Origin: a virus
Direction: 5' to 3' (one strand)
Length of the DNA: 64,000 nucleotides
IMG/VR virus record: IMGVR_UViG_3300021419_000005
Location: 1 to 64,000 of that record
The notes under the pieces are model-generated. The model saw only the letters and a program-made list of their open reading frames with translations. It was not told the origin of the DNA and searched no databases. Made by a program: the position numbers and the translations under genes. The first letter of the stretch is position 1. Every line of letters starts with the position of its first letter. Below, in pieces: positions 1 to 64,000 of the stretch.

Positions 1-177
1 CCGAGTCGCCACCCTTGCACGACAACATCGCCAGCTCACCACGGCAAAGGGAGGTAGGCACGACAGCCCACCGTGCCACTTGCCGATACTTGTTTGCTAC
101 ATCGACCTGTTGTCGAAACGGCACGTCCAGATAGTCCATCCAAACAGGGTATGACAGTGAGTAGGAGAGAGAATGGC
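1..177. other. Left edge: 3' part of an integron cassette, no gene recognised
   Basis: This stretch lies immediately upstream of the first attC-like site, so it should be the 3' end of a gene cassette whose start is outside the window. I see no convincing reading frame with a ribosome binding site here. Frames that run through it continue across the attC site and look like shadows. Confidence 0.4.
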
Positions 178-321
178 ACCTAACGCCCAGGCATAGACGC
201 CGTTGCCGGAAGCCGGAGTGGAGGGCATCGGCAGATTCGTGGAGGCCGCTTGCGGCCGGAGCGAGTCTGACGATTCCCGGAACGTAGGCTGGAGGTTATG
301 GCGTTTCATGCCCAGTTGGCC
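178..321 (+). other. attC-like integron recombination site 1
   Basis: The site opens with ACCTAAC (178-184), which matches the RYYYAAC R'' box, and ends in GTTGGCC (315-321), close to the GTTRRRY R' box. Between them the outer arms are imperfectly complementary: left GGCATAGACGCC pairs with right GGCGTTTCATGCC with extra unpaired bases, as in folded attC hairpins. The centre contains a second palindromic stretch around GGCCGCTTGCGGCC. The element is 144 bp, exactly the length of the two related copies at 1460-1603 and 2581-2724. Periodic copies of such a sequence separating unrelated genes are the hallmark of an integron cassette array. Confidence 0.8.
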
Positions 322-644
322 GCAGTAGGCCCGGTGGGTCGCCAGGACCTGGGCCATCTGCATGTCCCACCGACAAGCGGCTTCTTCGCGCCTCAATCCG
401 AGGCCAACAGTGCGTGGCCACCCGTGTCGTCCCCTCGGTCCATTCCCCCGTTGGAACACAGGGATTCCGCCAAGGGACCATCGCCAACCCGCGTATTGCG
501 TCGCGCGAAGCGATTCAGCGTCGCGCCTCTACATGGCGACACGGAGCTCATGGACGATTCATACTAGGCAGAGTAAAAAGCCTTGCACATCACCTGTGGC
601 GACGCCTGTGTCCTCCACCAACTTCGTGCCCCAAGGAATTGATG
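322..644. other. Cassette leader, no gene seen
   Basis: This is a 323-bp stretch between attC site 1 and the cassette gene at 645. Frames starting in the attC site and running through it have no ribosome binding site and no recognisable protein features. An AT-richer patch around 560-590 could hold a promoter, but I cannot identify clear -35 and -10 boxes. Confidence 0.35.
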
Positions 645-1316
645 ATGACACCGATTGACTCCACGAGATCAACGATGACCACAGTTGAGCTTCAGGGGCC
701 TGTGAAGCGGCTCCCCCGTCTTTTCGGTACGGAGCCACATCCGAGGAAATGGGAGATGCGGGGAGCGTACTCTTTGAAGTCAGTCACGCTACTACGAGAG
801 CAGGTGTGGGCAAGGTCAGCAGTCTCGCGCATTTCCATGGAGAGTCTTCGAGGAGGACCGTTCTGGGTCACCAACCTCTTGAGTCAACGGTTGGAGCTGT
901 CCGGCCGGATCGAAGGACTTCAGTGGGTGGCCAACCCGATTGAAAAGGACTCGTTCCCCTGGGTTCCATACAGTGAAATGGTCGAAGTTGCCGCAGCCCT
1001 CGGCTGCACGGTTGATTGCAGCAATGCCCAGCTTATCGACTCAAGGCTCCAGCTCTGGGTCAAACCTGAGAGCATTACTACAAACGCCGCCCGTCAGGCC
1101 TGTATAGATGCAGATGCACTGTGGCAGCACAAGGAGATTCTATCTCCGGCTGAGTTTGAGACACACGCAATAGTGGACACAATCGCAACAGCCAGACTAT
1201 CGCGGCATTCACCCTGGTGCGTTTCCTTTGTAGTTGAAGCAAACCCTGGAATGTCTGGCGTTGAGAGCCTGCAACAGGACCTGCAACGTCTCAGGATGAT
1301 CGGTGCGGTTCAATAA
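645..1316 (+). CDS. Integron cassette protein of unknown function
   Basis: This gene encodes a 223-residue soluble protein that I do not recognise. The ATG at 645 is chosen because AAGGA (633-637) sits seven bases upstream; the adjacent ATG at 642 is too close to it. It lies between attC-like sites 1 and 2 in the same orientation as the sites, with 143 bp between its stop codon and the next attC, so it is a standard one-gene cassette. The C-terminal third has alternating charged and hydrophobic stretches and no membrane segment. Base composition is visibly less GC-rich than the prophage genes to the right, as expected of a cassette of independent origin. Cassette genes are commonly orphans, so no function is assigned. 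Confidence 0.65.
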   Translation: MTPIDSTRSTMTTVELQGPVKRLPRLFGTEPHPRKWEMRGAYSLKSVTLLREQVWARSAVSRISMESLRGGPFWVTNLLSQRLELSGRIEGLQWVANPIEKDSFPWVPYSEMVEVAAALGCTVDCSNAQLIDSRLQLWVKPESITTNAARQACIDADALWQHKEILSPAEFETHAIVDTIATARLSRHSPWCVSFVVEANPGMSGVESLQQDLQRLRMIGAVQ

Positions 1317-1459
1317 GACGGGTTCAATAGTCTCGCCATCCGCAACGTGGGGGGCCCCTATCCATCTTGGGCGACCTCAATTCAGTGAATCCGGAGAAGG
1401 TCCCCAGCTGTCCACGCACGAGGCACGGTCAGCACCAGGCAAAACGTAGGGCCTATTGC

Positions 1460-1603
1460 GGCCAACGCCAAGGTATAGACGCCGTTGCCGGAAGCCGTAG
1501 TGGAGGGCATCGGCAGATTCGTGGAGGCAGCTTGCTGCCGGAGCGAGTCTGACGATTCCCGGAACGCAGGCTGGAGGTTATGGCGTTTCATGCCCAGTTG
1601 GGC
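1460..1603 (+). other. attC-like integron recombination site 2
   Basis: This is a 144-bp copy highly similar to site 1 (178-321), differing mainly by scattered substitutions. It ends in GTTGGGC (1597-1603), a perfect GTTRRRY R' box. The left R'' box GGCCAAC (1460-1466) has one mismatch to RYYYAAC. The internal arms GTATAGACGCC and GGCGTTTCATGCC and a central AGCTTGCT palindrome are retained. Cassette boundaries are predicted after the G at 1597. Confidence 0.8.
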
Positions 1604-1680
1604 GCCGCTCCCGCCGGGGGTCTGCGACACCCGTCAACGCGGCATCATAACCGTCTGGCCATATAACAGCCCAAATGGCC

Positions 1681-2484
1681 CTACATCTCGAAGTATAGGC
1701 ACGAGATTGTCGCTTGCGTCCATTCCGCTGAAAAAAGGACATCAGTCTGGCAGGAATCCCGAACGCCGGACGACCACATCTTGGTGGGAGTCGATGGGAA
1801 ACTGGGCAAGTTGGCGAACCCCGACAGGTCAGTCGCATCGATTGTCCATCGGGGACCTGCCCCCCCAGCGGCTCCTGCAGATTCCACGGGCAACGACTGG
1901 AGGCAGACAGCGATGCCCTCAGCGTCGGTTCTCGAGAAAGCTCCGGCAATCCCTACGGCCTGCATTTCGTTCAGCGCATCACGACGGCCAGCAGCTCGAT
2001 GCCCGGTCCAGTTTGTAGCCACACACCGTTCCGGTGTGGACTGAGTCAGTATGTATCGGCCACAAAGGAGTGCACTGGAATACGCCACGAACACCGCCCA
2101 ACCGACATTTCGGCCTCGCAACGGTGACCTGCCTTTCCGCCAGTGAGTGCCAATCGCAACCACGACCACCCCCACCATCATGAGAATCCACGCGGGGATG
2201 AGTCCAGGTTGAACAGCAGGGAACCCAGGAAACTGAAGGAGACAGATCAGCCACCAAAGAATGACGCCACCAACGGCAAGTCGACGGGAACGTCGAGCCT
2301 GCGCCGACGCCCCCTGCTGCCACAACAGAGGAATCGCGCCGAGCCAGACCAAAAGGACCATCAGGGTTCGTCCGTCCACGACTCCAGTCCACCAGAACAC
2401 CGAAACCAGACCAGCGGTGAAGACGCTCACGACGAGTGAGGCACGAGGAAGTGCAGGTAGTTCCGGTTCATGTGCCAACTGCAT
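1681..2484 (-). CDS. Multi-pass membrane protein in an inverted cassette
   Basis: The product is about 267 residues. Its N-terminal half holds four or five hydrophobic segments (roughly residues 17-35, 41-56, 72-88, 100-112 and 128-145), followed by a soluble C-terminal half of about 120 residues. The ATG at 2484 follows a weak GGGACGG element, and a TTG at 2487 is equally possible. It lies between attC-like sites 2 and 3 but in the opposite orientation to them, so it cannot be driven by a distant integron promoter and must have its own. I do not recognise a family. The complementary frames are rich in His, Pro and Arg and look like shadows. Confidence 0.55.
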   Translation of the reverse strand: MQLAHEPELPALPRASLVVSVFTAGLVSVFWWTGVVDGRTLMVLLVWLGAIPLLWQQGASAQARRSRRLAVGGVILWWLICLLQFPGFPAVQPGLIPAWILMMVGVVVVAIGTHWRKGRSPLRGRNVGWAVFVAYSSALLCGRYILTQSTPERCVATNWTGHRAAGRRDALNEMQAVGIAGAFSRTDAEGIAVCLQSLPVESAGAAGGAGPRWTIDATDLSGFANLPSFPSTPTKMWSSGVRDSCQTDVLFSAEWTQATISCLYFEM

Positions 2485-2580
2485 CAATCCGTCCCGCGCT
2501 CATCGCTATTGGCAACCTCGCGAACCAGATCCATAGCGCAAACCCACACGACCCGCCCGAAACCTTGAGGCGGGATTGGC

Positions 2581-2724
2581 GCCCAACGCCAAGGCATAGA
2601 CGCCGTTGCCGGAGCCCGGAGCGGACTTGCATCCGCATAGAGGTGGAGGCGCTTGCGCCGGAGCCTCTATGAGGATTCAAGGGAGCGTAGGGCGGAGGTT
2701 ATGGCGTTTCATGCCCAGTTATCC
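2581..2724 (+). other. attC-like integron recombination site 3
   Basis: This is the third 144-bp copy. It has a perfect R'' box GCCCAAC (2581-2587), the arms GGCATAGACGCC and GGCGTTTCATGCC, and an R' box GTTATCC (2718-2724) whose last bases would belong to the next cassette. The variable centre is diverged from copies 1 and 2: it has its own extended inverted repeat, with CATAGAGG pairing with CCTCTATG around a GGCGCTTGCGCC core. Conserved ends with a diverged but still self-complementary centre are typical of attC sites. The phage-like genes begin just to its right. Confidence 0.8.
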
Positions 2725-2896
2725 GCCAGAACCACAAAGCACCGTCACCACGGGGCTTTCGGGGAAGGCTGTACCGACCGAAGACCCGTGTCAGGCCGTG
2801 TCGACACTTCAATGTCGGTACAGTCGTCGGTACAGTGGAGGGCGCGCCACCTCCCCCGCCATAGGCCCTATGGGGGCGGGTGGGGGAGAGTGTGGA
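2725..2896. other. Cassette array / prophage junction with TCGGTACAG repeats
   Basis: This 172-bp stretch separates attC site 3 from the first phage-type gene. It holds three copies of a 9-mer: CTGTACCGA (2769-2777, inverted) and TCGGTACAG at 2815-2823 and 2827-2835, the last two 12 bp apart. A perfect palindrome GTGTCGACAC lies at 2798-2807. Clusters of short repeats at a prophage edge could be integrase arm-type sites or an operator. Because the integrase is at the other end of the prophage, attL should lie near here, but its core cannot be defined without the right junction. Confidence 0.4.
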
Positions 2897-3958
2897 TTGG
2901 AGGTCACGGGGTCGACCAGCCGTGGACACTGGCTGCTCGTCTCGGGACAGCCCGTCGTAGGGGGCAAAGGCATCTGCGGTACCCACGATGGGGAAACCTG
3001 GAGCATCACCTACAACGACCTCGGAGGGATCTGGGAGGTCGTGAACGAGGACATGGAGGTTCGCCCGTTCGCTTCGGATGTCGAGGCGGCCGAGTGGCTT
3101 GCCAGCTTCAATGGCTGGGAGGAGCCTCGCCAAGGGGAAGTCCCATCTCCCGGTCTCTCGGTTCCGCCTTTCCCCATGCCCCACACCGGTCTCCTCGTCG
3201 CCTTCGAGGGGGTCGACGGGTCCGGCAAGTCCACACAGGCGGATCTGCTGGTTGCAGCCCTCCACGCGCTCGGGGTCCCGACTGTTCTCACAAGGGAACC
3301 GACGGGCGGGCCATGGGGCCGCCGCATCCGAGAGAGCTTCTCGGGCGAGCGGCTGCCTGCGTCGGAGGAGCTGGATGCGTTCATGCGTGACCGGGAGGAG
3401 CACGTCGCATCCGTCATCCGGCCAGCGCTGCTCGCCGGCAAGGTCGTGGTGGTCGACCGCTACTACCTGAGCACCGTGGCCTACCAAGGGGCTCGCGGAC
3501 TCGACCCTGATGTGCTGCTCCACCAGAACGAGGCCATCGCTCCCCGGCCGGACATCACACTCCTATTCGACCTTCCGGTGGGGGAAGCCCTGAACCGCGT
3601 CGGTCGGCGAGGGCAGGCCAACAGCTTCGAAGCTCGTGACGCGCTTGAGAAGGTCGCGCAGATCTACGGCTCGGTGTCGCTTCCCGGGTTGGTCAGCATC
3701 GACGCCAACCGGGCTGTGGCACCAGTGTTCCGCCACGTCCTTCGGCTGGTCCTTGAAGCGCTGCAGGCCTCAGTCAAGCACAACTGCCACACCTGCAAGT
3801 GGTTCCTCTCGGTCAACGAGGGCGCCCTGGAGTGCCAGCTCGACCACCTCCCCGAGGTCCGCGCATGGCAGAAGGCCCAGACCTTCCAGCTCAACGAGAT
3901 GCCGGTTGAGGACGCCGAGGGTTGTCCTCCGTGGTCGCCGAAGGGTGGTGCGCCATGA
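2897..3958 (+). CDS. tmk: Thymidylate kinase with N- and C-terminal extensions
   Basis: The central part is a dTMP kinase, which phosphorylates dTMP to dTDP for phage DNA synthesis. It has the P-loop GVDGSGKST (about residues 105-113 from a TTG start at 2897), TREPTGG, DRYYLSTVAYQG and a basic lid with GRRGQANSF. The kinase alone would start at ATG 3176, but the same frame upstream is clearly coding-like (Trp- and acidic-rich, ending in a Pro-rich linker), giving about 93 extra residues. A GGGGGAGAG element precedes the TTG; ATG 2870 is an alternative start. After the kinase come about 60 residues with CHTC, a third Cys and EGCPP, suggesting a small metal-binding tail. The stop overlaps the next start (ATGA). 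Confidence 0.8.
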   Translation: MEVTGSTSRGHWLLVSGQPVVGGKGICGTHDGETWSITYNDLGGIWEVVNEDMEVRPFASDVEAAEWLASFNGWEEPRQGEVPSPGLSVPPFPMPHTGLLVAFEGVDGSGKSTQADLLVAALHALGVPTVLTREPTGGPWGRRIRESFSGERLPASEELDAFMRDREEHVASVIRPALLAGKVVVVDRYYLSTVAYQGARGLDPDVLLHQNEAIAPRPDITLLFDLPVGEALNRVGRRGQANSFEARDALEKVAQIYGSVSLPGLVSIDANRAVAPVFRHVLRLVLEALQASVKHNCHTCKWFLSVNEGALECQLDHLPEVRAWQKAQTFQLNEMPVEDAEGCPPWSPKGGAP

Positions 3959-4065
3959 CCGCCGCCGCCACCCCACCAGGCCCCGGTCTTGTCGACCTGC
4001 CCACCGTCGTCGCCGCTGCTGCATGGCTCGTCATTGTCATCCAGCTCGCCGCCCACCTCTCCTGA
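3955..4065 (+). CDS. 36-residue single-pass membrane peptide
   Basis: A short frame begins at the ATGA overlap with the thymidylate kinase stop and ends at TGA 4063-4065. It encodes a Pro/Ala-rich N-terminus followed by one hydrophobic helix of about 18 residues (VVAAAAWLVIVIQLAA). ATGA coupling with a confident gene is the main support. No function is assigned. Confidence 0.45.
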   Translation: MTAAATPPGPGLVDLPTVVAAAAWLVIVIQLAAHLS

Positions 4066-4192
4066 CTCGCTCCCCTCTGTCGAGCTGAGACCGGTCCTTC
4101 CTGCTCGAGCCTGAACTCCCCCGGGGTGATGTATTGCCCCACAAGGTGCGGCTCGGACGGCGGAGGGGAGCACATCCACCTGGAGGCCAACG

Positions 4193-6079
4193 ATGTCGGC
4201 CCCACTCAACACCATTCGCTCCACCTACACCCACTTCGGGATGTGCGTTGGCCTCGGCGGCATGTCGCTCGGACTGACGCGGGCCCATGCCCGTGTTGGC
4301 CGCTTCGAAGCCCGCTTCCGCTGCCTTGGAGGCATAGACTCTGACCCGGCGGCGTGCCGCGACTTCGAACGCCTCACCGGCACCAAGGCCACCTGCCGCG
4401 ACCTCTTCGACCTCGAGGACTTCCGGGCCTACCACGCCCCCTGCAAGACCGCGCGGAAGCGGTGCAAGGCGTGCGGCAACACGGGCGAGCCCCCACCCGG
4501 CTGGAAGGAGGTGGCCCCGGCCGACGTCCTCGCCGCGGCCGGCGGAGAGTGCCCCGACGTCTTTGCTTGGAGTCCGCCGTGCAAGGGCAACTCCGGCCTG
4601 TTGAACCGGAAGAGTGCCCAGAGCGAACGCTACCAAGCCCTCAACCGCCTCGTCCTCCGGTGCCTGGTCCTCGCGCTGGAGGCCTTCAAAGACGACCCGC
4701 CGGCCTTGGTCATCATGGAGAACGTGCCCCGCATCGTCCAGCGGAGCCGGGACCTCCTCGACGCCGTCACCGGCACCCTCCGCGCCTACGGCTACCAGGT
4801 CGCCGAGACCACACACGACTGCGGCGAGCTCGGCGGGCTCGCCCAGAGCCGCAAGCGCTTCCTCCTGGTGGCCCGCCATGCTCGGAAGGTGCTGCCCTTC
4901 CTCTACGAGCCCCCGCGCAGGCGACTGCTCGGAGTAGGCGAAGTGCTGTCCACGCTGCCGATGCCTGACGACGAAGAGGCCGGGTCCATGCACCGACTGC
5001 CTCGCCTGCAGTGGCAGACCTGGCTTCGGCTGGCCCTCATCGAGGCCGGCAAGGACTGGCGCTCCCTCAACCGCCTGAAGATTCGGGACGGGATGGTCGA
5101 GGGCCTGCGGCTCGCTCCGGCGACCGCATGGCACCGCGGAGTCCTCGGAGTCTCTAAATGGGGAGAGGCCGCACCGACCATCACCGGTCGCGCAGGAGCG
5201 ACCACCGGGCGGTTCTCCGTCGCAGACCCTCGACCACCTCGCGAGATTGGGCGCTACCAGCCCTACGGTGTCGTTCCCTGGGAAGGGCATTGCGGCACCA
5301 TCACCAGCCAAGCCGCACCCGGAGCCGGCAGCTACTCCGTGGCCGACCCGAGGTGTACCACCAGTCGCGGGGGCGCAGGCAAGCACCGCGTCACGGGCTG
5401 GGCTGAGCCCGCTGGATGCGTCATCGGCGCCTCCACGACCGGCCAGGGTGCCACCGCCGTCGCCGACCCCCGCCTCGATTGCGACGCCGACAACCGCCAG
5501 ACCCGCCGCCACAACAACGTGTACCGGGTCATCCGCTGGGATGAGACCAGCACCACGGTGACCGGGGCAGCGGGCAACAGTCGGCCCAACGTCGCGGACC
5601 CTCGCCCGACCTGGTCGAAGACCGAGGGCGGGGACTGGTCCTCGGGCGGGCACTACGGCGTGGTCCAGTGGGACCAGCACACCAAGACCGTCGTCGGCAA
5701 CGCGAAGCACGACCGCGGCGCCTGGTCAGTCGCAGACCCTCGGCCCCTTCCCGCCCCCAAGGAGCAGTGCTGTCCCGTCATCATCTCGCTCGACGGCACC
5801 CGGCACCGCCCGTTCACCACGCTGGAGCTCGCCGCGCTCCAAGGGTTCCCCACTCGACTGCTCGATGGGTCCCCGCTTCGGCTGGATGGTCGCTCGGACT
5901 CCGACCACCGCATGCGCATCGGCAACGCGGTCCCGCCCCCGGCCTTCGAGGCGGTGGGCAGCGTGATGCTCGAAACCCTCCTCCGCCAGCAGATCGGTCA
6001 GAGCTTCACGCTCTCGGCCCTGCCCGTCTGGGTGCAGCCCCTCGCCGCCGCCCTCTCCGTCGACACCCTCGAGAACTGA
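4193..6079 (+). CDS. C5-cytosine DNA methyltransferase with tandem repeats
   Basis: This 628-residue protein has the ordered motifs of C5 methyltransferases. They are a glycine-rich N-terminus (motif I), SPPC at about residues 125-130 with the catalytic Cys, MENV (motif VI), QSRKRF (motif VIII), TTLELAALQGFP (motif IX) and RIGNAVPPPA (motif X). It transfers a methyl group from S-adenosylmethionine to cytosine C5. Start ATG 4193 has GGAGG six bases upstream. Between motifs VIII and IX, about residues 310-517 consist of five units of 38-46 residues, each ending in VADPR; this is the position of the target-recognition region. It probably protects phage DNA from host restriction. No cognate endonuclease is seen beside it, so it looks like a solitary phage methylase. 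Confidence 0.92.
   Translation: MSAPLNTIRSTYTHFGMCVGLGGMSLGLTRAHARVGRFEARFRCLGGIDSDPAACRDFERLTGTKATCRDLFDLEDFRAYHAPCKTARKRCKACGNTGEPPPGWKEVAPADVLAAAGGECPDVFAWSPPCKGNSGLLNRKSAQSERYQALNRLVLRCLVLALEAFKDDPPALVIMENVPRIVQRSRDLLDAVTGTLRAYGYQVAETTHDCGELGGLAQSRKRFLLVARHARKVLPFLYEPPRRRLLGVGEVLSTLPMPDDEEAGSMHRLPRLQWQTWLRLALIEAGKDWRSLNRLKIRDGMVEGLRLAPATAWHRGVLGVSKWGEAAPTITGRAGATTGRFSVADPRPPREIGRYQPYGVVPWEGHCGTITSQAAPGAGSYSVADPRCTTSRGGAGKHRVTGWAEPAGCVIGASTTGQGATAVADPRLDCDADNRQTRRHNNVYRVIRWDETSTTVTGAAGNSRPNVADPRPTWSKTEGGDWSSGGHYGVVQWDQHTKTVVGNAKHDRGAWSVADPRPLPAPKEQCCPVIISLDGTRHRPFTTLELAALQGFPTRLLDGSPLRLDGRSDSDHRMRIGNAVPPPAFEAVGSVMLETLLRQQIGQSFTLSALPVWVQPLAAALSVDTLEN
5120..5743 (+). repeat. Five coding tandem repeats ending in VADPR
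   Basis: Within the methyltransferase gene five imperfect units of about 115-140 bp each encode a pattern of aromatic/Gly-Val, Trp, a Thr-rich TVTG/TITG-like strand and a terminal VADPR. The terminal motif occurs five times, at about residues 343-347 (first) to 513-517 (last). The nucleotide sequences have diverged although the protein pattern is kept, so the repeats are old and selected at protein level. Confidence 0.75.
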
Positions 6080-6093
6080 GCCTGGAGACCCAC

Positions 6094-7737
6094 ATGCCTA
6101 ACATCACCCCCGAAGAGGTCCGTGCTCTCCGCGAGGCCGCCTCCCCCGGCCCACTTCGGCTGGCCCAGATGGACTCAGCCCTGGACCCGACCGAGCTCTT
6201 CCGCGGCTACCTCGAGCGCGGCTCGGGGCCCGTATGGGGAGTCCTCGTGCCCGAGCATCCAGACACCATCGATGGGTGGGCAGACCGACCCCAGCATGGT
6301 GCGGTCTCCTGCTGGACCGGCAACGGGCCGACTTCCGAGGCCAACGCAAGGCTCTACCTCCGGGCGCCCGACATCGCTGACGCGTACCTGACCGAGCACG
6401 CTCGCGCTGAAGCTGCTGAGACTGCAATCGGTGCCGCCATCGACACCATCTGCGGCGACGCTCGTGACTCCGGCCCTCCGCTGCTGGTGCAACTGCAGCA
6501 CGCGGTCGAGGGCCAGACGAAGCAACTGGCAGACGAGATTCAGCGGTACGAGGAGCAGTACGCCCGCGCCGAAGCCCTCGCCGCCCTCCTGCGCAAAGCC
6601 GCCGCCCCCCTCAACCTCGCCGGGGTCCTCCTCGACGACTCCGACGAGTGGAAGGCCGCCGCCGCAGCCGTGGTCGCGCACGTGGACGGCGTCGAGCCCA
6701 GTGCCGTGCTCGAGGGGTGGGCGCTGCTCGATGCCCGGCGGGGTGGCGGCCTTGAGCCAGTGGAAGTGGACGTGCTCGACCCTGACGTCCCGCCGGTCGA
6801 CGTGAAGCACTTCGAGTGCAGGCGGTGCGAGTGGGTTGGGCCAAAGTCGGCGCTGGAACACCACATGTCTGGCAGCCTGTGCCCCAAGTGCCGCATCGTG
6901 CTGTGGGACAACGGGCTCCCCTCCACTGAGGCGAGGCTGGTGCCGCCGGCCGACGATGAGGTGGGGCGACTGCGGGCTCGGGTGGCTGAACTGGAGACCA
7001 GCCGGGCGCGAATCATGCGGAAGTACCTCGACCTGAACCGCCAACGGCCCAGCCTGCCGCCCCGTGTCGCCGCATCTGACGCCCTTGCGGCCATGGTTGC
7101 GGCCGTGTCCGAGCCGCTGGACTGCGGACACGGGCTGGACTGCTGGGATGACGAGCGGAATGTCTGCACCCGATGCGAGGCCGAGCAACTCCGCGAGCGC
7201 GTGGCCGAGCTCGAAGCCGCCTGCGAGCTGCAGCAGAACGACACGACCACACTACGGCGCGCGCTCACCGACTCGCTGGAGGCCGCTGGCTACAGCGAAG
7301 ACCCCGACATGGACTGGCCGCGGTTGCCGGGAGTGGTGGCTGCAATGCGGGCGCGCGTGGCCGAACTCGAGGCCATCCCCGGAACAGCAACCATTGAAGC
7401 CGCCATGAAGAACATCGAACGGCTGACTGGGATGCTGGAGGTCGAGTGGCGCGAGGGCGTGCCCAGCGCCGAAGACGTCGAGGCGCACGCGGCTCGGTCT
7501 GCAGCATGGTTGATCGAGGACCGCGGGCTGGGTGAGGTCAGTCCCGCCATCCTCAAGGTCGCCGACGGGTACATCTGGATGAGAGACGTCAGCGACCTCG
7601 CCCCATGGCGGCAGGTCCACGACCAAATCGCCCGCGCAGTCCCGGCCGGGTGGGAATGGCAGCCCGTCCCCTGGCCCGTGCGCGGCGCCGACGACGGTGC
7701 AGCCTCCGGCGCCGAGGAGGTGGCCGATGAAGGTTGA
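6094..7737 (+). CDS. Coiled-coil / zinc-finger-like phage protein
   Basis: This 547-residue protein is of unknown function. The start ATG 6094 lies 15 bp after the methyltransferase stop, with GGAG (6084-6087) upstream. An N-terminal conserved-looking block (about residues 1-110) is followed by long Ala/Glu-rich helices with repeated RARVAELE heptads. Two Cys clusters are present: FECRRCEW with CPKC about 20 residues later (about residues 235-265), and CGHGLDCWDDE followed by CTRCEAEQL (about residues 345-370). Both could bind zinc. Modular phage proteins built from heptads and Cys pairs are common in large actinophage and myxophage early regions. It overlaps the next gene by 11 bp. Confidence 0.7.
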   Translation: MPNITPEEVRALREAASPGPLRLAQMDSALDPTELFRGYLERGSGPVWGVLVPEHPDTIDGWADRPQHGAVSCWTGNGPTSEANARLYLRAPDIADAYLTEHARAEAAETAIGAAIDTICGDARDSGPPLLVQLQHAVEGQTKQLADEIQRYEEQYARAEALAALLRKAAAPLNLAGVLLDDSDEWKAAAAAVVAHVDGVEPSAVLEGWALLDARRGGGLEPVEVDVLDPDVPPVDVKHFECRRCEWVGPKSALEHHMSGSLCPKCRIVLWDNGLPSTEARLVPPADDEVGRLRARVAELETSRARIMRKYLDLNRQRPSLPPRVAASDALAAMVAAVSEPLDCGHGLDCWDDERNVCTRCEAEQLRERVAELEAACELQQNDTTTLRRALTDSLEAAGYSEDPDMDWPRLPGVVAAMRARVAELEAIPGTATIEAAMKNIERLTGMLEVEWREGVPSAEDVEAHAARSAAWLIEDRGLGEVSPAILKVADGYIWMRDVSDLAPWRQVHDQIARAVPAGWEWQPVPWPVRGADDGAASGAEEVADEG

Positions 7738-7873
7738 ACTCATCTTCGCTTGGTACGACCTGTGGGTCGGCTTCTACTGGGACCGGAAGAACCGGTGGCT
7801 CTACTTCCTGCCTGTGCCGATGTTTGGACTGGTGTTCAAATTTGGCGCCGAGGAGGTGGTCGATGCCCAATGA
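7727..7873 (+). CDS. Small aromatic-rich phage protein (48 aa)
   Basis: A 48-residue protein starts at ATG 7727, overlaps the upstream stop by 11 bp and the downstream start by 11 bp, and is preceded by GGAGG (7716-7720). It contains the string FAWYDLWVGFYWDRKNR, which I recognise as resembling small conserved phage proteins of unknown function with an AWYDxWVG...WDRKxR pattern. It is too polar for a transmembrane helix despite its many Trp and Tyr residues. The coding support is the tight overlap and the conserved-looking motif. Confidence 0.65.
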   Translation: MKVELIFAWYDLWVGFYWDRKNRWLYFLPVPMFGLVFKFGAEEVVDAQ

Positions 7874-8141
7874 GTACCGCCTGCAAGGCTGCGGGCTCCC
7901 CTGCACGCTGGACGACTGCCCGCCGGGGCTGTTCATGGCCCTGAACGACGACGGCACCCCGTCTGGGCACGTGGGCCTGAAGACGCAGTACGGCCTCACC
8001 AAGCTCTCGGATGCCGGCAACGGTCGGGTCTACGCCAACGTCTCCAGCGAGACGGAAGCCTTCGTGGCTGCGAGTGGGGAGTTCTGGGGCGCCGAGGGGC
8101 TGGTCGTGCCTCTCAGCGTGGAGGTGGTCGATGCCGAGTGA
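7863..8141 (+). CDS. Small phage protein, unknown function
   Basis: The product is 92 residues. ATG 7863 follows GGAGG (7853-7857) and overlaps the previous stop by 11 bp; the end overlaps the next start by 11 bp. The spacer sequence GCCGAGGAGGTGG(C/T)CGATG is repeated before three consecutive genes here (7727, 7863 and, as a variant, 8131), suggesting that these small genes spread by duplication of the translation-coupling unit. The protein has early Cys residues (GCGLPC) and a Ser/Ala-rich C-terminal half. I do not recognise it. Confidence 0.65.
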   Translation: MPNEYRLQGCGLPCTLDDCPPGLFMALNDDGTPSGHVGLKTQYGLTKLSDAGNGRVYANVSSETEAFVAASGEFWGAEGLVVPLSVEVVDAE

Positions 8142-8871
8142 CCTCCACATCTACATCGCCGGCCCCTACACCAAGGGCGACACAGCCCGCAACATCCGCG
8201 TGATGCTCGACGCCGCTCAGTGGGTGGTGGACATCGGCGCCCACCCGTTCGTCCCGCTGCTCTCCCACTTCTGGGAGATGGTCCACCCCAACCCCTACGA
8301 AGTGTGGATGCGTTGGTGCCTGTCGTGGGTGCGTCGCTGTGATGCAGTCCTCCGGCTCCCCGGTGAGTCTTCCGGCGCTGACCGGGAGGTTGCGCTCGCC
8401 GAGGAGTTGGGAATCCCGGTGTTCACGGACAGGGCCGCACTCGCGAAGTGGGTCTTCACCAATGGCGGAGAGGTGGCCGATGCCGAGAACGCATGGGCCG
8501 ACCTGAACCGCCGGGCTGCTGCTGTGCCTGGCTTCGACCCGCAACTCGGTGAGCGCCTCGCAGATGGTCGCATCGTGTGTGACCTGAACGACGACGGCTC
8601 CATCTTCACCGCGTTCGGTGATCGGGACCGCCGAGCCCCAATGGGGCCGGACATGGGCAGCGCGGGAACTCGGGGCTTCCGGCGGGCGGCGCTTGGGAGC
8701 CCCGCGCTCAGCTACGAGCACCACCCGGAAATCGGCACGTGGAAGTGTGGGCTGATGCTCCACGGTCGAGGCGTGCACGACTTCGTCGGGTACGGCTCCT
8801 CGTTGGAAGAGGCCGAGGCCGCCGCACTCGTGGCCCTGGCCGAAGCGCGCCAGCAGTGGGGGCCGGGATGA
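8131..8871 (+). CDS. DUF4406-like / nucleoside deoxyribosyltransferase-fold protein
   Basis: The N-terminal 110 of 246 residues resemble DUF4406 and nucleoside 2-deoxyribosyltransferase-like domains. A glycine-rich opening IYIAGPYTKGD is followed by a helix, then DAVLRLPGESSGADREV with the conserved S-G-A-D-x-E segment, then LGIPVF. Family members are thought to bind nucleotides or sugars, but their role in phages is unknown. The C-terminal 130 residues are a second, unrecognised domain ending in a long Ala/Glu helix, so this may be a fusion. ATG 8131 overlaps the previous gene by 11 bp, and the stop overlaps the next start (ATGA). Confidence 0.75.
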   Translation: MPSDLHIYIAGPYTKGDTARNIRVMLDAAQWVVDIGAHPFVPLLSHFWEMVHPNPYEVWMRWCLSWVRRCDAVLRLPGESSGADREVALAEELGIPVFTDRAALAKWVFTNGGEVADAENAWADLNRRAAAVPGFDPQLGERLADGRIVCDLNDDGSIFTAFGDRDRRAPMGPDMGSAGTRGFRRAALGSPALSYEHHPEIGTWKCGLMLHGRGVHDFVGYGSSLEEAEAAALVALAEARQQWGPG

Positions 8872-9089
8872 AGCGGCTGGCCAACTTCCTCAAGCCGACC
8901 GCGCTGCACTTCCTGCGAATCGCCGCAGTCCTCCTCTTCTGCAGAACCCTGGCCGCTGTCAACGGTTGGGACCCCACCCACGTCATCGCCGTGACCGCGC
9001 TGTGCTTCGCGATGACGAACACACCCGAAGACGGATGCACATCTGTGCACGAGCCCAGCCGCGACGACCGCGGGACGGAGGACGCATGA
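8868..9089 (+). CDS. Small single-pass membrane protein
   Basis: The product is 73 residues. It starts in an ATGA overlap with the previous gene. A hydrophobic stretch from about residue 11 to 50 contains one or two helices (LHFLRIAAVLLFC and VIAVTALCFAMT), followed by an acidic polar tail. No family is recognised. Confidence 0.55.
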   Translation: MKRLANFLKPTALHFLRIAAVLLFCRTLAAVNGWDPTHVIAVTALCFAMTNTPEDGCTSVHEPSRDDRGTEDA

Positions 9090-9331
9090 CCGAACACCGC
9101 TTCTACCCACAAGCCACAGGCGAACTCAAGACGGCGCATGGCGAAGACCCGTTTGATGCGCTGCACAACCTCATCGAAGCGACACCACCCGGAGAGGCGT
9201 TCAAGCTGATCGATGAAGACATCGTGTGGGAGCCCCACGAGAACGCTCCACCTGAACTTTGCATCACGTACCAAGTGGAACTCAGGTTTTCCGTGGCCAT
9301 TTCTGAGAAGCCCAAGGCGGAGACAACATGA
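9086..9331 (+). CDS. Small acidic phage protein
   Basis: The product is 81 residues. Its start overlaps the upstream stop in an ATGA arrangement and its stop overlaps the next start the same way. It is acidic and His/Glu-rich with a predicted beta-strand ending (YQVELRFSVAIS). Translational coupling in a continuous run of seven genes supports expression; function is unknown. Confidence 0.6.
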   Translation: MTEHRFYPQATGELKTAHGEDPFDALHNLIEATPPGEAFKLIDEDIVWEPHENAPPELCITYQVELRFSVAISEKPKAETT

Positions 9332-9834
9332 ACCCGGAATCGTTCACTGTGGAAACCAGCATCAGCGCCGCCTACCAGGCGAACCGCGATGTCCGAAAGG
9401 CACGAGAGGCGCTCGACATCGCCAAAGCGGTGCAGGACGCCACGCGGGACCTCTGCATGGGCTTCGAGGACGAGGTGGCCACACTCCGCAGACGCATCGC
9501 CGAACTGGAGCAGCAAGCCGCCGACCACGAACAGGCCGACGTCAACGACCGCATGAGCGAGCCCGAGTCCATCCCCGTGGCCGAGCTCGCCGAGGTGCTC
9601 GGGTGTGAAGCTGATGCAGGGGCGGTGCGCTCGAGGGTCCAGTGGTTCGCAGGCTACGAGCGGGCCGGCAGTGACATCGAGGGATGGAGGCGCCTCTGTC
9701 GTGCGGTTCGACTGGATGGCGGCGAAGCCAGCCCAGAAGAGGTCGCGGAGGCCGTGGAGGCCATTGCACGGGAGCTTGAAAGTGCGAAGAAGGCGTTGGA
9801 GTCACCGCTCTCCCCTGACAGCACCTCCCAATGA
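9328..9834 (+). CDS. Coiled-coil phage protein, last gene of the unit
   Basis: The product is 168 residues, and the ATG at 9328 overlaps the previous stop. Helical, heptad-like segments cover about residues 20-70 (RRRIAELEQQAADHEQ) and the C-terminus (EAVEAIARELESAKKALE). The gene is followed 19 bp later by a strong hairpin (9854-9880), so it closes the transcription unit that began with the thymidylate kinase. Function is unknown. Confidence 0.6.
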   Translation: MNPESFTVETSISAAYQANRDVRKAREALDIAKAVQDATRDLCMGFEDEVATLRRRIAELEQQAADHEQADVNDRMSEPESIPVAELAEVLGCEADAGAVRSRVQWFAGYERAGSDIEGWRRLCRAVRLDGGEASPEEVAEAVEAIARELESAKKALESPLSPDSTSQ

Positions 9835-9853
9835 CAGGACCGACCGTAGCCCC

Positions 9854-9880
9854 AAACCCCGCCGAGTGATCGGCGGGTTT
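9854..9880 (+). terminator. Rho-independent terminator
   Basis: AAACCCCGCCGA, loop GTGA, TCGGCGGGTTT forms a stem of about 11 bp ending in a short T run. It lies 19 bp after the stop at 9834 and before a run of less GC-rich DNA that precedes the next gene. Confidence 0.7.
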
Positions 9881-9917
9881 CGGCGTTCACGAGGCCACCA
9901 ACGAATCTCGATTTCAC

Positions 9918-9954
9918 CACAAAACTTGTGGCGCAGATATTATCACAAGTTAAT
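9918..9954 (+). promoter_or_regulatory. Candidate promoter/operator
   Basis: After the terminator an unusually AT-rich stretch contains the short palindrome CACAA-AAC-TTGTG (9918-9930) and a second half-site CACAAGT (9944-9950). A TTGTGG (9926-9931) with GTTAAT 17 bp downstream could act as -35 and -10 boxes. The match is weak; the base-composition change and position between terminator and gene are the main support. Confidence 0.35.
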
Positions 9955-10030
9955 AGGTTGGTGTCGGCGGGGGGAGACCTCGCCACCCCGGCCCAGCGGG
10001 ACACTGGGATGCTCCAACTGAGAGCGCCAC

Positions 10031-10339
10031 ATGTTCACCATCTCCCTCCTCATCCCCCAGGCCGACAACGACGGCCGGGCCTTCTCCGAAGAGGAGGTCG
10101 CCGACTTCGAGGCGGACCTCATCGACATCTTCGGTGGCTTCTCCCGCGAGACCGCTCCGGTGGTCGGCGGCTGGGCCCACGAGGGTCGCGTCTACCGCGA
10201 CCTCTCCTTCCGCTACGTCCTCGCCGTCGGGTCCATCGCCGACGGCGCGAAGGTGGCCGAAGCGGTGAAGGTCGCCAAGGCCCGGTTCGCCCAGGAGGCC
10301 ATCTTCGTGCAGTACCTCGGGCTCTCCGAGGTCCTGTAG
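10031..10339 (+). CDS. Monocistronic phage protein, unknown function
   Basis: This 102-residue protein stands alone between a terminator (9854-9880) plus promoter-like region and another terminator (10347-10364). It has alternating strand and helix character: FTISLLIPQ, an acidic helix EEEVADFEADLI, strand RYVLAVGSI and an Ala/Lys helix. No family is recognised. Its isolated control suggests expression independent of neighbours, perhaps in the lysogen. Confidence 0.6.
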   Translation: MFTISLLIPQADNDGRAFSEEEVADFEADLIDIFGGFSRETAPVVGGWAHEGRVYRDLSFRYVLAVGSIADGAKVAEAVKVAKARFAQEAIFVQYLGLSEVL

Positions 10340-10346
10340 GCCACCC

Positions 10347-10364
10347 GGCCCCCTTCGGGGGGCC
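10347..10364 (+). terminator. Hairpin terminator, no clear T tract
   Basis: GGCCCCC, loop TTC, then GGGGGGCC forms a 7-bp all-GC stem, eight bases after the stop at 10339. It is followed by TCCATTG, which has only scattered T, so termination may be partial. Confidence 0.55.
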
Positions 10365-10410
10365 TCCATTGCCCCTGCCGGTTCGCGCCCGCGGGGGCAG
10401 CCCTGGAGGC

Positions 10411-11055
10411 ATGATGCGACGCGTCAACGTCCACACCTACCCAGTCCGGTACGCGGCGAACGAGAACCCCGGTGCGCTGGTAGTCTTCACTCCCGACGCC
10501 AACGGCCTGGTCCACCCAAGTGGCTACGGCGCTCGCCCAGCCATCGAGTGGATGACCGACCACGGCCGAGAAATGGCGGCGTACACGCGCCTGTGGCGGA
10601 ACCGCTCCTGGGCCAGTCTGACCGACGGCATCAGCGGCGCGGTGATGCGGAACCGCAACGGCTTCCGGGTGGAGGTGACCGCCACGCTCCCATCAGCATC
10701 CCGGCGCCAGACGGGGTGGGCGGACCAAGCTTCGACGCTCGAGGAGGCACTCCAGATGCTGGAGGCCTACATCGACCGCGCCCACGTCTGGGTGCGCCGC
10801 GGGATGGCCTCTGAGGTGCCTGTCGTCCTCTCCACTGGCCTCCGCTGCTGGCTCGACTCTCGGCACCCGGGCCAGGCCTTCCGCGGCCTCACGACCAAGC
10901 CCGCCGTGTTTCTCGAAGCCGACCCGGGCCGTGGCCATCGCGCAGTCCGCAACCCTTCCGGCCCCCAGGTCGCAGACGCCGAGCTCGTTGAACTCCGAGA
11001 GGCGATGCTCGCCGCTCATCGCACGTCCCAGCTTCCCCTCCCCTTCGCTGCCTGA
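10411..11055 (+). CDS. Phage protein, unknown function
   Basis: The product is 214 residues. GGAGG (10405-10409) is close to the first ATG (10411) and better spaced for the second (10414), so the exact start is uncertain by one codon. The sequence is mixed alpha/beta with a Trp-containing middle (RLWRNRSWASLTDG), a helix with EALQMLEAYIDRAHVWV and a Pro-rich C-terminus (SQLPLPFAA) like a short peptide ligand. No known domain is evident. Confidence 0.6.
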   Translation: MMRRVNVHTYPVRYAANENPGALVVFTPDANGLVHPSGYGARPAIEWMTDHGREMAAYTRLWRNRSWASLTDGISGAVMRNRNGFRVEVTATLPSASRRQTGWADQASTLEEALQMLEAYIDRAHVWVRRGMASEVPVVLSTGLRCWLDSRHPGQAFRGLTTKPAVFLEADPGRGHRAVRNPSGPQVADAELVELREAMLAAHRTSQLPLPFAA

Positions 11056-11064
11056 GAGCACACC

Positions 11065-11850
11065 ATGCCCACCGAGATCTACACCACGGCCCACGGCAAG
11101 ACGCTTGCCCTCAACCTCTCCGAAAAGGAGGCGGTCTGGCTGGCCAACTTCCGCGTCCGCGCGGCGGACCCGACCGTGTCCGTCGGCACCGTCACCAACG
11201 AGGCCTACGCGGACACGAACCCCCTCCTCGCCCCGTCCCCCATCCCCGGCCGTGGCTGGGTGACCCGTGAGGTCCATGCTCGGCCGGCCTACCAGGCCCT
11301 CCTGGACGTCATCTACCAGAAGACGGTGCAGGAGACCGGCAGCACCGCCGAGGAGCGGTTCACGCTGACGGTGGCCGCGGCGGCGGCCGAGCTCGGCATC
11401 TCGGAGTCCGCTGTGCGGACCGCCATGTACGACGGGCGGCTTCCCAGCATGAAGAAGGGCCGGCGCCTGATGACCTCCCCCGAGGCGGTCGCTGGCTACC
11501 AGGTGAGCAACCGGGGACCGCGGTCGGGCTCAAGGGTGCGCCGTGGCACCACAATCCCGTTGCGGGTGTCGCGCGGCTCCGCGAACGGCCTGGTCTTCCA
11601 TGTCGCCCACGATGGGTCGGAGTCGGAGTCCCCCGTCAAAGACCGCGAGGTCCTCGTGTCCGGCTGGTCTTCCGCCTACGTCCGGTCCAGTGTGAAGGCC
11701 AAGGACTCGCATCGGTACTGGGAGCTGGCCCCGAGCACTCAAGAGGCAGACGTGACCTTGGAGCAGTTTGGCGTGTGGGGCAGGTTCCAGGTGGTTCGCT
11801 CTCTTCGTGGGCGGGAAGCCCTGGAAGCGTGGAAGGCGCGGCCGCGGTAG
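11065..11850 (+). CDS. Excisionase-type helix-turn-helix DNA-binding protein
   Basis: The product is 261 residues. About residues 103-145 read as a MerR/excisionase-family winged helix: AAAAELGISESAVRTAMYDG, then LPSMKKGRRLMTSPEAVAGY, the usual pattern of recognition helix, turn, basic wing and final helix. The N-terminal 100 and C-terminal 110 residues are unrecognised. It could be a directionality factor or a transcriptional regulator. A second protein with the same type of HTH lies beside the integrase at 63427, which is the better excisionase candidate. Confidence 0.6.
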   Translation: MPTEIYTTAHGKTLALNLSEKEAVWLANFRVRAADPTVSVGTVTNEAYADTNPLLAPSPIPGRGWVTREVHARPAYQALLDVIYQKTVQETGSTAEERFTLTVAAAAAELGISESAVRTAMYDGRLPSMKKGRRLMTSPEAVAGYQVSNRGPRSGSRVRRGTTIPLRVSRGSANGLVFHVAHDGSESESPVKDREVLVSGWSSAYVRSSVKAKDSHRYWELAPSTQEADVTLEQFGVWGRFQVVRSLRGREALEAWKARPR

Positions 11851-12132
11851 CCGTCACTTGGCCCGCCCCATCCGCCTGCTCTGCCAGATCGGGGCTGGGA
11901 TATTCGTGCGCTACCCACCAGCGGCCCGCCGCGCAAGAATACAGGTACTGTTGCGTACGAAAGATGCGCAAGCTGCGCGCAACCCAGGGAATCGTGCTGA
12001 TGTGAGCCTTCTGCGGGCTCCTGTGTATCGGCCCTCGGGCCCAAGTGGGGTACCCACCTTCACCAGAATGCGTGGTTCCTGGGAAGCTGCTGGCGGCGCC
12101 TACCTGTATAGTCCCGCGGCTTGGAGGCTGAA

Positions 12133-13146
12133 GTGGCGAAAAAGGGGTTCGATCGGCGCGGTGTGGGGTTCTTCACAGTACGTGCATGGCAGCAGGGCAA
12201 GGGCGGGAGCTGGTGCGAAGATCCGCACTGGGGCTTCGTGAGCGTCCTCCGCTCACTGCAGGCAGGAATGGCTCGTCCCATCTTGCGGCGACTGAAACCC
12301 GATGAGACCGAGCACGACACCCCCAGAGACACGCGCATCACAGGCTACCGCAAGATTCTGGCCGCCGAACACGCTGCAGGCCACAGCGTATTGTTGTTTC
12401 AGGTTGGAAGGTACGACAGGCCATACAATGCGCGCGCCGACATCGAGGAAGAGGTGATTTCGCACGACGAGGACTCTCGCGCCGATGTGGTGACCGCACA
12501 TGTTGTCATCGGCCACTCGCCTCTCGCTGATGGCACGTTCCCTGCTCGCATCGAGACCGTCACCGGAGCATCAAGGTCAGCCATTGAGGCGGGCTTGAAC
12601 GCGATTCTGTACAGCGCCGAATGCGACTTGAGGCAGGAGGTCGCGGAGCCCGGAGGGCGCAGCTACCTGCTCTGGTGGCGCATCAAGATTGACCTTGAAA
12701 CCGAACAGACCGTGGGCGACTTCCTGCGTGACAACGAGGCGCTTGCGACCTTTTCGGTGGTGATTCCCGACACCACCATCGACTCCAACTCCGACCGGCA
12801 ATTCAACGTCACAGTAGAGACCACGCTCTCCACCTCGGAGCTCCGCGGCGATGGAGTCCTGGGGGTGTTCCGCCCCATCCTCCTTCGACAGTCGAAGTCT
12901 CGCGTCAGACTTCGAACCCAGCAGGAGCGGTACGACCTTTCTGCGGACTGCGAGCTGGCGCCCGAATCCGGGTCAGATCTTGTCGACGTTGATGCCGCGG
13001 TGGAGGCGCTTCTCACATCCGCCATGTCGAGGAAGTCGACCATCGTATTCCGACCCGCTCGCCTCCACCAACACGAGGAAATCGATTACGAAGTGGTAGT
13101 CCCCCACCTCGTGGAGCTCCTCTATGCCGAACACCATGCAGGGTGA
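12133..13146 (+). CDS. Soluble partner of a two-gene module, unknown function
   Basis: This 337-residue soluble protein does not match anything I recognise. GTG 12133 is chosen because GGAGG (12123-12127) lies five bases upstream; a TTG at 12121 is in frame but has no such site. The protein alternates beta-strands and helices, with an N-terminal basic segment, an acidic patch (EEEVISHDEDSRADVV) and a C-terminal domain with repeated strand-like FRPILLRQSKSRVRL. Its 3' end overlaps the next gene by 23 bp, so the two are co-translated. DNA is less GC-rich than the flanking phage genes, suggesting acquisition. The pairing with a membrane protein in a prophage accessory position suggests defence or superinfection exclusion (inference only). 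Confidence 0.6.
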   Translation: MAKKGFDRRGVGFFTVRAWQQGKGGSWCEDPHWGFVSVLRSLQAGMARPILRRLKPDETEHDTPRDTRITGYRKILAAEHAAGHSVLLFQVGRYDRPYNARADIEEEVISHDEDSRADVVTAHVVIGHSPLADGTFPARIETVTGASRSAIEAGLNAILYSAECDLRQEVAEPGGRSYLLWWRIKIDLETEQTVGDFLRDNEALATFSVVIPDTTIDSNSDRQFNVTVETTLSTSELRGDGVLGVFRPILLRQSKSRVRLRTQQERYDLSADCELAPESGSDLVDVDAAVEALLTSAMSRKSTIVFRPARLHQHEEIDYEVVVPHLVELLYAEHHAG

Positions 13147-13726
13147 GGGCCCCCCCCGGCGTAGGCATGCAGGCGGGCGCGAGGCAAGGCTGCTCCGGCT
13201 TCTGAGCTACCAGCACACTGCACTCACTGCCCGTCATTGGGCTGCCGTCGCATCCGGTGTGGGATGGGCAGTACTCGATACAGCTTGCTACTGGCTGAGT
13301 GGTCGAACTATCCCGTTTTTCGTGGACGGAGCTATCAACGAGCAAATCGTCTCGCTGATGGGCCTCCTGTTCGGCATCTACATGGGACTCGCGGGCGTTT
13401 TTGCTGCATCGTCCAACGAATGGCTGGACGAGCCTCTCAAGAACAGTCCGACCCTACCTGAACAGCCTACGACTCCCCTGAAGAGGCGCTCGTTCATTAT
13501 TGACACGCTGCTATACTGCTCGCTCGTAAGCGCTTTGGTTGTGGCCTACTCTGGAGTCCTCACCCCAGCGCTCCGGCATCTGTCTATCGCGCTTCTGGCG
13601 ATGACAGACGTGTCATGGGCTCGACCCGCAGCATCAGTCGCAGCATCCAGCGTAGTGCTTGCAACGGTCACCCACACAATGCTTATGGCGACGCTCATTG
13701 TTCGGTACCTGCGGGTTCGACTTTAG
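13124..13726 (+). CDS. Four-helix membrane partner of the two-gene module
   Basis: The product is 200 residues. After a basic N-terminus (about 35 residues) there are four hydrophobic segments at roughly 38-55, 74-96, 127-148 and 167-193, with a Pro-rich charged loop (NSPTLPEQPTTPLKRR) between the second and third. ATG 13124 has GGAG (13113-13116) upstream, and a second ATG at 13136 is possible. The 23-bp overlap with the 12133 gene makes the pair a tight operon. A soluble sensor or effector plus a small membrane protein is a common arrangement in abortive-infection modules, but no family can be named here. Confidence 0.6.
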   Translation: MPNTMQGEGPPRRRHAGGREARLLRLLSYQHTALTARHWAAVASGVGWAVLDTACYWLSGRTIPFFVDGAINEQIVSLMGLLFGIYMGLAGVFAASSNEWLDEPLKNSPTLPEQPTTPLKRRSFIIDTLLYCSLVSALVVAYSGVLTPALRHLSIALLAMTDVSWARPAASVAASSVVLATVTHTMLMATLIVRYLRVRL

Positions 13727-13740
13727 ACAGCGTCATAGGC

Positions 13741-13756
13741 TTGCCTAGTCAGGCAA
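13741..13756. terminator. Weak bidirectional hairpin at a convergent gene junction
   Basis: TTGCCT, loop AGTC, AGGCAA forms a 6-bp stem, flanked by AAAAC on the right. It lies between the converging stops of the rightward unit (13726) and the leftward late operon (13745), where a terminator is expected. The stem is short and overlaps the stop of the leftward gene. Confidence 0.3.
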
Positions 13757-14011
13757 AACGGCGGAGCGCTTCCCTGCCCTCCCTTCCCCGTCCAACCCGC
13801 AATCGCACCCATCCTCAATCCCGCCCCCGTACTCCGTCACCACCCGCACGGCGCACCCCTCCCTGTGCCGCACGAATGGCCGCAACCGCTCCCCTTCCTC
13901 GGCGAGCTGGAGCAGGCCTGCGACCTGGACGCGGGTGAGCTTGCGCTGACCAGGCGGCTTGGCGAGCTCGGCGCGGACCTTGGCGAAGAAGCGGGCGTTG
14001 GGCGTGGACAC
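13745..14011 (-). CDS. Small phage protein at the end of the leftward operon
   Basis: The product is 88 residues. The GTG start at 14011 is chosen because GGAGG lies five bases upstream on the minus strand. The N-terminal half is basic and helical (ARFFAKVRAELAKPPGQRK), and the end has a Cys-Asp-Cys cluster (EDGCDCGLDGEG) that could bind a metal. It is the last gene of the leftward series. Function is unknown. Confidence 0.5.
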   Translation of the reverse strand: MSTPNARFFAKVRAELAKPPGQRKLTRVQVAGLLQLAEEGERLRPFVRHREGCAVRVVTEYGGGIEDGCDCGLDGEGRAGKRSAVLPD

Positions 14012-14074
14012 AGGCACCTCCTGCGCCCGAGATAGACCGGTGGAGCCGCTGGTGGCGGACTGCATCTGACCGGC

Positions 14075-14278
14075 TCACCGCCCCTTCTTGAAGTGCTCCA
14101 CCACGATCGCCCGCTCCACCCGGGTGAGCCGCTCCTTCACCAGCTGGAGCCGCGGAGCATCCTCCGCCGCCCACCCGCACGAGATGCAGGCCGCTGCGAG
14201 CCGCTCTCCGTCAGCGGGCCTGGCGTAGACCGTTGGTCGGCCACAGCCAGGGCAGCGGTAGCGGGGGCGGGCCTTCAC
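14075..14278 (-). CDS. Small zinc-ribbon protein
   Basis: The product is 67 residues. Two Cys pairs, CPGC (about residues 9-12) and CISC (about 31-34), spaced by about 18 residues, form a classic zinc-ribbon pattern with Tyr/Arg-rich knuckles. A basic helical tail (VKERLTRVERAIVVEHFKKGR) follows. It overlaps the start of the upstream secreted-protein gene by 4 bp (ATGA-type). Such ribbons often bind nucleic acid or proteins; the partner is unknown. Confidence 0.6.
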   Translation of the reverse strand: MKARPRYRCPGCGRPTVYARPADGERLAAACISCGWAAEDAPRLQLVKERLTRVERAIVVEHFKKGR

Positions 14279-14706
14279 TCGCCGAACTCGGCGCGCAGGT
14301 CCCTGAGAAAGGCTTGGTTGTCACCCGGGTCGAAGGTCGAGCACCCGCTGGTGTACCCGTCGAACGCGTAGACGACTCGCTTGTCCCACTGGTCGAAGCG
14401 GCGCCCGCACGCGGGTCCATGGATACGGTGTTTCACTACAACCACCTCGCCCACTTCGACTCCGACGAATGCCTCCTCGACTTTGAACCGAGTGCGCTGC
14501 GTCCACATCCCCTCATTGCAGCCGGATGGAAGGGTGCCGAGCACGACGCCGAGAAAGACCTGGTCGAAGTCTTTCGCGAACTCCACTCCGTTCGCCCCGT
14601 GCTCGCACTTGCAGGCCTGTGCCTCCTGCACCGTCGGGGCGCCCGGCCAGGACAAGATCAGGCCCATGCCCAAGGCTCCAGCGAATCGCCACACCCATCT
14701 TCGCAT
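14275..14706 (-). CDS. Secreted NTR/TIMP-like protein
   Basis: The product is 143 residues. An N-terminal signal sequence (MRRWVWRFAGALGMGLILSW) ends in a small-residue region before ACKCEH. The mature protein opens with a Cys-X-Cys motif, then DFDQVFLGVVLG, then FKVEEAFVGVEVGEVVVV, then two further Cys residues (GPACGRRF and TSGCSTF). This order of an N-terminal CxC, an OB-fold-like series of strands and late Cys residues resembles bacterial NTR/TIMP-like (tissue inhibitor of metalloproteinase-like) domains. It is host-type cargo rather than a structural phage protein. Its role in the periplasm or outside the cell is unknown. Confidence 0.55.
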   Translation of the reverse strand: MRRWVWRFAGALGMGLILSWPGAPTVQEAQACKCEHGANGVEFAKDFDQVFLGVVLGTLPSGCNEGMWTQRTRFKVEEAFVGVEVGEVVVVKHRIHGPACGRRFDQWDKRVVYAFDGYTSGCSTFDPGDNQAFLRDLRAEFGE

Positions 14707-14803
14707 CCACCCTCCGAGCGCCCAGCGGTGTCCAGAGTGCCTTCAGCGAGGCTACTCGTCCAGCATGGAGAGAGGCCAGGACCGAGGCACACGGGCGAGA
14801 CAC

Positions 14804-14823
14804 ATGTCCTGAACGCTCAACCC
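14804..14823 (+). promoter_or_regulatory. ATGTCCTGA-type element upstream of plus-strand cargo genes
   Basis: ATGTCCTGAACGCTCAACCC occurs 45 bp before the gene at 14869. A near copy, ATGTCCTGAGCGTCAACC, lies at 16277-16294 upstream of the gene at 16468, and ATGTCCTGAGCATCGC lies at 21199-21214 upstream of the gene at 21272. All three are intergenic and precede plus-strand genes embedded in the leftward operon. A shared regulatory role is inferred; I see no standard -35/-10 pair attached to them. Confidence 0.35.
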
Positions 14824-14868
14824 CCAGGGGGGGGATTCCGTGGAAGGAGGTACAGCCCCGGAGTACAC

Positions 14869-15321
14869 ATGTCCTCAGCCGCGAACAACGCCGAACGAAG
14901 GCTCGCCCGAGACCTCCAGCGCTACGGACTCTCGGAGGGCGGGGGCATCCTGCGGCCGTCGCCTGCAGAGCAAATGCTGGACTACATCGTCGCGTGGGGA
15001 GCGAGCTCCTCGGGCCCGGTCGACCGCCCGTCGACGAGCGACCTGGCGTGGCGGGCGGTCACCTCAAGGCGTGCGCTTGGCTTCATCGAGGCCCGGAGTA
15101 GCGGGCTGAAGTCCACTGGGAGGGTCGCAAACCCGCTGCGAGGTGAGGCGCGCCGGGTCCTTGCACTGCCCTTCGCGCGGCAGGAAGACGGTTCGCTGGA
15201 GATGCGGGTCCTGAAGCTGGTCACCCCGAGCCGGTCGCTCGACCTCCGCCAGGTCAGCGACCTGATGCGGCAGTGGGGGTGCCACCCCATCGGGTGGGGG
15301 GACGAGGCCCTGCCTGCCTGA
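14869..15321 (+). CDS. Plus-strand cargo gene, unknown function
   Basis: The product is 150 residues. ATG 14869 has GGAG (14860-14863) six bases upstream. A stronger AAGGAGG at 14844-14850 is too far from it but could belong to a leader. The protein is soluble, with an N-terminal helix (ANNAERRLARDLQRYGL) and a C-terminal region LRQVSDLMRQWGCHPIGWG that looks like a compact helical domain. It is transcribed against the surrounding late operon and is probably a moron. Confidence 0.5.
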   Translation: MSSAANNAERRLARDLQRYGLSEGGGILRPSPAEQMLDYIVAWGASSSGPVDRPSTSDLAWRAVTSRRALGFIEARSSGLKSTGRVANPLRGEARRVLALPFARQEDGSLEMRVLKLVTPSRSLDLRQVSDLMRQWGCHPIGWGDEALPA

Positions 15322-15911
15322 CGGAGCTGCCCGAGAGGAAAGGCGGAGGCCCCCAATCACCTCGAGGTTGCGAGACCGTTGGGAGCGAGAGGGGACCTCC
15401 TGAGCCAGGAGCGTACCGGAGCGTCTGGTGAGCCCGCCCACCCCTTCGGCGAGGTGCCCGAGGCGTCTCGGGCTCGGGCGCACCCTGCTCCCTCACGGAG
15501 CTCACACGGGTGGATGAACTGGACAGTGGGAATGAGAGGGACGCCTCGCCCGAAAATGGCTTCATGTCGCGTGTCCTCGGTGACAGGGCGAGGCGCCTCC
15601 CATCTCCCTTTCGAACCAGGCGCACGCAGCTGCACATCGCCTCGAGCTCGAAGGACGGAATGCCTCATGGGAGCTTCCGCACCTGACCCATGCGCGTCAG
15701 CCCTCCGCCCTCCAGTGGCGCGCTGAGCCCAAAATCTCCCACGGACAACGATCCCCCCCCCTGTCCGTTCCGACACAGACAGGGAGGTGCGCGGCGCGTC
15801 ACATCACCACCTCACCGGACACGCCAGCCCATCCCCGAATCTCGGGTATCTGCTGGACGCGAGCACCTACGCATATACGCCCACGGTAGACCCGAAACGG
15901 TGGGAGCCGAA
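15322..15911. other. Intergenic stretch with no supported gene
   Basis: Long open frames cross this 590-bp region on both strands, but all are Arg/Pro/Ser-rich, lack ribosome binding sites and show no domain or membrane features, as expected of random frames in GC-rich DNA. It may be a degraded cargo gene or a long leader. No hairpin terminator with a T tract is apparent. Confidence 0.4.
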
Positions 15912-16202
15912 GTGCCAGCACGACCCATGGCCAAGGACGAGTGGATTTCCCTCAGGATGGGGTGGAGCGAGACCCTCAGCATCGCACAGCTGCCGGAGGG
16001 TGAGGCTGTAATGCTCGGCGGCACCGAGCTTCAGCCCACCCACGTCCTCCAGCTGTTCAACGGAGGCTACTGGCACGACGCTCGGGTTGTGGTCGACGAA
16101 GACGGCCAAATCGTCCTGGAGGTCGCGCCCACCTGGCCAGGGAGAGGCCGTCGCCTGCGAGTTGACCGGGCCGGATTCGGCTTCGCCAGGTGGAAGCAGT
16201 AG
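15912..16202 (+). CDS. Small cargo protein, unknown function
   Basis: The product is about 96 residues from GTG 15912, chosen because GGGAG (15903-15907) precedes it; ATG 15927 gives 91 residues but has no site. The sequence is mainly strand-like (EWISLRMGW, EGEAVMLGGTELQPTHVLQLF, ARVVVDEDGQIVLEVAP), suggesting a small beta-barrel. It lies on the plus strand within the leftward operon region. No family is recognised. Confidence 0.5.
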   Translation: MPARPMAKDEWISLRMGWSETLSIAQLPEGEAVMLGGTELQPTHVLQLFNGGYWHDARVVVDEDGQIVLEVAPTWPGRGRRLRVDRAGFGFARWKQ

Positions 16203-16467
16203 CCCCTCCCGTCCTGGGTTCAGCACATGAACCGGGGAGAAAGGGTCGGACGGGAGAGGCCAGCACTCACATTTCGATGTCCTGAGCGTCAACCTGACCC
16301 GAATTCGTCAGGCCGATGTCTGAATCGACCGACTCCCCCTTGCGTTCGAGCCGCAGGACGCATGTCCCCCAACCAGATACCCTCCCCCCATCACCGTCCC
16401 CCGGAGCGGCGACCGGGCCCACCAGCGCACACCAGCGCTTCGGGGGCCGGTACACCCGAGGGGTGCC

Positions 16468-16773
16468 ATGGACCTGCGAACCCGAATCATCGGCCTGGTC
16501 TGGCCTCTCCTAGACCTCCACGGCGACCGCGACGCAGAAGACCTGCCCGAGACCTACCGGGGGGACATGCGGGCGCTCTACGCGGCGTCGGAGACCTACC
16601 TGCAGGCCGAGGTGGCAGCGACGGAAGCGCGGCGGCAGTGCCGGTGGAACGCTTCCGCCACGGTGGCGCTGATGCGGCTGGCCTGGACGGCGGGGCTCAT
16701 CGCAGGGGAAGCGCGGGTCAGAAGTGGAAGACGGGCGAAGGCCCCACCCACTCCGTCGGACCTGGAGCCGTAG
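16468..16773 (+). CDS. Small helical protein, unknown function
   Basis: The product is 101 residues. ATG 16468 has GAGGGG upstream with five-base spacing. It is almost entirely helical and Ala/Arg-rich (RALYAASETYLQAEVAATEARRQ), with a hydrophobic C-terminal helix (ASATVALMRLAWTAGLIAGEA) that may associate with membrane. Its 3' end overlaps the convergent minus-strand frame at 16718-17071 by 56 bp. Only one of the two may be real, and I slightly favour this one for its ribosome binding site. Confidence 0.45.
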   Translation: MDLRTRIIGLVWPLLDLHGDRDAEDLPETYRGDMRALYAASETYLQAEVAATEARRQCRWNASATVALMRLAWTAGLIAGEARVRSGRRAKAPPTPSDLEP

Positions 16774-17071
16774 GCGCATGCCACATCGCTGGTGCCGCGG
16801 TCGGGATGGCCCACGCAGCTCGAAGGATGGGGGCGGTCCGGGTCCACCAAGCCCCGGCCGGCGTGGCGAGGATGGCGGTGACGAAGCCCGACCCGTTCCG
16901 TGCCTGGAGGTGCCGACGGATGGACATCCACTCGGCCACGGTGACCTCCTCGAGCGGGCGACAGGCTGTGTGGTAGGCCGGGCCCTGGAACGGAACCTCG
17001 CAGCCCGTCCACAGCCGAAGACGGCCCGAAGGCATCAAGTCGATGCCGCTGTCGGGGATGCGGCTACCCAT
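16718..17071 (-). CDS. Possible small protein converging with 16468
   Basis: The product is 117 residues from ATG 17071, which has GGAGGG on the minus strand seven bases upstream. It contains CRPLEEVTVAEWMSIRRH, which reads like a genuine helical segment, but the last 50 residues are Ala/Pro/Trp-rich and may be a shadow of the plus-strand gene. No family is recognised. Confidence 0.4.
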   Translation of the reverse strand: MGSRIPDSGIDLMPSGRLRLWTGCEVPFQGPAYHTACRPLEEVTVAEWMSIRRHLQARNGSGFVTAILATPAGAWWTRTAPILRAAWAIPTAAPAMWHAPTAPGPTEWVGPSPVFHF

Positions 17072-17191
17072 GCGTCCACCCTCCATCCAAGCAGAGTGTC
17101 CCACTCGTGTCCCACTGGCCCTCTTCGGCCGGCTGTAGCTTCAGGTGGCCCATCCGGGCTCCCAACCGCTCATCCACCTCGGAGAGACACC

Positions 17192-17368
17192 ATGAAGAAC
17201 GAGAAGAACCAGCCCCGCAGCCGTCGCAGCCTGAAGGTCCAGGACCTCGAGACCACGGGGGTTGAGGTGAAGGGCGGCTCGGACCCCGGCATGGAGATCA
17301 AGGAAAGCAACCACACAGGCTGCCAAGGCATGATCATGAACCCCCATGACGGCGTCGAGCGCCAGTAG
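17192..17368 (+). CDS. 58-residue peptide with a double-glycine-type leader
   Basis: ATG 17192 has GGAGAG six bases upstream. The first 29 residues are Lys/Arg/Asn-rich and end in LKVQDLETTGVEVKGG. This resembles the L-x-DL-x(n)-V-x-V-K-GG leaders of many bacterial natural-product (RiPP) precursors cleaved after Gly-Gly. The following 29 residues would be the core: hydrophilic, with one Cys at position 44, two internal Met and an HTGCQG turn. No maturase, protease-transporter or immunity gene is seen in the window. The precursor reading is therefore an inference from the leader alone; it could be a small regulator instead. Confidence 0.45.
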   Translation: MKNEKNQPRSRRSLKVQDLETTGVEVKGGSDPGMEIKESNHTGCQGMIMNPHDGVERQ

Positions 17369-17513
17369 CCGCCCAGCACGAGGTCAGTGCTCCGTCCCCC
17401 GGAGCCCAGTCGCCGGCTGCACCTCACAAGCCTCCCTCGCCTCCTCACCCGGGGCGAGGCTCGCCACTCCAGCAGCGAGCACGGCAGCAACAGCATCCAG
17501 CCGCCGGCGCTTC

Positions 17514-18044
17514 TCAGGCTTCAATCGCGCGCCGCACGTCGTCGTGGATGCGCGAGAGCTGGCCGGCGACGCTCTCCCGGTGCTGGTCGAGGTCGCGCTG
17601 GAGGTCTTGCTTGAGGCCATCATGGTCTCTCCGGAGGGACTTGGCCTGCTCCTCCACCGTGGCCAGGCGTTCGCCGAGCTCCTTCGGCAGCTCGGGCAGA
17701 ACCGGGACTTGGGTGGATTCGTTGTCCTGTGCTTCGAGCCCGGCGACGCGGTCTCGAAGGGCCTGGACCTCGGACGCGGGGACCACGGGGGCAGCCTGGA
17801 GGGTCGCCAGCGCCGTCTCAGCCTTCTCCAGGCGCTCCAACATCTTCAACCACTGGTGCCGCAGGAGGAGCCCCGCACCGACCGTGCTGGCCCCGCCAGC
17901 GCCGCCGACACCCATCACCCACGAGGCGAGGGTGTTGAGAGCGGTGGCGACGTCGTCGGGGGTGGCGGGGTTCAACGACCCGCCGCCTCCCGTGGACTCC
18001 TGGGCGAGCGTCAGGCCCGTCCATGCCAGCAGGGCCAGCCACAT
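17514..18044 (-). CDS. Membrane/coiled-coil protein of the lysis block
   Basis: The product is 176 residues. The N-terminus MWLALLAWTGLTLAQES is a signal-like hydrophobic segment. A second hydrophobic stretch at about residues 39-62 (ASWVMGVGGAGGASTVGAGLLL) is followed by a long heptad coiled coil to the C-terminus (residues 70-175, with the stop right after RRAIEA). It starts where the upstream 95-residue gene stops and sits two genes downstream of the endolysin. A holin or spanin-like function in lysis is likely from position and topology, but which one cannot be decided. Confidence 0.55.
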   Translation of the reverse strand: MWLALLAWTGLTLAQESTGGGGSLNPATPDDVATALNTLASWVMGVGGAGGASTVGAGLLLRHQWLKMLERLEKAETALATLQAAPVVPASEVQALRDRVAGLEAQDNESTQVPVLPELPKELGERLATVEEQAKSLRRDHDGLKQDLQRDLDQHRESVAGQLSRIHDDVRRAIEA

Positions 18045-18331
18045 CACGCGGCGGCCTTGAGCTCTTCGCGGGCCTGCTCGACGGCGAACCAGAGAGCGTG
18101 CTCGGCCGCATCGCGGTCCCACAGCTCGAGGTGCTCACCGATGACCGGGAAGTCGGAGAAGTCGTACTTCTCGTCGAAGGCTTCGGCCTTGCTGCGCACC
18201 CAGGCGCCCATGACGTCGTCGTCGTTGAGGCGCTCCAGGGTCTCCTTGCGGAGCTCGGCGAGGGCGGCCTTGCGGATGGGATTGAGGAAGCGTGCGACGG
18301 CACGGAGGAAGCGGGCGGGCTTGCGGGACAT
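18044..18331 (-). CDS. Small protein of the lysis block
   Basis: The product is 95 residues from ATG 18331, preceded by GAGAGG five bases upstream on the minus strand; a GTG at 18337 is also in frame. A basic N-terminus (SRKPARFLRAVARFLNPIRKAAL) could lie along the membrane, and the rest is acidic and helical. It sits between the amidase and the coiled-coil membrane protein, with a 1-bp overlap to the latter. Function is unknown; lysis control or an endolysin partner is plausible. Confidence 0.5.
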   Translation of the reverse strand: MSRKPARFLRAVARFLNPIRKAALAELRKETLERLNDDDVMGAWVRSKAEAFDEKYDFSDFPVIGEHLELWDRDAAEHALWFAVEQAREELKAAA

Positions 18332-18340
18332 GGACACCTC

Positions 18341-18790
18341 TCAGCGGGCTCGCAGGAACGCGAGGGCGACGCGAACAGCGCCGCGGATGTGGTCGATGGG
18401 GATGCGGCCGGGGCAGACGGTGGCCGTCGTGCCCACGTCGCGGTGGGGGTGGATGTCGTCGGCGCTCAGGCCGTGCTCGAGGCACCAGGCGAGGCACTGG
18501 CCGACCAGCATGGCCACGGCCGCCCTGTCGGGGTCGGCGTGCTCGTAGTTGCCGGCGAGGGCCACACCGAGGCTCCCGGTGTTGGCTCCGCCAGCGTGGG
18601 CGCCGAGGGATTCGTCGTCGCGCCCGTCGCCGATGACCCAGTCCCCGCCACGCGCCCGGTGCACGAGGGCGTGGTACCCGATGCCGCCGAACTTCCGCTT
18701 GTGCATGCGGTTGATGGCGAGCGGGTCGTCGTACGCCGAGCTGGCGGTGTGGTGGACGATGATGCGCCGGATGGTCCCGATGCGAGGCAT
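18341..18790 (-). CDS. Endolysin: N-acetylmuramoyl-L-alanine amidase
   Basis: This 149-residue protein is an amidase_2/T7-lysozyme-type zinc enzyme that cuts the amide bond between MurNAc and L-alanine in peptidoglycan. The fold signature is complete: IIVHHT (about residues 10-15) with the first zinc-ligand His, GIGYHALVHR, a GxH-like region (LGAHAGGANTGSLGVALAG), then HPHRDV (about 113-118) and CPG (about 124-126) supplying the second His and the Cys ligand. No signal peptide or separate wall-binding domain is present, so release depends on a holin. The start ATG 18790 has AAGGAG upstream. Confidence 0.88.
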   Translation of the reverse strand: MPRIGTIRRIIVHHTASSAYDDPLAINRMHKRKFGGIGYHALVHRARGGDWVIGDGRDDESLGAHAGGANTGSLGVALAGNYEHADPDRAAVAMLVGQCLAWCLEHGLSADDIHPHRDVGTTATVCPGRIPIDHIRGAVRVALAFLRAR

Positions 18791-18867
18791 GCGTGAGGCT
18801 CCTTCAGCTCGAGGGTCCCGAGCCGGCCGCGGGGCCTTCTGCCCCCGGAAGTGGTGGTAGAGGCTGG

Positions 18868-19167
18868 TCAACAGGGCGCGTCCTCGATGGGGGCGCCCTC
18901 GCCGGACCAGGTGTCGATGGGCTCGCGGAGCCCGGAGTCGTCGAGCAGCGAGGCGAGCACTCGGCCGCCACTGTCTGCGATGGCCTGGCGCCGAGCCTCG
19001 GTGAGCTTCGCGCCGTCGACCTTCATCACGACGAACACGTCCTCGCCGCAGCGCATGGCGGCGACCTGGTGCTCGCCGTCGGCGGTCGACGCAATCTTGA
19101 GTTCGTCGATGCGGCGTCCAGTGTCGACGTCGGTGCCGTCCTGGAGGTAGCGAAGAGAGAGCGGCAC
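18868..19167 (-). CDS. Small phage protein upstream of the endolysin
   Basis: The product is 99 residues. It begins in a one-base overlap with the stop of the upstream tail-associated gene. Strand-rich N-terminal half (MPLSLRYLQDG, ELKIASTADG, DVFVVMKVDG) and a helix with LTEARRQAIADSGGRVLASLLDD. It is probably a minor tail or tail-fibre-associated protein by position. No family is recognised. Confidence 0.55.
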   Translation of the reverse strand: MPLSLRYLQDGTDVDTGRRIDELKIASTADGEHQVAAMRCGEDVFVVMKVDGAKLTEARRQAIADSGGRVLASLLDDSGLREPIDTWSGEGAPIEDAPC

Positions 19168-20249
19168 TACTGCCTCCGTGTGACGCGCAGGCCAGTGATT
19201 GCGTAGGTGGTGCGCCCCGTCCTCGCGGCGATGGCGTAGGCGTTGGCGACGTAGTTGGGAGTGGCGTCCAGCCGGTTGACCTGGTCGGAGCCGACGACGT
19301 AGGTGTTGGCGCCCCGGGGGACCGGAGTGGGCGCTGTGGACCCGGTGGTGTCCATGACCTCGACGAGCTCGCCAGCCGTCAGGATGAGCGTGACCACGCG
19401 CTCGGTGACCTTCGCCCGGGTGTTGATGGCGTCGGTGCCGGTGCCCGTTCGGGTCTTCCGGTCCTCTTGGGCGCTGTCACCAGCATTCTCGGTGACCATC
19501 AGCGAGCGAGCGTCCCCCGAGTTGTGGGTGGTGTCGCGAGAGAGGCCACAGATGAAGCCCTCGCCCGACCCGCCGAAGGAGATGGCGGTGATGTAGAGCT
19601 CGACGACGACGATGCCGTGAGCGGCGAACTCGCCGTCCCAGGTCGACGCGAGCCGAGCCACCCAGTCAAAGGCCGCCGCGGTGGTGGAGGTGCCGCCCAC
19701 GGTGCCGGACCACACCAGGCCGACGTTCTCGGTCGGGGTGAGCGTGCCGTTGTTGCCCGAGAAGGACGCCACGGTGACCGTGATGTCGCCCTGCGCCGTC
19801 GTGATGACGTGGGCGCCGGACGTGATGCCGGCGCCGGTGGCGACCGTGGTGAAGTCGAACCACAGCAGCTCGACATCGGAGGCAGCCCCGGCGGGGGCGT
19901 CCCGGTCGTAGCCGTAGGTGGCCGTGGCGAGGGTGTTGCCGCCGGAGTCCAGCGCGGCGAGCTGCAGGAAGCCACGGTCGCCGTCGGCCTGGGTGGTGAC
20001 CGGGTAGGGCCCGAGGCCGTCCCCCGTGCTCACCCCGAACACAGCCCCGCCGCGCACCTGAGTGTTGAGCAGCTGGTACGACGCGATGCGGCCGTCGGGG
20101 TCCTCGAAGGCCCCGAAGGTGATGGCGGTGAGCGCCTGGCCCGCCGACTTCGTCTGGGACGCGGGGTCGGGGGCGACGACGGCGGCGAGGGTGGCCACCG
20201 CCGCAGCGCCGACACCCACCCAGGCGCCCTGGCTGCTCCAGTTGCTCAC
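19167..20249 (-). CDS. Tail-associated or receptor-binding protein
   Basis: The product is 360 residues. After a hydrophobic N-terminus (VGVGAAAVATLAAVVA, residues 12-27) that resembles an anchor or signal, the protein is Thr/Gly/Ser-rich and almost wholly predicted beta, as in adhesins and tail-fibre heads (for example ITSGAHVITTAQGDITVTVASFSG). It lies between the tail-fibre gene and the lysis block, where host-recognition proteins usually are. It overlaps the upstream gene by 4 bp (ATGA). No named family is recognised. Confidence 0.55.
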   Translation of the reverse strand: MSNWSSQGAWVGVGAAAVATLAAVVAPDPASQTKSAGQALTAITFGAFEDPDGRIASYQLLNTQVRGGAVFGVSTGDGLGPYPVTTQADGDRGFLQLAALDSGGNTLATATYGYDRDAPAGAASDVELLWFDFTTVATGAGITSGAHVITTAQGDITVTVASFSGNNGTLTPTENVGLVWSGTVGGTSTTAAAFDWVARLASTWDGEFAAHGIVVVELYITAISFGGSGEGFICGLSRDTTHNSGDARSLMVTENAGDSAQEDRKTRTGTGTDAINTRAKVTERVVTLILTAGELVEVMDTTGSTAPTPVPRGANTYVVGSDQVNRLDATPNYVANAYAIAARTGRTTYAITGLRVTRRQ

Positions 20250-20632
20250 TCGTCGTGCCCCTCAACCCAGGCGACGCGGGTCTTGATGGTGCCGGCGGTG
20301 TTGTCGGGGTTGCTCCGGCCGTAGATGAAGCCGTCGCGGGCAACGATGTGGACCCGGTCTTGGATGCGGACCGAAGCGCCCGGCGAGGAGTTGTCCACCA
20401 GGTGGTCGATGCCGGTGGTGGCCCACCCACTCGCCACGCCGGTCTCGGGATCGATGGTGGTGGCCGAGCCCGCGGTCTCGAGCACGCAGTGGAGCAGCGT
20501 GAGCGTCGCGAACTTGTGGATGGGGAGCTGCCACTCGTCGCTCGGACCGGTGCCGGTCTCGGTGATGTCGTAGGACACGTGCCGACGGCCGCCGATGTCC
20601 TTGTAGATGGGGTCGGAGTAGTCAACAGGCAT
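20246..20632 (-). CDS. Minor tail or fibre-associated protein
   Basis: The product is 128 residues, with an ATGA overlap to the downstream gene. Mixed strand and loop composition (RRHVSYDITETGTGPSDEW, SVRIQDRVHIVARDGFIYG) with few helices. Position after the tail fibre suggests a baseplate- or fibre-associated protein; function is not established. Confidence 0.5.
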   Translation of the reverse strand: MPVDYSDPIYKDIGGRRHVSYDITETGTGPSDEWQLPIHKFATLTLLHCVLETAGSATTIDPETGVASGWATTGIDHLVDNSSPGASVRIQDRVHIVARDGFIYGRSNPDNTAGTIKTRVAWVEGHDE

Positions 20633-20860
20633 GAAGTCTCCAGCCGCCCGCGCAACCGGGCGGCCCTACGGCGGGTGAGCCCAGAGGTGGTCGGGGGATG
20701 GAGAAGCGAGGTGGTGGACGGGGTTAGGCGGCTCGCCCTCTCGACGGCGAGCGGCCTGGGCCCCTCGAGATTTCACGTTCCAGGAAGTCGAGCAGGGTCG
20801 CGAGTCGGAGTACTCATCGACAGGATGCGAACGCGCGCATCATCCAGCTGAGGAGGAGCC

Positions 20861-21163
20861 ATGTTCGGTCGAGCATTCTCGTTGTGTCTGATTGCAGGCT
20901 GTGTCCAGCCGAAGGCCATGTCCGATGAGGCCGGAGAGCTTCGGTCCTTCGGCGAGCCCGTCGCTGAGATGGAGATCGAGCAGGGGTACGTCCAGTTCGT
21001 CGACCACGACGGAGTCCCCAACACCGTCCGGCACCTGCGCGGCGACATGACCGTCACGGTGTACGAGCAGTGGATCGCGGTCCGCATTCCGGAGGACCAG
21101 TCCTGGCACCTGATTCCTCGAGAGCGTGTGACCTACGCCGGAACCTGGGACATGGGGCCGTGA
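20861..21163 (+). CDS. Small lipoprotein moron
   Basis: The product is 100 residues. ATG 20861 has GGAGGAG four bases upstream. The N-terminus MFGRAFSLCLIAGCVQP is a short signal peptide with a lipobox-like LIAGC, so the mature protein would be lipid-anchored at Cys14. The rest is acidic and beta-rich with aromatic residues (GDMTVTVYEQWIAVRIP). It is transcribed against the tail operon and forms a block with 21272 and 22120. Phage-encoded lipoproteins often block superinfection or alter the lysogen surface; this is inference here. Confidence 0.6.
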   Translation: MFGRAFSLCLIAGCVQPKAMSDEAGELRSFGEPVAEMEIEQGYVQFVDHDGVPNTVRHLRGDMTVTVYEQWIAVRIPEDQSWHLIPRERVTYAGTWDMGP

Positions 21164-21271
21164 CGGCTCGCACCCGCTACGATGGGGTGACCGGGGGCAT
21201 GTCCTGAGCATCGCGGGACTGCATCAGCGCCCCGACGGCGTGGCCACAGCCTGATTGCTCTGGAGGGGCGC

Positions 21272-22033
21272 ATGTCCGACGACGAGGGACTGTTCGAGTG
21301 GTGGATGCTTGGAGCACCCATCGGCGCCCTGGTCGCTCTGTACGGCGCCTTCGCTGTCTTGGTGGGGCTTGAAGTCGTCGAGAGCCCGTTCCTCGTGGAT
21401 CCGGCCACCCCAAGGAAGGTTGCCGACCAAGCCAACTCCGAGGAAGACTTCCAAGCAAGCGTCGACGAGGCCTACAACGCGCTCCACGACGAGTACCGTC
21501 AGACCGTGACCGACATCGTCTCGGCCTACAGTTGCCGCGAGGACCGGGTCGAGCAGGCGACCTTCTGCTCACCTTCTGGAGCCCCCAAGTACACGAACTC
21601 GAAGACATCCATCTACAGCTACTTCAGCATCAAGGGCGACCTGGCGGGGGACGTCGACAACCTCCAGGTCTGGCCCGTCCTGCAGGTTCAGCGCGCGGGC
21701 TCAGACTGGGTGTTCTGGGAGAAACTCGTGGTCCGGGCTGGCGACCGGAAGAACGTGTGGGTCCCGCCTGCGCCCCCACTACGCGATGTTGGGGGCCAAG
21801 TGGCAGAGTGGGTGACTGTTTCGAGTCCAGACCACATCCTGCTCCTGGCCACCATGCTGAGCCGAAGCGATGACGAACCCGCACCATTGGTCCGCTTCTC
21901 AGGAACGAGGGCCGAGGACCTCGAGCTGAGCCCGTGGGAAGAAGCGTCGATCAAAGCCGCATTCACCATTCTGATGACCGCTCGAAGCCGGTCCGATGTC
22001 GAGAAGGACATGCGGAAGGCACGCCGTCGTTGA
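21272..22033 (+). CDS. Membrane-anchored moron protein
   Basis: The product is 253 residues. ATG 21272 has GGAGGGG upstream. One hydrophobic segment (about residues 12-35, LGAPIGALVALYGAFAVLVGLEVV) anchors the protein. The remaining 215 residues are a charged soluble domain with an early Cys pair (SCREDRVEQATFC), a strand-rich middle (FSIKGDLAG, VWPVLQVQRAG, FWEKLVVRAG) and a helical basic tail. An ATGTCCTGA-type element lies 60-70 bp upstream (21199-21214). Function is unknown; expression in the lysogen is likely because the gene faces away from the late operon. Confidence 0.55.
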   Translation: MSDDEGLFEWWMLGAPIGALVALYGAFAVLVGLEVVESPFLVDPATPRKVADQANSEEDFQASVDEAYNALHDEYRQTVTDIVSAYSCREDRVEQATFCSPSGAPKYTNSKTSIYSYFSIKGDLAGDVDNLQVWPVLQVQRAGSDWVFWEKLVVRAGDRKNVWVPPAPPLRDVGGQVAEWVTVSSPDHILLLATMLSRSDDEPAPLVRFSGTRAEDLELSPWEEASIKAAFTILMTARSRSDVEKDMRKARRR

Positions 22034-22119
22034 ACGGTCGCTCCCCGTGCAATAGCCCACCCCCATTGGTCGGAACGTCTGAGGGGGATTTCTCCCGCTC
22101 ATCCGTCCAGGAGGTTTGC

Positions 22120-22446
22120 ATGAGGGCACTGGTTGGCGTGGTTCTGGTGGGGATGGTGGGGTGCTCCGAGAACGCCTTCATTCACGACCACGAATGCGGC
22201 GTGAAGGACGAAGGAATCGAGATTCTCGAAGGCGGGAACCTCAAGTCGGCCGACTACAAGTGGACAGCCGCAGACCTGCCACGAGACGCTGACGAGCGCG
22301 AAGCTCAAGGCTGGTTCACGAACCTGGAGATGGGCGAGGACGAGCTCCCGAGAGCGTGGGAAGCGACCGAGGCCAAGTACACGGACGACGGCATCCCCTT
22401 CGTCAAGTGCCAACCGAACTTCAGAGTCATGCTCGTCATTCAGTAG
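22120..22446 (+). CDS. Second small lipoprotein moron
   Basis: The product is 108 residues. ATG 22120 has AGGAGG five bases upstream. The N-terminus MRALVGVVLVGMVGCSEN is a textbook short lipoprotein signal with lipobox VGMVGC (Cys15). The mature part is acidic with two further Cys residues (HECGVKD and FVKCQPN), which could form a disulfide. It ends one base before the converging tail-fibre gene. Function is unknown. Confidence 0.6.
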   Translation: MRALVGVVLVGMVGCSENAFIHDHECGVKDEGIEILEGGNLKSADYKWTAADLPRDADEREAQGWFTNLEMGEDELPRAWEATEAKYTDDGIPFVKCQPNFRVMLVIQ

Positions 22447-22447
22447 G

Positions 22448-24199
22448 TCACCACTGCATCGCAACAACCGTCGGGAAGCCGGCCACGGGGGTCCCCGCGC
22501 CGACGCCGTTCACAGGCTGGACATGCGCCCACGCGGCCACGTTGGTCGGAGACCCTGTGGCCGCCATCCACACATCGACGACCGCCTGACCGCTGCTGTT
22601 GGTGTCGACGTACAGCGCATAGCGATGGAAGGCCGACCCGGTCGGCCTCCATGTCCCGGTGAAGCCAGTCACCGTGCCAGGACTCGCCAGAGACCCCGTC
22701 ACAACCGAAGGCCGGAACATGTGGACTGAACCCGACTGGGTGAAGATGTCGTGGTCCGGGGCGTTTGCCGTCGCATCGCTTCCGGGAACGACATCCTCGT
22801 AGGTCCCTCCGCCCGGCATGCCGTCCAGCTCCATCACGAAGCGAAGACGGCGGACCCCAGCGAGAGCGTTTCCATCAGCGTCGACGACCTGAATGGTGGC
22901 CCGCTGCGTCCCACTTGAGGGGGTTGAGACCGTTACCTGCGGAATGGCCAGATTGAAGCTCAGCTTCGCCTGGGTGATGGCGGTGTCCAGCACCTTGGAG
23001 GTCCCCACCGCATTCGTCGCGAGGTGGGGGTTCGTCACCGACCCGTTCGCCAGCTCGGTGCCAGTGACCGAGTTCGGTGCCATCTCAGTCGACGTCACGG
23101 CACCCGCGGCAATCTTCGAACCGTCGACCGCGTTGGGCTTGATCTTGTCGCCGGAGACCGCGTTGTCGCGGAGCTGCCCCTCGCCGATGTACTCGCCGAT
23201 CTCACGCGTGTCGGTGATGTCGCCCGTGCCGATGGCAGTCGCAGCGGCACCCACGAAGATGTCGGCCAGGCCATACTCATCGGCCGCCAGCGAGGGCGCC
23301 ACAGGGAGCGACGGAGCCGGCGTCCCGTGCTTGATGCCCACCGCGCCGGCCGAGTCGATGTAGACCGTGGCGATGCGCTGGTTCGTCGCATCGGGGGTCG
23401 CTGACAGCAGCTCGGCAATCGGGTGGGTGACGCGGACGCCATCGACGACGGCGTCGCCGGGGGCCACCGAAAGGTCGAGCGTGCCGGTCGAGGTGACGAT
23501 GAGCTCGCCGTTCGACCGAGCCGACGCAGACGGGATGACGTGGTCCATCCCCCAGGCCTCGCCAGGCCCCGGGTGCCATCCCTGCCCAAGCGTGAGCAGC
23601 GGCCGGGCATCCTCGACCAGGACGGTGCCAGTGGACGCGGGAACCCGCACGTAGGCCACGGGAACATGCCCGGTGGGCGTGGGCGGGCGGACCGGGCTAA
23701 CCGACGGAGTGCCCTTGGTGACGACCCGGGTGAAGCCCCAGCGCCGCCGCAAGGTCGACGACGTGGTGGAGATGATGCCCGAGGAGACGTCCTTCACGGT
23801 CACGGTCCCCGGCTCATCGGCCTCGACCAGCGGAGCGAGCGACACCAGGTCGTACCGAACCTGGGAGTCGTGCGCGTCGACGGAGAAGGTGTCGGCGGCG
23901 TCCACCACGATGGGCTTGTAGTGGGGCTCGAACTCGTCGGTCTCGGCCGTGTCGTGCATCAAGCCGACACCGGGGGCGAGGACCACCTCGAGGTCGGTCG
24001 CACCGTTGTCGAGCTGGCACGCGCTCCCGGGGAAGCCAGAGCGCGGTGCATCGGCGACCTCGTCCCACAGCAACTCGGCCAGGACGTGGAGGAGCTGCTG
24101 GGACCCGATGCTGCCGATGTTGTCGATGGCCTCTTCGGTGGCGAGCTCGCCCGAGGTGAAGTTCCGGCGCTTGCCGATGCGGTCACGAGTGGTGGACAT
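22448..24199 (-). CDS. Tail fibre protein
   Basis: The product is 583 residues. The N-terminal about 330 residues contain a modular adaptor-like region; about residues 335-420 hold a row of short repeats of the type N-A/S-V-x-G-x-x-I/L (DNAVSGDKIKPNAVDGSKIAAG and following), typical of trimeric fibre shafts. The C-terminal 160 residues are Gly/Ser/Thr-rich beta and should form the receptor-binding tip. It directly follows the gpI-like gene, the canonical fibre position in P2- and Mu-type tails. No separate chaperone gene is obvious next to it. Confidence 0.75.
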   Translation of the reverse strand: MSTTRDRIGKRRNFTSGELATEEAIDNIGSIGSQQLLHVLAELLWDEVADAPRSGFPGSACQLDNGATDLEVVLAPGVGLMHDTAETDEFEPHYKPIVVDAADTFSVDAHDSQVRYDLVSLAPLVEADEPGTVTVKDVSSGIISTTSSTLRRRWGFTRVVTKGTPSVSPVRPPTPTGHVPVAYVRVPASTGTVLVEDARPLLTLGQGWHPGPGEAWGMDHVIPSASARSNGELIVTSTGTLDLSVAPGDAVVDGVRVTHPIAELLSATPDATNQRIATVYIDSAGAVGIKHGTPAPSLPVAPSLAADEYGLADIFVGAAATAIGTGDITDTREIGEYIGEGQLRDNAVSGDKIKPNAVDGSKIAAGAVTSTEMAPNSVTGTELANGSVTNPHLATNAVGTSKVLDTAITQAKLSFNLAIPQVTVSTPSSGTQRATIQVVDADGNALAGVRRLRFVMELDGMPGGGTYEDVVPGSDATANAPDHDIFTQSGSVHMFRPSVVTGSLASPGTVTGFTGTWRPTGSAFHRYALYVDTNSSGQAVVDVWMAATGSPTNVAAWAHVQPVNGVGAGTPVAGFPTVVAMQW

Positions 24200-24205
24200 G
24201 GGCTC

Positions 24206-24814
24206 TCACAGGCTGGAGTCGATGGCGACGTAGGCGCGGACGCCACACGCCTTGATGCGGTCGACCTCGGTGGCGATGAGCTCGTAGACGGGATGCTCGT
24301 GCACGCCGAGGTACATGTCGTAGTCGAGGTAGGTGGCGCCCAGGAATGCGGCGCCGCCCGGCATCTCGCCGACGAGGGGGATGAGGAGCAGGAAGCTGTG
24401 GGGGCCGCCCGAGATGCGCCCATGGTCGAGGTACCAGTCGTACCCGATGTACGAGGTGGTCTCCCACCACTGGACCATCTGGGCCTGCTTCGTCGTGTAC
24501 GCCGACAGGATGGCGTTCACGCGGTCGAGGATGGCGGCCTTGGTGAGCTGGCGCTCGGGGAAACGAACCCGCTCACGGAGCTGGGCGTCGGTCTCGTTGG
24601 TCGCCCGGCGGAGTCCGTACCCACGAGCGAGAAGCGTGAGCCAGCGCCCCGCCGAAGCGCCGACGGTGGCCGAGTCGCGCATCCCGTCGCGGGAGGCCTC
24701 CACCCGAGCCATGACCGCAGCGACACCCGCAAGCAGGGGCCGCAGGCTCTCGCGGTCTTCGGGGGAGACGAACCGCTCGGCCTGGGCGAGGAGTTGGTCG
24801 GTGGTCCGGCCCAT
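24206..24814 (-). CDS. Tail protein I-like baseplate component
   Basis: The product is 202 residues and starts in an ATGA overlap with the baseplate J gene. Order J then I then fibre is invariant in P2/Mu-like phages, where gpI forms part of the baseplate rim that attaches fibres. The protein has an N-terminal helical half (AERFVSPEDRESLRPLLAGVAAVMARVEASRDG) and a Tyr/Asp-rich middle (YIGYDWYLDHG, TYLDYDMYLGVHEHPVYE). Assignment rests on synteny more than sequence. Confidence 0.6.
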   Translation of the reverse strand: MGRTTDQLLAQAERFVSPEDRESLRPLLAGVAAVMARVEASRDGMRDSATVGASAGRWLTLLARGYGLRRATNETDAQLRERVRFPERQLTKAAILDRVNAILSAYTTKQAQMVQWWETTSYIGYDWYLDHGRISGGPHSFLLLIPLVGEMPGGAAFLGATYLDYDMYLGVHEHPVYELIATEVDRIKACGVRAYVAIDSSL

Positions 24815-25935
24815 CAGCTGACCTCGGCGAAGGTGACCTCGAGGCGGGTTGTCGGCACCCGGAGGGCATGGCCAACCGAGCTCGGAGCGACGTCGGCCGT
24901 CGGTGTGGTCACGCGGGCGTAGCGAACATCGCGGTGGGCCCGGATGGCAGCCGAGGAGACGCGCTCGACGATGAGGGAGTCGCCGGCTTCGCGCTGGCCG
25001 TCGAGGTCGGACAGGGCGGCCAGGACCGCGGCCCGGAGGGTGTCCTTGTCGGCCCCGCGCTCCACGAACACGGTGAGCGCGAGGTCGGTCTCCTCGCGGG
25101 TGGCGGCGTAGACCTCGAAGCGCATGCCTGCTGAAAACCACTCGAGCAGTTCGGTCTCCACCAGGCCGACGAGGGTGCTGTTCGCCCGCCCGTCGATGTC
25201 GCCGACGTAGACGCGAACCAGACCCCCATCGGCAGGGTGGGCGAGGGACTCGTCGACGGTCGCGAAGTGGACGCCGGCGACTGCGGAGGCTCCCCGGTCC
25301 ACCGCGCTCCTCGTGCCGCGCCGCAGGGTGGTGTAGTGCTGGCGGGCCTTGTCGCGTAGCGACGCGTCGCTCTCGGCCGGAGCACCACCCACGAAGCGCT
25401 CGGGGATGGACACCGTTGCCGTGGCATCGTCGGCGAGGGCGGAAGCGAATTCGGCCGTCGCCGTCGTCGCGAAATTGCCCTCGCGGCCTGCCACCGATGC
25501 CGTGGCTTCGACGTCGGCGAACGTCTCCGAGGACGGGATGATGGAGTCGGCGTTGACCGTCGCAGCGATGACGCCATCGTCGGTGTTGACGTGGACGACG
25601 GAGCCCGCGGGGATGTTCACCACCGACGGGATCACACTGGAGCCACGGGTCACCCGGAACCGACCGACCGAGAATGTGGCCGGGTCACGCGAGACCTCCC
25701 CGCCGTACCGGTCGAGCACCAGCGCATCGAGGTCGGCTTCGTCGGCGGTGTCGATGAAGAGCGCCGCGAAGTCGTGGGTGGTGCCGGCCATGACCTCGTC
25801 GCCGAGCATGGCCGCGCCGCCCCCAAGGGCATCGAGCCCCGAGCCGTCCTCCCAGTCGGAGAGGTTGGACTGGCGGGCCTGGACCTCGGTCTTGAACGCC
25901 TCGTAGAAGTCGCTGAACGTGGGCCGGGTCGCCAT
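24814..25935 (-). CDS. Baseplate protein J
   Basis: The product is 373 residues, as expected for gpJ-like baseplate wedge proteins that build the iris of contractile tails. Recognisable features are an N-terminal helix with GSGLDALGGGAAMLGDEVMAG, a mid-region RFVGGAPAESDASLRDKARQ (the conserved GG-x-D-x-ES-D-x-LR-x-R motif of baseplate J proteins) and a beta-rich C-terminus with VRYARVTTPTADV. It follows the gp25-like gene by 2 bp and overlaps the I gene by ATGA. Confidence 0.88.
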   Translation of the reverse strand: MATRPTFSDFYEAFKTEVQARQSNLSDWEDGSGLDALGGGAAMLGDEVMAGTTHDFAALFIDTADEADLDALVLDRYGGEVSRDPATFSVGRFRVTRGSSVIPSVVNIPAGSVVHVNTDDGVIAATVNADSIIPSSETFADVEATASVAGREGNFATTATAEFASALADDATATVSIPERFVGGAPAESDASLRDKARQHYTTLRRGTRSAVDRGASAVAGVHFATVDESLAHPADGGLVRVYVGDIDGRANSTLVGLVETELLEWFSAGMRFEVYAATREETDLALTVFVERGADKDTLRAAVLAALSDLDGQREAGDSLIVERVSSAAIRAHRDVRYARVTTPTADVAPSSVGHALRVPTTRLEVTFAEVS

Positions 25936-25937
25936 CG

Positions 25938-26354
25938 CTACTCCGTCACGGCGAGCGTGAGGGTCTGGGTGGAATCGTCGGGCGACCGAGCGATCTGGTA
26001 GTTCATGTCGACGGTCACGCCGTCGGCGAAGGGCTCGTCGGCGACGCCAGCGGACACCGCGACCGCGACGTCGGAGACGCGTGGGTCCTGGTTCGCCTGC
26101 AGGCGGATGCGGGCCGCCAGCTCAGCTCGAGCACCAGGCGAGGAGGACCGCTCGATGTCGGCCGGGAGGCCCGCACCGAAGTCAGGGCGATGCACGAGCG
26201 AGCCGGGGACGGTCATCGTCCGACGTCGCATGGCCTGCGCCACGGACGCCTCTCCGGTCACCAGCTGGAGGTCTCCCGAGGCGGTCACAGGCAGCGCGGC
26301 GCCCCCACCAGGCACACGGATGTCGGTGCCCAGGTTGCGGGACCAGGTGGCCAT
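25938..26354 (-). CDS. gp25/gpW-like baseplate wedge protein
   Basis: The product is 138 residues, the usual size for the gp25-like lysozyme-fold wedge protein. It has GDLQLVTGEASVAQAMRRR near the N-terminus and the typical RPDFGAGLP and helix ARAELAARIRLQANQDPRV, followed by the beta-strand with VDMNYQIARS. It lies between the baseplate assembly (V) and J genes as in P2 and Mu. Confidence 0.85.
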   Translation of the reverse strand: MATWSRNLGTDIRVPGGGAALPVTASGDLQLVTGEASVAQAMRRRTMTVPGSLVHRPDFGAGLPADIERSSSPGARAELAARIRLQANQDPRVSDVAVAVSAGVADEPFADGVTVDMNYQIARSPDDSTQTLTLAVTE

Positions 26355-26902
26355 CAGGCCTCCTCGGTGCGGACGATGCCGCGGTAGCTGGTGCTGATGG
26401 CGGCGAGCAGGGAGTCGGTCTGGGGGAGGGACGCCACGCCAAGCCCGAGCAGGGCCGCGCGCATCTCCGAGAGGCTGGACTCCAGGTCGCCGAGCAGGCT
26501 CGCGGTCACAGTCGGCACGGTGGTGGTGCCCTCAGCGGTCCGGACATCGAGGCCATCGCGGTCCACGATCTGGCGACTGTCGCCGAGCCACCCTGCCGGG
26601 GGCTTCGAGGCTCCGGAGACCGCGCTGGCGATGGCCACGGCGCGGTTGCGGTCGCCGCCGGGCAGGAGGATGAGCACCTCGGTGTCGACCTCGAGGCGGC
26701 CGAAGTCGCCTTCGCCGGGTTGGCCTCCCATCCGGAGCATCGGGCGGGCGAGCAGCTGCTCCCCGGAGGGCACGAGCTGGCACTCCAGCATCACGCCCAC
26801 ATTGGTGTCGGCCTCCACCTTCGTGACGACCGCCAGCTCCACCCAGGAACGACCGTTCCGGGCGAGCTCGCGGAGGAGGGTCTCGAGCGCATCGCGGCTC
26901 AC
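26354..26902 (-). CDS. Baseplate assembly protein V-like (spike region)
   Basis: The product is 182 residues from GTG 26902, which overlaps the upstream stop by 4 bp. It contains an OB-like region with VVTKVEADTNVGVMLECQLVPSGEQLL, RPMLRMGGQPGEGDFGRLEVDTEVLILLPGGDRNRAVAIASAVSG in order, as in gp45/gpV proteins that carry the central spike; the D-TEVLIL-PGGD stretch is typical. A C-terminal helical part follows. Confidence 0.75.
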   Translation of the reverse strand: MSRDALETLLRELARNGRSWVELAVVTKVEADTNVGVMLECQLVPSGEQLLARPMLRMGGQPGEGDFGRLEVDTEVLILLPGGDRNRAVAIASAVSGASKPPAGWLGDSRQIVDRDGLDVRTAEGTTTVPTVTASLLGDLESSLSEMRAALLGLGVASLPQTDSLLAAISTSYRGIVRTEEA

Positions 26903-28182
26903 AGTGCACCCCCACCGCCCACGAGGTTGATGAACTCGACGGTCAGCTGGTAGCCGTCGTCGCGGGTCCACCGATGGCGGGCGGTGCGGACGTAGAACTC
27001 GACGGCGAGGTCGGCGGCCTGCCGGTACTGGGAGACCAGCACCTCGGCGACGTGCCGGGGAAGGCCCGCGACAGCAACGAGCCGGTCGACGGCCTGGCCC
27101 TCGGGCATCCCGTGGATCACAGCGACGAGGTCTTGGGCCCACTCCACAACGATGCGGTGGCCGTTGGCGAGCTGCGGAAGCACCCCGCCTTCGAAGCTGG
27201 CCATCTCGCGGGTCTCCAGCTCTCCCTCGAGCTGCTGGCGGGCCGCGTTCCGGTAGATGCGCTCGGCCAGCTCCGAGATCTGCGCCTGGCTGTAGGTCCC
27301 CTCCACGTAGAAGGGCGTCACCGGGGCCGTGTCGGTCGACACCTTGCCCTTCGTTGAGATGCGCTTGCGGAGGACGATGGACTGCTCGGGGTACTTCGCC
27401 GTCCGGACCTTCCGGGCAAGCGGGTTCCAGCAGCGGACCTCCACCTGGGTGGTACGCATCTCCTGGTAGTCGCGGGAGACCGTGAGGCGGGAGACGTCCC
27501 TGCCCCACGCGAAGCTGACCCGCTGGTCGCCGACTTCGCCGGCGGGAACGATGCGGAGGGTGTCGAGCTCGACGACGGCGACGAGACCAGCACGGCCGAC
27601 CAGGTCGACCAGCACGGTCCAGGTGTCGTCGTTGGTCTGGGGGACGAAGAGGCGCCGCCCGATGATGCTCTTGAGCACCACGCTGCCTGCGCCGCCGACG
27701 AACTCGGTGCGCATCTCCTCGGCGCCCGGGGTTGCCTGCAGGATGGCGTCCACAACCTGCGAGAGCGGCACCGAGATGTCGATGGCGCCGTCGCTCCATC
27801 GGCGGTCGAGGAAGAGGGCGGTGTAGTCACGCCCGGCGAGGTCAAGGACCTCGGAGCCCTCGTCGAGCTTCAGCTTGGGCTGGTCGACGTACCCCATGAT
27901 GACCGCGTTGGAGCGGTCGTAGGTGAGTGTGCCGGCGGCGCTTCCGACGTCGGCGACAGCAGCCGTGACGAGGATGGAGCGCGCGGACCGAGGGTCGATG
28001 GGCAGGTCTCGCCAGTCGACACCGACACGGAAGGTGTCAGCCTCGCGGGCGTGGTTCCGCACCCACTCCAGCTCGCGCGGGACCACCTCGACGGTGAGGG
28101 TGTCGCTGCCGGAGCCGTCGGCCCAGTCCTCGAGCAGGACGGTGAGCACCACCGAAGCTCGGGGGTAGTAGGCCACGGTCAT
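26899..28182 (-). CDS. Baseplate hub / late control D-like protein
   Basis: The product is 427 residues from ATG 28182. It is the size and position of the trimeric hub protein (gpD of P2, gp44 of Mu, gp27 of T4) that connects tube, spike and tape measure. Features include an N-terminal strand region, a DLAGRDYTALFLDRRW motif (tail hub proteins typically have a GRD-x-T/S-x-x-LxD element), and a C-terminal strand region with RHRWTRDDGYQLTVEFINLVGGGG. Overlaps on both sides are ATGA-like. Confidence 0.75.
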   Translation of the reverse strand: MTVAYYPRASVVLTVLLEDWADGSGSDTLTVEVVPRELEWVRNHAREADTFRVGVDWRDLPIDPRSARSILVTAAVADVGSAAGTLTYDRSNAVIMGYVDQPKLKLDEGSEVLDLAGRDYTALFLDRRWSDGAIDISVPLSQVVDAILQATPGAEEMRTEFVGGAGSVVLKSIIGRRLFVPQTNDDTWTVLVDLVGRAGLVAVVELDTLRIVPAGEVGDQRVSFAWGRDVSRLTVSRDYQEMRTTQVEVRCWNPLARKVRTAKYPEQSIVLRKRISTKGKVSTDTAPVTPFYVEGTYSQAQISELAERIYRNAARQQLEGELETREMASFEGGVLPQLANGHRIVVEWAQDLVAVIHGMPEGQAVDRLVAVAGLPRHVAEVLVSQYRQAADLAVEFYVRTARHRWTRDDGYQLTVEFINLVGGGGAL

Positions 28183-28679
28183 CTCCGAGCGGGAATCACC
28201 AGGACGGTGCCGGCCGCGGGCTGCCCCGGGGACAGACCGTTGGCGTCGGCGAGGTACCGCCACTGCTGCCAGTCACCGAGGCGCAGTGCGGCGATGGACT
28301 GGAGCGTCTCGCCGGAGCGGACGACGTGGACAGCGTGGTCGACGCCGAGCTCCAAGGCTTCTGCGGTCTGGTCGGCTTCGGCCGCCTGCCTTGCGACCAG
28401 GCCGAGGGCTTGGCGGACCCGGGCGAGCCAGATCCAAAGCCGCACGGTGTCGGCGGCGTCGGTGCCGGCGAGCAGGTCGTCGACGTCGAGCGGGTCGATG
28501 ATGGCCCGCAGGTCGGCACGGTCCGAGAGCACGCCCGACAGGGTCGCCCGGATGTGGCGGAGGTCCTGGGCGGTGTGCGTGCCCTCGCGAAGGGACGTCG
28601 ACAGCCGGGACGCCAAGGCGCCGAGCGTGGTGCCGATGTCGGTCGCGGCGTCGTTGATGGTGTGGACGGTCGTGGTCAT
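28179..28679 (-). CDS. LysM-containing baseplate/tail protein
   Basis: The product is 166 residues. The last 50 residues form a LysM-type module (HVVRSGETLQSIAALRLGDWQQWRYLADANGLSPGQP and VLVIPARR pattern), which binds peptidoglycan in T4 gp53- and tail protein X-like baseplate proteins. The N-terminal 110 residues are helical. It overlaps both neighbours by 4 bp and sits between the tape-measure-proximal gene and the hub. Confidence 0.75.
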   Translation of the reverse strand: MTTTVHTINDAATDIGTTLGALASRLSTSLREGTHTAQDLRHIRATLSGVLSDRADLRAIIDPLDVDDLLAGTDAADTVRLWIWLARVRQALGLVARQAAEADQTAEALELGVDHAVHVVRSGETLQSIAALRLGDWQQWRYLADANGLSPGQPAAGTVLVIPARR

Positions 28680-29281
28680 CCGAGCACCGCCCGAGCGCTG
28701 TTGGACAACGCGGTGGCCGCGAGCAGTTCATCATCCAGTGAGCCCAGCAGGTCGAGTATGGAGGCCATGGACGACGACGACGGCGTCGACGGCATCGCCC
28801 GAGAAGCGACGGTGTCGGCCTCGGACTCGACCACCAGGAAGCGGGCCCGCCACCGAAGCTCGGCCTCGGTCTCCCACTCCGGAGAGAACTCCTCGAGGAG
28901 ACCGCGAACCACGAGGGCGTCTCCCCAGGTCAGCTCGACGATGTTCTGGGCCCGGACCAGCGCTTCGAACTGGGCGGCGAGCTCGCGCGCCCCGCCCCCA
29001 CGGCCGAGGTGCTGGTCGCGCCACTCCCCCGACATCTCGATGGGCTGGTCTTCGGTCCCCATGACCTGGAGAGAGCCCTTGGAGGCGCCTGGATAGCGGC
29101 TCACACTGGCCCGCTGGCGGACACCAGCCCGTAGCCCCCTCTCGGGGAGGGCCGCTCCCTCGAGCACAACGGAGAGGCCGGAGGAGAGGTCTCGGAGCAC
29201 CATGGGCTGGTCGAAGCGGACCGGCGACGCCGACGCCTCCGACTCGATGGACGTGAGAGTGCGCGACAGGTCAAAGGACAT
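28676..29281 (-). CDS. Tail protein following the tape measure
   Basis: The product is 201 residues. It is encoded immediately after the tape measure, the position of Mu gp43-like or T4 gp48/gp54-like tube-initiator or hub-adaptor proteins. The middle is strand-rich (ASKGSLQVMGTEDQPIEMSGEW, IVELTWGDALVVRGLLEEFS), and the C-terminus is helical. Precise role is inferred from position. Confidence 0.6.
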   Translation of the reverse strand: MSFDLSRTLTSIESEASASPVRFDQPMVLRDLSSGLSVVLEGAALPERGLRAGVRQRASVSRYPGASKGSLQVMGTEDQPIEMSGEWRDQHLGRGGGARELAAQFEALVRAQNIVELTWGDALVVRGLLEEFSPEWETEAELRWRARFLVVESEADTVASRAMPSTPSSSSMASILDLLGSLDDELLAATALSNSARAVLG

Positions 29282-29290
29282 GCAGCGCTC

Positions 29291-31084
29291 CTACGCGGTG
29301 GAGAACGGCTGGCGTCGGGGGGCCGTCGGGTGGGCTCGAATCTGGGAGAGGACCGTCTCGAAGGACATCGCGGCACGAGCGGGGTCGTCGACCCTGTCGG
29401 CCTTCACGGTGACCGAGATGGGGCCGTTGATGTTCGTCACCTGCTTCTCAGCAGGGGCATCAGCTGCCGCCATCGGCGGGTGCCAGCCGGCCTCCTGGTC
29501 AGCCGAAGCGAGCATGGGGGGCGGCGGGCCGAAGATGGCCTCCTGACCACCGGGAGAGGTCGGGGACCTTCCGAAGACGATGTCGCCGAGCTGCTCCTTC
29601 GCCTCCCTGAAGATGGGCTTCAGCCGTGCCGTCTCTTCCTTGTTGATGTCCTGGATGGACTCTCCGGTGATGGGACTGGCCAGCACACGCCCGAGGGCCC
29701 TGACGAAGACGCCGAAGTAGCGGATGAGAAAGCCCACGACCGTCACCGCCGCCGAACCGGCCCGCACCACCCAGGAAAGACCACGCGCAAGCCCCCCGAG
29801 GATGCCAATCACGGCAGCCCCCACGAGGTTCAGCGCAGATCCATGGCCCGTCATCATGGCGAAAGAGTCGCCCAGCTGAACGATGGAGGCCCACAGCTGC
29901 CTGCCGCCTTCCATCGCCCACTCGGCAGCACCAGCATACTCGCGAGCGGCACCGGCGACCCCAGCCACCACAGCGGAGAAGAGGGCGACTGGACCGGCGG
30001 CTCGGGTGGCAACTCGCCCGAGGGTCGCGACCCCGGTTCGAATCACCGCCCATGAGCCCCCGAGGAGGCCTCCCCCAGACAGGAAGGCCGTGCCGGCTGC
30101 ACCAGCTGCCGAGAAGGCCCCTGCTCGACCGCGTCGCGCCATCCCGGAGACACCGCCCCCGGGTGCTGCCATCTGGGCCAGCGAGGCGCCGGCGACGATG
30201 GTGGCGTAGGTCTTGGCCTGGCCGATGAGGGTGTCCCACATCTCGATGAGTCGGGGCCCCCACTGCGACGCGATGTCTTCGAGGGTGCCCTCGTTCTGCT
30301 CGAGGAAGTCGTTGGCGCTCCGGAGGTGCTCCGACCACCGCTCGAACAGGGGGCGCGTGACGATGCGGGCCAGGCGCCGGAGGTGGTCGAACAGCGTTGC
30401 CGTCTGCGCACTCCACGAACGTCCCATCAGCTCCACGCCTGGCGCGAAGGCTTGGAACGCGCGGTTGAGGGCGTTCACCCGCTCTTCGGGTGCGAGCTTC
30501 CGGAACGACTCCGCGGTCTGCCCGGACGCACGAAGTGCCTGCATCACGATGGGCGTGGTGCGGTCACCCACCTGGCCGCCGAGGGCCTGGGCTACGTCCA
30601 TCGGCGCCAGAGAGAGCCCCTCCTGACCACGAAGGGCGAACCCAGCGCCCAAAGCGTTGCGGTTCAGCTCTCGCAGCTGGTCGATGCTCGCGCCCAGGCC
30701 GAGGCCTGGTCCAAGCATGCGCTGGAGACCCTGGAGGTAGTTGTCGAGCTCGCCGGCACCACTCGCTGCGTCCGCCGTGAGGTTCTGGACGAGCGTGCGG
30801 GCGGTGCCCAGCGTCTGGTTGATGCCCATGCCCATGTTCGCGGACAGGAGCGTCGCGAGGCCGGACTCAGCCTCCTCGATGCCTGTGTGGAGCCCGATGA
30901 GGCCGCGGGTGATGCGCCCAAGGCCGGCAGCGCCAGCCAAGCCAGCGAACACCCGCCCGAGCGAGGACCCGACCGACAACCCCCGGCGCTCGACCGCGGC
31001 GAGTCGTCGTTCAGCCGAAGAGGCCCCACCGTTGGTCTCGTCGTCGGCCACGATGCGGGCACTGATGACGTAGTCGACTGCCAT
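29291..31084 (-). CDS. Tape measure protein
   Basis: The product is 597 residues. It follows the frameshifted tail chaperone gene, the invariant position of tape measures, and has the expected composition: long Ala/Gly-rich helices, a central hydrophobic block (about residues 290-470) with several transmembrane-like segments such as GAAVIGILGGLARGLSWVVR, and no Cys. At about 1.5 angstrom per residue this predicts a short tail of about 90 nm. ATG 31084 abuts the stop of the frameshift extension (31085-31087). Confidence 0.85.
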   Translation of the reverse strand: MAVDYVISARIVADDETNGGASSAERRLAAVERRGLSVGSSLGRVFAGLAGAAGLGRITRGLIGLHTGIEEAESGLATLLSANMGMGINQTLGTARTLVQNLTADAASGAGELDNYLQGLQRMLGPGLGLGASIDQLRELNRNALGAGFALRGQEGLSLAPMDVAQALGGQVGDRTTPIVMQALRASGQTAESFRKLAPEERVNALNRAFQAFAPGVELMGRSWSAQTATLFDHLRRLARIVTRPLFERWSEHLRSANDFLEQNEGTLEDIASQWGPRLIEMWDTLIGQAKTYATIVAGASLAQMAAPGGGVSGMARRGRAGAFSAAGAAGTAFLSGGGLLGGSWAVIRTGVATLGRVATRAAGPVALFSAVVAGVAGAAREYAGAAEWAMEGGRQLWASIVQLGDSFAMMTGHGSALNLVGAAVIGILGGLARGLSWVVRAGSAAVTVVGFLIRYFGVFVRALGRVLASPITGESIQDINKEETARLKPIFREAKEQLGDIVFGRSPTSPGGQEAIFGPPPPMLASADQEAGWHPPMAAADAPAEKQVTNINGPISVTVKADRVDDPARAAMSFETVLSQIRAHPTAPRRQPFSTA

Positions 31085-31899
31085 CTACGACTCCGAGCCC
31101 GAGGCATCGTTTTCGCGCGTCATCAGGCGGATGAGCGCCAAGTAGAAGGACCGGAGTTGGGACCGCGGCCAGCCGAGCATCTCGTCGACCGACTGCCGTC
31201 CGTAGCGAGCGCAGTAGACGAGCTGGTCCCAGTGCTCGTCTACGCGGCGTTTCCCACCTTCGGAGCCTCGCCGGCGCCGGTGGCTTCACCGAAGAGCAGG
31301 CCGAGCAGGACCGTGTCCACAGCCGAGAAGCAGCGGTCCCACTTTCCGCCGGAGAGCGCGCCTTCGGCCACCGGTTCACCGTCGATGGACACGATGTGGC
31401 GACGGCCGGCGTCCATGGAGCCGGCGATGTTGCTGCGCCCGTGTTCCGCTGCCGTGAGGGCTTCCCGGACGGTCGACTCGTGGGGCTCGCGCATGGCGAC
31501 CACGCGTCCGTCCGGGAGCTTGCCCGACCAGACCTCGCCGGTGGCGGTGTCGACCACCGAGATGGACTCCCGGAAGGCCTCCTCCTGGTCCTGCGTCGGC
31601 GCGTGCAGGCTGGACCACACCCGACCGAGCTGGAGGCGGTGGCGAGTGCGGGGGATGTGGTCCTCGAGCTTCTCGCCGACGACGTCCATGTAGGAGAGGT
31701 CGGTCTCGCCCACCTTGCGGATGGACCGGCGGGCACCCTCGCCGTTCAGGTCGAGGTTCATCACACCGACGGCGGCACCCTTCGATGAGGTCTGGACGAA
31801 CCGTTCGACCTTTGCGAGCTCGGAGGCGGTGAGGATGACGAGGACCACGGCAGGTCCACGGGGAAGCTGAACCAGCTTCGCTTCACGGGGGGAGGACAT
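31085..31899 (-). CDS. Tail assembly chaperone, -1 frameshift fusion product
   Basis: The 0-frame product (31240-31899, 219 residues) ends shortly after the heptamer GGGAAAC (31255 down to 31249). Slipping back one base there continues into an open frame of 54 codons that ends at TAG 31087-31085, directly before the tape measure ATG, giving a 271-residue fusion. The extension is coding-like (VDEHWDQLVYCARYGRQS, LGWPRSQLRSFYLALIRLM) and has no start codon or ribosome binding site of its own. This is the G/GT arrangement of lambda and of many myovirus tails, in which the fusion chaperones the tape measure while the tube polymerises. Confidence 0.85.
31240..31899 (-). CDS. Tail assembly chaperone, short (0-frame) product
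   Basis: The product is 219 residues, from ATG 31899 to TAG 31242-31240. It lies between the tail tube and the tape measure, where G-type chaperones are found. N-terminal strand VQLPRGPAVVLVILTASELAKVERF is followed by a Glu/Arg-rich domain with QLGRVWSSLHAPTQDQEEAF and a helical C-terminus (TVLLGLLFGEATGAGE) just before the slippery site. It is longer than lambda gpG (140 residues). Confidence 0.75.
   Translation of the reverse strand: MSSPREAKLVQLPRGPAVVLVILTASELAKVERFVQTSSKGAAVGVMNLDLNGEGARRSIRKVGETDLSYMDVVGEKLEDHIPRTRHRLQLGRVWSSLHAPTQDQEEAFRESISVVDTATGEVWSGKLPDGRVVAMREPHESTVREALTAAEHGRSNIAGSMDAGRRHIVSIDGEPVAEGALSGGKWDRCFSAVDTVLLGLLFGEATGAGEAPKVGNAA
31249..31255 (-). promoter_or_regulatory. 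Slippery heptamer GGGAAAC for -1 frameshifting
   Basis: On the minus strand the 0 frame reads GTG GGA AAC GCC, so the heptamer G-GGA-AAC is in the correct X-XXY-YYZ phase. Two codons later the 0 frame stops. Lambda uses GGGAAAG in the same gene. The downstream CGCCGCGTAGACGAGC could add structure, which I have not folded. Confidence 0.8.
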
Positions 31900-31927
31900 G
31901 GGGGCTCTCCAGTCCGGGGGTGATGGC

Positions 31928-32359
31928 TCAGACTGCGATGCGGGCCTCGCCCGTCTTCAGCGTGAGCCGGATGTTGTTCTTCTCGCCGCGGGACGCGCTC
32001 TTCTCGAAGGCGGTCCGCGTGCAGTTCCGGTAGAGGAACGACTTCGACGACGAGCCGGTGTACCGGGTGGTCACGACGACGCTCAGCTCGACAGGCTGAC
32101 GGGCGACCGCCGCCGCATCGAGCGCGTCCTCCAGCTCCTCGGCAGCTGCGCTGTTCTCGTGGACCTCCATCTCCAGCTCCCACCCATCGGGGGTCGCGTC
32201 GTACTTGGTGGAGGTGGTCCCGAGAGGACGCGTGGTGGTCTCCTGGACGAGCTTGCGCGCCCGGAACCGCACGAGGTCGTAGATGTTGACCGGGGCGCCG
32301 TCCACCAGCACCTGCACGGTCTGGTCGACACCCTCGGAGGCGTGGTCCTTGCTGCCCAT
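31928..32359 (-). CDS. Tail tube protein
   Basis: The product is 143 residues, small and beta-rich, located between sheath and chaperone as in all Myoviridae-type operons. It includes TVQVLVDGAPVNIYDLVRFRARKLVQE, GWELEMEVHENSAAAEELEDALDAAAVARQPVELSVVVTTRYT with the long loop-helix typical of tube proteins (P2 FII/Mu gpM-like fold). Identification rests on size and position. Confidence 0.75.
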   Translation of the reverse strand: MGSKDHASEGVDQTVQVLVDGAPVNIYDLVRFRARKLVQETTTRPLGTTSTKYDATPDGWELEMEVHENSAAAEELEDALDAAAVARQPVELSVVVTTRYTGSSSKSFLYRNCTRTAFEKSASRGEKNNIRLTLKTGEARIAV

Positions 32360-32411
32360 GGCAACTCCTGGCGGGCGAGCCCGCTGTCAGATGGTGAGGT
32401 GGTGGCCGACC

Positions 32412-33911
32412 TCAGAGGGAGACCGTGGTACCGACCTGCTGCTGGAGAGTGAGCTCGTCGAGCGTGCCCCAGAGGGCGACCTGGACGATGATGATCGCCC
32501 GGTTGGCAGCCAGGTCGGCGGCCGTGTTGGCGCTGTAGGGGTCAATGCCGAAGTCGCGAACACCGCGGTCGCCAGCGCCGACCTCACCCTTCAGCCACGC
32601 AGCCATGGCACCCACCAGGGAGCGAACGTTGGGCCCAAGCTCTTCGTTCGTCAGGTCGATGTCGAGCTGGGTCTCGGTGTACTGCGCGGCAAAGCGTGCA
32701 AGGGCGTTCTGGATGCGGTCCTTGAGGCGCCGGTCCCGCAGCTTCTTCGGGCCAGTGGTGGTCAGCTCCGTCGCCACACCCTTCCGGATGATGGCTCCAC
32801 CGAGCTCGGCCGCCATCATCCACGGAGCAATGCCCGCAGCGTTCATGGCGTCGAGGGTGGAGCGGCTGGCGCTCTCGTCCTCAAGGCCAACGATGCCGGA
32901 GAGGTACGGGGCACCCGGGGAACCACCGGCGCTCTCCCACTGCTCGACGTTGGCCCAAGCGAATGCGGCGAAAGCGTTCCCGTCAACCTCGATGACGCCG
33001 GCGTCGGAGGCGAAGAAGTTGGTCGTCTTCACCATCGGCCAGGGGTACTGCACCCGGTCGGACCGGTAGCTGGCGACGTCGGTGATGGCGTCGGCGGAGG
33101 CCTGGTCGTCGACCGTGCACAGGACGGCGATGCCCTTGTCCGTGTCGTCGCACCACGCCTTGAGACCGGCGTTGACGCCCGCCTTGAGCGCTTCGGGGAC
33201 CTGTGCAGCGAAGAGCACGTCGCACTGGACACCCACGCCGTAGAACTGGCGGATGCCCACCGAGCTGCTCGAGCTGCCCACGAAGTCGGCGGCGACCGCG
33301 GTGCCGTCGCTGCCGCTGGTCAGGGCAGTCGCGGAGCCCGTGGCGGGCATGGCCGTCGGGCTGCTCACCGAAATGTCGACGTAGGGGTCGGAGATGCTGG
33401 CGAGGTCGCCCGTGGCGAGGTCCTCGTAGGTCTTCGAGTACCCGGTGCCGATGGCGATGGTGAGGTTCCGCTCGGCAGCGTCGCCACCGGTGGCCGCGGC
33501 CCAGGTGTAGGTGATGCTGTTGCCGAGGACGCCTGGGTACTTGGCGTCGATGGTGACCGTGCCGGTTCCGGCGGTGATGGCCCCCGAGGAGGCCTTGGCC
33601 TGGCTGGTCGCGGCGATGCGGCAGACCTTCGCGCCGCCCGCGGGGATGCGCTTGTTGAGCATCGCCAGGATGGCCGGGTAGGCCGTGAAGTCCTTCGTGC
33701 TGGCGAAGGCGTTCGGGTAGAACGCGGCCCAGTACTCGCCCATCTGGGTGATGGTCGTGGGGGTGTTGACCGGGCCCCAGGGGAGGTCTGCGACGATGCC
33801 GACCACGTTGGCGGCGGTGCCCGAGACCTGCCGCGGTGCCGGCACTTCGAGGATGTTGGTGCCGTAGCCAGCCTGGCTCGGGCCGGTGATGGTGCGGACG
33901 AGGCTGCCCAT
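32412..33911 (-). CDS. Tail sheath protein
   Basis: The product is 499 residues. The N-terminus YGTNILEVPAPRQVSGTAANVVGIVADLPWGPVN matches the conserved start of contractile sheath proteins (a short beta arm followed by GIVG-like repeats and a P-x-GP motif). A variable mid-domain (about residues 130-230) and the C-terminal domain with GIAPWMMAAELGGAIIRKG and a long helix-strand ending complete it. It proves a contractile tail. Confidence 0.88.
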   Translation of the reverse strand: MGSLVRTITGPSQAGYGTNILEVPAPRQVSGTAANVVGIVADLPWGPVNTPTTITQMGEYWAAFYPNAFASTKDFTAYPAILAMLNKRIPAGGAKVCRIAATSQAKASSGAITAGTGTVTIDAKYPGVLGNSITYTWAAATGGDAAERNLTIAIGTGYSKTYEDLATGDLASISDPYVDISVSSPTAMPATGSATALTSGSDGTAVAADFVGSSSSSVGIRQFYGVGVQCDVLFAAQVPEALKAGVNAGLKAWCDDTDKGIAVLCTVDDQASADAITDVASYRSDRVQYPWPMVKTTNFFASDAGVIEVDGNAFAAFAWANVEQWESAGGSPGAPYLSGIVGLEDESASRSTLDAMNAAGIAPWMMAAELGGAIIRKGVATELTTTGPKKLRDRRLKDRIQNALARFAAQYTETQLDIDLTNEELGPNVRSLVGAMAAWLKGEVGAGDRGVRDFGIDPYSANTAADLAANRAIIIVQVALWGTLDELTLQQQVGTTVSL

Positions 33912-33920
33912 GGGTGCTCC

Positions 33921-34526
33921 TCAGCTCGTGGAGACAAGAATGGTCGTCTCCGAGCCCTCGACCGCACCGGAGAAGGTGGTCGTGGCGTCGAGACGTTGGA
34001 TGGTCGGGGTGGTGACCCGGCGGACACGGCTGCACGTGGCTCGCAGGTCCACGCGGGCGCGCCAGGTTCCCCGGGGCGCGGCGTCGGAGTCCTGGTCGAC
34101 GGCTTGGCCGACGGTCCGGAACCGGACGGTGAGGTCGTGGTAGTCGGCCTGGACGAGTTCCAGACCGCTCGAAGCGGGGGTGAGGTTGTCGAGGGCCTCG
34201 GTGAGCGCCTCGAGCATGGGGCCAAGGTGGGCCTTGTACGGGACCCAGAGGTCGACCTGGACCGCCCACTCGAGCAGCGCGGTCCTCCAGACGGTGACGC
34301 CCGTGTCGTGGCTCAAGGCCACGGGGCTCACGGGGGTGACGTCGGGGTTGCCAGCGGTGAGCGAGATGAGCGGGTTGGCCGCATCCGCCACCGTCCCCCA
34401 CTCGGGCCACCCGTCCAACACGGTGAGCGTGTTGTGGTCGCTGGGGATGTCGCCGGGGACGACGATGGTGGCCTCGAGGTGGGCCCGGAGGGCTTCCATC
34501 GCGCTGACGACGGGGTCGGTGGCCAT
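33921..34526 (-). CDS. Tail terminator-like protein
   Basis: The product is 201 residues. Located directly before the sheath, it holds a helix (VVSAMEALRAHLEATIVV) followed by strands, PYKAHLGPMLEALTEALDNLTP and ADYHDLTVRFRTVGQAV, the alpha/beta arrangement of gpU-type terminators that cap the tube. Synteny is the main evidence. Confidence 0.6.
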   Translation of the reverse strand: MATDPVVSAMEALRAHLEATIVVPGDIPSDHNTLTVLDGWPEWGTVADAANPLISLTAGNPDVTPVSPVALSHDTGVTVWRTALLEWAVQVDLWVPYKAHLGPMLEALTEALDNLTPASSGLELVQADYHDLTVRFRTVGQAVDQDSDAAPRGTWRARVDLRATCSRVRRVTTPTIQRLDATTTFSGAVEGSETTILVSTS

Positions 34527-34529
34527 GGA

Positions 34530-35045
34530 CTACCTCTGGCTCTTCCTCCGGAGGCGCCGGCGGGCCTCTCGGCGGAACCAGCGAGCGATGCGCGGTTCCA
34601 GCCCCTTGAGGAGGAGGTGCGGCTTGCTGCCGCGGATGTGGATGGCGTTCCGGATGGCCCAGGCGGCCTGGTCGATGTCCGCCTCGGTGGGCGGGGACCC
34701 GTCTGGCCCAGTGACCTTGCCTTCGGGGACCAGCTTGCGAGCCACCCACTCGCGAATGGGGGCGAACGGAGGTCCGGGGCGACCTGGACGTCGGCCGTGC
34801 TCCAGGGTGGACGCGTGGGGGGCCGTGTTGCCCACCTCCGCACCCTTCGGGATGGAGCGATGCACCCAGGAGGCCTTGAACTGGCCTTGGTCGACGAGCC
34901 CCGAGTTGTTGGTCGCTCGGACAGCGGCACCCTCGGCCTTGAGCGCCACCTCGAGGGCGACGGCTCGGACGAGCTCGGTGTCCTCTCGCAGGCGCCGACG
35001 GAGACGGTCACCCAGGTCGTTCGCGCGGATGTATTGCTCGGCCAT
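34530..35045 (-). CDS. HK97 gp10-like tail-completion protein
   Basis: The product is 171 residues. It has the helix-rich basic profile and the phrase ATNNSGLVDQGQFKASWVHRSIPKGAEVGN, HASTLEHGRRPG typical of HK97 gp10/tail-completion proteins, which contain a VDTG-x-LR/KASW motif and an E-x-G-xx-P loop. C-terminal basic tail RREARRRLRRK. Its role is joining head and tail. Confidence 0.7.
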   Translation of the reverse strand: MAEQYIRANDLGDRLRRRLREDTELVRAVALEVALKAEGAAVRATNNSGLVDQGQFKASWVHRSIPKGAEVGNTAPHASTLEHGRRPGRPGPPFAPIREWVARKLVPEGKVTGPDGSPPTEADIDQAAWAIRNAIHIRGSKPHLLLKGLEPRIARWFRREARRRLRRKSQR

Positions 35046-35048
35046 GGC

Positions 35049-35453
35049 CTATCCTCGGGCCTTCCGGCGGAGGGTGACCTCCCAGGCCAGGTTCTTCTCG
35101 GTCGGCTCGCCGATGAGCGTGTACTCGTCGGCGTCGATGAGCCAGACACGCTCCTGGTTGGCGGCAAGCGCACCACCGAGCTGGTCGGCGGTGTAGGTGG
35201 CCGAGATGCGGTCGACGACGCGGTCGCCGTCCTTGAAGCGGCCGGGGGCGAGGGCCAGGCGGCGGGAGGAGATGCCGCGGACCTTCGGGGGCGGGGAGAG
35301 CACGAGCTCCACGACGCTCTTCGAACCGAGGCCGGGCTTGGCGCCTGACCAGGTCGTGGTTCGAACCGTCACGGCGTGGCGGCGGAATCCGAGGTCGTTG
35401 ATGAGGCCACGGGCCTCGTCGACCACGGGGATGAGGTCGTCGCGGAGCGTCAC
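35049..35453 (-). CDS. Head-tail connector protein
   Basis: The product is 134 residues. Strand-rich (AVTVRTTTWSG, VVELVLSPPPKVRG, ISATYTADQLGG) with a small N-terminal helix, fitting the head-closure (stopper) class. It follows the connector-like genes in the capsid-to-tail order. No specific family is recognised. Confidence 0.55.
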   Translation of the reverse strand: MTLRDDLIPVVDEARGLINDLGFRRHAVTVRTTTWSGAKPGLGSKSVVELVLSPPPKVRGISSRRLALAPGRFKDGDRVVDRISATYTADQLGGALAANQERVWLIDADEYTLIGEPTEKNLAWEVTLRRKARG

Positions 35454-35456
35454 GGG

Positions 35457-35927
35457 TCACCCCTTCTTCGGGTACGCCTCGCACAAGTCGGCGTGGTGCT
35501 TCTGGAGCCAGCGGGCCATCTCGCCGGAGTACACGTCCCGGAAGGACAGGCGGAGCCGGCGGCCATCGGGCCCCTTCACCACCTGGTTGCCGGTGAGGCG
35601 GACGGTGGGATGGACAACCGGCTTGGGTTCGACCGGCTTGGGTGCCTTCGGGGTGGACGCCTTGCGGGTCCGCCGGCGGGGCTTCGGCTTGGGGGCGGGC
35701 TCGGCCTTGGCAGGCTCGGGGGCGGGCTCGGCGGGCTTGCCCTCCCCTTCCGCGGTGTCGGGGTCGGGGTCGGGGTCGTCGTCGCCATCGTCGGCGGCGG
35801 TCTCACCACCGTCGTCCGCGGCGGCGCGGAACGCCTTGACCTCTTCGACGGTGACGCCAGCCATCTCGGCGACCTTCTCGTCGGGAACAGTGCCGATGAC
35901 GGCGGAGTACTTCTCGAGCGACATCAT
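35457..35927 (-). CDS. Structural protein with acidic/Pro-Lys linker
   Basis: The product is 156 residues in three parts: an N-terminal helical DNA-binding-like piece (KVAEMAGVTVEEVKAFRAA), an acidic stretch of Asp/Glu (about residues 40-65) running into a Pro/Lys/Ala-rich linker, and a C-terminal compact domain (VRLTGNQVVKG, LSFRDVYSGEMARWLQKHHADLC). It lies among head-tail joining genes and overlaps the upstream gene by 4 bp. It is probably a minor head or connector component. Confidence 0.5.
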   Translation of the reverse strand: MMSLEKYSAVIGTVPDEKVAEMAGVTVEEVKAFRAAADDGGETAADDGDDDPDPDPDTAEGEGKPAEPAPEPAKAEPAPKPKPRRRTRKASTPKAPKPVEPKPVVHPTVRLTGNQVVKGPDGRRLRLSFRDVYSGEMARWLQKHHADLCEAYPKKG

Positions 35928-36289
35928 GCGCCTCGCATTGCGATGCCGGAGCCCCCCGAGCCGCTCGAGAAGACATCACGGAGGACCGAGACGCCGAGCG
36001 TGGACGCGATGAGGTTGGCGAGCCGGCGGCCTTCCATCCGGAGGGCCTGGATTTCCTGGGGGCCAGCAAGGACGACGTCCTCGGCCTTGATGACCTTCTG
36101 GCGGCTCCAGGAGGACTGGAGCTGCGTGTCGATGGTGTCGAGCTGGGAGAGGGCGTCGGTGACGCGGCTCTCGCCGAACGTCGACAAGGAGGTCAGGCCG
36201 CTCTCCAGATCAGGGAACGAGGACCGGAACCCGTCGGGGTACCCGAGCCAGTACCGGACCTTGCTCTTCTGGTCGTCGGTGAGGGCCAT
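35924..36289 (-). CDS. Connector-like small head protein
   Basis: The product is 121 residues from ATG 36289; an upstream in-frame extension has no ribosome site. It is helical (TDDQKSKVRYWLGYP, LQSSWSRQKVIKAEDVVLAGPQEIQALRMEGRRLANLIA) and ends in a Gly/Ser tail, resembling gp6-type connector-adaptor proteins in size and helix content. It follows the decoration-like gene at 36295. Confidence 0.55.
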   Translation of the reverse strand: MALTDDQKSKVRYWLGYPDGFRSSFPDLESGLTSLSTFGESRVTDALSQLDTIDTQLQSSWSRQKVIKAEDVVLAGPQEIQALRMEGRRLANLIASTLGVSVLRDVFSSGSGGSGIAMRGA

Positions 36290-36294
36290 GGGAC

Positions 36295-36825
36295 TCAGGG
36301 GGCGACGAGGTTGACCATCTCGGGGGCGGTGTAGGTCTGGCGGGGCACGCCACACGGAACACCTTCGGGGATGCCGTCGTGGATGGTGCCCTGAGCCGCT
36401 AGGCCGCCGCCGGCGTCGAAGTCGCAGGACGGACCCGCGACGAAGACGCCGATGATGCCCTTGGTCTCCACGAGGTCGGGCAACAGCGCGAGCGCCAGGG
36501 CCTCGGTGGTGGCGTCGGTGCCAGCGGCGACCGAGGCGGCTCCGGAGCCGTCCAGGTAGAGCCAGTAGGCGCGGTAGCTGGAGGCGTCGGTGTCGGTCTC
36601 GCCGGAGAGGTCCCAGAGGTCGTCGGTGGACGCCTTGGTCTTGTCGACGCCGGCCACCCGGTAGGTCGAGCTCGCCGTGGTCCGGAGGTTGCCGGCGGTG
36701 GTGCCGTCACCGATGGAGCCGATGGCGGTGGCACCGAAGGCGAGGAGCATGAGGAGGGAGTTGTGGCGGGCCCACAGAGCGTCCAGCTCCGAGCGACCGC
36801 CGGTCTTGCGGATGTTGGTGGTCAT
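36295..36825 (-). CDS. Capsid-associated (decoration or fibre-like) protein
   Basis: The product is 176 residues. N-terminal helix (GRSELDALWARHNSLLMLLAFGATAIGS) followed by a Gly/Thr/Ser-rich beta region. Located directly after the major capsid gene. Head decoration or head-fibre function is a positional guess; no Cys or transmembrane anchor beyond the N-terminal hydrophobic helix. Confidence 0.45.
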   Translation of the reverse strand: MTTNIRKTGGRSELDALWARHNSLLMLLAFGATAIGSIGDGTTAGNLRTTASSTYRVAGVDKTKASTDDLWDLSGETDTDASSYRAYWLYLDGSGAASVAAGTDATTEALALALLPDLVETKGIIGVFVAGPSCDFDAGGGLAAQGTIHDGIPEGVPCGVPRQTYTAPEMVNLVAP

Positions 36826-36858
36826 CGCGTCTCCGTGGGGATGGAGAGGGGCAAGAGC

Positions 36859-36894
36859 GCCACGAGGCCACCCGGAAGGGGATGGCCTCGTGGC
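36859..36894 (-). terminator. Hairpin after the major capsid gene
   Basis: GCCACGAGGCCA (36859-36870) and TGGCCTCGTGGC (36883-36894) form a perfect 12-bp stem with a 12-base loop. It lies 31 bp downstream of the capsid stop on the minus strand, where many phages have a partial terminator or processing hairpin that raises capsid over later products. There is no clear T tract, so read-through is expected. Confidence 0.6.
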
Positions 36895-36924
36895 TCAGTC
36901 AGGCGCGGGTGAGCGGAGTGCTGC

Positions 36925-38010
36925 TCAGCTGAGGACCAGCTTGGCGTGGCTGTTCCGGCGCTTCCAAGCGAGCTGGAGGTAGCAGAAGACCATCGCCTTC
37001 ATCGAGTCGCCGCCGGAGCTGAGAAGCTTGATGTAGGGCACGAGCTGCTCGCCACCGTACAGGTTGCGGAGGGCCTGCTCGACCTCGTTGAGGGGGATGG
37101 CCACTCCCGTGAGGTTGATGATGGCTTGGCGGACTTCCCCGGGGGAGACCGAGGAGTTCGCGGCCGGCATCTGGTGAATCTCGACGTCGCGAGCCGACCA
37201 GGCGTAGAAGGTGCTTGCGCTTGCGTGGCGGTCTTCGATGTACGGCACGCCATCGATGCGGATGGCCGTGGAACCCATGGTCTTCTCGATGTCCACCATG
37301 CCGTTTGCACCGCGGACCATCGTGGTGATGGCATCGCTGCGTTCGGCAACGATGTCACGGAGCTGGTCGAACAGCGCACCACTGCAGGTCACGAAGTCGG
37401 GGTTGTGCCCGGTCGCGTTCTTGATGGGCCGGTGGAGAAGCTCGCGGAGCTTCGCCTCCGAGAGCTGTTCCGCGGGAAGGGTCTCCTCGGAAGCGAGCCA
37501 CTCGGAGTACGTGCCGCTCGCGAGGTTCGCGAAAGTGCCAGCGGTACCGTCGATGGCGACAGCGGCGCCAGCAAGCTCGACGGGGCTCGCGGTGGGGTCA
37601 CCCGAGTAGCAGTCGACGGAGATGTCGACCGCAAGCTCGTGGGTGGCGTCGAGGACCTCTTCGAGGAAGACGTCGGTGAGGTCGCCACCACCGGTGCCGC
37701 CGGAAGCAGCCGCCACAGCCTGGGCCAGGCCGCTGACCTTCGCGCCCTTGCGGTACTGCGCCCAGTTGAGCGAGGCCGGGGCGCGAGAGTGCGCGTCGAA
37801 GTCGCCGTCGGACATATCGGCGCCTTCGGCGTAGGCACCGCCAGCACTACGGCCGCTGAACTTCGCGTTCCAAGTGCAGGTGGCGTTTCGACCACGCCGG
37901 ACACCCAAAAGGTTGGGCAGGACCACGTCGCGCCGGAACTGCACGACCGTGCGGTCCTGGAAGATGAGGGAGAGAGCCGCCGAGATTGCGGCCAGGGACA
38001 GGGTCGCCAT
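36925..38010 (-). CDS. Major capsid protein
   Basis: The product is 361 residues. It is in the right place (after scaffold, before connectors) and has an HK97-fold style sequence: N-terminal helix and arm (AAISAALSLIFQDRTVVQFRRDVVLPNLLG), strand region with TCTWNAKFSGRSAGG, a spine helix (DLTDVFLEEVLDATHELAVDISVDCYSG) and a P-domain/A-domain with RIDGVPYIEDRHASASTFYAW. No protease or propeptide gene is visible, so maturation may not involve cleavage. Confidence 0.8.
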   Translation of the reverse strand: MATLSLAAISAALSLIFQDRTVVQFRRDVVLPNLLGVRRGRNATCTWNAKFSGRSAGGAYAEGADMSDGDFDAHSRAPASLNWAQYRKGAKVSGLAQAVAAASGGTGGGDLTDVFLEEVLDATHELAVDISVDCYSGDPTASPVELAGAAVAIDGTAGTFANLASGTYSEWLASEETLPAEQLSEAKLRELLHRPIKNATGHNPDFVTCSGALFDQLRDIVAERSDAITTMVRGANGMVDIEKTMGSTAIRIDGVPYIEDRHASASTFYAWSARDVEIHQMPAANSSVSPGEVRQAIINLTGVAIPLNEVEQALRNLYGGEQLVPYIKLLSSGGDSMKAMVFCYLQLAWKRRNSHAKLVLS

Positions 38011-38092
38011 GGATGGCTCCTGGTCTGGTGGCGGCTACCCGCCGCTTGGTCGTTGGATGCCCAGAAGGGCGCTTGGGAGAGAGGGGCCGGAG

Positions 38093-38839
38093 CTACTGAG
38101 CGAGGCTGCCCATCCGGAGGCCACCGCGGACGAGGCCACCAAAGTCGATGGATCCGTCGGCCTTGCGGGGGACGTTGCCGCTACCGCCACCGGTGTTCTT
38201 GCCGCCGTTGCCGTCGCCCGTGCCGGTCGCGCCGGTCGCCGGGAGGTAGAGCTTGCCGGTGTCCGTTCCCACCCAGTCCTTGATGCCGTCGGCCAGGGAG
38301 CGGGTGTCGACGTAGCCCTTGCGCTGCTGAAGGAAGGTGGGCTCACCGGCGTCGTTGAGGCCAACCACGGCCTTGCCGTCTTCGAGCTTCAGGGTGCGCA
38401 GGAAGGCGATGGCCGGGCCTTGGGCCTGGGCGGGCACGCCTGCCGTTCCAAGGTGCTCGCGGAGCGCACCGTCGAGACGCTGCTCGCGGGCCTTCTGCTC
38501 GGCAGCCTCGCGGGCCTCCTGGGCCTCGCGGTTCTGCTTTTCCATGGCTTCCAGCTTCTCTTCGAGCTTGGCGACCGCGGGGTCGGGGTCGGTCTTGCCG
38601 CCCTTGTTCTTGCTGCCGTCGTCGTCGCCCTTGCCCTTCGCCCCAGCGAGCTTCTCGCCGAGCGCCTCGAGCTTCGAGTCCAGGTTGAGGGCTTCGAAAG
38701 CCTTCGTGGTGCCCTGCTCCACCATCTTGGTGGCGGCGTCGGCGGTGACGAACTTCTTGTCGAGCTCGCCTCCGAAGGACTTCAGGCTGCTAGCGATGGA
38801 TTCGGCGATGAACTTCTTGTCGGCGTCGTCGAGGGGCAT
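38093..38839 (-). CDS. Scaffolding protein
   Basis: The product is 248 residues from ATG 38839. It is strongly charged and helical with a coiled-coil (LEEKLEAMEKQNREAQEAREAAEQKAREQRLDGAL, about residues 93-130), a Lys/Asp/Gly-rich flexible linker and a low-complexity Gly/Asn C-terminal region. This composition immediately before the capsid gene is diagnostic of internal scaffolds. Confidence 0.75.
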   Translation of the reverse strand: MPLDDADKKFIAESIASSLKSFGGELDKKFVTADAATKMVEQGTTKAFEALNLDSKLEALGEKLAGAKGKGDDDGSKNKGGKTDPDPAVAKLEEKLEAMEKQNREAQEAREAAEQKAREQRLDGALREHLGTAGVPAQAQGPAIAFLRTLKLEDGKAVVGLNDAGEPTFLQQRKGYVDTRSLADGIKDWVGTDTGKLYLPATGATGTGDGNGGKNTGGGSGNVPRKADGSIDFGGLVRGGLRMGSLAQ

Positions 38840-38846
38840 GGGGCTC

Positions 38847-39800
38847 TCATGCTGGAGGGGAAGGGGTGGATTCGGCGCCCGGGTCACCCCAGGACGCGCG
38901 CCAGGCGGTCTGGCGACCGCGGTCGTTGAAGTGGGCTGGGTAGTGGGCGCCCACGAAGCTGGAGCCCCGTCGCTCCCACACCACGCCCCGGGCGGAGCGC
39001 TTCATGGCGCGGGCCCACGCGTTCACGGCGGCGATGGGCACGGACATGGGGTCGGCGACGGGGAAGGTCCGGCCGTGGAGCGCACGGCTCAGCGGGTGGT
39101 TCCGGGAGTCCATGAACTCGTCGGCCCGACGGAGGAGCGGGTCCTTCCGGTCGGGGGTGTCGAGGACGCCGGCAGCCTCTTCGAGGGAGGCCTGGTGGAT
39201 GCGGTTGTAGGCCTCGCCCATCTCCATTCGGACGATGAGCTGGGCACGACCCCGGCCCTTCGCGAGGACGCCCTGGACGCCGGCGACCCGCTCCGCCATC
39301 TCGCGGTAGCTGGCCCCCCGAGCCACCCCGATGGTCAGCATGCGCTGGACGCGGTCGATGGTGTCGATGGTGTACCGCTCCAGGCTTCGGCGGTGGAGCA
39401 GGAGGGCGCCGGGCTCGCTGAGACGCTGGAGGGCACGCACTTCGATGGCGGGGCCGGCGTCGAGGAAGTCGACCTCGCCGAGCTCCACCTGCTTGAGGAC
39501 CTGCTCGACAGCGAGCTCGCCCTGGGTGCGGCCGAAGTCGACGAACACCGTGTCGAGGCGCTGGCCAAGCCGACGGACACCAGCCTCGGTCTGCCCGAGC
39601 ATCACCCGCATCCGCTGGGCGGTGAACGGGATGTCGTGGGCACGTCCGGAGGCCTCGAGCTGCAGCAGCTCCTCTCGAAGCTCTCGCCGGGCCGCGTCGT
39701 AGGCGATGACCACCTGACGGGCTTGCCGGTTGGACAGGCGGTCGAGGGAGCGGCCCTGGGCTTCGAGGAGGCGCTGGATGCGGGACTGCGACGGGGGCAT
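38847..39800 (-). CDS. SPP1 gp7 / Mu F-like head morphogenesis protein
   Basis: The product is 317 residues. The C-terminal half has the family signature: an Arg/Glu helix MEMGEAYNRIHQASLEEAAG, DEFMDSRNHPLSRALHG and HYPAHFNDRGRQTAWRASWG. Such minor head proteins sit next to the portal and are ejected or packaged with DNA. ATG 39800 has GGGGAG upstream; GTG 39806 is also possible. It begins next to the portal stop. Confidence 0.75.
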   Translation of the reverse strand: MPPSQSRIQRLLEAQGRSLDRLSNRQARQVVIAYDAARRELREELLQLEASGRAHDIPFTAQRMRVMLGQTEAGVRRLGQRLDTVFVDFGRTQGELAVEQVLKQVELGEVDFLDAGPAIEVRALQRLSEPGALLLHRRSLERYTIDTIDRVQRMLTIGVARGASYREMAERVAGVQGVLAKGRGRAQLIVRMEMGEAYNRIHQASLEEAAGVLDTPDRKDPLLRRADEFMDSRNHPLSRALHGRTFPVADPMSVPIAAVNAWARAMKRSARGVVWERRGSSFVGAHYPAHFNDRGRQTAWRASWGDPGAESTPSPPA

Positions 39801-39802
39801 GG

Positions 39803-41290
39803 TCACTCCCCGGCGTGGTCACCGGTGTCCGCGTCGTCGTCGGGAACCGTGGTCTCAGCGAAGAGCGGCCCGGTCTCGACGTCGGCCTCCTCGATTTCCT
39901 TGTGGATGGCCTCCATCTGCTCGGACGAGGCATCCGGGAGGACGCGCTCGGCTTGGCGGCGGGCGACCACACGGCGGAACGTCGGAGAGAGCTGGTGGGC
40001 CTCGGTGGCCAGCGCAGCGGACTCCAGCCAGGCCATGATGTCTTCCTGGTGCCAGCCGTCGAGGCCGCTCACCTGGATGTCGCCGGGGTCCCCGCGGAGG
40101 CCCGCGATGAGGCGCAGCACGTCGCGCATGGCGTCGAGGACGAGGCCAGCGAACGCCGCGAGCATCACCTCGGCAGCCCGCCAGTCCGCGTTCTTCGACT
40201 CGCCGGACATCCGTGCGCGGGTGGAGTCGCTCGAGGCGGCCTGTGCCATCTGGGAGACCACACGGTGGAGGTCGTCGCGGAGGCGCTCGACCTGCTTCTC
40301 CAGGTGCTCGAAGGCGACTCCGGAGGGAGCGACGAAGTAGACCTCGTCCCGGCCGTTCTTGTCTCGCTCGGTCTTCATGAAGTGGCCGTGGCCGAGGGCA
40401 CCGATGCCCTTCTCCGCCCACTTCGAAGCGACAACCAGCAGCTCGTTGGCCGCCTGGTGCAGCGCCCAGTGGAGGTCGTTCTCGGAGCGGGTGAGCGCGA
40501 TGGCCGGGTCTTCGAGGCGGCCCATGGGCCACAGCAGGATGGGCAGCTCCAGCCGGAAGACCGGGAGGGAGCCCATGTTGTGCGGCGCCTTGAGGACCTC
40601 GGTAGCCTCGTCGTCTCGGCCGGGCTCCGACTTCTGCTCCGTGGCCGTCCACTCCCAACGCTGGATGAGCGTGCCGGTCACGTAGGTCCACCGGAACACC
40701 TTCTTCCGGGCCTCACCCACCCCACCGCGCTTGCTCACGACGTCGTGGATGACCACCCAGGCGAGTCGGCCGGAGTCATCCTCACCCCAGTCGATGACCT
40801 GGTCGCCCGAGAGGCCGACGAGGAACGCATCGAGGAAGCCGCCGGTCAGCTCAGCCTGGAGGTTGCCTGGCTTCTGGACCTCTTCGCCTTCCTTCGCCAC
40901 GGGGCGACGGGGGAGGTTCACCCACACCCAGGACTTCCGCTGGACGAGCGCGTCGAGGAAGCGGGCGCGCCAGAACTCAGCCCAGGACGAGCCCTGCCGG
41001 TCGACGTCCTCGAAGAAGCGAGTGTAGAACTCGCCTTCGAGACCGGCGACGCTCGGTGCCTCCGAGAAGAGCATCGAGGCCATCGACCCGATGATGTTGC
41101 CCGTGTAGTTGATGTAGTGGGCCAGCTCGAGGCGCTCTTGGCGTACGTCCGAAGGCTCCATCTTCCGCATGGGGAACCAGCTGGCTTTCAGGCCGTCCCA
41201 CGCGGCCCCACCATCGTGGAGGGCCTGCATCCGGGCGAGTCGCTCGCCGTCGTAGGACGGGTGGCGCTGGTTCAGGACTCCGACCCTCAC
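39803..41290 (-). CDS. Portal protein
   Basis: The product is 495 residues, located between terminase and head morphogenesis protein. The sequence begins NQRHPSYDGERLARMQALHDGGAAWDG, resembling DUF4055-type portals, and later shows a long helical crown (VAFEHLEKQVERLRDDLHRVVSQMAQAAS) and acidic tail typical of portals. It forms the dodecameric ring for DNA entry. Overlap with terL is ATGA. Confidence 0.8.
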   Translation of the reverse strand: MRVGVLNQRHPSYDGERLARMQALHDGGAAWDGLKASWFPMRKMEPSDVRQERLELAHYINYTGNIIGSMASMLFSEAPSVAGLEGEFYTRFFEDVDRQGSSWAEFWRARFLDALVQRKSWVWVNLPRRPVAKEGEEVQKPGNLQAELTGGFLDAFLVGLSGDQVIDWGEDDSGRLAWVVIHDVVSKRGGVGEARKKVFRWTYVTGTLIQRWEWTATEQKSEPGRDDEATEVLKAPHNMGSLPVFRLELPILLWPMGRLEDPAIALTRSENDLHWALHQAANELLVVASKWAEKGIGALGHGHFMKTERDKNGRDEVYFVAPSGVAFEHLEKQVERLRDDLHRVVSQMAQAASSDSTRARMSGESKNADWRAAEVMLAAFAGLVLDAMRDVLRLIAGLRGDPGDIQVSGLDGWHQEDIMAWLESAALATEAHQLSPTFRRVVARRQAERVLPDASSEQMEAIHKEIEEADVETGPLFAETTVPDDDADTGDHAGE

Positions 41291-42960
41291 CGAACACCTT
41301 CCTGGTTGACCATGTGGGGCCCACGGCCACCGATGCGAGCGACGCCACCTTCGACGGCGTCGGGGCCGTCGTCGTGGTCGCCGTTGGGGAAGTCGTCGAA
41401 TTGCGCCAGGACCGGCTGGGGGATGGCGCTGTTGAAGAGGAGCCAGCCGTTCGCCGCCGACACCTCGAGGCCGGCGATGCGGTCCTCCTTGTTGGTCGTC
41501 GACGGGTCCAGCTCGAGGGCCAGCTGGAAGAACCGGCCCTCGGCCTCACGCTTGGCGCGCTGGCGCCGGAACTCGTTGTCGAGGAGCTTCTGGAAGCCGT
41601 TGCTCTCCAGGCTGCCGCGCTGGATGCCGAAGCGCTCGGCCTCGGCCCACACAGCTGCGAGCTGGCCCGTCGGGCGGGCTCGCCGCATCCAGACCGCGAG
41701 CACGTAGGTGTACCCGAGCCGGTCGCGGGCCACGCAGGCGACCGCGGCGTAGTCGGAGCCACTGCCCCCCATCGAGGGGTCCCACCGCAGGTACCGGCGG
41801 GTCTCCGAGAGCTTGACCTCTCGGCGCCGTCCCTGTTCGTCCGCGACGGTGACGATGACGAGCTCGCCATGTCGCTCGACGAGGTCGAAGCGGCGGAATC
41901 GTTCCGAGACGAAGAGCTGGTCGTCCGGGTTCCGCGGGTCGTTCTGTCGCTCCCGCATGAAGGAGCGCAGGCCGTTCGACCAGATCTCCAGGTACAGATT
42001 GAACAGTGGGGCTGCGACCTCGTCGAGGACTTCCGCCCCCGCGTCCATCTCCTCGCGGTTGGCCTCGTAGAAGGCGCGGACGCAGGCTCGGCGGACAGGC
42101 TCGTCGCCGAGCTCGAGGTCCAGGTAGATTCGACGGGCTCGGTCCCACAGGTCGGTGCGGTCAGGCCAGCTGACGATGGCCTGGTACTTCTTGCCCACCC
42201 AGGCCGCGGCCTTGAGCAGACGGGCCAGGACCGCATCCGAGTGGAGGACGGTCCCGTTCCAGTCGAGCACCAGCTGGGGCTTGTTCGGCCCCGCCTTGAT
42301 GATGTCGTCCTGGAGGAAGCGGTGCCACAGGTTCCGCTGGTCCGCGCTCCGGACTCGGTCGGGGCGCTCGCCGTCGTCCACCACCATGCGGGTGGGGCGG
42401 ATGGCGTCGATGTTGCAGCCGCGGACCTGGCTGTTGAAGCTTTTCGCGATGAGACCGAAGAGCGGGAGCCCCGGACCGGCACCCTGCCACTGCTTCACGC
42501 CGCCTCTCACCTCGAAGGGCCCGAAGAGGCGCCAAAGCTCGCCGGTCTCGTCGTCAAACCAGGACCGGATGTGCTTCGAGATGGACTCCGCAAGGCCCTG
42601 TTCAGCTGAGACGACCAACGCGACGCGGTCCAGCCCGTAGACGAGGGCGTGGGCGACGATGGCCTTGGCGGTCGTGGTCTTCGCGATGCCCCGGGGAGCG
42701 GCGGTCACCCGGAAGGTGTTGGCCGTCCGCTCATGCCAGGGAGGGTCGACCCTGCCCAGGACGTCCCGGTGGAACGCATTCCATGGCAGCCCGAACACAT
42801 CCGGCCAGCACCACTTGGCGAAGAAGCCGATGTCGTAGCGGCCTCGCGCACGGATGAGGTCATCCTTCAGCTGCGGATCCGCTTCCATCCAGAGCCGCTC
42901 GAACTCGGTCGGAGGCAGATCCCGAACGCGGGCCGCCTGCTGCTCCCATGCTGTCGCCAT
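41287..42960 (-). CDS. terL: Terminase large subunit (packaging ATPase-nuclease)
   Basis: The product is 557 residues. N-terminal ATPase: Walker A-like APRGIAKTT (about residues 88-96) and Walker B MVVDDGE (about 180). C-terminal RNase H-like nuclease: RWDPSMGGSGSDYAAVACVA (about 393-410) carries the first catalytic Asp and DHDDGPDAVEGG near the C-terminus the last. This is the motor that cuts concatemers and drives DNA into the head. It overlaps the terS gene by 101 bp. Confidence 0.92.
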   Translation of the reverse strand: MATAWEQQAARVRDLPPTEFERLWMEADPQLKDDLIRARGRYDIGFFAKWCWPDVFGLPWNAFHRDVLGRVDPPWHERTANTFRVTAAPRGIAKTTTAKAIVAHALVYGLDRVALVVSAEQGLAESISKHIRSWFDDETGELWRLFGPFEVRGGVKQWQGAGPGLPLFGLIAKSFNSQVRGCNIDAIRPTRMVVDDGERPDRVRSADQRNLWHRFLQDDIIKAGPNKPQLVLDWNGTVLHSDAVLARLLKAAAWVGKKYQAIVSWPDRTDLWDRARRIYLDLELGDEPVRRACVRAFYEANREEMDAGAEVLDEVAAPLFNLYLEIWSNGLRSFMRERQNDPRNPDDQLFVSERFRRFDLVERHGELVIVTVADEQGRRREVKLSETRRYLRWDPSMGGSGSDYAAVACVARDRLGYTYVLAVWMRRARPTGQLAAVWAEAERFGIQRGSLESNGFQKLLDNEFRRQRAKREAEGRFFQLALELDPSTTNKEDRIAGLEVSAANGWLLFNSAIPQPVLAQFDDFPNGDHDDGPDAVEGGVARIGGRGPHMVNQEGVR

Positions 42961-43543
42961 TGATCTTGTCCTCGAAGGCCAGGATGTCGGGGCACTTGTC
43001 GATGAGGATGCCCAGGGCGACCGAGGCCTCCTTGGCGCCTCGTGGGGACCAGTGGAGCAGCCTCAGGGCCTTGATGATGTCGATGCGCTCACCCTCGCCG
43101 AAGTCGCTGGCGAGGACCAGCTCCTCCAGGGTCACCATCGGTTCGTCGAGGTCACCGGAGAGGTAGGCGAGGAGCCGGTTCACTGATCGGCGGAGCATCG
43201 TCCGGGCTTCGACGTCCATCGACGACGCGGAGAGGACGGCTCGGGAGCCGCTCGGGACGAAGCGCGGAACCACTGGTTCTTTGGGTCGCACCCCCGCATC
43301 TGGCGAGGGGGGTGCACCCCGTTCGGATGCCGCGGGCGTGGTGGTCTTGGTGGGGTGCACCCCACCCGGAGCCAGGGGGGTGCACCCCATGGCTTCCGCG
43401 GCCTGTTTGGCGCGGCGCTTCCAGGCCTTGACCGTGTTGACCTTCAGGTCGAAGTGCTTCGCCGCGGCTCGGTAGCCTCGGCCGTGCTCCTCCATCCACG
43501 CAAGGACTTCCTGTCGAGAGGCTTGGACGGGCTTGGTCGCCAT
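42860..43543 (-). CDS. terS: Terminase small subunit
   Basis: The product is 227 residues. N-terminal HTH (RQEVLAWMEEHGRGYRAAAKHFDLKVNTVKAWKRRAKQ, about residues 8-47) is the DNA-binding domain of TerS-like proteins. A Pro/Thr linker (about 52-90) is followed by a helical oligomerisation domain (MLRRSVNRLLAYLSGDLDEPMVTLEELVLASDFGEGERIDIIKALRLL). It recognises the packaging site and hands DNA to TerL. Its 3' end overlaps terL by 101 bp. Three palindromes in its linker-coding region (43309-43388) are candidate recognition sites. Confidence 0.8.
   Translation of the reverse strand: MATKPVQASRQEVLAWMEEHGRGYRAAAKHFDLKVNTVKAWKRRAKQAAEAMGCTPLAPGGVHPTKTTTPAASERGAPPSPDAGVRPKEPVVPRFVPSGSRAVLSASSMDVEARTMLRRSVNRLLAYLSGDLDEPMVTLEELVLASDFGEGERIDIIKALRLLHWSPRGAKEASVALGILIDKCPDILAFEDKINGDSMGAAGGPRSGSASDRVRAALDGSGSAAEG
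43309..43388. repeat. Three GGGGTGCACCCC palindromes: candidate pac/cos region
   Basis: The perfect 12-bp palindrome GGGGTGCACCCC occurs at 43309-43320, 43352-43363 and 43377-43388, inside the terS linker-coding region. Packaging sites of many phages lie within or next to terS, where TerS binds repeated or bent DNA. The palindromes are at positions where protein sequence (Pro/Thr/Gly linker) is free to vary, so the DNA itself may be under selection. Confidence 0.55.
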
Positions 43544-43585
43544 GGTCCTCCTCTCAGCACCTCCGGAGCTGCCCGCAGAGCAGAA

Positions 43586-43610
43586 AAGCCCGCGGGGATG
43601 CCGCGGGCTT
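43586..43610 (-). terminator. Bidirectional terminator between moron and late operon
   Basis: AAGCCCGCGG, loop GGATG, CCGCGGGCTT gives a 10-bp stem. Read on the minus strand it ends in TTTT (43587-43584), a good intrinsic terminator that would stop transcripts of the gene at 43759-45051 before terS. It implies either antitermination for late genes or a separate late promoter between 43543 and 43585. Confidence 0.7.
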
Positions 43611-43758
43611 CACGTTGGAGGGCGCTTCTCTCGCACCCCTCCACCTGCCAATTCACTACCTGGTTCTTGCGCAAACCGCAACACGGATTCCGAAGTTTCC
43701 CTGTGGGTCAGTTCAGAACAACCACGGCATGGACATCCTCGTGCTCCTCCAGAATCAC

Positions 43759-45051
43759 CTATCGGCTGCAGCTCGGCCCAGCGCCAGGAGTTCCGAAATC
43801 AGCCAACTGGCTTGTGGTTCCGTAGTTCCGCATGTAGTACGCGTACCCAGGACTGCTCGTTGTGCTGCACCAGTTGTAGCCCGAGTCGTTGTCGGAGCTG
43901 GTGTGCCGGGTAGCATCGAGCTCGATGCTCCAGCCGTAGTAGGAGAGGTTGACAGATGGCCACCCACCGGAGCCGTTGTAGTAGGTCGTCGAGTCAACAG
44001 ACACCCCTGACGCGGCCAGCGACAGCGTTCCGGAATCCGCCAACCTCAGGCTGCTGTTGAATGTCGAGCCCAAGGCAGAGGTGCTGTTTACATCGCTGCC
44101 GTAGACGTAGTCACAGTCGCTCCCAACGTACAGGTCGCTGAAACAGAAGACGAAGCGGTCACCGGATGCCACGGAGACTGCGTCGGGCGCCACGTAGAAG
44201 CCCGCCCCCCCGAAGTCGACGAGGAATCCGTCGAGATAGGCAACGCTCCCCGACGCGTTGAACACCTCAAACCACTCGCCATCGGGCTCATGCTCGCCAT
44301 GGTAGTGGATCTCGGAAAGCACGAGAGCGCCAGGTACCAGGAGGTGTTCATCCCGCACTTCGTCACAGTCATTGTCGATCCCGTCAGCCACCTCCGATTC
44401 ACCAGGATTGACGTTGGAAGCTCCATCGTCACAGTCTGTTCCGTCCGCGACGTACATTGACGGCGGAGAGCATGCCTGAACAGTGGTGGTCGTCGTACCG
44501 TAGCCGTCACCGTCGGAATCGAGGTACCAAGTCACCACGTCCGCGGCATCGCTTTCGTCGACTGTCCCGTCACAGTCGTTGTCAGCCTCATCGCACACCT
44601 CTGTTGCATCGGGATGAACGTTGGCATCAGCATCGTCACAGTCCTCGGGTGCAGCAAACCCGTCCGAGTCTCCGTCGGCCAACGATCCGCCCGAGTCCTC
44701 CGTCAGTCCGGAGTCATCGTCCACGAGGCTTCCATCCGATTCGGAGTCGGAGTCGGTTCCGTCGGCGTTCCCGGTGTTGCCGTCGCCGCTTGAAGCTGCA
44801 TCCTCCCTGCACTGGTACACACACCAGACTTCATCCACATCGGAATACTGGGCGTGCCCGCCCGACCAGCCAGCCTGCATCTCCAGTGCTTCGTTGTGCG
44901 TCTCTGACGCCCCCACCTCGGACACTTCACCTTCACCGCAGGTTTGCACCGCGAGTTCCGTGCATGCCTCAATCTTGTCGTTGCGGCACCCTTGGAGCAA
45001 AAGGACAGCCAACGGGGCTGCCCACAATCGGAACGCTTGGTTGTCGGTCAT
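43759..45051 (-). CDS. Lipoprotein with MopE-like repeats and lamin-tail-like domain (moron)
   Basis: The product is 430 residues. Signal peptide with lipobox LLLQGC (Cys at about 22). An acidic low-complexity stretch (about 90-130) is followed by two Cys/Asp repeats of the MopE/metal-binding type: DCDDADANVHPDATEVCDEADNDCDG (given here in part) and TDCDDGASNVNPG with DNDCDE, which bind calcium or copper in relatives. The C-terminal about 190 residues look like a lamin-tail domain (LVLSEIHYHG, GEWFEVFNASG, YLDGFLVDFGG). Such proteins are characteristic surface proteins of Myxococcota-type bacteria. It is less GC-rich than its neighbours and has a terminator after it, so it is a moron of host origin. 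Confidence 0.75.
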   Translation of the reverse strand: MTDNQAFRLWAAPLAVLLLQGCRNDKIEACTELAVQTCGEGEVSEVGASETHNEALEMQAGWSGGHAQYSDVDEVWCVYQCREDAASSGDGNTGNADGTDSDSESDGSLVDDDSGLTEDSGGSLADGDSDGFAAPEDCDDADANVHPDATEVCDEADNDCDGTVDESDAADVVTWYLDSDGDGYGTTTTTVQACSPPSMYVADGTDCDDGASNVNPGESEVADGIDNDCDEVRDEHLLVPGALVLSEIHYHGEHEPDGEWFEVFNASGSVAYLDGFLVDFGGAGFYVAPDAVSVASGDRFVFCFSDLYVGSDCDYVYGSDVNSTSALGSTFNSSLRLADSGTLSLAASGVSVDSTTYYNGSGGWPSVNLSYYGWSIELDATRHTSSDNDSGYNWCSTTSSPGYAYYMRNYGTTSQLADFGTPGAGPSCSR

Positions 45052-45332
45052 CTATCCCCTCTCTCAGCAGCTCGGCGGAGTTGCGAATCGAACAGGGTTT
45101 CCGACGGAGGGGAATAAATCTCATTCGATGAAAAATCGCGGAATTTCGCTGCCGATCTGGCCGGACGGCCTGCACACCCCTTGAACCAGCTGCTCCTCAG
45201 CACTCTTGGCCGCAACTCGCGAGGTCTGCCAACAGAGGTTCGTACTGCCACTCTTCTGGCGCTGGGAGCGCACCCAGCAGGTGACCGAGAAACCGATTGA
45301 TTCCCAGGAAGCACACGTGCCAGAGTCAGTTC

Positions 45333-45686
45333 ATGGCGAACCACCTTCAGCTGGTCTCATCGGCGGCAACGCACCTTGCTCAACCGGACGATGCTCAGGG
45401 CCCACCCCTCGGCCCGCGGGACGAGTACAGCTACAGGATGGGCCGCATTCTATTGGGTGCATTTAGTGTCGTGGTGGGCGCTTCGGCAGCAGTTGCCGCT
45501 GGACTCGTCTACGCCACTGCCACCATCGCGGCGGCTATTGGACCTGTGGGACAGACCACAGCAGTGGGGATGATGATGTGGGGGTTCAGCATCGCAACGG
45601 GCGTACTCCTATTTGGTGTGACTGTCGGGGGTATGACTTGCCTTTCACTCTTCTACTTTGTGCGGCAGACATACACGGGTGAGTAG
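45333..45686 (+). CDS. Small membrane protein moron
   Basis: The product is 117 residues from ATG 45333 (a TTG at 45297 would add 12). Two hydrophobic helices, about residues 38-66 (GRILLGAFSVVVGASAAVAAGLVYA) and 76-107 (VGMMMWGFSIATGVLLFGVTVGG), with a polar N-terminus. It is on the plus strand between the lipoprotein moron and the regulator at 45750. Ribosome binding site is weak. A membrane exclusion role is possible but not shown. Confidence 0.45.
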   Translation: MANHLQLVSSAATHLAQPDDAQGPPLGPRDEYSYRMGRILLGAFSVVVGASAAVAAGLVYATATIAAAIGPVGQTTAVGMMMWGFSIATGVLLFGVTVGGMTCLSLFYFVRQTYTGE

Positions 45687-45749
45687 ACCCACCAAACGGT
45701 CAAGTCTCATCGACCCCCAGCATCAACCAGAGCAGACTTCGCCAGCCCA

Positions 45750-46238
45750 TCAGCGAAGCACCCCACTCCCACGCAGGAACCCAACGAGGAACATCTCGCC
45801 CTCGTGCACGAAGCGGCTCACCTTCGTGGTGCTCACCTTCATTTCGGTGCCGAGACGTTCCAACCCGATGCCGTCTCGATGCCGGCGAACGACCGCGTGG
45901 TGCATGTGGCTGTCCCAGGTTTTCAGCTGCCCCAGGGCCTGCCCAATGGACACGATGGTGGCCAGTGTGTCGTCCATGTCGCCACCCGGACCGCCATCCA
46001 CCCGAACCACGACCTCTTCGCCGCTCGCGGTCCGCTGAGAGCGTGGGTGGAGCCCCTCGGGCGAACTCATCTTCTCGCGAGCGAGGAAGTACCAAGCGAG
46101 CGCTCGCTTGATGCTGGACCAGGACTTGCCGCTGGTGGAGTGACGCAGCTGCGCTCGGTCTGCCGCTGCAACGAGCGCATCGACATCAACGTCGGAGGAG
46201 GATCGGCGGGGCTTCATAGTGGGAGTCTCAGCGGGCAT
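45750..46238 (-). CDS. HTH protein, candidate late transcription regulator
   Basis: The product is 162 residues from ATG 46238 (ATG 46217 is an alternative). The C-terminal 60 residues form a sigma-region-4-like HTH: MHHAVVRRHRDGIGLERLGTEMKVSTTKVSRFVHEGE. It is the last gene of the early leftward unit and directly precedes the late operon, the position of late activators (ArpU/Q-like). N-terminal region has ALAWYFLAREKM. Function is inferred from position and HTH. Confidence 0.6.
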   Translation of the reverse strand: MPAETPTMKPRRSSSDVDVDALVAAADRAQLRHSTSGKSWSSIKRALAWYFLAREKMSSPEGLHPRSQRTASGEEVVVRVDGGPGGDMDDTLATIVSIGQALGQLKTWDSHMHHAVVRRHRDGIGLERLGTEMKVSTTKVSRFVHEGEMFLVGFLRGSGVLR

Positions 46239-46845
46239 CGGGGCCCTCCTCCGGCTCCAACGAGCCGACGGGGATGGTGGTGAGGATGTGGGCGGGACCG
46301 CCGCACCCTCGGGAGTGTTGGCAAGCCGCAGCGAGGGCGACCTGGACAGCGTTGCGGGCATCGGCAGCGCCGAGCCACGGAAGTGCTCGAGGGGACAGGC
46401 GGTCGGCGTAGAGGGCCCCCATCGCGACCTCGGCACCCGAGCCGCCCGCGGTGTAGTCCTCCTGGACCGGGTCGCACCATCCGGAGCCGTCGACACGCCA
46501 GATGGCCCCCGGCATCGCGACGATGAGGGCGGAGTTGAGGGTCCAGCCATTCGCGTCGGTGGTCCCCTCACCCGCCTCTCGCATCGAGGTGGCCCAGTGG
46601 GACGCGACTCCGCGGAGCCAGGCCTCGTTCTTTACGGGGTCGGCGCCGGGCAGCTCGGTGGTCCTGCACGCGAGCTCGACGAACTTCAACACGACCCGGC
46701 GGATGCCAAAGCCGCTGATGATGGCGCTACCGACCTGGTGGAGCTTCCCTGGGGACCGAAGGCGGAGGTAGCCCACCTCGGTCTCGTTGTCGGCGCCGAT
46801 TGTGACGGACCCATCGACGGCCCGAGCTGCTGCGATGACCGTCAT
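46228..46845 (-). CDS. Proteasome/HslV-like Ntn-hydrolase
   Basis: The product is 205 residues from ATG 46845. If the initiator Met is removed, the N-terminus TVIAAARAVDGSVTIGAD places Thr1 as nucleophile, Asp18 in the position of Asp17, and Lys33 (SPGKLHQVG) in the position of the catalytic Lys33 of HslV and proteasome beta subunits. Downstream SGFGIRRVVLKFV, LIVAMPGAIWRVDGSG and AGGSGAEVAMGALYA match the fold, the last with the GSG loop. No ATPase partner (HslU-like) is in the window. It may act on host or phage proteins, alone or with a host unfoldase. Confidence 0.7.
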   Translation of the reverse strand: MTVIAAARAVDGSVTIGADNETEVGYLRLRSPGKLHQVGSAIISGFGIRRVVLKFVELACRTTELPGADPVKNEAWLRGVASHWATSMREAGEGTTDANGWTLNSALIVAMPGAIWRVDGSGWCDPVQEDYTAGGSGAEVAMGALYADRLSPRALPWLGAADARNAVQVALAAACQHSRGCGGPAHILTTIPVGSLEPEEGPDAR

Positions 46846-47081
46846 GCGACCGCCTTCGGGCAGCATCCGAGCCACCACGACATCTGGTCCGACCACATCG
46901 CCCACCCGAGGCCACCGCCACCGAGTGGCGTGCACTGGCCCAGCTTGGTGTCGGGGTCGGCGTCGCCGTCGAGGTCCATCACCGTGAAGTGGATGGGCCC
47001 GACCTGGCCGAGCTGGCCAGCGGCTCCGCGACGGACGTAGGTAGCCCCGAGCGAGATGACCGCATGGCGAGGGGCACCCAT
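46842..47081 (-). CDS. Small protein, unknown function
   Basis: The product is 79 residues, with overlaps of 4 bp downstream and 1 bp upstream. It is strand-rich at the start (HAVISLGATYVRRG, IHFTVMDLDGD) and Gly/Trp-rich at the end. Tight coupling to the Ntn-hydrolase gene suggests a linked role. No family is recognised. Confidence 0.5.
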   Translation of the reverse strand: MGAPRHAVISLGATYVRRGAAGQLGQVGPIHFTVMDLDGDADPDTKLGQCTPLGGGGLGWAMWSDQMSWWLGCCPKAVA

Positions 47082-47437
47082 CAGGACACCCACCCGTTCT
47101 CGACGGCACACTCGCGGCGCCCGGTCTCGCGGCCCATCTCGAAGCCGGCTTCCATGCCTTCGTCGTAGGCCTCGCCCGCGGTCTTCAGGCGCCCCTGCTT
47201 GAACCCGACGCTGTGGGCGAAGTCCAGCCCCGCGTAGGCACATGCAGCAACCACCGCGAGGATGGCGACTGGCAAGGCCAGGTCCCGAACCAGCGAGGGA
47301 GTGGCCCGACCGACAGCCTTCCAGTCGGTCGAGCCGGGGGTCGCCTTTCCGCCCACCTCCCTGCATGGTTCAACCGGCAAAGCGGCCGGCGCGCTGGGGC
47401 ACTTGCCCCGGGGAACGATGTGTCGGGGTGCGCTCAC
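47081..47437 (-). CDS. Single-pass membrane protein
   Basis: The product is 118 residues. A polar basic N-terminus of about 50 residues, one transmembrane helix (LALPVAILAVVAACAYAGLDFA, about 53-73) and a charged helical tail rich in Gly/Glu repeats (GEAYDEGMEAGFEMGRETGRR). It sits in the middle of the leftward early operon with short overlaps on both sides. Function is unknown. Confidence 0.5.
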   Translation of the reverse strand: MSAPRHIVPRGKCPSAPAALPVEPCREVGGKATPGSTDWKAVGRATPSLVRDLALPVAILAVVAACAYAGLDFAHSVGFKQGRLKTAGEAYDEGMEAGFEMGRETGRRECAVENGWVS

Positions 47438-48075
47438 GAGGCCCCCCGCGTCAGCCAGTCAACGAGCTTCGCCGGAGCCTTCACCTTGGGCCCGAGGTCG
47501 GTGTCGCTGGGCTGCGTTTCGGTCTTGTGAGAGCGGAGGACGATGACCTTGCCCTCGCGTTGGCCCGCCGCCCGGTACTCGCGGCACACCCTCTCAAGCA
47601 CGAGGTGGGAGGGGGTCCCGTCGCTGAACCAGCCCTCGCTGGACACTCGGTCGGCGAGCTCGTCGCATGCCGCCTGCGACACCACTGGGCCGGTGAACTG
47701 GAGCACCTGCGCGCCCACCCGAGATGTGGATGAGGGTGCAGCAGGCAGGTGGCGAGAGAGGTCCGAGGTCTTCGGCCAGCGGTGCCCACGCTCACTCACC
47801 AGGTGGGCGGAGACGGCCGCTTCGAAGTGGCCGGTGCCTCGGCTGCCGAGGAGCTGCCGCCACCGAGACACCTCCGCCCGCAGCCAGCCGTTCCAGGCGT
47901 CGAAGGCCTTCTGGGCAGCCTCGACCTCACGCTCCGGCCGGCCAGCCTGCTCGAGGGCGCTGGGCTTCGCGGTGGGTCGGTCGGGGGCGTGGTCGGGGAG
48001 GTAGACCCCGTCGTCGAGCAGCAGGCGCAAGGCCTTGTGCTCGTCCTGGGTGAACCGGAAGGTGGATGCGCTCAT
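47434..48075 (-). CDS. Early protein downstream of the initiator
   Basis: The product is 213 residues from ATG 48075, with a 4-bp overlap to the initiator gene upstream. A helical basic protein (EREVEAAQKAFDAWNGWLRAEVSRWRQLL) with C-terminal DELADRVSSEGWFSDGTPS and HLVLERVCREYRAAG. The place after an O-like initiator often holds a helicase loader, but I see no P-loop or DnaC/P-like motif, so it is left as unknown. Confidence 0.55.
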   Translation of the reverse strand: MSASTFRFTQDEHKALRLLLDDGVYLPDHAPDRPTAKPSALEQAGRPEREVEAAQKAFDAWNGWLRAEVSRWRQLLGSRGTGHFEAAVSAHLVSERGHRWPKTSDLSRHLPAAPSSTSRVGAQVLQFTGPVVSQAACDELADRVSSEGWFSDGTPSHLVLERVCREYRAAGQREGKVIVLRSHKTETQPSDTDLGPKVKAPAKLVDWLTRGAS

Positions 48076-49277
48076 CCTGCTCTCCGTGCGTCGTCGTCGA
48101 GGGAGGGGAGGAGGTCGAGCGTGCTCAGACCTCCGGACTGGCGGGAGCGCCGACGGCTCCGACCGGATGGGTTGGGTGTCCGGGTGGGCTTGCCGGCTCG
48201 CACCCAGGCGCGGGTCATGTCGCTGTTGCGGCGGCGCTGGCGTCCGAGGAGCACCGAGGGGCGCAGGCAGCGCGCCGCGTGCTGCCTCCAGCCGGCGACG
48301 ATGTGGTCGTCGTCGGGGCCGTTGAAGGCGAAGTCCAGAACCTCGATGCAATGCTCGGCGCCCAGCTCGCGAACGGCGTCGGTGATGGTCTCCAGCTCAC
48401 CGCCTTCGAGCGCTACCGGCGTGCTCACCGCTTCGACGTCCACAGTGAACGCTCGCCACCGCTCCCAGACGTCCAGGGACTCGCTGCCGAGCCAGTCCAC
48501 GCGGCATCGAAGGTCCGGAGCGGGAAGCCCACGACGGGTCCACTCGGCCTCGGGGGCGGAGACCGCGGCGTTGGCCCCGCGACGGCGTCGCCGGCGGATG
48601 GGCGGAGGAGCATCCGGAATCGGTGCTGGGGTCCGCTCAGGCGGAGCCTGGTCCGACACGGGCCCCCCTCGGGGGGGGCTTTGGGGGGGAACTGCGGAAG
48701 GTTCTTTCGGAGGGTTCTCTTCGGAGGGTTCTTTGAGAGGGTTCGTGTCCGATGATGGGACACGCCCTGTCCGACTGTCGGACACCCCCGTGTCCGATGA
48801 TGGGACACGCCCTGTCCGACTGTCGGACACCCCCTCCCCTGTCCGATGGTCGGACACCCATGTCCGCCCTTCGGTCGAGGGTGCACCACCATCGGTCGAC
48901 CCCGACGCATTGTCGGATGACCCCGCATCACCGTCGGTCGACCCCCACCGTTCTTCGCGGGTGGGTGTCCGTCGCTTCACCTTCCTCGCGGCGAAGCACG
49001 CCAGCGCCTCGAAGTCGATGCGCAGGTGTGGCGTCCCACCCTTCGGAGTGCCAGCGTCGACCAGCACACCTGCGTCCATGAGCGCGGTCCGCTGCCGAAT
49101 CACCGTGCTTCTGGTGGTGCCTGCGTACCGCGCCAACGTCTTCGGGCCTGGCCACGAGACACCCTGTTCGACCGCCACGCCGGACGGCATGTGGCGCATG
49201 TACCCAAGGAGGATGGCCACCTGAACCGCAGTCGTGTTCGAGTCGAGGATGGCGTCCATGGCTTCGCCGCGGTTCAT
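48072..49277 (-). CDS. O-like replication initiator protein with internal origin
   Basis: The product is 401 residues from ATG 49277. An N-terminal winged HTH ([43 protein letters not shown], about residues 16-75) is typical of phage replication initiators. A repetitive low-complexity middle (about 100-190) is encoded by five DNA iterons (48747-48857), as in lambda O. The C-terminal domain ([46 protein letters not shown]) resembles the C-terminal partner-binding part of O/DnaD-type proteins. It lies downstream of dut with a 4-bp overlap. Confidence 0.75.
48747..48857. repeat. Five 17-bp iterons: candidate replication origin
   Basis: Five copies of GTCCGAYKRTSGGACAC lie at 48747-48763, 48769-48785, 48792-48808, 48814-48830 and 48841-48857. 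Starts are 22, 23, 22 and 27 bp apart, so the first four are about two helical turns apart on one face. Each unit is itself dyad-symmetric. They are inside the initiator gene and encode the repeated [15 protein letters not shown]-type linker. The arrangement is that of lambda's iterons in gene O. Confidence 0.7.
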
Positions 49278-49789
49278 CTCGCCACGTCCGTCGAGCCGAA
49301 GCCCCCCGAGCCACGCTCGGTTGCGTTGAGGGTCACCTTCGGGGCGAGCTCGGCACGAGCGATGGGGGCCACGACAAGCTGGGCGATGCGGTCGCCAGGC
49401 CGGATTGCCACCGGGAGGGTGCCGTGGTTGATGAGGATGACACCGACCACGCCGCGGTAGTCCGCGTCGATGGTGCCGGGGCTGTTGAGGACCGTGAGCC
49501 CCTTCCGGAGGGCCAGACCGGAGCGCGGTCTCACCTGCGCCTCGAGCGAGGGCGGCAGCTGCAGACGCAATCCAGTCGGCACGAGAAGGCGCTCGCCCGG
49601 GAAGAGGCGGAGCGGCTTGTGCGTGTTGTAGGTTGTGACCAGGACCTCGACCTCGTTGACCACCTTCCAAGGGTTGGCCACGGTGGGCATCGCCGCCTTG
49701 AGGTCCATCCCGGCCGACTGGGCGGTCTCATACTCGGGGAGGCCTTGGCACTCCGGCGTGATGGAGCATGGAACGGTGAAGACGTACAT
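49274..49789 (-). CDS. dut: dUTP diphosphatase
   Basis: The product is 171 residues. All five dUTPase motifs are present: SAGMDL (motif I, about 25-30), RPRSGLAL (II), [17 protein letters not shown] (III), [11 protein letters not shown] (IV) and RGSGGFGS (V). It hydrolyses dUTP to dUMP, lowering uracil in phage DNA and feeding dTMP synthesis, in line with the phage thymidylate kinase. About 20 residues longer than the usual enzyme, mainly by an insert after motif I. Confidence 0.95.
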
Positions 49790-50442
49790 CAGAGTCTCCT
49801 GAGGGCCTGCAGCCCCTTGAGTGTTGGAAGTCGTGCGCGACTCGGGATGACGGTCCCGGCGTCGACGAGGTCCTTGAAGGCGCGGCGCCAGGTCCGCAGC
49901 TCACGGCCGGCCTTGGTCGCGCCCCCAGTCAGCTCCAGGAGCAACGCGTAGGGCACGCCAGTGGGCTCCTGGGCGAGCGCCTCGACGATGAGGCGGCGGA
50001 ACCGTTCCCGCTTCGGGGGCTCCGTCACGGTCCGCCCGACAATCCAGCCGTCGTCCACGACGTGCTCGACGTGGCGGAACCGTTCCCACCCGCCATCCAG
50101 GAAGAGAGCGAGCTCGGCGGGGTCGAGCCGGGGGTTGCCGGCAGGCTGGACATGGCCCTCAAGGGTGAGCTTGCCGAGGGCGGAGGTCACCTTCTTCGGC
50201 GTGTTGACCCGGATGTCCCGCCACGCGCGGTAGTCGGCCGCGGAGGTGAAGGGCTCGTTGTGCCGCGGGGTGAGCTTGTCGGCGACCTCCTGGGCGGTCA
50301 TGCCGACCGGCGACCGAGAGAGCACCTCGACCACACGCCACTTGAACGGCGTTTCGGCAGGTAGGGAGGTGGGTGCCGGAGTCGTCCCTCCGCTCCTCTC
50401 TTCAGGACGGTCCGGCACCCGGGAAGCTGCGGCAGCCGTCAT
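49789..50442 (-). CDS. Winged-helix-like early protein
   Basis: The product is 217 residues from ATG 50442. It contains two wHTH-like segments: [27 protein letters not shown] (about 35-60) and a C-terminal [45 protein letters not shown]. Such repeated wHTH arrangements suggest DNA binding, perhaps transcription control or replication. It overlaps dut by 1 bp. No family is assigned. Confidence 0.55.
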
Positions 50443-50774
50443 GCCGCACCTCCGAAGATGCGCAACTGGGGCGGGCCGTGGGCGCGCCTCCGCTTGCGCT
50501 TCGACGCAGTCTTCTGCCGCTCCAACTGCTTCTCGATGGCGATGCGGGCGGGGTGCATCTTCGGGCGGATGACCACCTCGACGCCCTTGGCATCCACCAC
50601 GCGGGCCTTGTGACCCTGCGTCCGGAGGCTCGCGGCAATGGTCAGGGCCAGCTCGCGGTCCATCTTGGAGCCGTTGCCGTAGGCCCACTCGCCCCGCCGG
50701 ATGCCGGCCAGCTTGCGCTTGGTCCGGCGGCCCTTGCGGTGCCCCGACCAGATGACGAAGACACGATGGCTCAT
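50439..50774 (-). CDS. Small basic early protein
   Basis: The product is 111 residues. Very basic throughout (SGHRKGRRTKRKLAG, ERQKTASKRKRRRAHG), overlapping both neighbours by 4 bp. Its composition suggests nucleic-acid binding; it lies beside a RuvC-like nuclease. No family is recognised. Confidence 0.5.
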   Translation of the reverse strand: MSHRVFVIWSGHRKGRRTKRKLAGIRRGEWAYGNGSKMDRELALTIAASLRTQGHKARVVDAKGVEVVIRPKMHPARIAIEKQLERQKTASKRKRRRAHGPPQLRIFGGAA

Positions 50775-51487
50775 CGGCGCCCCCGAGCTGCTCGAGCACG
50801 GCGTCGGCGGGCGGCGGCCGTGGTCGTGGAGGCCGGGGCGCGCTTCGGGCACTTCAGCGCTTCAGCAGGGATGCGGGCCCCGTGCTTTCGCAGGAGGAAG
50901 CAGCCGGCAGCCGAGATGAGCATCGCTTCGGCCGCATCCAACAGGCGTTTCTGTGCGGCCGTCAGCGAGTCCTCGTGGACGGCACCGAAGGCGGCGCCGG
51001 CGTGCTCGAAGAAGGCGCGAGCGCCCACGATGAGGTTGGACGCCTCGCGGACCCGGAGTCCCGCGTCTGCCTTCGACTTCGCCGTAGCGATGCGGCCGAG
51101 GTGGGTGTGGGTGGCGCGCACCCACTTGGCCTGGTCGATGTCGTGGACCTCGAGCCCGGAGGCCAGCAAGGCACCTACACCGAGGCCCCGCCACTCTCCG
51201 AGTCCCCGCCAGGCGTCATGCCCGCGCTTCACGCCGGGGCCCAGCGAGCCATCGCGGAAGGTCTTCGGGACCGCCTCGACGAAGGCCGGGAGGTCCCTGC
51301 CGGTGATGTCGACCACGTGGGACTGGAGACGGCTCGCCGAGTCCATCGCCCGTTGCCACCAGAGGTGGCGGGGGCCGTGAATCATGGCGGCGACCACGAG
51401 CTCAGGGCGGAGCCCGTCGAGCTTGCAGACAGCCATGCCGGTGGAATTCCCCGGGTCCTGCCCGAGGCATGCGAGGACGTCGCTCAT
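50771..51487 (-). CDS. RuvC-like nuclease
   Basis: The product is 238 residues. The N-terminus reads LACLGQDPGNSTGMAV, the first RuvC/RNase H-fold strand with the catalytic Asp (G-x-DPG-x-S/T-G). A second acidic residue is in FVEAVPKTF, and the C-terminal helix LLDAAEAMLISAAG provides the remaining Asp/Glu. Phage RuvC-like enzymes resolve branched DNA before packaging. C-terminal 30 residues are Arg/Ala-rich. Confidence 0.7.
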   Translation of the reverse strand: MSDVLACLGQDPGNSTGMAVCKLDGLRPELVVAAMIHGPRHLWWQRAMDSASRLQSHVVDITGRDLPAFVEAVPKTFRDGSLGPGVKRGHDAWRGLGEWRGLGVGALLASGLEVHDIDQAKWVRATHTHLGRIATAKSKADAGLRVREASNLIVGARAFFEHAGAAFGAVHEDSLTAAQKRLLDAAEAMLISAAGCFLLRKHGARIPAEALKCPKRAPASTTTAAARRRRARAARGRR

Positions 51488-52029
51488 GCCGCCTCCGGAA
51501 CTTCGTCACCCCAGGCATCCCAACCGGGGCGGCGAGAGCGGGCGAACATCTCGAGGTAGGGGCCTTCGCTCCGACGCTCGACCATCTCAAAGGCCGTGAG
51601 GGGCTTCTGGCTGTGTCGGCCTCGGGGGGCCTCGATGACCGAGGCGATGTTCTTCGCCGCGGTACGGACCCGCGTGCCCTTGCCCCGGGTGGCCAACAGC
51701 AGGTGCTCGTGCCTCATCCGGAAGTACTGGCCCAGACCGGCGTGGGGCTTCACCCAGACGGCATTGGTGACGTACCGGAAGCCAAGCGACTCGATGAGCC
51801 ACAGAGCGCCAGGCAGGTGGTTGGCCGTGGCCCACATGAAGAGGATGCAGTCGTCGGCGGGCCGCCAGACCGGGGCGCGCAGGATGACCCGCGGCATGTC
51901 TCGCGTGTGGAGCAGCTGGTAGTGCCGGTCGGCACCCCGCTTGCTCTTCCCGCCACCCCGCTCCATCCACGGGGGGTCGATGACGATGGTGCGGTACCGG
52001 GTATCGGCACCTACAGTGTCGGTGGTCAT
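51484..52029 (-). CDS. MT-A70-family adenine DNA methyltransferase
   Basis: The product is 181 residues from ATG 52029 (an in-frame GTG/ATG further upstream would read through the 52061-52116 hairpin). The catalytic DPPW is at about residues 18-21, followed by ILFMWATANHLPGALWLIESLGFRYVTNAVWVKP and HSQKPLTAFEMVERRS, the SAM-binding order of the MT-A70 (N6-adenine) family. It probably protects phage DNA or marks it. It is the second methyltransferase of this prophage. Confidence 0.88.
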   Translation of the reverse strand: MTTDTVGADTRYRTIVIDPPWMERGGGKSKRGADRHYQLLHTRDMPRVILRAPVWRPADDCILFMWATANHLPGALWLIESLGFRYVTNAVWVKPHAGLGQYFRMRHEHLLLATRGKGTRVRTAAKNIASVIEAPRGRHSQKPLTAFEMVERRSEGPYLEMFARSRRPGWDAWGDEVPEAA

Positions 52030-52060
52030 CGTTCTGCCGTTGTCTTGGGACAAAGAGAAG

Positions 52061-52116
52061 CCGTGCCCACACACCACGAAGTGGAGGGGCTTGGGTGGTG
52101 TGGTGTGTGGACACGG
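52061..52116. promoter_or_regulatory. Long inverted repeat in the methyltransferase leader
   Basis: CCGTGCCCACACACCAC (52061-52077) and GTGGTGTGTGGACACGG (52100-52116) are complementary at 16 of 17 positions around a 22-bp loop, and two more bases pair outside. It lies 32 bp upstream of the adenine methyltransferase start. It may act as an attenuator, processing site or protein-binding site. Confidence 0.55.
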
Positions 52117-52178
52117 CTGGGAGAAGCGCTCCGCCCCTCGGACCGTCCGCAGTGACGCGGGGGCCGGAGCGTGGAGGA

Positions 52179-52985
52179 CTACGAGGCGACCAGGCAGACG
52201 TTGGGACGGCCGCCCAGGGCAGCGAGCAGGGACGCGATGGACACGGTGGCGTGGCCCTCGGTGGCTAGGCGCCAGAGGTCGGCTTCGAGCTCGGCGAGCG
52301 TGAGGTCCTCGGGCACGGGGACGACGTCGGCGCCCGTTGGGACGGCCAGGTCATCGACCGCCGAGGCAGCAGGCTCCGGGGCGACAACTTCCGGCGCGGG
52401 AACAGGCTGCACCGCGGGGAGCGGCAGCTCGGGCGTCTCGGCGCTCCGGAACCACTTCACCAGCTGCGTCGTCGTCACCCGCCGGGCACCCTCGTCGAGG
52501 GGAGGCGAACCGCCGGCCTCGAGCACCCGGGCGCGGTGGGTAGCAGCCAGTCGGCCGTACCCCATGCCCGTGTTGGTCGAGATGCAGGGCTCACCCTTCC
52601 GGGCGTGGCACTTCGGGCACTCCACTTCCTGGATGGCCGTGGAGATGTTCGACCAGGTGCCCTCGGTGTCGATGTGGTACCGGTCGGTCTTGAAGCCCAG
52701 CACCACGTTGTCGAAGACGACGGGCTCGTGGGTGGTGTGGACCCGGCCGTCCCAGCCCTCGGGAGGGGGCGAGAGGTCGAGGGTATCGACCACCCAGAGC
52801 ACCGCGGAGTCGAGGTCGACCAAGTTGAGGCAAGCCTTCGGGGTCGAGTCGTCGGTGCGGCGGACGGTGGCCTCCCAGAAGGGGCCCCGGGCCGCACGCG
52901 TGATCTGGAAGGACTTGGCGCCCCAGCGGCCCACATGGGTGGTGCTGCTTGAGCGGAAGCACAGGTTGAAGAGCCAGTGGGTCAC
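52179..52985 (-). CDS. Early protein with phage-type zinc finger
   Basis: The product is 268 residues. N-terminal 110 residues are strand-rich (SFQITRAARGPFWEATVRRT, ACLNLVDLDSAVLWVVDTLDL). Residues about 123-150 hold CPKCHARKGEPC followed by HRAR, resembling a zinc-binding motif common in phage and host proteins with CPxC-x7-C-x(n)-H-xxR. A Pro/Ala linker and a C-terminal helix (LTLAELEADLWRLATEG) follow. Function is unknown. Confidence 0.6.
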   Translation of the reverse strand: MTHWLFNLCFRSSSTTHVGRWGAKSFQITRAARGPFWEATVRRTDDSTPKACLNLVDLDSAVLWVVDTLDLSPPPEGWDGRVHTTHEPVVFDNVVLGFKTDRYHIDTEGTWSNISTAIQEVECPKCHARKGEPCISTNTGMGYGRLAATHRARVLEAGGSPPLDEGARRVTTTQLVKWFRSAETPELPLPAVQPVPAPEVVAPEPAASAVDDLAVPTGADVVPVPEDLTLAELEADLWRLATEGHATVSIASLLAALGGRPNVCLVAS

Positions 52986-53057
52986 GCGGCCTCCCCGACC
53001 GGGATGGGTAGCGGATTCCCGCAGGTGGCAACCACGAGATCACTGGGGGTAGAGACA

Positions 53058-53103
53058 CCACCACTGCAAACAGGGGCGGAAGCATCGCCCCTGGCAGTGG
53101 TGG
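53058..53103. promoter_or_regulatory. Extended hairpin before the plus-strand gene at 53112
   Basis: CCACCACTGC (53058-53067), AAA, CAGGGGCG, loop GAAGCAT, CGCCCCTG, GCAGTGGTGG (53094-53103) gives 10 plus 8 perfect base pairs with a single 3-base bulge. It lies nine bases before ATG 53112 and 73 bp upstream of the leftward gene at 52985, with no T tract on either side. The ribosome site GGAGAG starts at the right foot, so translational control is possible. Confidence 0.55.
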
Positions 53104-53111
53104 AGAGTAGA

Positions 53112-53663
53112 ATGAAGCACAACATCAGGAATCTTGAGCCAGAGAGGCGTCTGAGCCGGTTCGACCTCGAACACGTCAAGGCCCACGAGTGGATCACGTG
53201 GCGCGGTTGGGCAACGCGAGGCGACGTGGAAGAACGCCTACAACGATGGGCCGAGGAGCAGACCAAAGACCTGCCCGTGACAGCATTTTCGCGAGCCCTG
53301 TTGACGGATGTGCTCGTCGACGAATGGCTTCCAGAAGATGGGCTCTTCGGCGTCTTCACCCCGACCACATCCGAAGCAGCATCAGCGCTACTTGGTCCAA
53401 TGTGGGACCTCACGCTTTCCGAGGACCGCACCGATGTTCGAGACGGGTACGGCCAGACTGTGGTGACGCTTCGGCCAACGGAACGCGGAACGAATCCGGA
53501 GAGATTCCAGTCTCCACCCAAAACGCTCATCGGGCCGCCAGGGGTGCCGCTGGAGCTGTGCATTGCCGATATCGTCCGACACGGCTCGAGGATTGGTGGG
53601 CCAACCGGCAAGTGGCTCGCAGTGGTCAGCATCGCCGTTCGTCCTCATCAGGCCGAGAAATAG
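53112..53663 (+). CDS. Plus-strand cargo gene in the early region
   Basis: The product is 183 residues. ATG 53112 has GGAGAG three to four bases upstream. The protein is soluble with a Trp/Arg-rich start (AHEWITWRGWATRGDVEERLQRW), then LLTDVLVDEWLPEDGLFGVF and a strand-rich end. It runs against the early leftward operon and less GC-rich base composition suggests a moron. The 3' end overlaps the convergent gene at 53626 by 38 bp. Function is unknown. Confidence 0.55.
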   Translation: MKHNIRNLEPERRLSRFDLEHVKAHEWITWRGWATRGDVEERLQRWAEEQTKDLPVTAFSRALLTDVLVDEWLPEDGLFGVFTPTTSEAASALLGPMWDLTLSEDRTDVRDGYGQTVVTLRPTERGTNPERFQSPPKTLIGPPGVPLELCIADIVRHGSRIGGPTGKWLAVVSIAVRPHQAEK

Positions 53664-53907
53664 GACCAAAGGTGCGCGATGCCTCCGCGACGGGTTGTGG
53701 TGGCTTCGCACGCGCCACAGCCAGCCAGTCTGCCGCCGACTTTCGCTTCGCAGGAAGCGTGCCGTTCAGGCTCTCTACGGCCTCGCCATGAAGCGCCCGC
53801 AGGAGAGGGAGAACCGACACACTGGGGGAGCCGGACTCTGCGATGCGTTGGGCCTCGTCTTGGAGCCAGTAGAGGACCGCGATGGCGTCTGGTCGTTCGG
53901 TGCTCAC
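53626..53907 (-). CDS. Small early protein after the Cro-like regulator
   Basis: The product is 93 residues, with a 4-bp overlap to the regulator gene upstream. Helical N-terminus (AIAVLYWLQDEAQRIAESG, VLPLLRALHGEAVESL) and a KRKSAADWLAVARAKPPQ middle, ending charged. It is probably the second gene of the leftward early operon. Function is unknown. Confidence 0.5.
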   Translation of the reverse strand: MSTERPDAIAVLYWLQDEAQRIAESGSPSVSVLPLLRALHGEAVESLNGTLPAKRKSAADWLAVARAKPPQPVAEASRTFGPISRPDEDERRC

Positions 53908-54176
53908 GCCGCCTCCACAACTTCAGTGCAAGACTCCTGAGTGGGAGCCGGTAGAGGCGCGGCGTCTGCACCCAGCACCAACTCGCCAGCAACGGCTTCA
54001 GGGGGGCGGCCGAGTGGAACCGCCAACGCCACAGCCACACGGCCAAGGGCTGCTCGACTGAACGATGAAATCCCACGCTCGACATCAGAAATGGTGGTCT
54101 GGGAGAGGCTGGCTGCTGCTGCCAGCTGTTCCTGGGTCAGGCCCGACTGCTGCCTCAGGCGTCGGAGAGTCGACAT
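53904..54176 (-). CDS. Cro-like XRE-family regulator
   Basis: The product is 90 residues from ATG 54176, chosen for GGTAGGAG upstream. Residues 1-60 form a canonical HTH_XRE domain: LRRLRQQSGLTQEQLAAAASLSQTTISDVERGISSFS. It is the first gene of the leftward early operon, directly downstream of a promoter overlapping an operator-like repeat, the place of Cro in lambdoid switches. Confidence 0.75.
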   Translation of the reverse strand: MSTLRRLRQQSGLTQEQLAAAASLSQTTISDVERGISSFSRAALGRVAVALAVPLGRPPEAVAGELVLGADAAPLPAPTQESCTEVVEAA

Positions 54177-54185
54177 GAATGCTCC

Positions 54186-54228
54186 TACCGTTGCCACCGA
54201 TATAGCTGACAACGGTATCCGGGCGCAA
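54186..54228 (-). promoter_or_regulatory. Leftward early promoter with operator
   Basis: On the minus strand TTGCGC (54228-54223) and TATATC (54204-54199), 18 bp apart, fit -35 and -10 boxes for the gene at 54176. The inverted repeat TACCGTTG (54186-54193) / CAACGGTA (54210-54217) brackets the -10 box, and ACCGATATAG (54196-54205) covers it. The same ACCGATA word recurs at 54748-54754 (inverted) and 54794-54800, so these are likely repressor-binding sites. Confidence 0.55.
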
Positions 54229-54251
54229 CCCCTTCTCGGTAATCTCCGTCC

Positions 54252-54593
54252 ATGAGTTCACCGTTCCACGAAGAATTCCGGGCGCTCCGGAAGTCCCGAC
54301 GCGTCACCCAGGTCCAGCTCGCCGAGCAATCTGGCGTGGCCCAGAGCACCATCTCCGATCTGGAGAGAGGGAAGGACGGGGCAACACTCCGAACTCTGAA
54401 CAGCCTGCTCGAGGCGCTTGAGGGGCACCTCGAGGTGCGGGGTGACGAGGACAAGGGACTGGGAATCGATGCCCTTCCCCCTCGCATTGCAAGCATCGTC
54501 ACGCGCTTGGTTCAGGCCCACCCCCATCTGAGCGACGACACCTTGTACCTCCTGGAGGCGATGTTGAAGCGGGCAGAGAGGCAGCAGCAGTAG
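54252..54593 (+). CDS. XRE-family repressor
   Basis: The product is 113 residues. N-terminal HTH_XRE: FRALRKSRRVTQVQLAEQSGVAQSTISDLERGKDGATLRTLNSLL (about residues 9-52), C-terminal 60 residues helical (RIASIVTRLVQAHPHLSDDTLYLLEAMLKR) for oligomerisation. It is divergent from the Cro-like gene and expressed rightward. No peptidase domain is present, so it would not be RecA-cleavable like lambda CI; induction may use another signal. Which of the two XRE proteins is the lysogenic repressor is inferred from position. Confidence 0.7.
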   Translation: MSSPFHEEFRALRKSRRVTQVQLAEQSGVAQSTISDLERGKDGATLRTLNSLLEALEGHLEVRGDEDKGLGIDALPPRIASIVTRLVQAHPHLSDDTLYLLEAMLKRAERQQQ

Positions 54594-54745
54594 GCCACTT
54601 CTCGCCTCCGAAGATGCGGAGCACCACCGCCAGCGCGAGCAGAGTCCATCGCGAGCGACGAACAAGATCTACGCAGCAGTAGGCGAGGATTTCGTCGTGC
54701 TCGTTCATTTCGAAGTCCAGGTCTGCTCTGGGGTGATCTTTCTTG

Positions 54746-54804
54746 AATATCGGTGTGGACGATATTGGTGGGTGGCGGTAGTCTACCGGTGACACCGATA
54801 TCGG
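54746..54804 (+). promoter_or_regulatory. Operator-like repeats before the rightward operon
   Basis: AATATCG (54746-54752) and CGATATT (54760-54766) form an inverted repeat with a 7-base spacer. ACCGATATCGG (54794-54804) contains a perfect CCGATATCGG palindrome immediately before the ribosome site of the gene at 54815. The ACCGATA word is shared with the leftward promoter region. I cannot place -35 and -10 boxes with confidence. Confidence 0.5.
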
Positions 54805-54814
54805 AGCCGCCACA

Positions 54815-55573
54815 GTGGTCTCATCCCCCCTCGAAATCGCCGCGACCTCTCGGGGACGCACTGAACATACAGGCGTTTCCGGGTGCGTGGGCGACAACTC
54901 CGGACAGTTTTCGTCCAGAGAGCCGGACGCGATTGACACGTCCAGCGATGAAATTGGCTGTATCCGGGAGCCTCAGGGCCTCTCCGCAGGTGTCCGTTCT
55001 GTCGATGGCCAGGACAGGAAATCTGCGCCCCGTCACGAGATCAAGCGGAACCGCCACACCCCAGGCCTGGACTGGGCCGAGGCCCGCCGGCAGAACCGCG
55101 AGTACCTCGCCCGCGAAGAGGCGCTCGTCGCCGCAAACTGCCTGAGCATCGTCAAGATGTGCCGTGAGCAGGACTCTCGACGGCACTCCTCCAAGCCCCT
55201 GACCGAGGCCCAGCGCGAGCAGCTCGGCGCCGCCCAGTGGCACGAGGGCGCGGCCTACCGGCTGCGTCGCCAGGGTCGGTCCGCCGAGGCCGACGAGCAC
55301 ACCGCCAAGGCGTTGGCGCTCAGGGCAGGTGTGGATGTGGCCGAGCGCCTGGGCTGCACGCCTGAGCAGTGGGCGGCCCGTGTGCTGGCTGAGGCAGCCG
55401 AAGCGCCTGCGGCGGGTGGCAGCCCGGAAGAGGCCATCGAGTCCCACATCTACGAGCGTTGGGCTGAGGCTGGCTTCTTCGCCTGCCTGGCGGAAGCCGT
55501 CGCCAACGCAACCCAAGGCGCGGTCGTGCTCGTGCGCGAAGTCGAGCCCCAACTTGACCCGAAGCCCTTCTGA
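54815..55573 (+). CDS. First gene of the rightward early operon
   Basis: The product is 252 residues from GTG 54815, with GGAG eight bases upstream. The first about 85 residues are polar and low in structure; the rest is helical and charged (DWAEARRQNREYLAREEALVAANCLSIVKM, GRSAEADEHTAKALALRAGVDVAERLG). It directly precedes the Sak4-like ATPase. An early regulator or recombination accessory role is possible; no family is recognised. Confidence 0.55.
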   Translation: MVSSPLEIAATSRGRTEHTGVSGCVGDNSGQFSSREPDAIDTSSDEIGCIREPQGLSAGVRSVDGQDRKSAPRHEIKRNRHTPGLDWAEARRQNREYLAREEALVAANCLSIVKMCREQDSRRHSSKPLTEAQREQLGAAQWHEGAAYRLRRQGRSAEADEHTAKALALRAGVDVAERLGCTPEQWAARVLAEAAEAPAAGGSPEEAIESHIYERWAEAGFFACLAEAVANATQGAVVLVREVEPQLDPKPF

Positions 55574-55631
55574 GGGCGCCCCCACCTACGACCCCGGAAA
55601 GGCGCGAAGCCGCGGGGCGAGGAGCAACACG

Positions 55632-56588
55632 ATGGTAGCCAGCTGGAAGACCCGTACCCGCAAGGCCGAGAAGAAGAACCTGAAGGGCCGCGTGGCCATC
55701 TATGGGCCGAGCGGCTCTGGGAAGACCTACACCGCCCTTCGGTTGGCCACCGGAATGTGCCAGGAACAGCCCTTCGACGGCCGCATCCTCTTCATCGACA
55801 CCGAGTTCCGGTCCTCCGAGCTCTACTCCGACACCTTCGACTTCGACATCCTCGAGATGAACCCCGGTGGCGACTTCCCTCCGACCATCGAGAACGTCTC
55901 CAAGGTTCTCGCCGAGGCACCGGCCGAGGGGTACTCCCAGATCATCATCGACAGCATCTCCCACACCTGGAAGGAGCTGCTGGCCGAGATTGACAAGCTC
56001 GCCAACACGCAGCGGTACCGTGGCAACTCCCACCGCGCTTGGGCCGTCGGCACCCCGAAGCAGGAGTCGTTCATTCGGGCCCTCAAGCTGTGCGACGCGG
56101 ACGTCATCGTCTGCATGCGCTCGGCCACCGAGTGGGACATCCAGAAGAACGACAGGGGCAAGACCGAAGTGGTCCGGGTCGGCACCAAGCCCGTGCAGGG
56201 CAAGGGGCTGGAGTACGAGTTCGACATGCTGCTCGGAGTCAACACCGAGCACTGGGTGACGGTCGAGAAGGACCGCACCGGCAAGTTCCAAGACCAGTGC
56301 TACGAGAAGCCGGGCGAGGAGTGGGGCCGCGACATCTGGCGGTGGCTCAACAGCGGCCGGGCCGACGTCGTCGACGGCCAGTGGGACGCCGAGAAAGACA
56401 AGCTTGAGCAGTCCCTCGGCGACCTGGGCATCACCCTCGCCGACGCTGACGCGTGGCACCGGAAGTCCTTCGGCAAAGGCCTCGCCTACACCAACCGCCA
56501 GGGCCGTGTGGCTGCGTTCCGCAAGCTCCGCGAGAACCCCGACCTCGCCAAGGACTTCATCCAGAACAACGGGCAGGGCGAAGAGTGA
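55632..56588 (+). CDS. Sak4/RecA-like phage ATPase
   Basis: The product is 318 residues. ATG 55632 has GGAG upstream. Walker A GPSGSGKT at about residues 25-32 and Walker B-like QIIIDSISHTW at about 98-108 place it with AAA_24/Sak4-type RecA-fold proteins. These act as single-strand annealing or strand-exchange proteins in phage recombination. DTEFRSSELY and KPVQGKGLEYEFDMLLGV are also typical. The DnaQ-like exonuclease follows directly, giving a plausible recombination pair. Confidence 0.8.
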   Translation: MVASWKTRTRKAEKKNLKGRVAIYGPSGSGKTYTALRLATGMCQEQPFDGRILFIDTEFRSSELYSDTFDFDILEMNPGGDFPPTIENVSKVLAEAPAEGYSQIIIDSISHTWKELLAEIDKLANTQRYRGNSHRAWAVGTPKQESFIRALKLCDADVIVCMRSATEWDIQKNDRGKTEVVRVGTKPVQGKGLEYEFDMLLGVNTEHWVTVEKDRTGKFQDQCYEKPGEEWGRDIWRWLNSGRADVVDGQWDAEKDKLEQSLGDLGITLADADAWHRKSFGKGLAYTNRQGRVAAFRKLRENPDLAKDFIQNNGQGEE

Positions 56589-57274
56589 CCTCCTACGAGC
56601 GCTGGCGTGAGGACGTGGCCGACCTCGCGCTCGACAGCGCGCCGCTGGCCATCTTCGACACCGAGACCACCGGCTTCCACTTCTACGGTGCATCCCGGGA
56701 CCGGGTGATTTCGCTGTGCGTGCTGCACGCAAGCATCGCAGACGATGAGCCCGTGGTGGCCTTCAACGAGTACATCCACCCTGGCAGGACCATCCCCGAG
56801 TCCTCGACCCGCATCCACGGCATCAGCACCAAGCAGATGGATGTGGCCCTCGAGCTGGGCCAGGCGTTCCCTTTCCGGTTCGTTGCTGGCGATGTCCTTG
56901 CCGCCTTCAAGGGTCGCATCCAGATTGCTCACAACCTCGACTTCGACGCCAAGGCCCTCCGGAACGAGTTCCGCAAGCCCAAGCCAGGCCCCGGCTGGGT
57001 CCCCCGGGGCGTTTGCACGGTCGCACTGAGCTGGGCCGCCTGGCCCCACGCGGAGAACCACAAGCTGGGGACGCTCTGCGAGCTCATCGGCTTCGAGCTC
57101 GACAATGCGCACGAGGCACAGGCCGACTCTGTCGCTTGCTTCCGGGTGCTCCGCGCAGCAGTCGCCGAGCTCCGACTCAAGGGGGCGCTGGAGACCGTGG
57201 GCGACCTCATCGCGGCCCAGGAACAGGGCGCTGCCATCCGCCGGCGTGACCGGCAGTTCCATGGGGGGCGCTGA
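56585..57274 (+). CDS. DnaQ-like 3'-5' exonuclease
   Basis: The product is 229 residues from GTG 56585, overlapping the ATPase stop. DEDDh motifs are seen: ExoI IFDTETTGF (about residues 23-31), ExoII IAHNLDFDAKAL (about 110-122) and ExoIII NAHEAQADSVACF (about 172-184) with His and Asp. It degrades DNA or RNA ends 3' to 5'. Placement after the Sak4-like ATPase suggests function in recombination or replication editing. Confidence 0.85.
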   Translation: MTSYERWREDVADLALDSAPLAIFDTETTGFHFYGASRDRVISLCVLHASIADDEPVVAFNEYIHPGRTIPESSTRIHGISTKQMDVALELGQAFPFRFVAGDVLAAFKGRIQIAHNLDFDAKALRNEFRKPKPGPGWVPRGVCTVALSWAAWPHAENHKLGTLCELIGFELDNAHEAQADSVACFRVLRAAVAELRLKGALETVGDLIAAQEQGAAIRRRDRQFHGGR

Positions 57275-57810
57275 TGATTCCGGTCCACAGGCACGCATTC
57301 GAGTTCCTCCGGCGCGTCCACCAGCATCCTGGTCTCTGCTCGCATGAACTCGGCCTCCAAGCTTCGGCGCGAACATTCCGCCGGTACACACACCGCCTTC
57401 AAGATGTTGGACTACTCCAGCGGGTCGGCCCCTCCGCCGGCCACCCGGTCATCAGTGAGTTGGGTGGCCGCGTAGTCGTCGCCCGTCAAGCTGGGATGCC
57501 CCTCCTTCCAAGCGGTCTCCAACGGGGGATGGGTGTTCCACAGTGGGAGGTCATCGCGGCAGTCGCGCTCGACCCAGAGCACCCGGTGGGCAGGCACCCT
57601 CGCCTCTTCGCGACAGGGAGTGGCCACTACCAGCGGGCAGCCCGCATCGCCCAAGCTCACGGCTTTCTCGAGGTGTACTACCGCCCGTGGCGTAGGCACC
57701 GTCGCACCCTCTTCGCCCGCACAACAACGCTCGGGCGGGACTGGATTGCGTGGTGGCGGTCAGAGCACTCGCGGACCTGCTTCGACACCGGACTGGCTGC
57801 ACTCAAGTAG
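57274..57810 (+). CDS. Basic wHTH-like protein
   Basis: The product is 178 residues, sharing one base with the exonuclease stop. N-terminal RRVHQHPGLCSHELGLQASARTFRRYTHRLQDVGLLQR looks like a winged helix that senses or binds DNA, followed by an Arg/Trp-rich region. Function is unknown. Confidence 0.5.
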   Translation: MIPVHRHAFEFLRRVHQHPGLCSHELGLQASARTFRRYTHRLQDVGLLQRVGPSAGHPVISELGGRVVVARQAGMPLLPSGLQRGMGVPQWEVIAAVALDPEHPVGRHPRLFATGSGHYQRAARIAQAHGFLEVYYRPWRRHRRTLFARTTTLGRDWIAWWRSEHSRTCFDTGLAALK

Positions 57811-57858
57811 CCAACACATCTACCGGACGCTGCCCCCGGTTCCATTGGGTAGCAACAC

Positions 57859-58053
57859 ATGGAGGATGCCGTGGACTGGCTCCTGGAACGTATTGCCGAA
57901 GTGGTGTTCGAGTCCTTCACCATGATGGTGTGGATTGTGGGCCTGCTCGGACTGTGGCGTTGGCAAAGTGGCCGCCCCCTGAGCGTGCTGTTGAAGCACC
58001 TGGTCAAAGTGCTGGTTCCGGCCGGCCCCCCTTGCCTCCAGCCTGCGAACTGA
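57859..58053 (+). CDS. Small membrane protein
   Basis: The product is 64 residues. One hydrophobic helix (about 18-36, FESFTMMVWIVGLLGLWRW) follows an acidic N-terminal helix. The ribosome site for ATG 57859 is weak; the in-frame GTG at 57871 has GGAGG just upstream, so the true start may be there. Function is unknown. Confidence 0.45.
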   Translation: MEDAVDWLLERIAEVVFESFTMMVWIVGLLGLWRWQSGRPLSVLLKHLVKVLVPAGPPCLQPAN

Positions 58054-58062
58054 GGGGGGACG

Positions 58063-58371
58063 GTGGAACTCACGATTCACGACGCGGCGGAAGCCCTCGC
58101 CCAGGTGGAGCAGACCGCCGACGACGCCATGCGGTACTTCGACGAAGCAGCCGGGCTCAGGGCCGAGAACGCTCAGCTGCGCGCCGAAAACAGGGCTCTC
58201 CGCGACGCTGGGTGCCCTGTGCTCGAGGAGTACGAGCGCTGCGACACCCGCGGTGTGCCGTCCCGCCTCGCAACCCTCATTCGCGCGATGGACCGGGTGT
58301 TCATCGGGCCCGCTGCCGAGCTCCTCAGCGAGGCCACCACGCTTGGGGCGATTGAGGTGGTCCATGGCTGA
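58063..58371 (+). CDS. Coiled-coil early protein
   Basis: The product is 102 residues from GTG 58063. GAGGGGG precedes the start. Heptad-rich N-terminal half (LAQVEQTADDAMRYFDEAAGLRAENAQLRAENRALRD). Overlaps the next gene by 8 bp. Function is unknown. Confidence 0.5.
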   Translation: MELTIHDAAEALAQVEQTADDAMRYFDEAAGLRAENAQLRAENRALRDAGCPVLEEYERCDTRGVPSRLATLIRAMDRVFIGPAAELLSEATTLGAIEVVHG

Positions 58372-58699
58372 GCCTGTCATCGGCTCGGATGGTGTCCGCA
58401 CCGGGCGTTGGGTGGATGCCCAAGTCAACGCCGCCCCCATCACCTCCCGAGCCAAGCACAAGTTCCCCTCCATCGTGCTGCGCATCGCCGTCTCGCGCGA
58501 TGACTGCTCCCACGGCGGAGAGGGGAGCCCCAAGCCCCAGGTGGCCCGAAGACTGAAGTGGGCCCCCTGCACCCTCAACGACCCTGCCGTCCGCCGCGTT
58601 CTCGTTGATGCGTTGGACGGGAACGATTTCCAAGAAGCAGCCAGCGAGCTGCGCAGCCACCCCGACGCAGAGGCGATTCGGGCTCTCCTGGAGGACTGA
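58364..58699 (+). CDS. Small early protein, unknown function
   Basis: The product is 111 residues, overlapping both neighbours (8 and 1 bp). Strand-rich N-terminus (KFPSIVLRIAVSRDDC) and a short C-terminal helix (AIRALLED). No family is recognised. Confidence 0.5.
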   Translation: MAEPVIGSDGVRTGRWVDAQVNAAPITSRAKHKFPSIVLRIAVSRDDCSHGGEGSPKPQVARRLKWAPCTLNDPAVRRVLVDALDGNDFQEAASELRSHPDAEAIRALLED

Positions 58700-59475
58700 T
58701 GTCCGAGCAACAGGCAACACAAGGCGCTTTCGCCACCCTCGTCCAATCCGCCCTTGATGGCGCAGTGACCCCTGACCGGGTGCGTACCAAGGTTGAGGAG
58801 CACGTCGAGAATCTAGTGGACGAGACTATCGCCGATGCAATGCGGTCGTGGTCGAAGACCGGACAGTCCATCAAGGAGGTGGTCACAAGCTCCCTGCGAG
58901 TCGGCGACCGACTCAACATCCCCAGCTACGGCCATGTCGTCTGCCAGATTCTGGAGCGGCAGATCCAGGCACGCGTCGCGGATGTGGTCGCTGCTCGTCT
59001 CCAGAAGGACATGGACGACCTGCTCAAGCTGGCGCCGAAGCGGGTGAAGCTCTCGGAGCTGATTGCCGAGCTGCTGGGCGATGCCAACGACGACCCCTGC
59101 GGCTGCGACGGGCCCAGCAGCATCTACATGAGGCTTGAGTGGGGCGAGTACTCGTCCTGCTGGCTCCACATCCACAAGGAAGGGGAACCCAAGAGCAAGT
59201 GGGACTCAGACATTCGCGTGCTCATCAGCCTCCCAAAGAAGGCCGACGACTACGAGTTTGGCGAGACCCCCGAGGGGACCATCTGCTCCGGGCAGGTGAA
59301 GGGCTCCGACCTGAAGAAGGACATCCGCTTCGGGTGGGGCACGGAGCACAAGCGCCAACCCACCGAGTTCGGTCGCTGGTTCGGCTTCGAACAGAAGTGG
59401 CTCGCCATGTACGCCGTGGGGACCATCATCGAACTCGACGAGGACAACTGCGTCCTCAACAAGTGGGACTACTGA
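58699..59475 (+). CDS. Early protein with helical N-terminus and beta C-terminus
   Basis: The product is 258 residues. The N-terminal 130 residues are helical with repeats reminiscent of binding bundles (RVRTKVEEHVENLVDETIADAMRSW, ILERQIQARVADVVAARLQKDMDDLLKL). A Cys pair DPCGCDG then starts a strand-rich domain (SIYMRLEWGEYSSCWLHIHKEG). Overlap with neighbours is one base each side. Function is unknown. Confidence 0.5.
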   Translation: MSEQQATQGAFATLVQSALDGAVTPDRVRTKVEEHVENLVDETIADAMRSWSKTGQSIKEVVTSSLRVGDRLNIPSYGHVVCQILERQIQARVADVVAARLQKDMDDLLKLAPKRVKLSELIAELLGDANDDPCGCDGPSSIYMRLEWGEYSSCWLHIHKEGEPKSKWDSDIRVLISLPKKADDYEFGETPEGTICSGQVKGSDLKKDIRFGWGTEHKRQPTEFGRWFGFEQKWLAMYAVGTIIELDEDNCVLNKWDY

Positions 59476-59999
59476 TGGACGCCTCCACCCACGACCTGGA
59501 CGCCATCCAGGATTCCCTCGGTGCCCACGGCAACCCCATCGAGGTCGCCGTCTGCTGGCTCCTGTCCGTGCTCGACCACGCCGAGGAGTACCCCGCGTCC
59601 ATCGAAAACGATGCTGGACACCTCCAGCAACTGCGAGACCGGCTGGCGCTGCACTCCTTGGGCGACGACATCCCGGACGATGGCTGGATTCAGTTCGGCT
59701 TCGTCAACCAGATCATGGGTCGCCCGCCACCCGAGTCGAACAGCATCACTCTGCTCCAAGCCCTCCAGGCCAAGGCACGGGCAGAGGCCCAAAACCGCCG
59801 CAATGTGAAGCCCGGCGAGATGCACACCGTCCACACGACGGCAGCCGACCGGCTCATCGCAGCCGCCATCACGGCCCGTGACCACGAAGGCGAGAACCCT
59901 ACCAACCCCGACCCCATCGTCATCATCGGCGACGGCCCCGACTACTGCAAGGCGGTGTTCGTCCTGCGATTCCCAATGCCGGTGGTGTCCGATGCCTGA
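59475..59999 (+). CDS. Helical early protein
   Basis: The product is 174 residues from ATG 59475. Contains VAVCWLLSVLDHAEEYPASIENDAGHLQQLRDRLAL, ALQAKARAEAQNRRNV and a C-terminal strand region. It overlaps the next gene by 8 bp. It resembles other small early phage genes without known role. Confidence 0.45.
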   Translation: MDASTHDLDAIQDSLGAHGNPIEVAVCWLLSVLDHAEEYPASIENDAGHLQQLRDRLALHSLGDDIPDDGWIQFGFVNQIMGRPPPESNSITLLQALQAKARAEAQNRRNVKPGEMHTVHTTAADRLIAAAITARDHEGENPTNPDPIVIIGDGPDYCKAVFVLRFPMPVVSDA

Positions 60000-60966
60000 C
60001 ACCACCACCATCGAATGGACCGCCACCCGCCTCGAGGACGGCACCGTCCTGCCAGGCTTCACCTTCAATCCGTGGACCGGCTGCACCAAGGTCTCTCCGG
60101 CCTGCCGCAACTGCTACGCGGAGGGCTTCGCTCGCCGCAACAGCAAGGTGTTCGGGCAGTGGGGGCCGGGCTCGAACCGGAAGCGCACCAGCGACGCGAA
60201 CTGGCGCAAGCCCCTCAAGTGGAACCGTGAGGCCGAGGCCAGCGGCATCCGCCGGAAGGTCTTCTGTGCCTCCATGGCTGACGTGTTTGAGCCCCGGCCC
60301 GAGGTCGACGCGTGGCGCCTGGACCTCTGGAGGCTCATCAAACAGACACCGCACCTGGACTGGTTGCTGCTCACGAAGCGGCCGGACGTCATGGCGTTGT
60401 GGGGAACACTGCAAGGCTGGCCAGTAAACGCGTGGGCCGGGACCACGGTCGAGGACCAGCAGCGGGCGGACGAGCGCATCCCGCTATTGTTCCAGGTTCC
60501 AGCCCGGATTCGGTTCCTGTCGTGTGAGCCGCTGCTGGGGCCGGTGAACTTGCTTGGCGTAGACACCGTCGCCGCCCGGTCACTGGGGCCGCACTCCCTT
60601 TTGTGGCCGGCCGACCTGATCGACTGGGTCATAGCCGGCGGTGAGTCGGGACCAAACGCTCGACCGAGCCACCCAAGCTGGTTTCGTTCGCTGCAGACCC
60701 AGTGTGCAGAAGCGGACACCGCCTTCTTTTTCAAGCAGTGGGGGGCATGGTGCCCCCGCTCCACCGGCCACTGTCTCGACGACTCTGCATCTCGGGTCAA
60801 GCTCGACGAGACCGGCCGCAACACAGCCACCGACGAGGTCGTTGCCGGTGTCCCCGGATGCGGGACGGGTCGCGAGCCCGTGTGGATGAACCGAGTCGGC
60901 AAGAAGCGAGCCGGCCGCCAACTCGACGGACGCACCTGGGACCAGGTGCCGGAGGCGACCCCATGA
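59992..60966 (+). CDS. Phage Gp37/Gp68-family (DUF5131) protein
   Basis: The product is 324 residues. The N-terminal FNPWTGCTKVSPACRNCYAEGFARR carries the CX6CXXC-type Cys triad of the Gp37/Gp68 family, a radical-SAM-like group, followed by FCASMADVFEPRPEVDAW, LDWLLLTKRPDVM and DWVIAGGESGPNARPSHPSWFRSL in the family order. C-terminal FFKQWGAW is also typical. Members occur in phages and defence-type loci; the reaction is not established. Confidence 0.85.
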   Translation: MPDTTTIEWTATRLEDGTVLPGFTFNPWTGCTKVSPACRNCYAEGFARRNSKVFGQWGPGSNRKRTSDANWRKPLKWNREAEASGIRRKVFCASMADVFEPRPEVDAWRLDLWRLIKQTPHLDWLLLTKRPDVMALWGTLQGWPVNAWAGTTVEDQQRADERIPLLFQVPARIRFLSCEPLLGPVNLLGVDTVAARSLGPHSLLWPADLIDWVIAGGESGPNARPSHPSWFRSLQTQCAEADTAFFFKQWGAWCPRSTGHCLDDSASRVKLDETGRNTATDEVVAGVPGCGTGREPVWMNRVGKKRAGRQLDGRTWDQVPEATP

Positions 60967-61682
60967 CCGACGCCATGCGAACGGACCCGTTCATGGTCCG
61001 CTGCCTTGAGCTCACCGACGAGCAGTGCTGGACCGGTGCGACGCTCGACGCCACTCTCGGGCAGCTCATCGAACATGCCGTGGACGTGGTGGACCGCGGT
61101 GACCGCGACCCCGGCGTCTTCGACATCGAGGTCTTCTCCAACGTCCAGGTCTGCCCCGGGCCAGCTGCGGGCAACGACCCGGACACTTGCCCATGCGGTG
61201 AGACCCACCACGAGGAGCACGAGGAGCTCATCTTCGAACGGTACCCGCGACACGCGGTCTGGCCGGTACGGGTCTACATCGGGCAGGCCGCCGGCGAGGA
61301 CTTCGAGACGACGCTCTGGTCGTTCCGGACCTGGACGGAGGACGACGTCGAGGCCACCCGGGAGCACATCACTACCGACAAGGGACTCCGCGTCGTCGAC
61401 GGCTGGCGCCACCGTCAGTGCGACTGGCTTGCTGTGAGCAAGCGCCCCCTCTACGGCCGGTTCACGGTCACCCATCTGCCTTCCGGCGGCTTCCTCCTTG
61501 GACCTTCCAAGGGAGCGCCCCATCCGGAGTCTTGCTCCACTCGCGACGAGGCCCTCGACCTCCTCGTCTTCCTCTCCCACCAGAAGTGGCTCCGGGACCT
61601 GACGATTCCTGCAGGTCCCGAAGCCGCTGACCGCCTCAACGCCCTTGTCGACCAATGGAGGGGCACATGCCCTGGCAGCTGA
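60963..61682 (+). CDS. Early protein with Cys/His-rich segment
   Basis: The product is 239 residues, ATGA overlap upstream. N-terminal third is acidic helical; CPGPAAGNDPDTCPCGETHHEEHEELIF (positions about 65-95, quoted in part) could bind metal; the rest is mixed. It overlaps the next gene by 16 bp. Function is unknown. Confidence 0.5.
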   Translation: MTDAMRTDPFMVRCLELTDEQCWTGATLDATLGQLIEHAVDVVDRGDRDPGVFDIEVFSNVQVCPGPAAGNDPDTCPCGETHHEEHEELIFERYPRHAVWPVRVYIGQAAGEDFETTLWSFRTWTEDDVEATREHITTDKGLRVVDGWRHRQCDWLAVSKRPLYGRFTVTHLPSGGFLLGPSKGAPHPESCSTRDEALDLLVFLSHQKWLRDLTIPAGPEAADRLNALVDQWRGTCPGS

Positions 61683-61996
61683 CCATCATCCACGAGCAGC
61701 CTGGCGATGACCGTGAGCGAGTCTGCGTGCTCCGTCTCGCGGGCCCTGGCCCCGACGTCGTCCTCTCGCACGCGGCTCGCCACCTCACCATCACCGGACG
61801 CCGCGTGCCCCGGGGAGGCCTCGTCGGCCCCTACGGCTTCGACTTGGTTTCCCTCGCCACCCGTGGTCCCCAAGCCGCATGCAACGAGCTGCTGGGCCGC
61901 ACATCGACGGCCGCAGAACGGGGTTGGTTGATGGACCTGGTGGTTCGGTTCTCGCGGGCGTGGCTCGACCTCGACGAACGGCGAGGTGCAGCATGA
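61667..61996 (+). CDS. Small early protein, unknown function
   Basis: The product is 109 residues from ATG 61667, with GGAGGGG four bases upstream; ATG 61655 is in frame but lacks a site. Strand-rich start (WQLTIIHEQPG, RVCVLRLAGPG) and helical end (GWLMDLVVRFSRAWLDLDE). No family is recognised. Confidence 0.5.
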   Translation: MPWQLTIIHEQPGDDRERVCVLRLAGPGPDVVLSHAARHLTITGRRVPRGGLVGPYGFDLVSLATRGPQAACNELLGRTSTAAERGWLMDLVVRFSRAWLDLDERRGAA

Positions 61997-62550
61997 AGAC
62001 GGCGACGAACGAGCAACTGGCCGCGCTGACTGTGCCGGCGACGTTGCCGGGGGTGGCGCGACACACCACGCCGACGGTCGTCACCGACTGCGTGCGCAGT
62101 GCTGGCCGGATGCTCTGGCCCGGTGAGCGCGGTGTTGTCTTCGGTCCAACAACGTTCCAAGACGACCGACCATGTGTGTGGCTCGTCCTGCCGCCGTCTG
62201 TCGACGAAGAGCCCGACGTGGGACAGGTTCCGCTGTTGTCCCTTGGGGTCGACCTCACCCACGCAACTGGGCGGGCCCATGTGGCTTGGGCCATTGGGCG
62301 CAACCAGGGCCTCCACCCGGAGTCCAGCCCACTTGAGCTGGTACAGCTGCCGATGATTGAGCCAGACGAACACCTCCCAGAGCCACACATCAGCATTGGG
62401 CCACACTCAGACCTGTCCCTTGGCGGCAAGGTCTGGGAACAGCTGGAACAGCTTGATGGGGAGGACGAGACACGCCTTCCGGACGGCTCTCGGTGGGTGG
62501 ACGCTGAAGCGCTCCGCATCATCGCCCTCCACATCCTCGGAGATGCCTGA
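61993..62550 (+). CDS. Early protein, unknown function
   Basis: The product is 185 residues, ATGA overlap upstream and one-base overlap downstream. Mixed strand/helix with RPCVWLVLPPSVDEEPD and RWVDAEALRIIALHILG. No recognised domain. Confidence 0.5.
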   Translation: MKTATNEQLAALTVPATLPGVARHTTPTVVTDCVRSAGRMLWPGERGVVFGPTTFQDDRPCVWLVLPPSVDEEPDVGQVPLLSLGVDLTHATGRAHVAWAIGRNQGLHPESSPLELVQLPMIEPDEHLPEPHISIGPHSDLSLGGKVWEQLEQLDGEDETRLPDGSRWVDAEALRIIALHILGDA

Positions 62551-62870
62551 TGGCCCGCATCCTGATTCGAGTCCGCTCCGGCATCCGCACTGGCCCCTCC
62601 ACTCGCTGGGGCACCCGCAAGGCACTGTTCGCCAACCCCCACTGGCTGCGACCTGGCTGGTCCGTCGAGCAGGTTGGGGTGTGGGGAGTCGTCGCCACCG
62701 GTCCCGAACCCAAGACCATCGACGAGCTCGTCAACGCCACCGAGGAGATGCCTCCCTTGGTGTTCCGCGTGGTCGGTAAGCACGAGCGCATCAACCTCCG
62801 CGGAGAGCCCCACATTCGCAACACGGTCGAGAACGGCCGCATCACACGGTCTGTGGAGGTGTTCGAGTGA
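62550..62870 (+). CDS. Small early protein, unknown function
   Basis: The product is 106 residues. Basic N-terminus (ARILIRVRSGIRTGPSTRWG) and strand-rich middle (EQVGVWGVVATG, PPLVFRVVGKHERINLRG). It shares bases with both neighbouring genes. Function is unknown. Confidence 0.5.
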   Translation: MARILIRVRSGIRTGPSTRWGTRKALFANPHWLRPGWSVEQVGVWGVVATGPEPKTIDELVNATEEMPPLVFRVVGKHERINLRGEPHIRNTVENGRITRSVEVFE

Positions 62871-63430
62871 CCACTTCACCCCAGCCCGAGCCCCGCCGCG
62901 GTCGTCCGCCCATCAGCGTCCTCGAGCACTGGCGCCGCGAGATGGTCTCCCGCAGGGTGACCATCACCGATGTCGCGAAGTACTTCGGTGTCGGTCCTCG
63001 CAGGGTCCACCAGTGGTGGCGGGACACCGGCCTGACCGAGAAGTGGCCCTACGCGGGCCGCGGACAGGCCATGGTGCCAGGCGCGCTCAGCAGTACGAGT
63101 GGCCCCTCCACTCCACAGGTGCGCGAGTTCCGCCGGAAGCGTCTCCGAGAGCTGCTCAAGGAGGTGCCCGACGCGTCGGACCCGTGGCTCACCAACAAGC
63201 TCCGTAGCGAGGGAGTCCCCACTTCTGACCATGCGGTCCGCCAGGACCGCCGGGTGATGTGCATCCCTCCCCTGCAGGAACGCCGAGAAGCGGAAATCGC
63301 CGACATTCGGAAGCACTACCCGAGTCTGGGTGTGGCCGACGTCTGGGACATCCTCCACGCCGACGGCTGGCAGATCAGCGAAAGGCAGGTCGCCACCATC
63401 TTCGGCTCCAAGGCATTGGAGGCGGCATGA
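62867..63430 (+). CDS. HTH regulator upstream of the excisionase/integrase genes
   Basis: The product is 187 residues from GTG 62867. Two HTH-like elements: TITDVAKYFGVGPRRVHQWWRDTG (about 32-55) and a C-terminal YPSLGVADVWDILHADGWQISERQVATIFG (about 150-180). The basic N-terminus includes a RRGRPP AT-hook-like tract. A regulator of the integration genes is plausible from position. Confidence 0.55.
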   Translation: MTTSPQPEPRRGRPPISVLEHWRREMVSRRVTITDVAKYFGVGPRRVHQWWRDTGLTEKWPYAGRGQAMVPGALSSTSGPSTPQVREFRRKRLRELLKEVPDASDPWLTNKLRSEGVPTSDHAVRQDRRVMCIPPLQERREAEIADIRKHYPSLGVADVWDILHADGWQISERQVATIFGSKALEAA

Positions 63431-63783
63431 GTCGCATCCTGGAAGCACTGGCGACGCTTGCCAGCGAGGCGACGCGCATCCGCAAGGCGGTCGAGAAGAT
63501 CGCAGCACGCGCCGATGTCGGCGACCTCATGACAGTGCCGCAAGCAACCAAGTTCCTCGGCATCGACTCCACAGTCGCTCGCCGCTGGATGGCCGAGCGC
63601 AACCTCATCCACGAGCTGCACATTGAAGGGCGAGAACGACCGGTGCGGCGAGTCGACAGGCAGGAACTCCTCCGCGCGGTGAAGCGGGACGGCAGGCCTG
63701 AGCCAAGGCCCAGCACTCGGACCCGACGAACGCCGGGACGAGGTCTGTCGGCGCTGGCAAACGCGGCGAAGAAGGCCTCGTGA
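63427..63783 (+). CDS. Excisionase-like HTH protein
   Basis: The product is 118 residues. Residues about 35-80 form a MerR/excisionase-like HTH: TVPQATKFLGIDSTVARRWMAERNL, then a basic wing and VDRQELLRAV helix. A basic Pro/Arg-rich tail follows. It is the gene immediately before the integrase, the usual place for xis; ATGA overlap upstream. Confidence 0.6.
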   Translation: MSRILEALATLASEATRIRKAVEKIAARADVGDLMTVPQATKFLGIDSTVARRWMAERNLIHELHIEGRERPVRRVDRQELLRAVKRDGRPEPRPSTRTRRTPGRGLSALANAAKKAS

Positions 63784-63821
63784 AACCGCCGAGCAAGGTA
63801 GGCTCCGGAGCGGAGTCCACC

Positions 63822-64000
63822 ATGCCCACCCGCAAGCCAAGGCGACCGAAGCCGGTGCATATGGGAGACGTGCGCGCGAGAGCGAAGCGTGCTCCCAAGT
63901 CTTCGGACCCGACGCGTTGGTACTGGCAGGCGGTGATTCGACGAGACGGCAAGGACGTCACCGTCGTCTCGGGTTGGTTTACGCGCAAGGAGATTTCCAA
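63822..64000 (+). CDS. int: Probable tyrosine integrase, N-terminal fragment (cut by window end)
   Basis: Only the first 59 codons are in the window. After a very basic start, DPTRWYWQAVIRRDGKDVTVVSGWFTRKE matches the three-stranded arm-DNA-binding domain that opens many phage integrases (W-x-A-x-V-x-x-G-K-x...GF-T-K-x-E). ATG 63822 follows CGGAG (63811-63815). Placement at the end of the early operon after an excisionase-like gene supports the call. The catalytic domain is not visible. Confidence 0.55.
   Translation, partial: MPTRKPRRPKPVHMGDVRARAKRAPKSSDPTRWYWQAVIRRDGKDVTVVSGWFTRKEIS

What the first reader, a model, noticed from the sequence alone, without database searches (positions are those of the whole stretch)
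178..2724. Three 144-bp attC-like sites: an integron cassette array
Seen: three copies of exactly 144 bp at 178-321, 1460-1603 and 2581-2724, each with RYYYAAC-like and GTTRRRY-like end boxes and imperfectly self-complementary arms (GGCATAGACGCC with GGCGTTTCATGCC). Copy 3 keeps the ends while its centre has diverged yet stays palindromic. Known: this is the diagnostic structure of integron attC sites. Between copies lie unrelated genes. No integrase gene is in the window, so the array start or end is elsewhere. The uniform length suggests a chromosomal array with a family of related attC sites.
Basis: partly seen in the sequence, partly recalled or inferred. Interest (0 to 1): 0.8.

Follow-up and report, generated by a model that had tools for sequence, protein, structure and literature searches.

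The report
Prophage integrated into an integron attC
The three repeats are real recombination sites of a bacterial gene-cassette array, and a 62.5-kb dormant virus appears to have used the third one as its landing site, which ties viral integration to a gene-capture system in a way I found no earlier report of.

Summary
The three 144-bp repeats are real and are integron attC sites. Each cassette's own two ends are inverted repeats (17/18 and 17/19 bp). The stem shows 11 compensatory pair changes among three copies with every cell paired, and the site anatomy matches an intI-bearing integron used as yardstick. Four structural criteria place the array on the minus strand.

The larger finding lies outside the given coordinates. 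The record is a 65,379-bp virus contig. From attC copy 3 onward it is a contractile-tail prophage (62.5 kb) flanked by an 11-bp direct repeat, ATGCCCAGTTA (2711-2721 and 65253-65263), which is the end of the attC (R box, spacer, start of L box). Beside the right repeat lie a tyrosine integrase with all catalytic residues and a weak excisionase-like gene. The record's only six copies of GTCGGTACA lie within about 105 bp of the repeats, as expected for attP. Joining the flanks turns the non-consensus R box GTTATCC back into GTTAGGC. So the phage integrase most likely used an attC as attB.

No intI is in the record, and no related phage, empty site or host genome was found; the case is single and untested. 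Known attC-targeting elements are IS1111-type ISs and group IIC introns; I found no phage.

The parts
178..321 (-). attC copy 1 (144 bp; R boxes ACCTAAC 178-184 and GTTGGCC 315-321 as written on +)
1460..1603 (-). attC copy 2 (R boxes GGCCAAC 1460-1466 and GTTGGGC 1597-1603)
2581..2724 (-). attC copy 3, occupied: R box GCCCAAC 2581-2587; the other R box is the hybrid GTTATCC 2718-2724 (attC up to 2721, phage after)
184..1465 (-). cassette B (minus orientation; includes attC copy 1); own ends 315-332 and 1449-1466 are inverted repeats, 17/18
642..1316 (+). ORF of cassette B, 224 aa, no Pfam family (antisense to the inferred array direction)
1466..2586 (-). cassette C (minus orientation; includes attC copy 2); own ends 1597-1615 and 2569-2587 are inverted repeats, 17/19
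1681..2487 (-). ORF of cassette C, 268 aa, apparently membrane protein, no significant Pfam family; sense in the inferred array direction
2711..2721 (.). attL core ATGCCCAGTTA, direct repeat of 65253-65263 (attR, beyond the window end, in L004)
2722..64000 (.). prophage, part inside the window (continues to 65252 in the record): tail sheath, portal, TerL, major capsid, scaffold, baseplate J, thymidylate kinase, C5-methyltransferase
2770..2834 (.). three putative integrase arm sites GTCGGTACA (2770 -, 2814 +, 2826 +); the other three are at 65169 +, 65182 +, 65193 -
63430..63783 (+). excisionase-like gene, weak match (phrog_66, E 0.0023), directly before the integrase
63780..64000 (+). phage tyrosine integrase, first part; gene runs to 64955 in the record (391 aa, PF00589, phrog_1; R-K-HxxR-H-Y present)

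Best explanation
A host integron cassette array (three attC sites, two whole cassettes, and a stretch of another past the right end) carries a 62.5-kb prophage inserted in one attC. Most likely mechanism: after infection the phage's own tyrosine integrase, bound to arm sites (GTCGGTACA) on both sides of its attP core, recombined that core with the identical 11 bp TAACTGGGCAT/ATGCCCAGTTA at the R''-spacer-L'' end of an attC in double-stranded DNA. This made attL (2711-2721) and attR (65253-65263). Ten of the 11 bp are the same in all three attC copies, so the array offers many near-equivalent attB sites between dispensable genes. Shown from sequence: the attC anatomy, the cassette boundaries, the 11-bp repeats, the arm-motif clustering, and an integrase with all its catalytic residues. 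Inferred: that this integrase made the insertion, that the other attCs are usable, that the substrate is double-stranded, and that the hybrid R box weakens this attC for IntI.
For: Cassette signature: cassette B own ends 17/18 and cassette C own ends 17/19 complementary, while 0 of 200,000 random 16-mer pairs reached the 14/16 seen. Bouvier 2009 reports 9-11 nt as usual (PMC2727003), and a yardstick integron with intI shows 10-12 nt in several cassettes. Stem: 11 compensatory pairs, 100% paired. Core ATGCCCAGTTA is found once in the window and again at 65253 beyond it; the 10-mer ATGCCCAGTT occurs only at the three attC ends and at attR. GTCGGTACA: 6 in 65 kb, at 49, 93, 105 bp and 52, 63, 76 bp from the cores, against 0.25 expected per 64 kb. 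Joined flanks restore GTTAGGC, a perfect GTTRRRY. Integrase and an excisionase-like gene adjoin attR. Structural phage genes fill the interval.
Against: Single case. No related integrase in IMG/VR, phage or plasmid records, no empty site, and the host genome was not found. The 11-bp core alone is weak: about 3% of random 144-bp phage segments share an 11-mer with the last 400 bases; the case rests on its position, the arm sites and the restored R box together. Reads were not available, so a chimeric assembly cannot be formally excluded.
Confidence: 0.85

Rival explanations
1. The cassettes are part of the phage genome itself (a phage-borne CALIN, as reported for several phages), and the record is simply a linear phage contig with cassettes at one end.
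For: Phages carrying attC clusters are known (PMC9892861); the record is filed as viral.
Against: Core repeats, arm sites and integrase place the phage ends exactly at attC copy 3 and 65253; the flanks outside rejoin into a normal attC. The first 2 kb, mostly cassettes, is lower in GC (59%) than most of the phage (mostly 64-71%).
Confidence: 0.07
2. The host integron integrase IntI inserted the phage, as a giant cassette or by off-target recombination at attC, rather than the phage integrase.
For: An attC is by definition an IntI substrate; Qi et al. propose IntI/SOS to explain attCs flanking a Vibrio phage (PMC9892861).
Against: The phage has no attC at its other end: the R'' that would match its start (GGATAAC) is absent from the last 3.4 kb. 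The putative attP has arm sites and int/xis. In the inferred array orientation the junction lies at R'', not at the IntI cleavage box R'.
Confidence: 0.05
3. The 144-bp repeats are a hairpin repeat family (MITE/REP-like) that only resembles attC, and the phage integrated in such a hairpin.
For: No curated attC covariance model could be run; only three copies are present; the sites have one extrahelical base rather than two or three.
Against: The flank of one copy is complementary to the flank of the next copy at the cassette boundary, twice, over 17 bp; this is expected for cassettes and not for MITEs. The R-box, spacer and L-box layout matches an intI-bearing integron.
Confidence: 0.03

Closest known systems
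Sedentary chromosomal integron cassette arrays / CALINs with attC sites
   Same: R boxes, unequal spacers, L boxes with an extrahelical base, conserved G after AAC on the folding strand, cassette-end complementarity
   Different: Long 144-bp sites with a regular stem broken by conserved GGA/GGA loops; own-end complementarity reaches 17 matched bp; no intI in the record; one site occupied by a prophage
Lambda-type temperate phage integration (tyrosine integrase, attP with arm sites)
   Same: Short core repeat at attL/attR, arm-type repeats on both sides, int and an xis-like gene next to attP
   Different: attB is one end of an integron attC, a repeated host recombination site, not a tRNA or single-copy gene
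IS1111-attC insertion sequences and group IIC-attC introns
   Same: Other mobile elements that target attC sites, in the case of these ISs at one end (PMC11187229; PMC7923331)
   Different: DEDD transposase with seekRNA, or retrohoming ribozyme; not a phage and not a tyrosine integrase
Vibrio anguillarum phage Va_90-11-286_p16 (Qi et al. 2023)
   Same: Reported as a prophage flanked by attC sites
   Different: Its record includes host thrS-infC-rpmI-rplT-intIA and host cassettes, and the phage integrase abuts thrS, so those attCs are in my reading not its att sites; the authors invoke IntI

Membership tests
Integron attC / cassette array | R'' and R' boxes (RYYYAAC / GTTRRRY) at the ends | tested here: met
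   AAC/GTT in all copies, with up to one deviation in some boxes (ACCTAAC, GCCCAAC, GTTGGGC fit; GGCCAAC, GTTGGCC deviate by one); copy 3 fits only after the flanks are joined
Integron attC / cassette array | Ends of one cassette complementary to each other (R'/R'' of the free circle) | tested here: met
   17/18 and 17/19; chance below 1 in 200,000 each
Integron attC / cassette array | Folded stem with extrahelical base(s) on the R''-L'' arm | tested here: met
   One extrahelical base in one L arm; 11 covarying pairs; only one such base, usually two or three
Integron attC / cassette array | Match to a curated attC covariance model | not testable with these tools
   Rfam gave no match; the IntegronFinder model is not available here
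Complete integron | intI integrase and attI | tested here: not met
   No TIGR02249 candidate in the 65-kb record; the array continues off the contig
Temperate phage integrated by a tyrosine integrase | Direct-repeat core at both ends | tested here: met
   ATGCCCAGTTA at 2711 and 65253
Temperate phage integrated by a tyrosine integrase | Arm-type repeats on both sides of the core | tested here: met
   3 + 3 GTCGGTACA, none elsewhere in the record; binding not tested
Temperate phage integrated by a tyrosine integrase | Integrase with R-K-HxxR-H-Y next to an att site | tested here: met
   R233, K259, H324xxR327, H347, Y359
Temperate phage integrated by a tyrosine integrase | Excision and integration demonstrated | not testable with these tools
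   no reads, no host

The most novel reading that the evidence does not exclude
A phage lineage has specialised on integron cassette arrays: its integrase takes the conserved end of attC as attB, so every cassette in an array is a potential landing site, and aberrant excision or recombination between neighbouring attCs lets the phage carry cassettes between hosts.
Probability: 0.3. Interest if true: 0.8.

Novelty: new variant of a known kind. Interest (0 to 1): 0.62.

Why it matters
Integrons and temperate phages both use tyrosine recombinases, yet I found no report of one using the other's sites as its own attB. If phages do target attC, cassette arrays are multi-copy phage docks. That would give a direct route for cassettes (including resistance genes in other integrons) into phage particles, and would help explain attC clusters in phage genomes. 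It is testable with one integrase and a 40-bp site.

Tried and rejected
Rfam scan: nothing. Exact attC-end pattern in IMG/VR: none; in GTDB genomes: 74 stretches that look like chance or mycobacterial matches, no match extending over a whole attC. Arm-motif pairs in IMG/VR: 10 loci with no relative of the integrase. Integrase relatives in IMG/VR, phages, plasmids, about 300 genomes of one 'Deltaproteobacteria' phylum and 392 planctomycete genomes: only 20-30% background hits. Terminase in Planctomycetota and one further phylum: at best 33%. A Vibrio attC pattern in viral contigs, tried for a second case: one hit, inspected by eye and not followed up. Giant-cassette and MITE readings rejected as given under rivals. 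Host not identified; the MopE motif protein and the Mx8/Mx9 similarity of one gene only hint at Myxococcota.

Full report
1. Observation. The three repeats are present at the stated coordinates, 144 bp each, and are the only copies in the record. They fold into one long imperfect hairpin. On an alignment of the three copies a 43-pair stem is 100% paired, with 11 pairs changed on both sides; none of 500 shuffles reached any of these values, and sliding the partners by 1-3 columns destroys the pairing. Fold energies are lower than shuffles by 1.8 to 3.0 sd.

2. They are attC sites. The decisive test is at the cassette boundaries: the sequence starting at GTT after one copy must be complementary to the sequence ending in AAC before the next. 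Cassette B gives GTTGGCCGCAGTAGGCCC against GTTGGCCGCAATAGGCCC (17/18), cassette C gives 17/19; random 16-mer pairs of this genome never reached the 14/16 seen beyond GTT/AAC in 200,000 draws. Bouvier et al. 2009 state that such pairing usually extends to 9-11 nt (PMC2727003). As a yardstick I took an integron with a true intI from a Phycisphaera genome (TIGR02249; fetched): its attCs of about 108 bp have the same layout and several of its cassettes show 10-12 nt of own-end pairing. No curated attC model could be run.

3. Orientation. Four criteria agree that the array reads on the minus strand. (a) Extrahelical bases by definition sit on the R''-L'' arm; here the extra base is in the right-hand arm on the plus strand (GGCAT A GACGCC against GGCGTT T C ATGCC). 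(b) The longer spacer is next to R' in the intI-bearing yardstick; here that is the left end. (c) Most attC sites have G after AAC of R' on the folding strand; all three copies have AACG at the left end, and AACT at the right end on the other strand. (d) All wobble pairs of the stem are G.T on the plus strand (5, 6 and 5 per copy) and none is A.C, so selection appears to act on the plus strand as the folding, 'bottom' strand. Cassette C's ORF agrees with this direction, cassette B's does not. I put orientation at about 0.8.

4. What else is there. The window is bases 1-64000 of a 65,379-bp virus record. The last 1.4 kb contains ATGCCCAGTTA at 65253-65263, the same 11 bp that ends attC copy 3 (2711-2721). 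Between the two lie a terminase, portal, capsid, scaffold, tail sheath, baseplate J, thymidylate kinase and C5-methyltransferase. Next to the right repeat are a tyrosine integrase (63780-64955; PF00589 6.6e-13, phrog_1 4.9e-40; catalytic R233, K259, HxxR 324-327, H347, Y359) and a weak excisionase match. GTCGGTACA occurs six times in the record, at 49, 93, 105 bp from the left core and 52, 63, 76 bp from the right core, and nowhere else (0.25 expected per 64 kb). This is the anatomy of attL and attR of a lambda-like prophage.

5. attB is an attC. Joining the outer flanks gives ...GGCGTTTCATGCCCAGTTAGGCGACG...: the R box becomes GTTAGGC, a perfect GTTRRRY, whereas the occupied site has GTTATCC. 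With the array on the minus strand the core TAACTGGGCAT covers the end of R'', the spacer and the first five bases of L'', the end opposite to the IntI cleavage box. The 11-bp match alone is weak evidence (about 3% of random phage segments share an 11-mer with the last 400 bases); its position at the point where copy 3 leaves the attC consensus, the arm sites and the restored R box carry the case. Ten of its 11 bp are identical in all three copies, so other attCs should be usable. Pairing of the two R boxes of copy 3 falls from 6/7 to 4/7 on insertion (sequences), so I infer, untested, that the site is weakened for IntI.

6. Rivals. A phage-borne cassette cluster is unlikely given the att anatomy. 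IntI-driven capture is unlikely because the phage has no attC at its other end and the record has no intI. A MITE reading does not explain the complementarity between neighbouring copies' flanks.

7. Known work. Phages carrying integrons or attC clusters are described (PMC9892861). The nearest precedent, Vibrio phage Va_90-11-286_p16, is said to be flanked by attCs, but its record holds host thrS-infC-rpmI-rplT-intIA with the phage integrase abutting thrS, so I read its attC ends as host flank. IS1111-type elements and group IIC introns target attC. Seven literature searches found no phage integrase using attC as attB; the library is open-access only.

8. Limits. One example, no relatives, no host, no reads. 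The finding stands as a strong sequence-based inference.

Noticed in passing
window 178-321, 1460-1603, 2581-2724: The attC stem is interrupted by conserved symmetric 3x3 loops, several of them GGA/GGA on the plus strand (TCC/TCC on the minus). GGA/GGA is, from memory, a motif known to stack stably in single-stranded DNA (as in TGGAA repeats), which could add to strand selectivity.
   Followed up: partly
window 315-332 with 1449-1466; 1597-1615 with 2569-2587: Own-end complementarity of cassettes reaches 17 matched bp over 18-19, longer than the 9-11 nt said to be usual; the free cassette circle would fold into a longer hairpin than the in-array site.
   Followed up: partly
window 43759-45051 (-): Protein of 430 aa with MopE-type metal-binding motifs (PF11617) and a weak lamin-tail domain in a lower-GC part of the prophage; possible cargo or host-derived gene, hinting at a Myxococcota host.
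   Followed up: no
window 3176-3958 and 4193-6079: Thymidylate kinase and a C5 cytosine methyltransferase are the first large genes after attL; possible nucleotide or DNA-modification functions.
   Followed up: no
window 62867-63430 (+): HTH protein with a weak similarity to TnsD, upstream of the excisionase-like and integrase genes.
   Followed up: no
L116 14172-14191: Viral contig in which TGTACCGAC-type repeats follow directly after what looks like a tRNA 3' end, so the same motif may serve as arm sites in an unrelated integrative element.
   Followed up: no
L120 (MK672802.1) 21779-28053: Published 'complete' Vibrio phage record contains host thrS-infC-rpmI-rplT-intIA, so its reported attC-flanked excision may be an artefact of prophage boundary calling.
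   Followed up: partly
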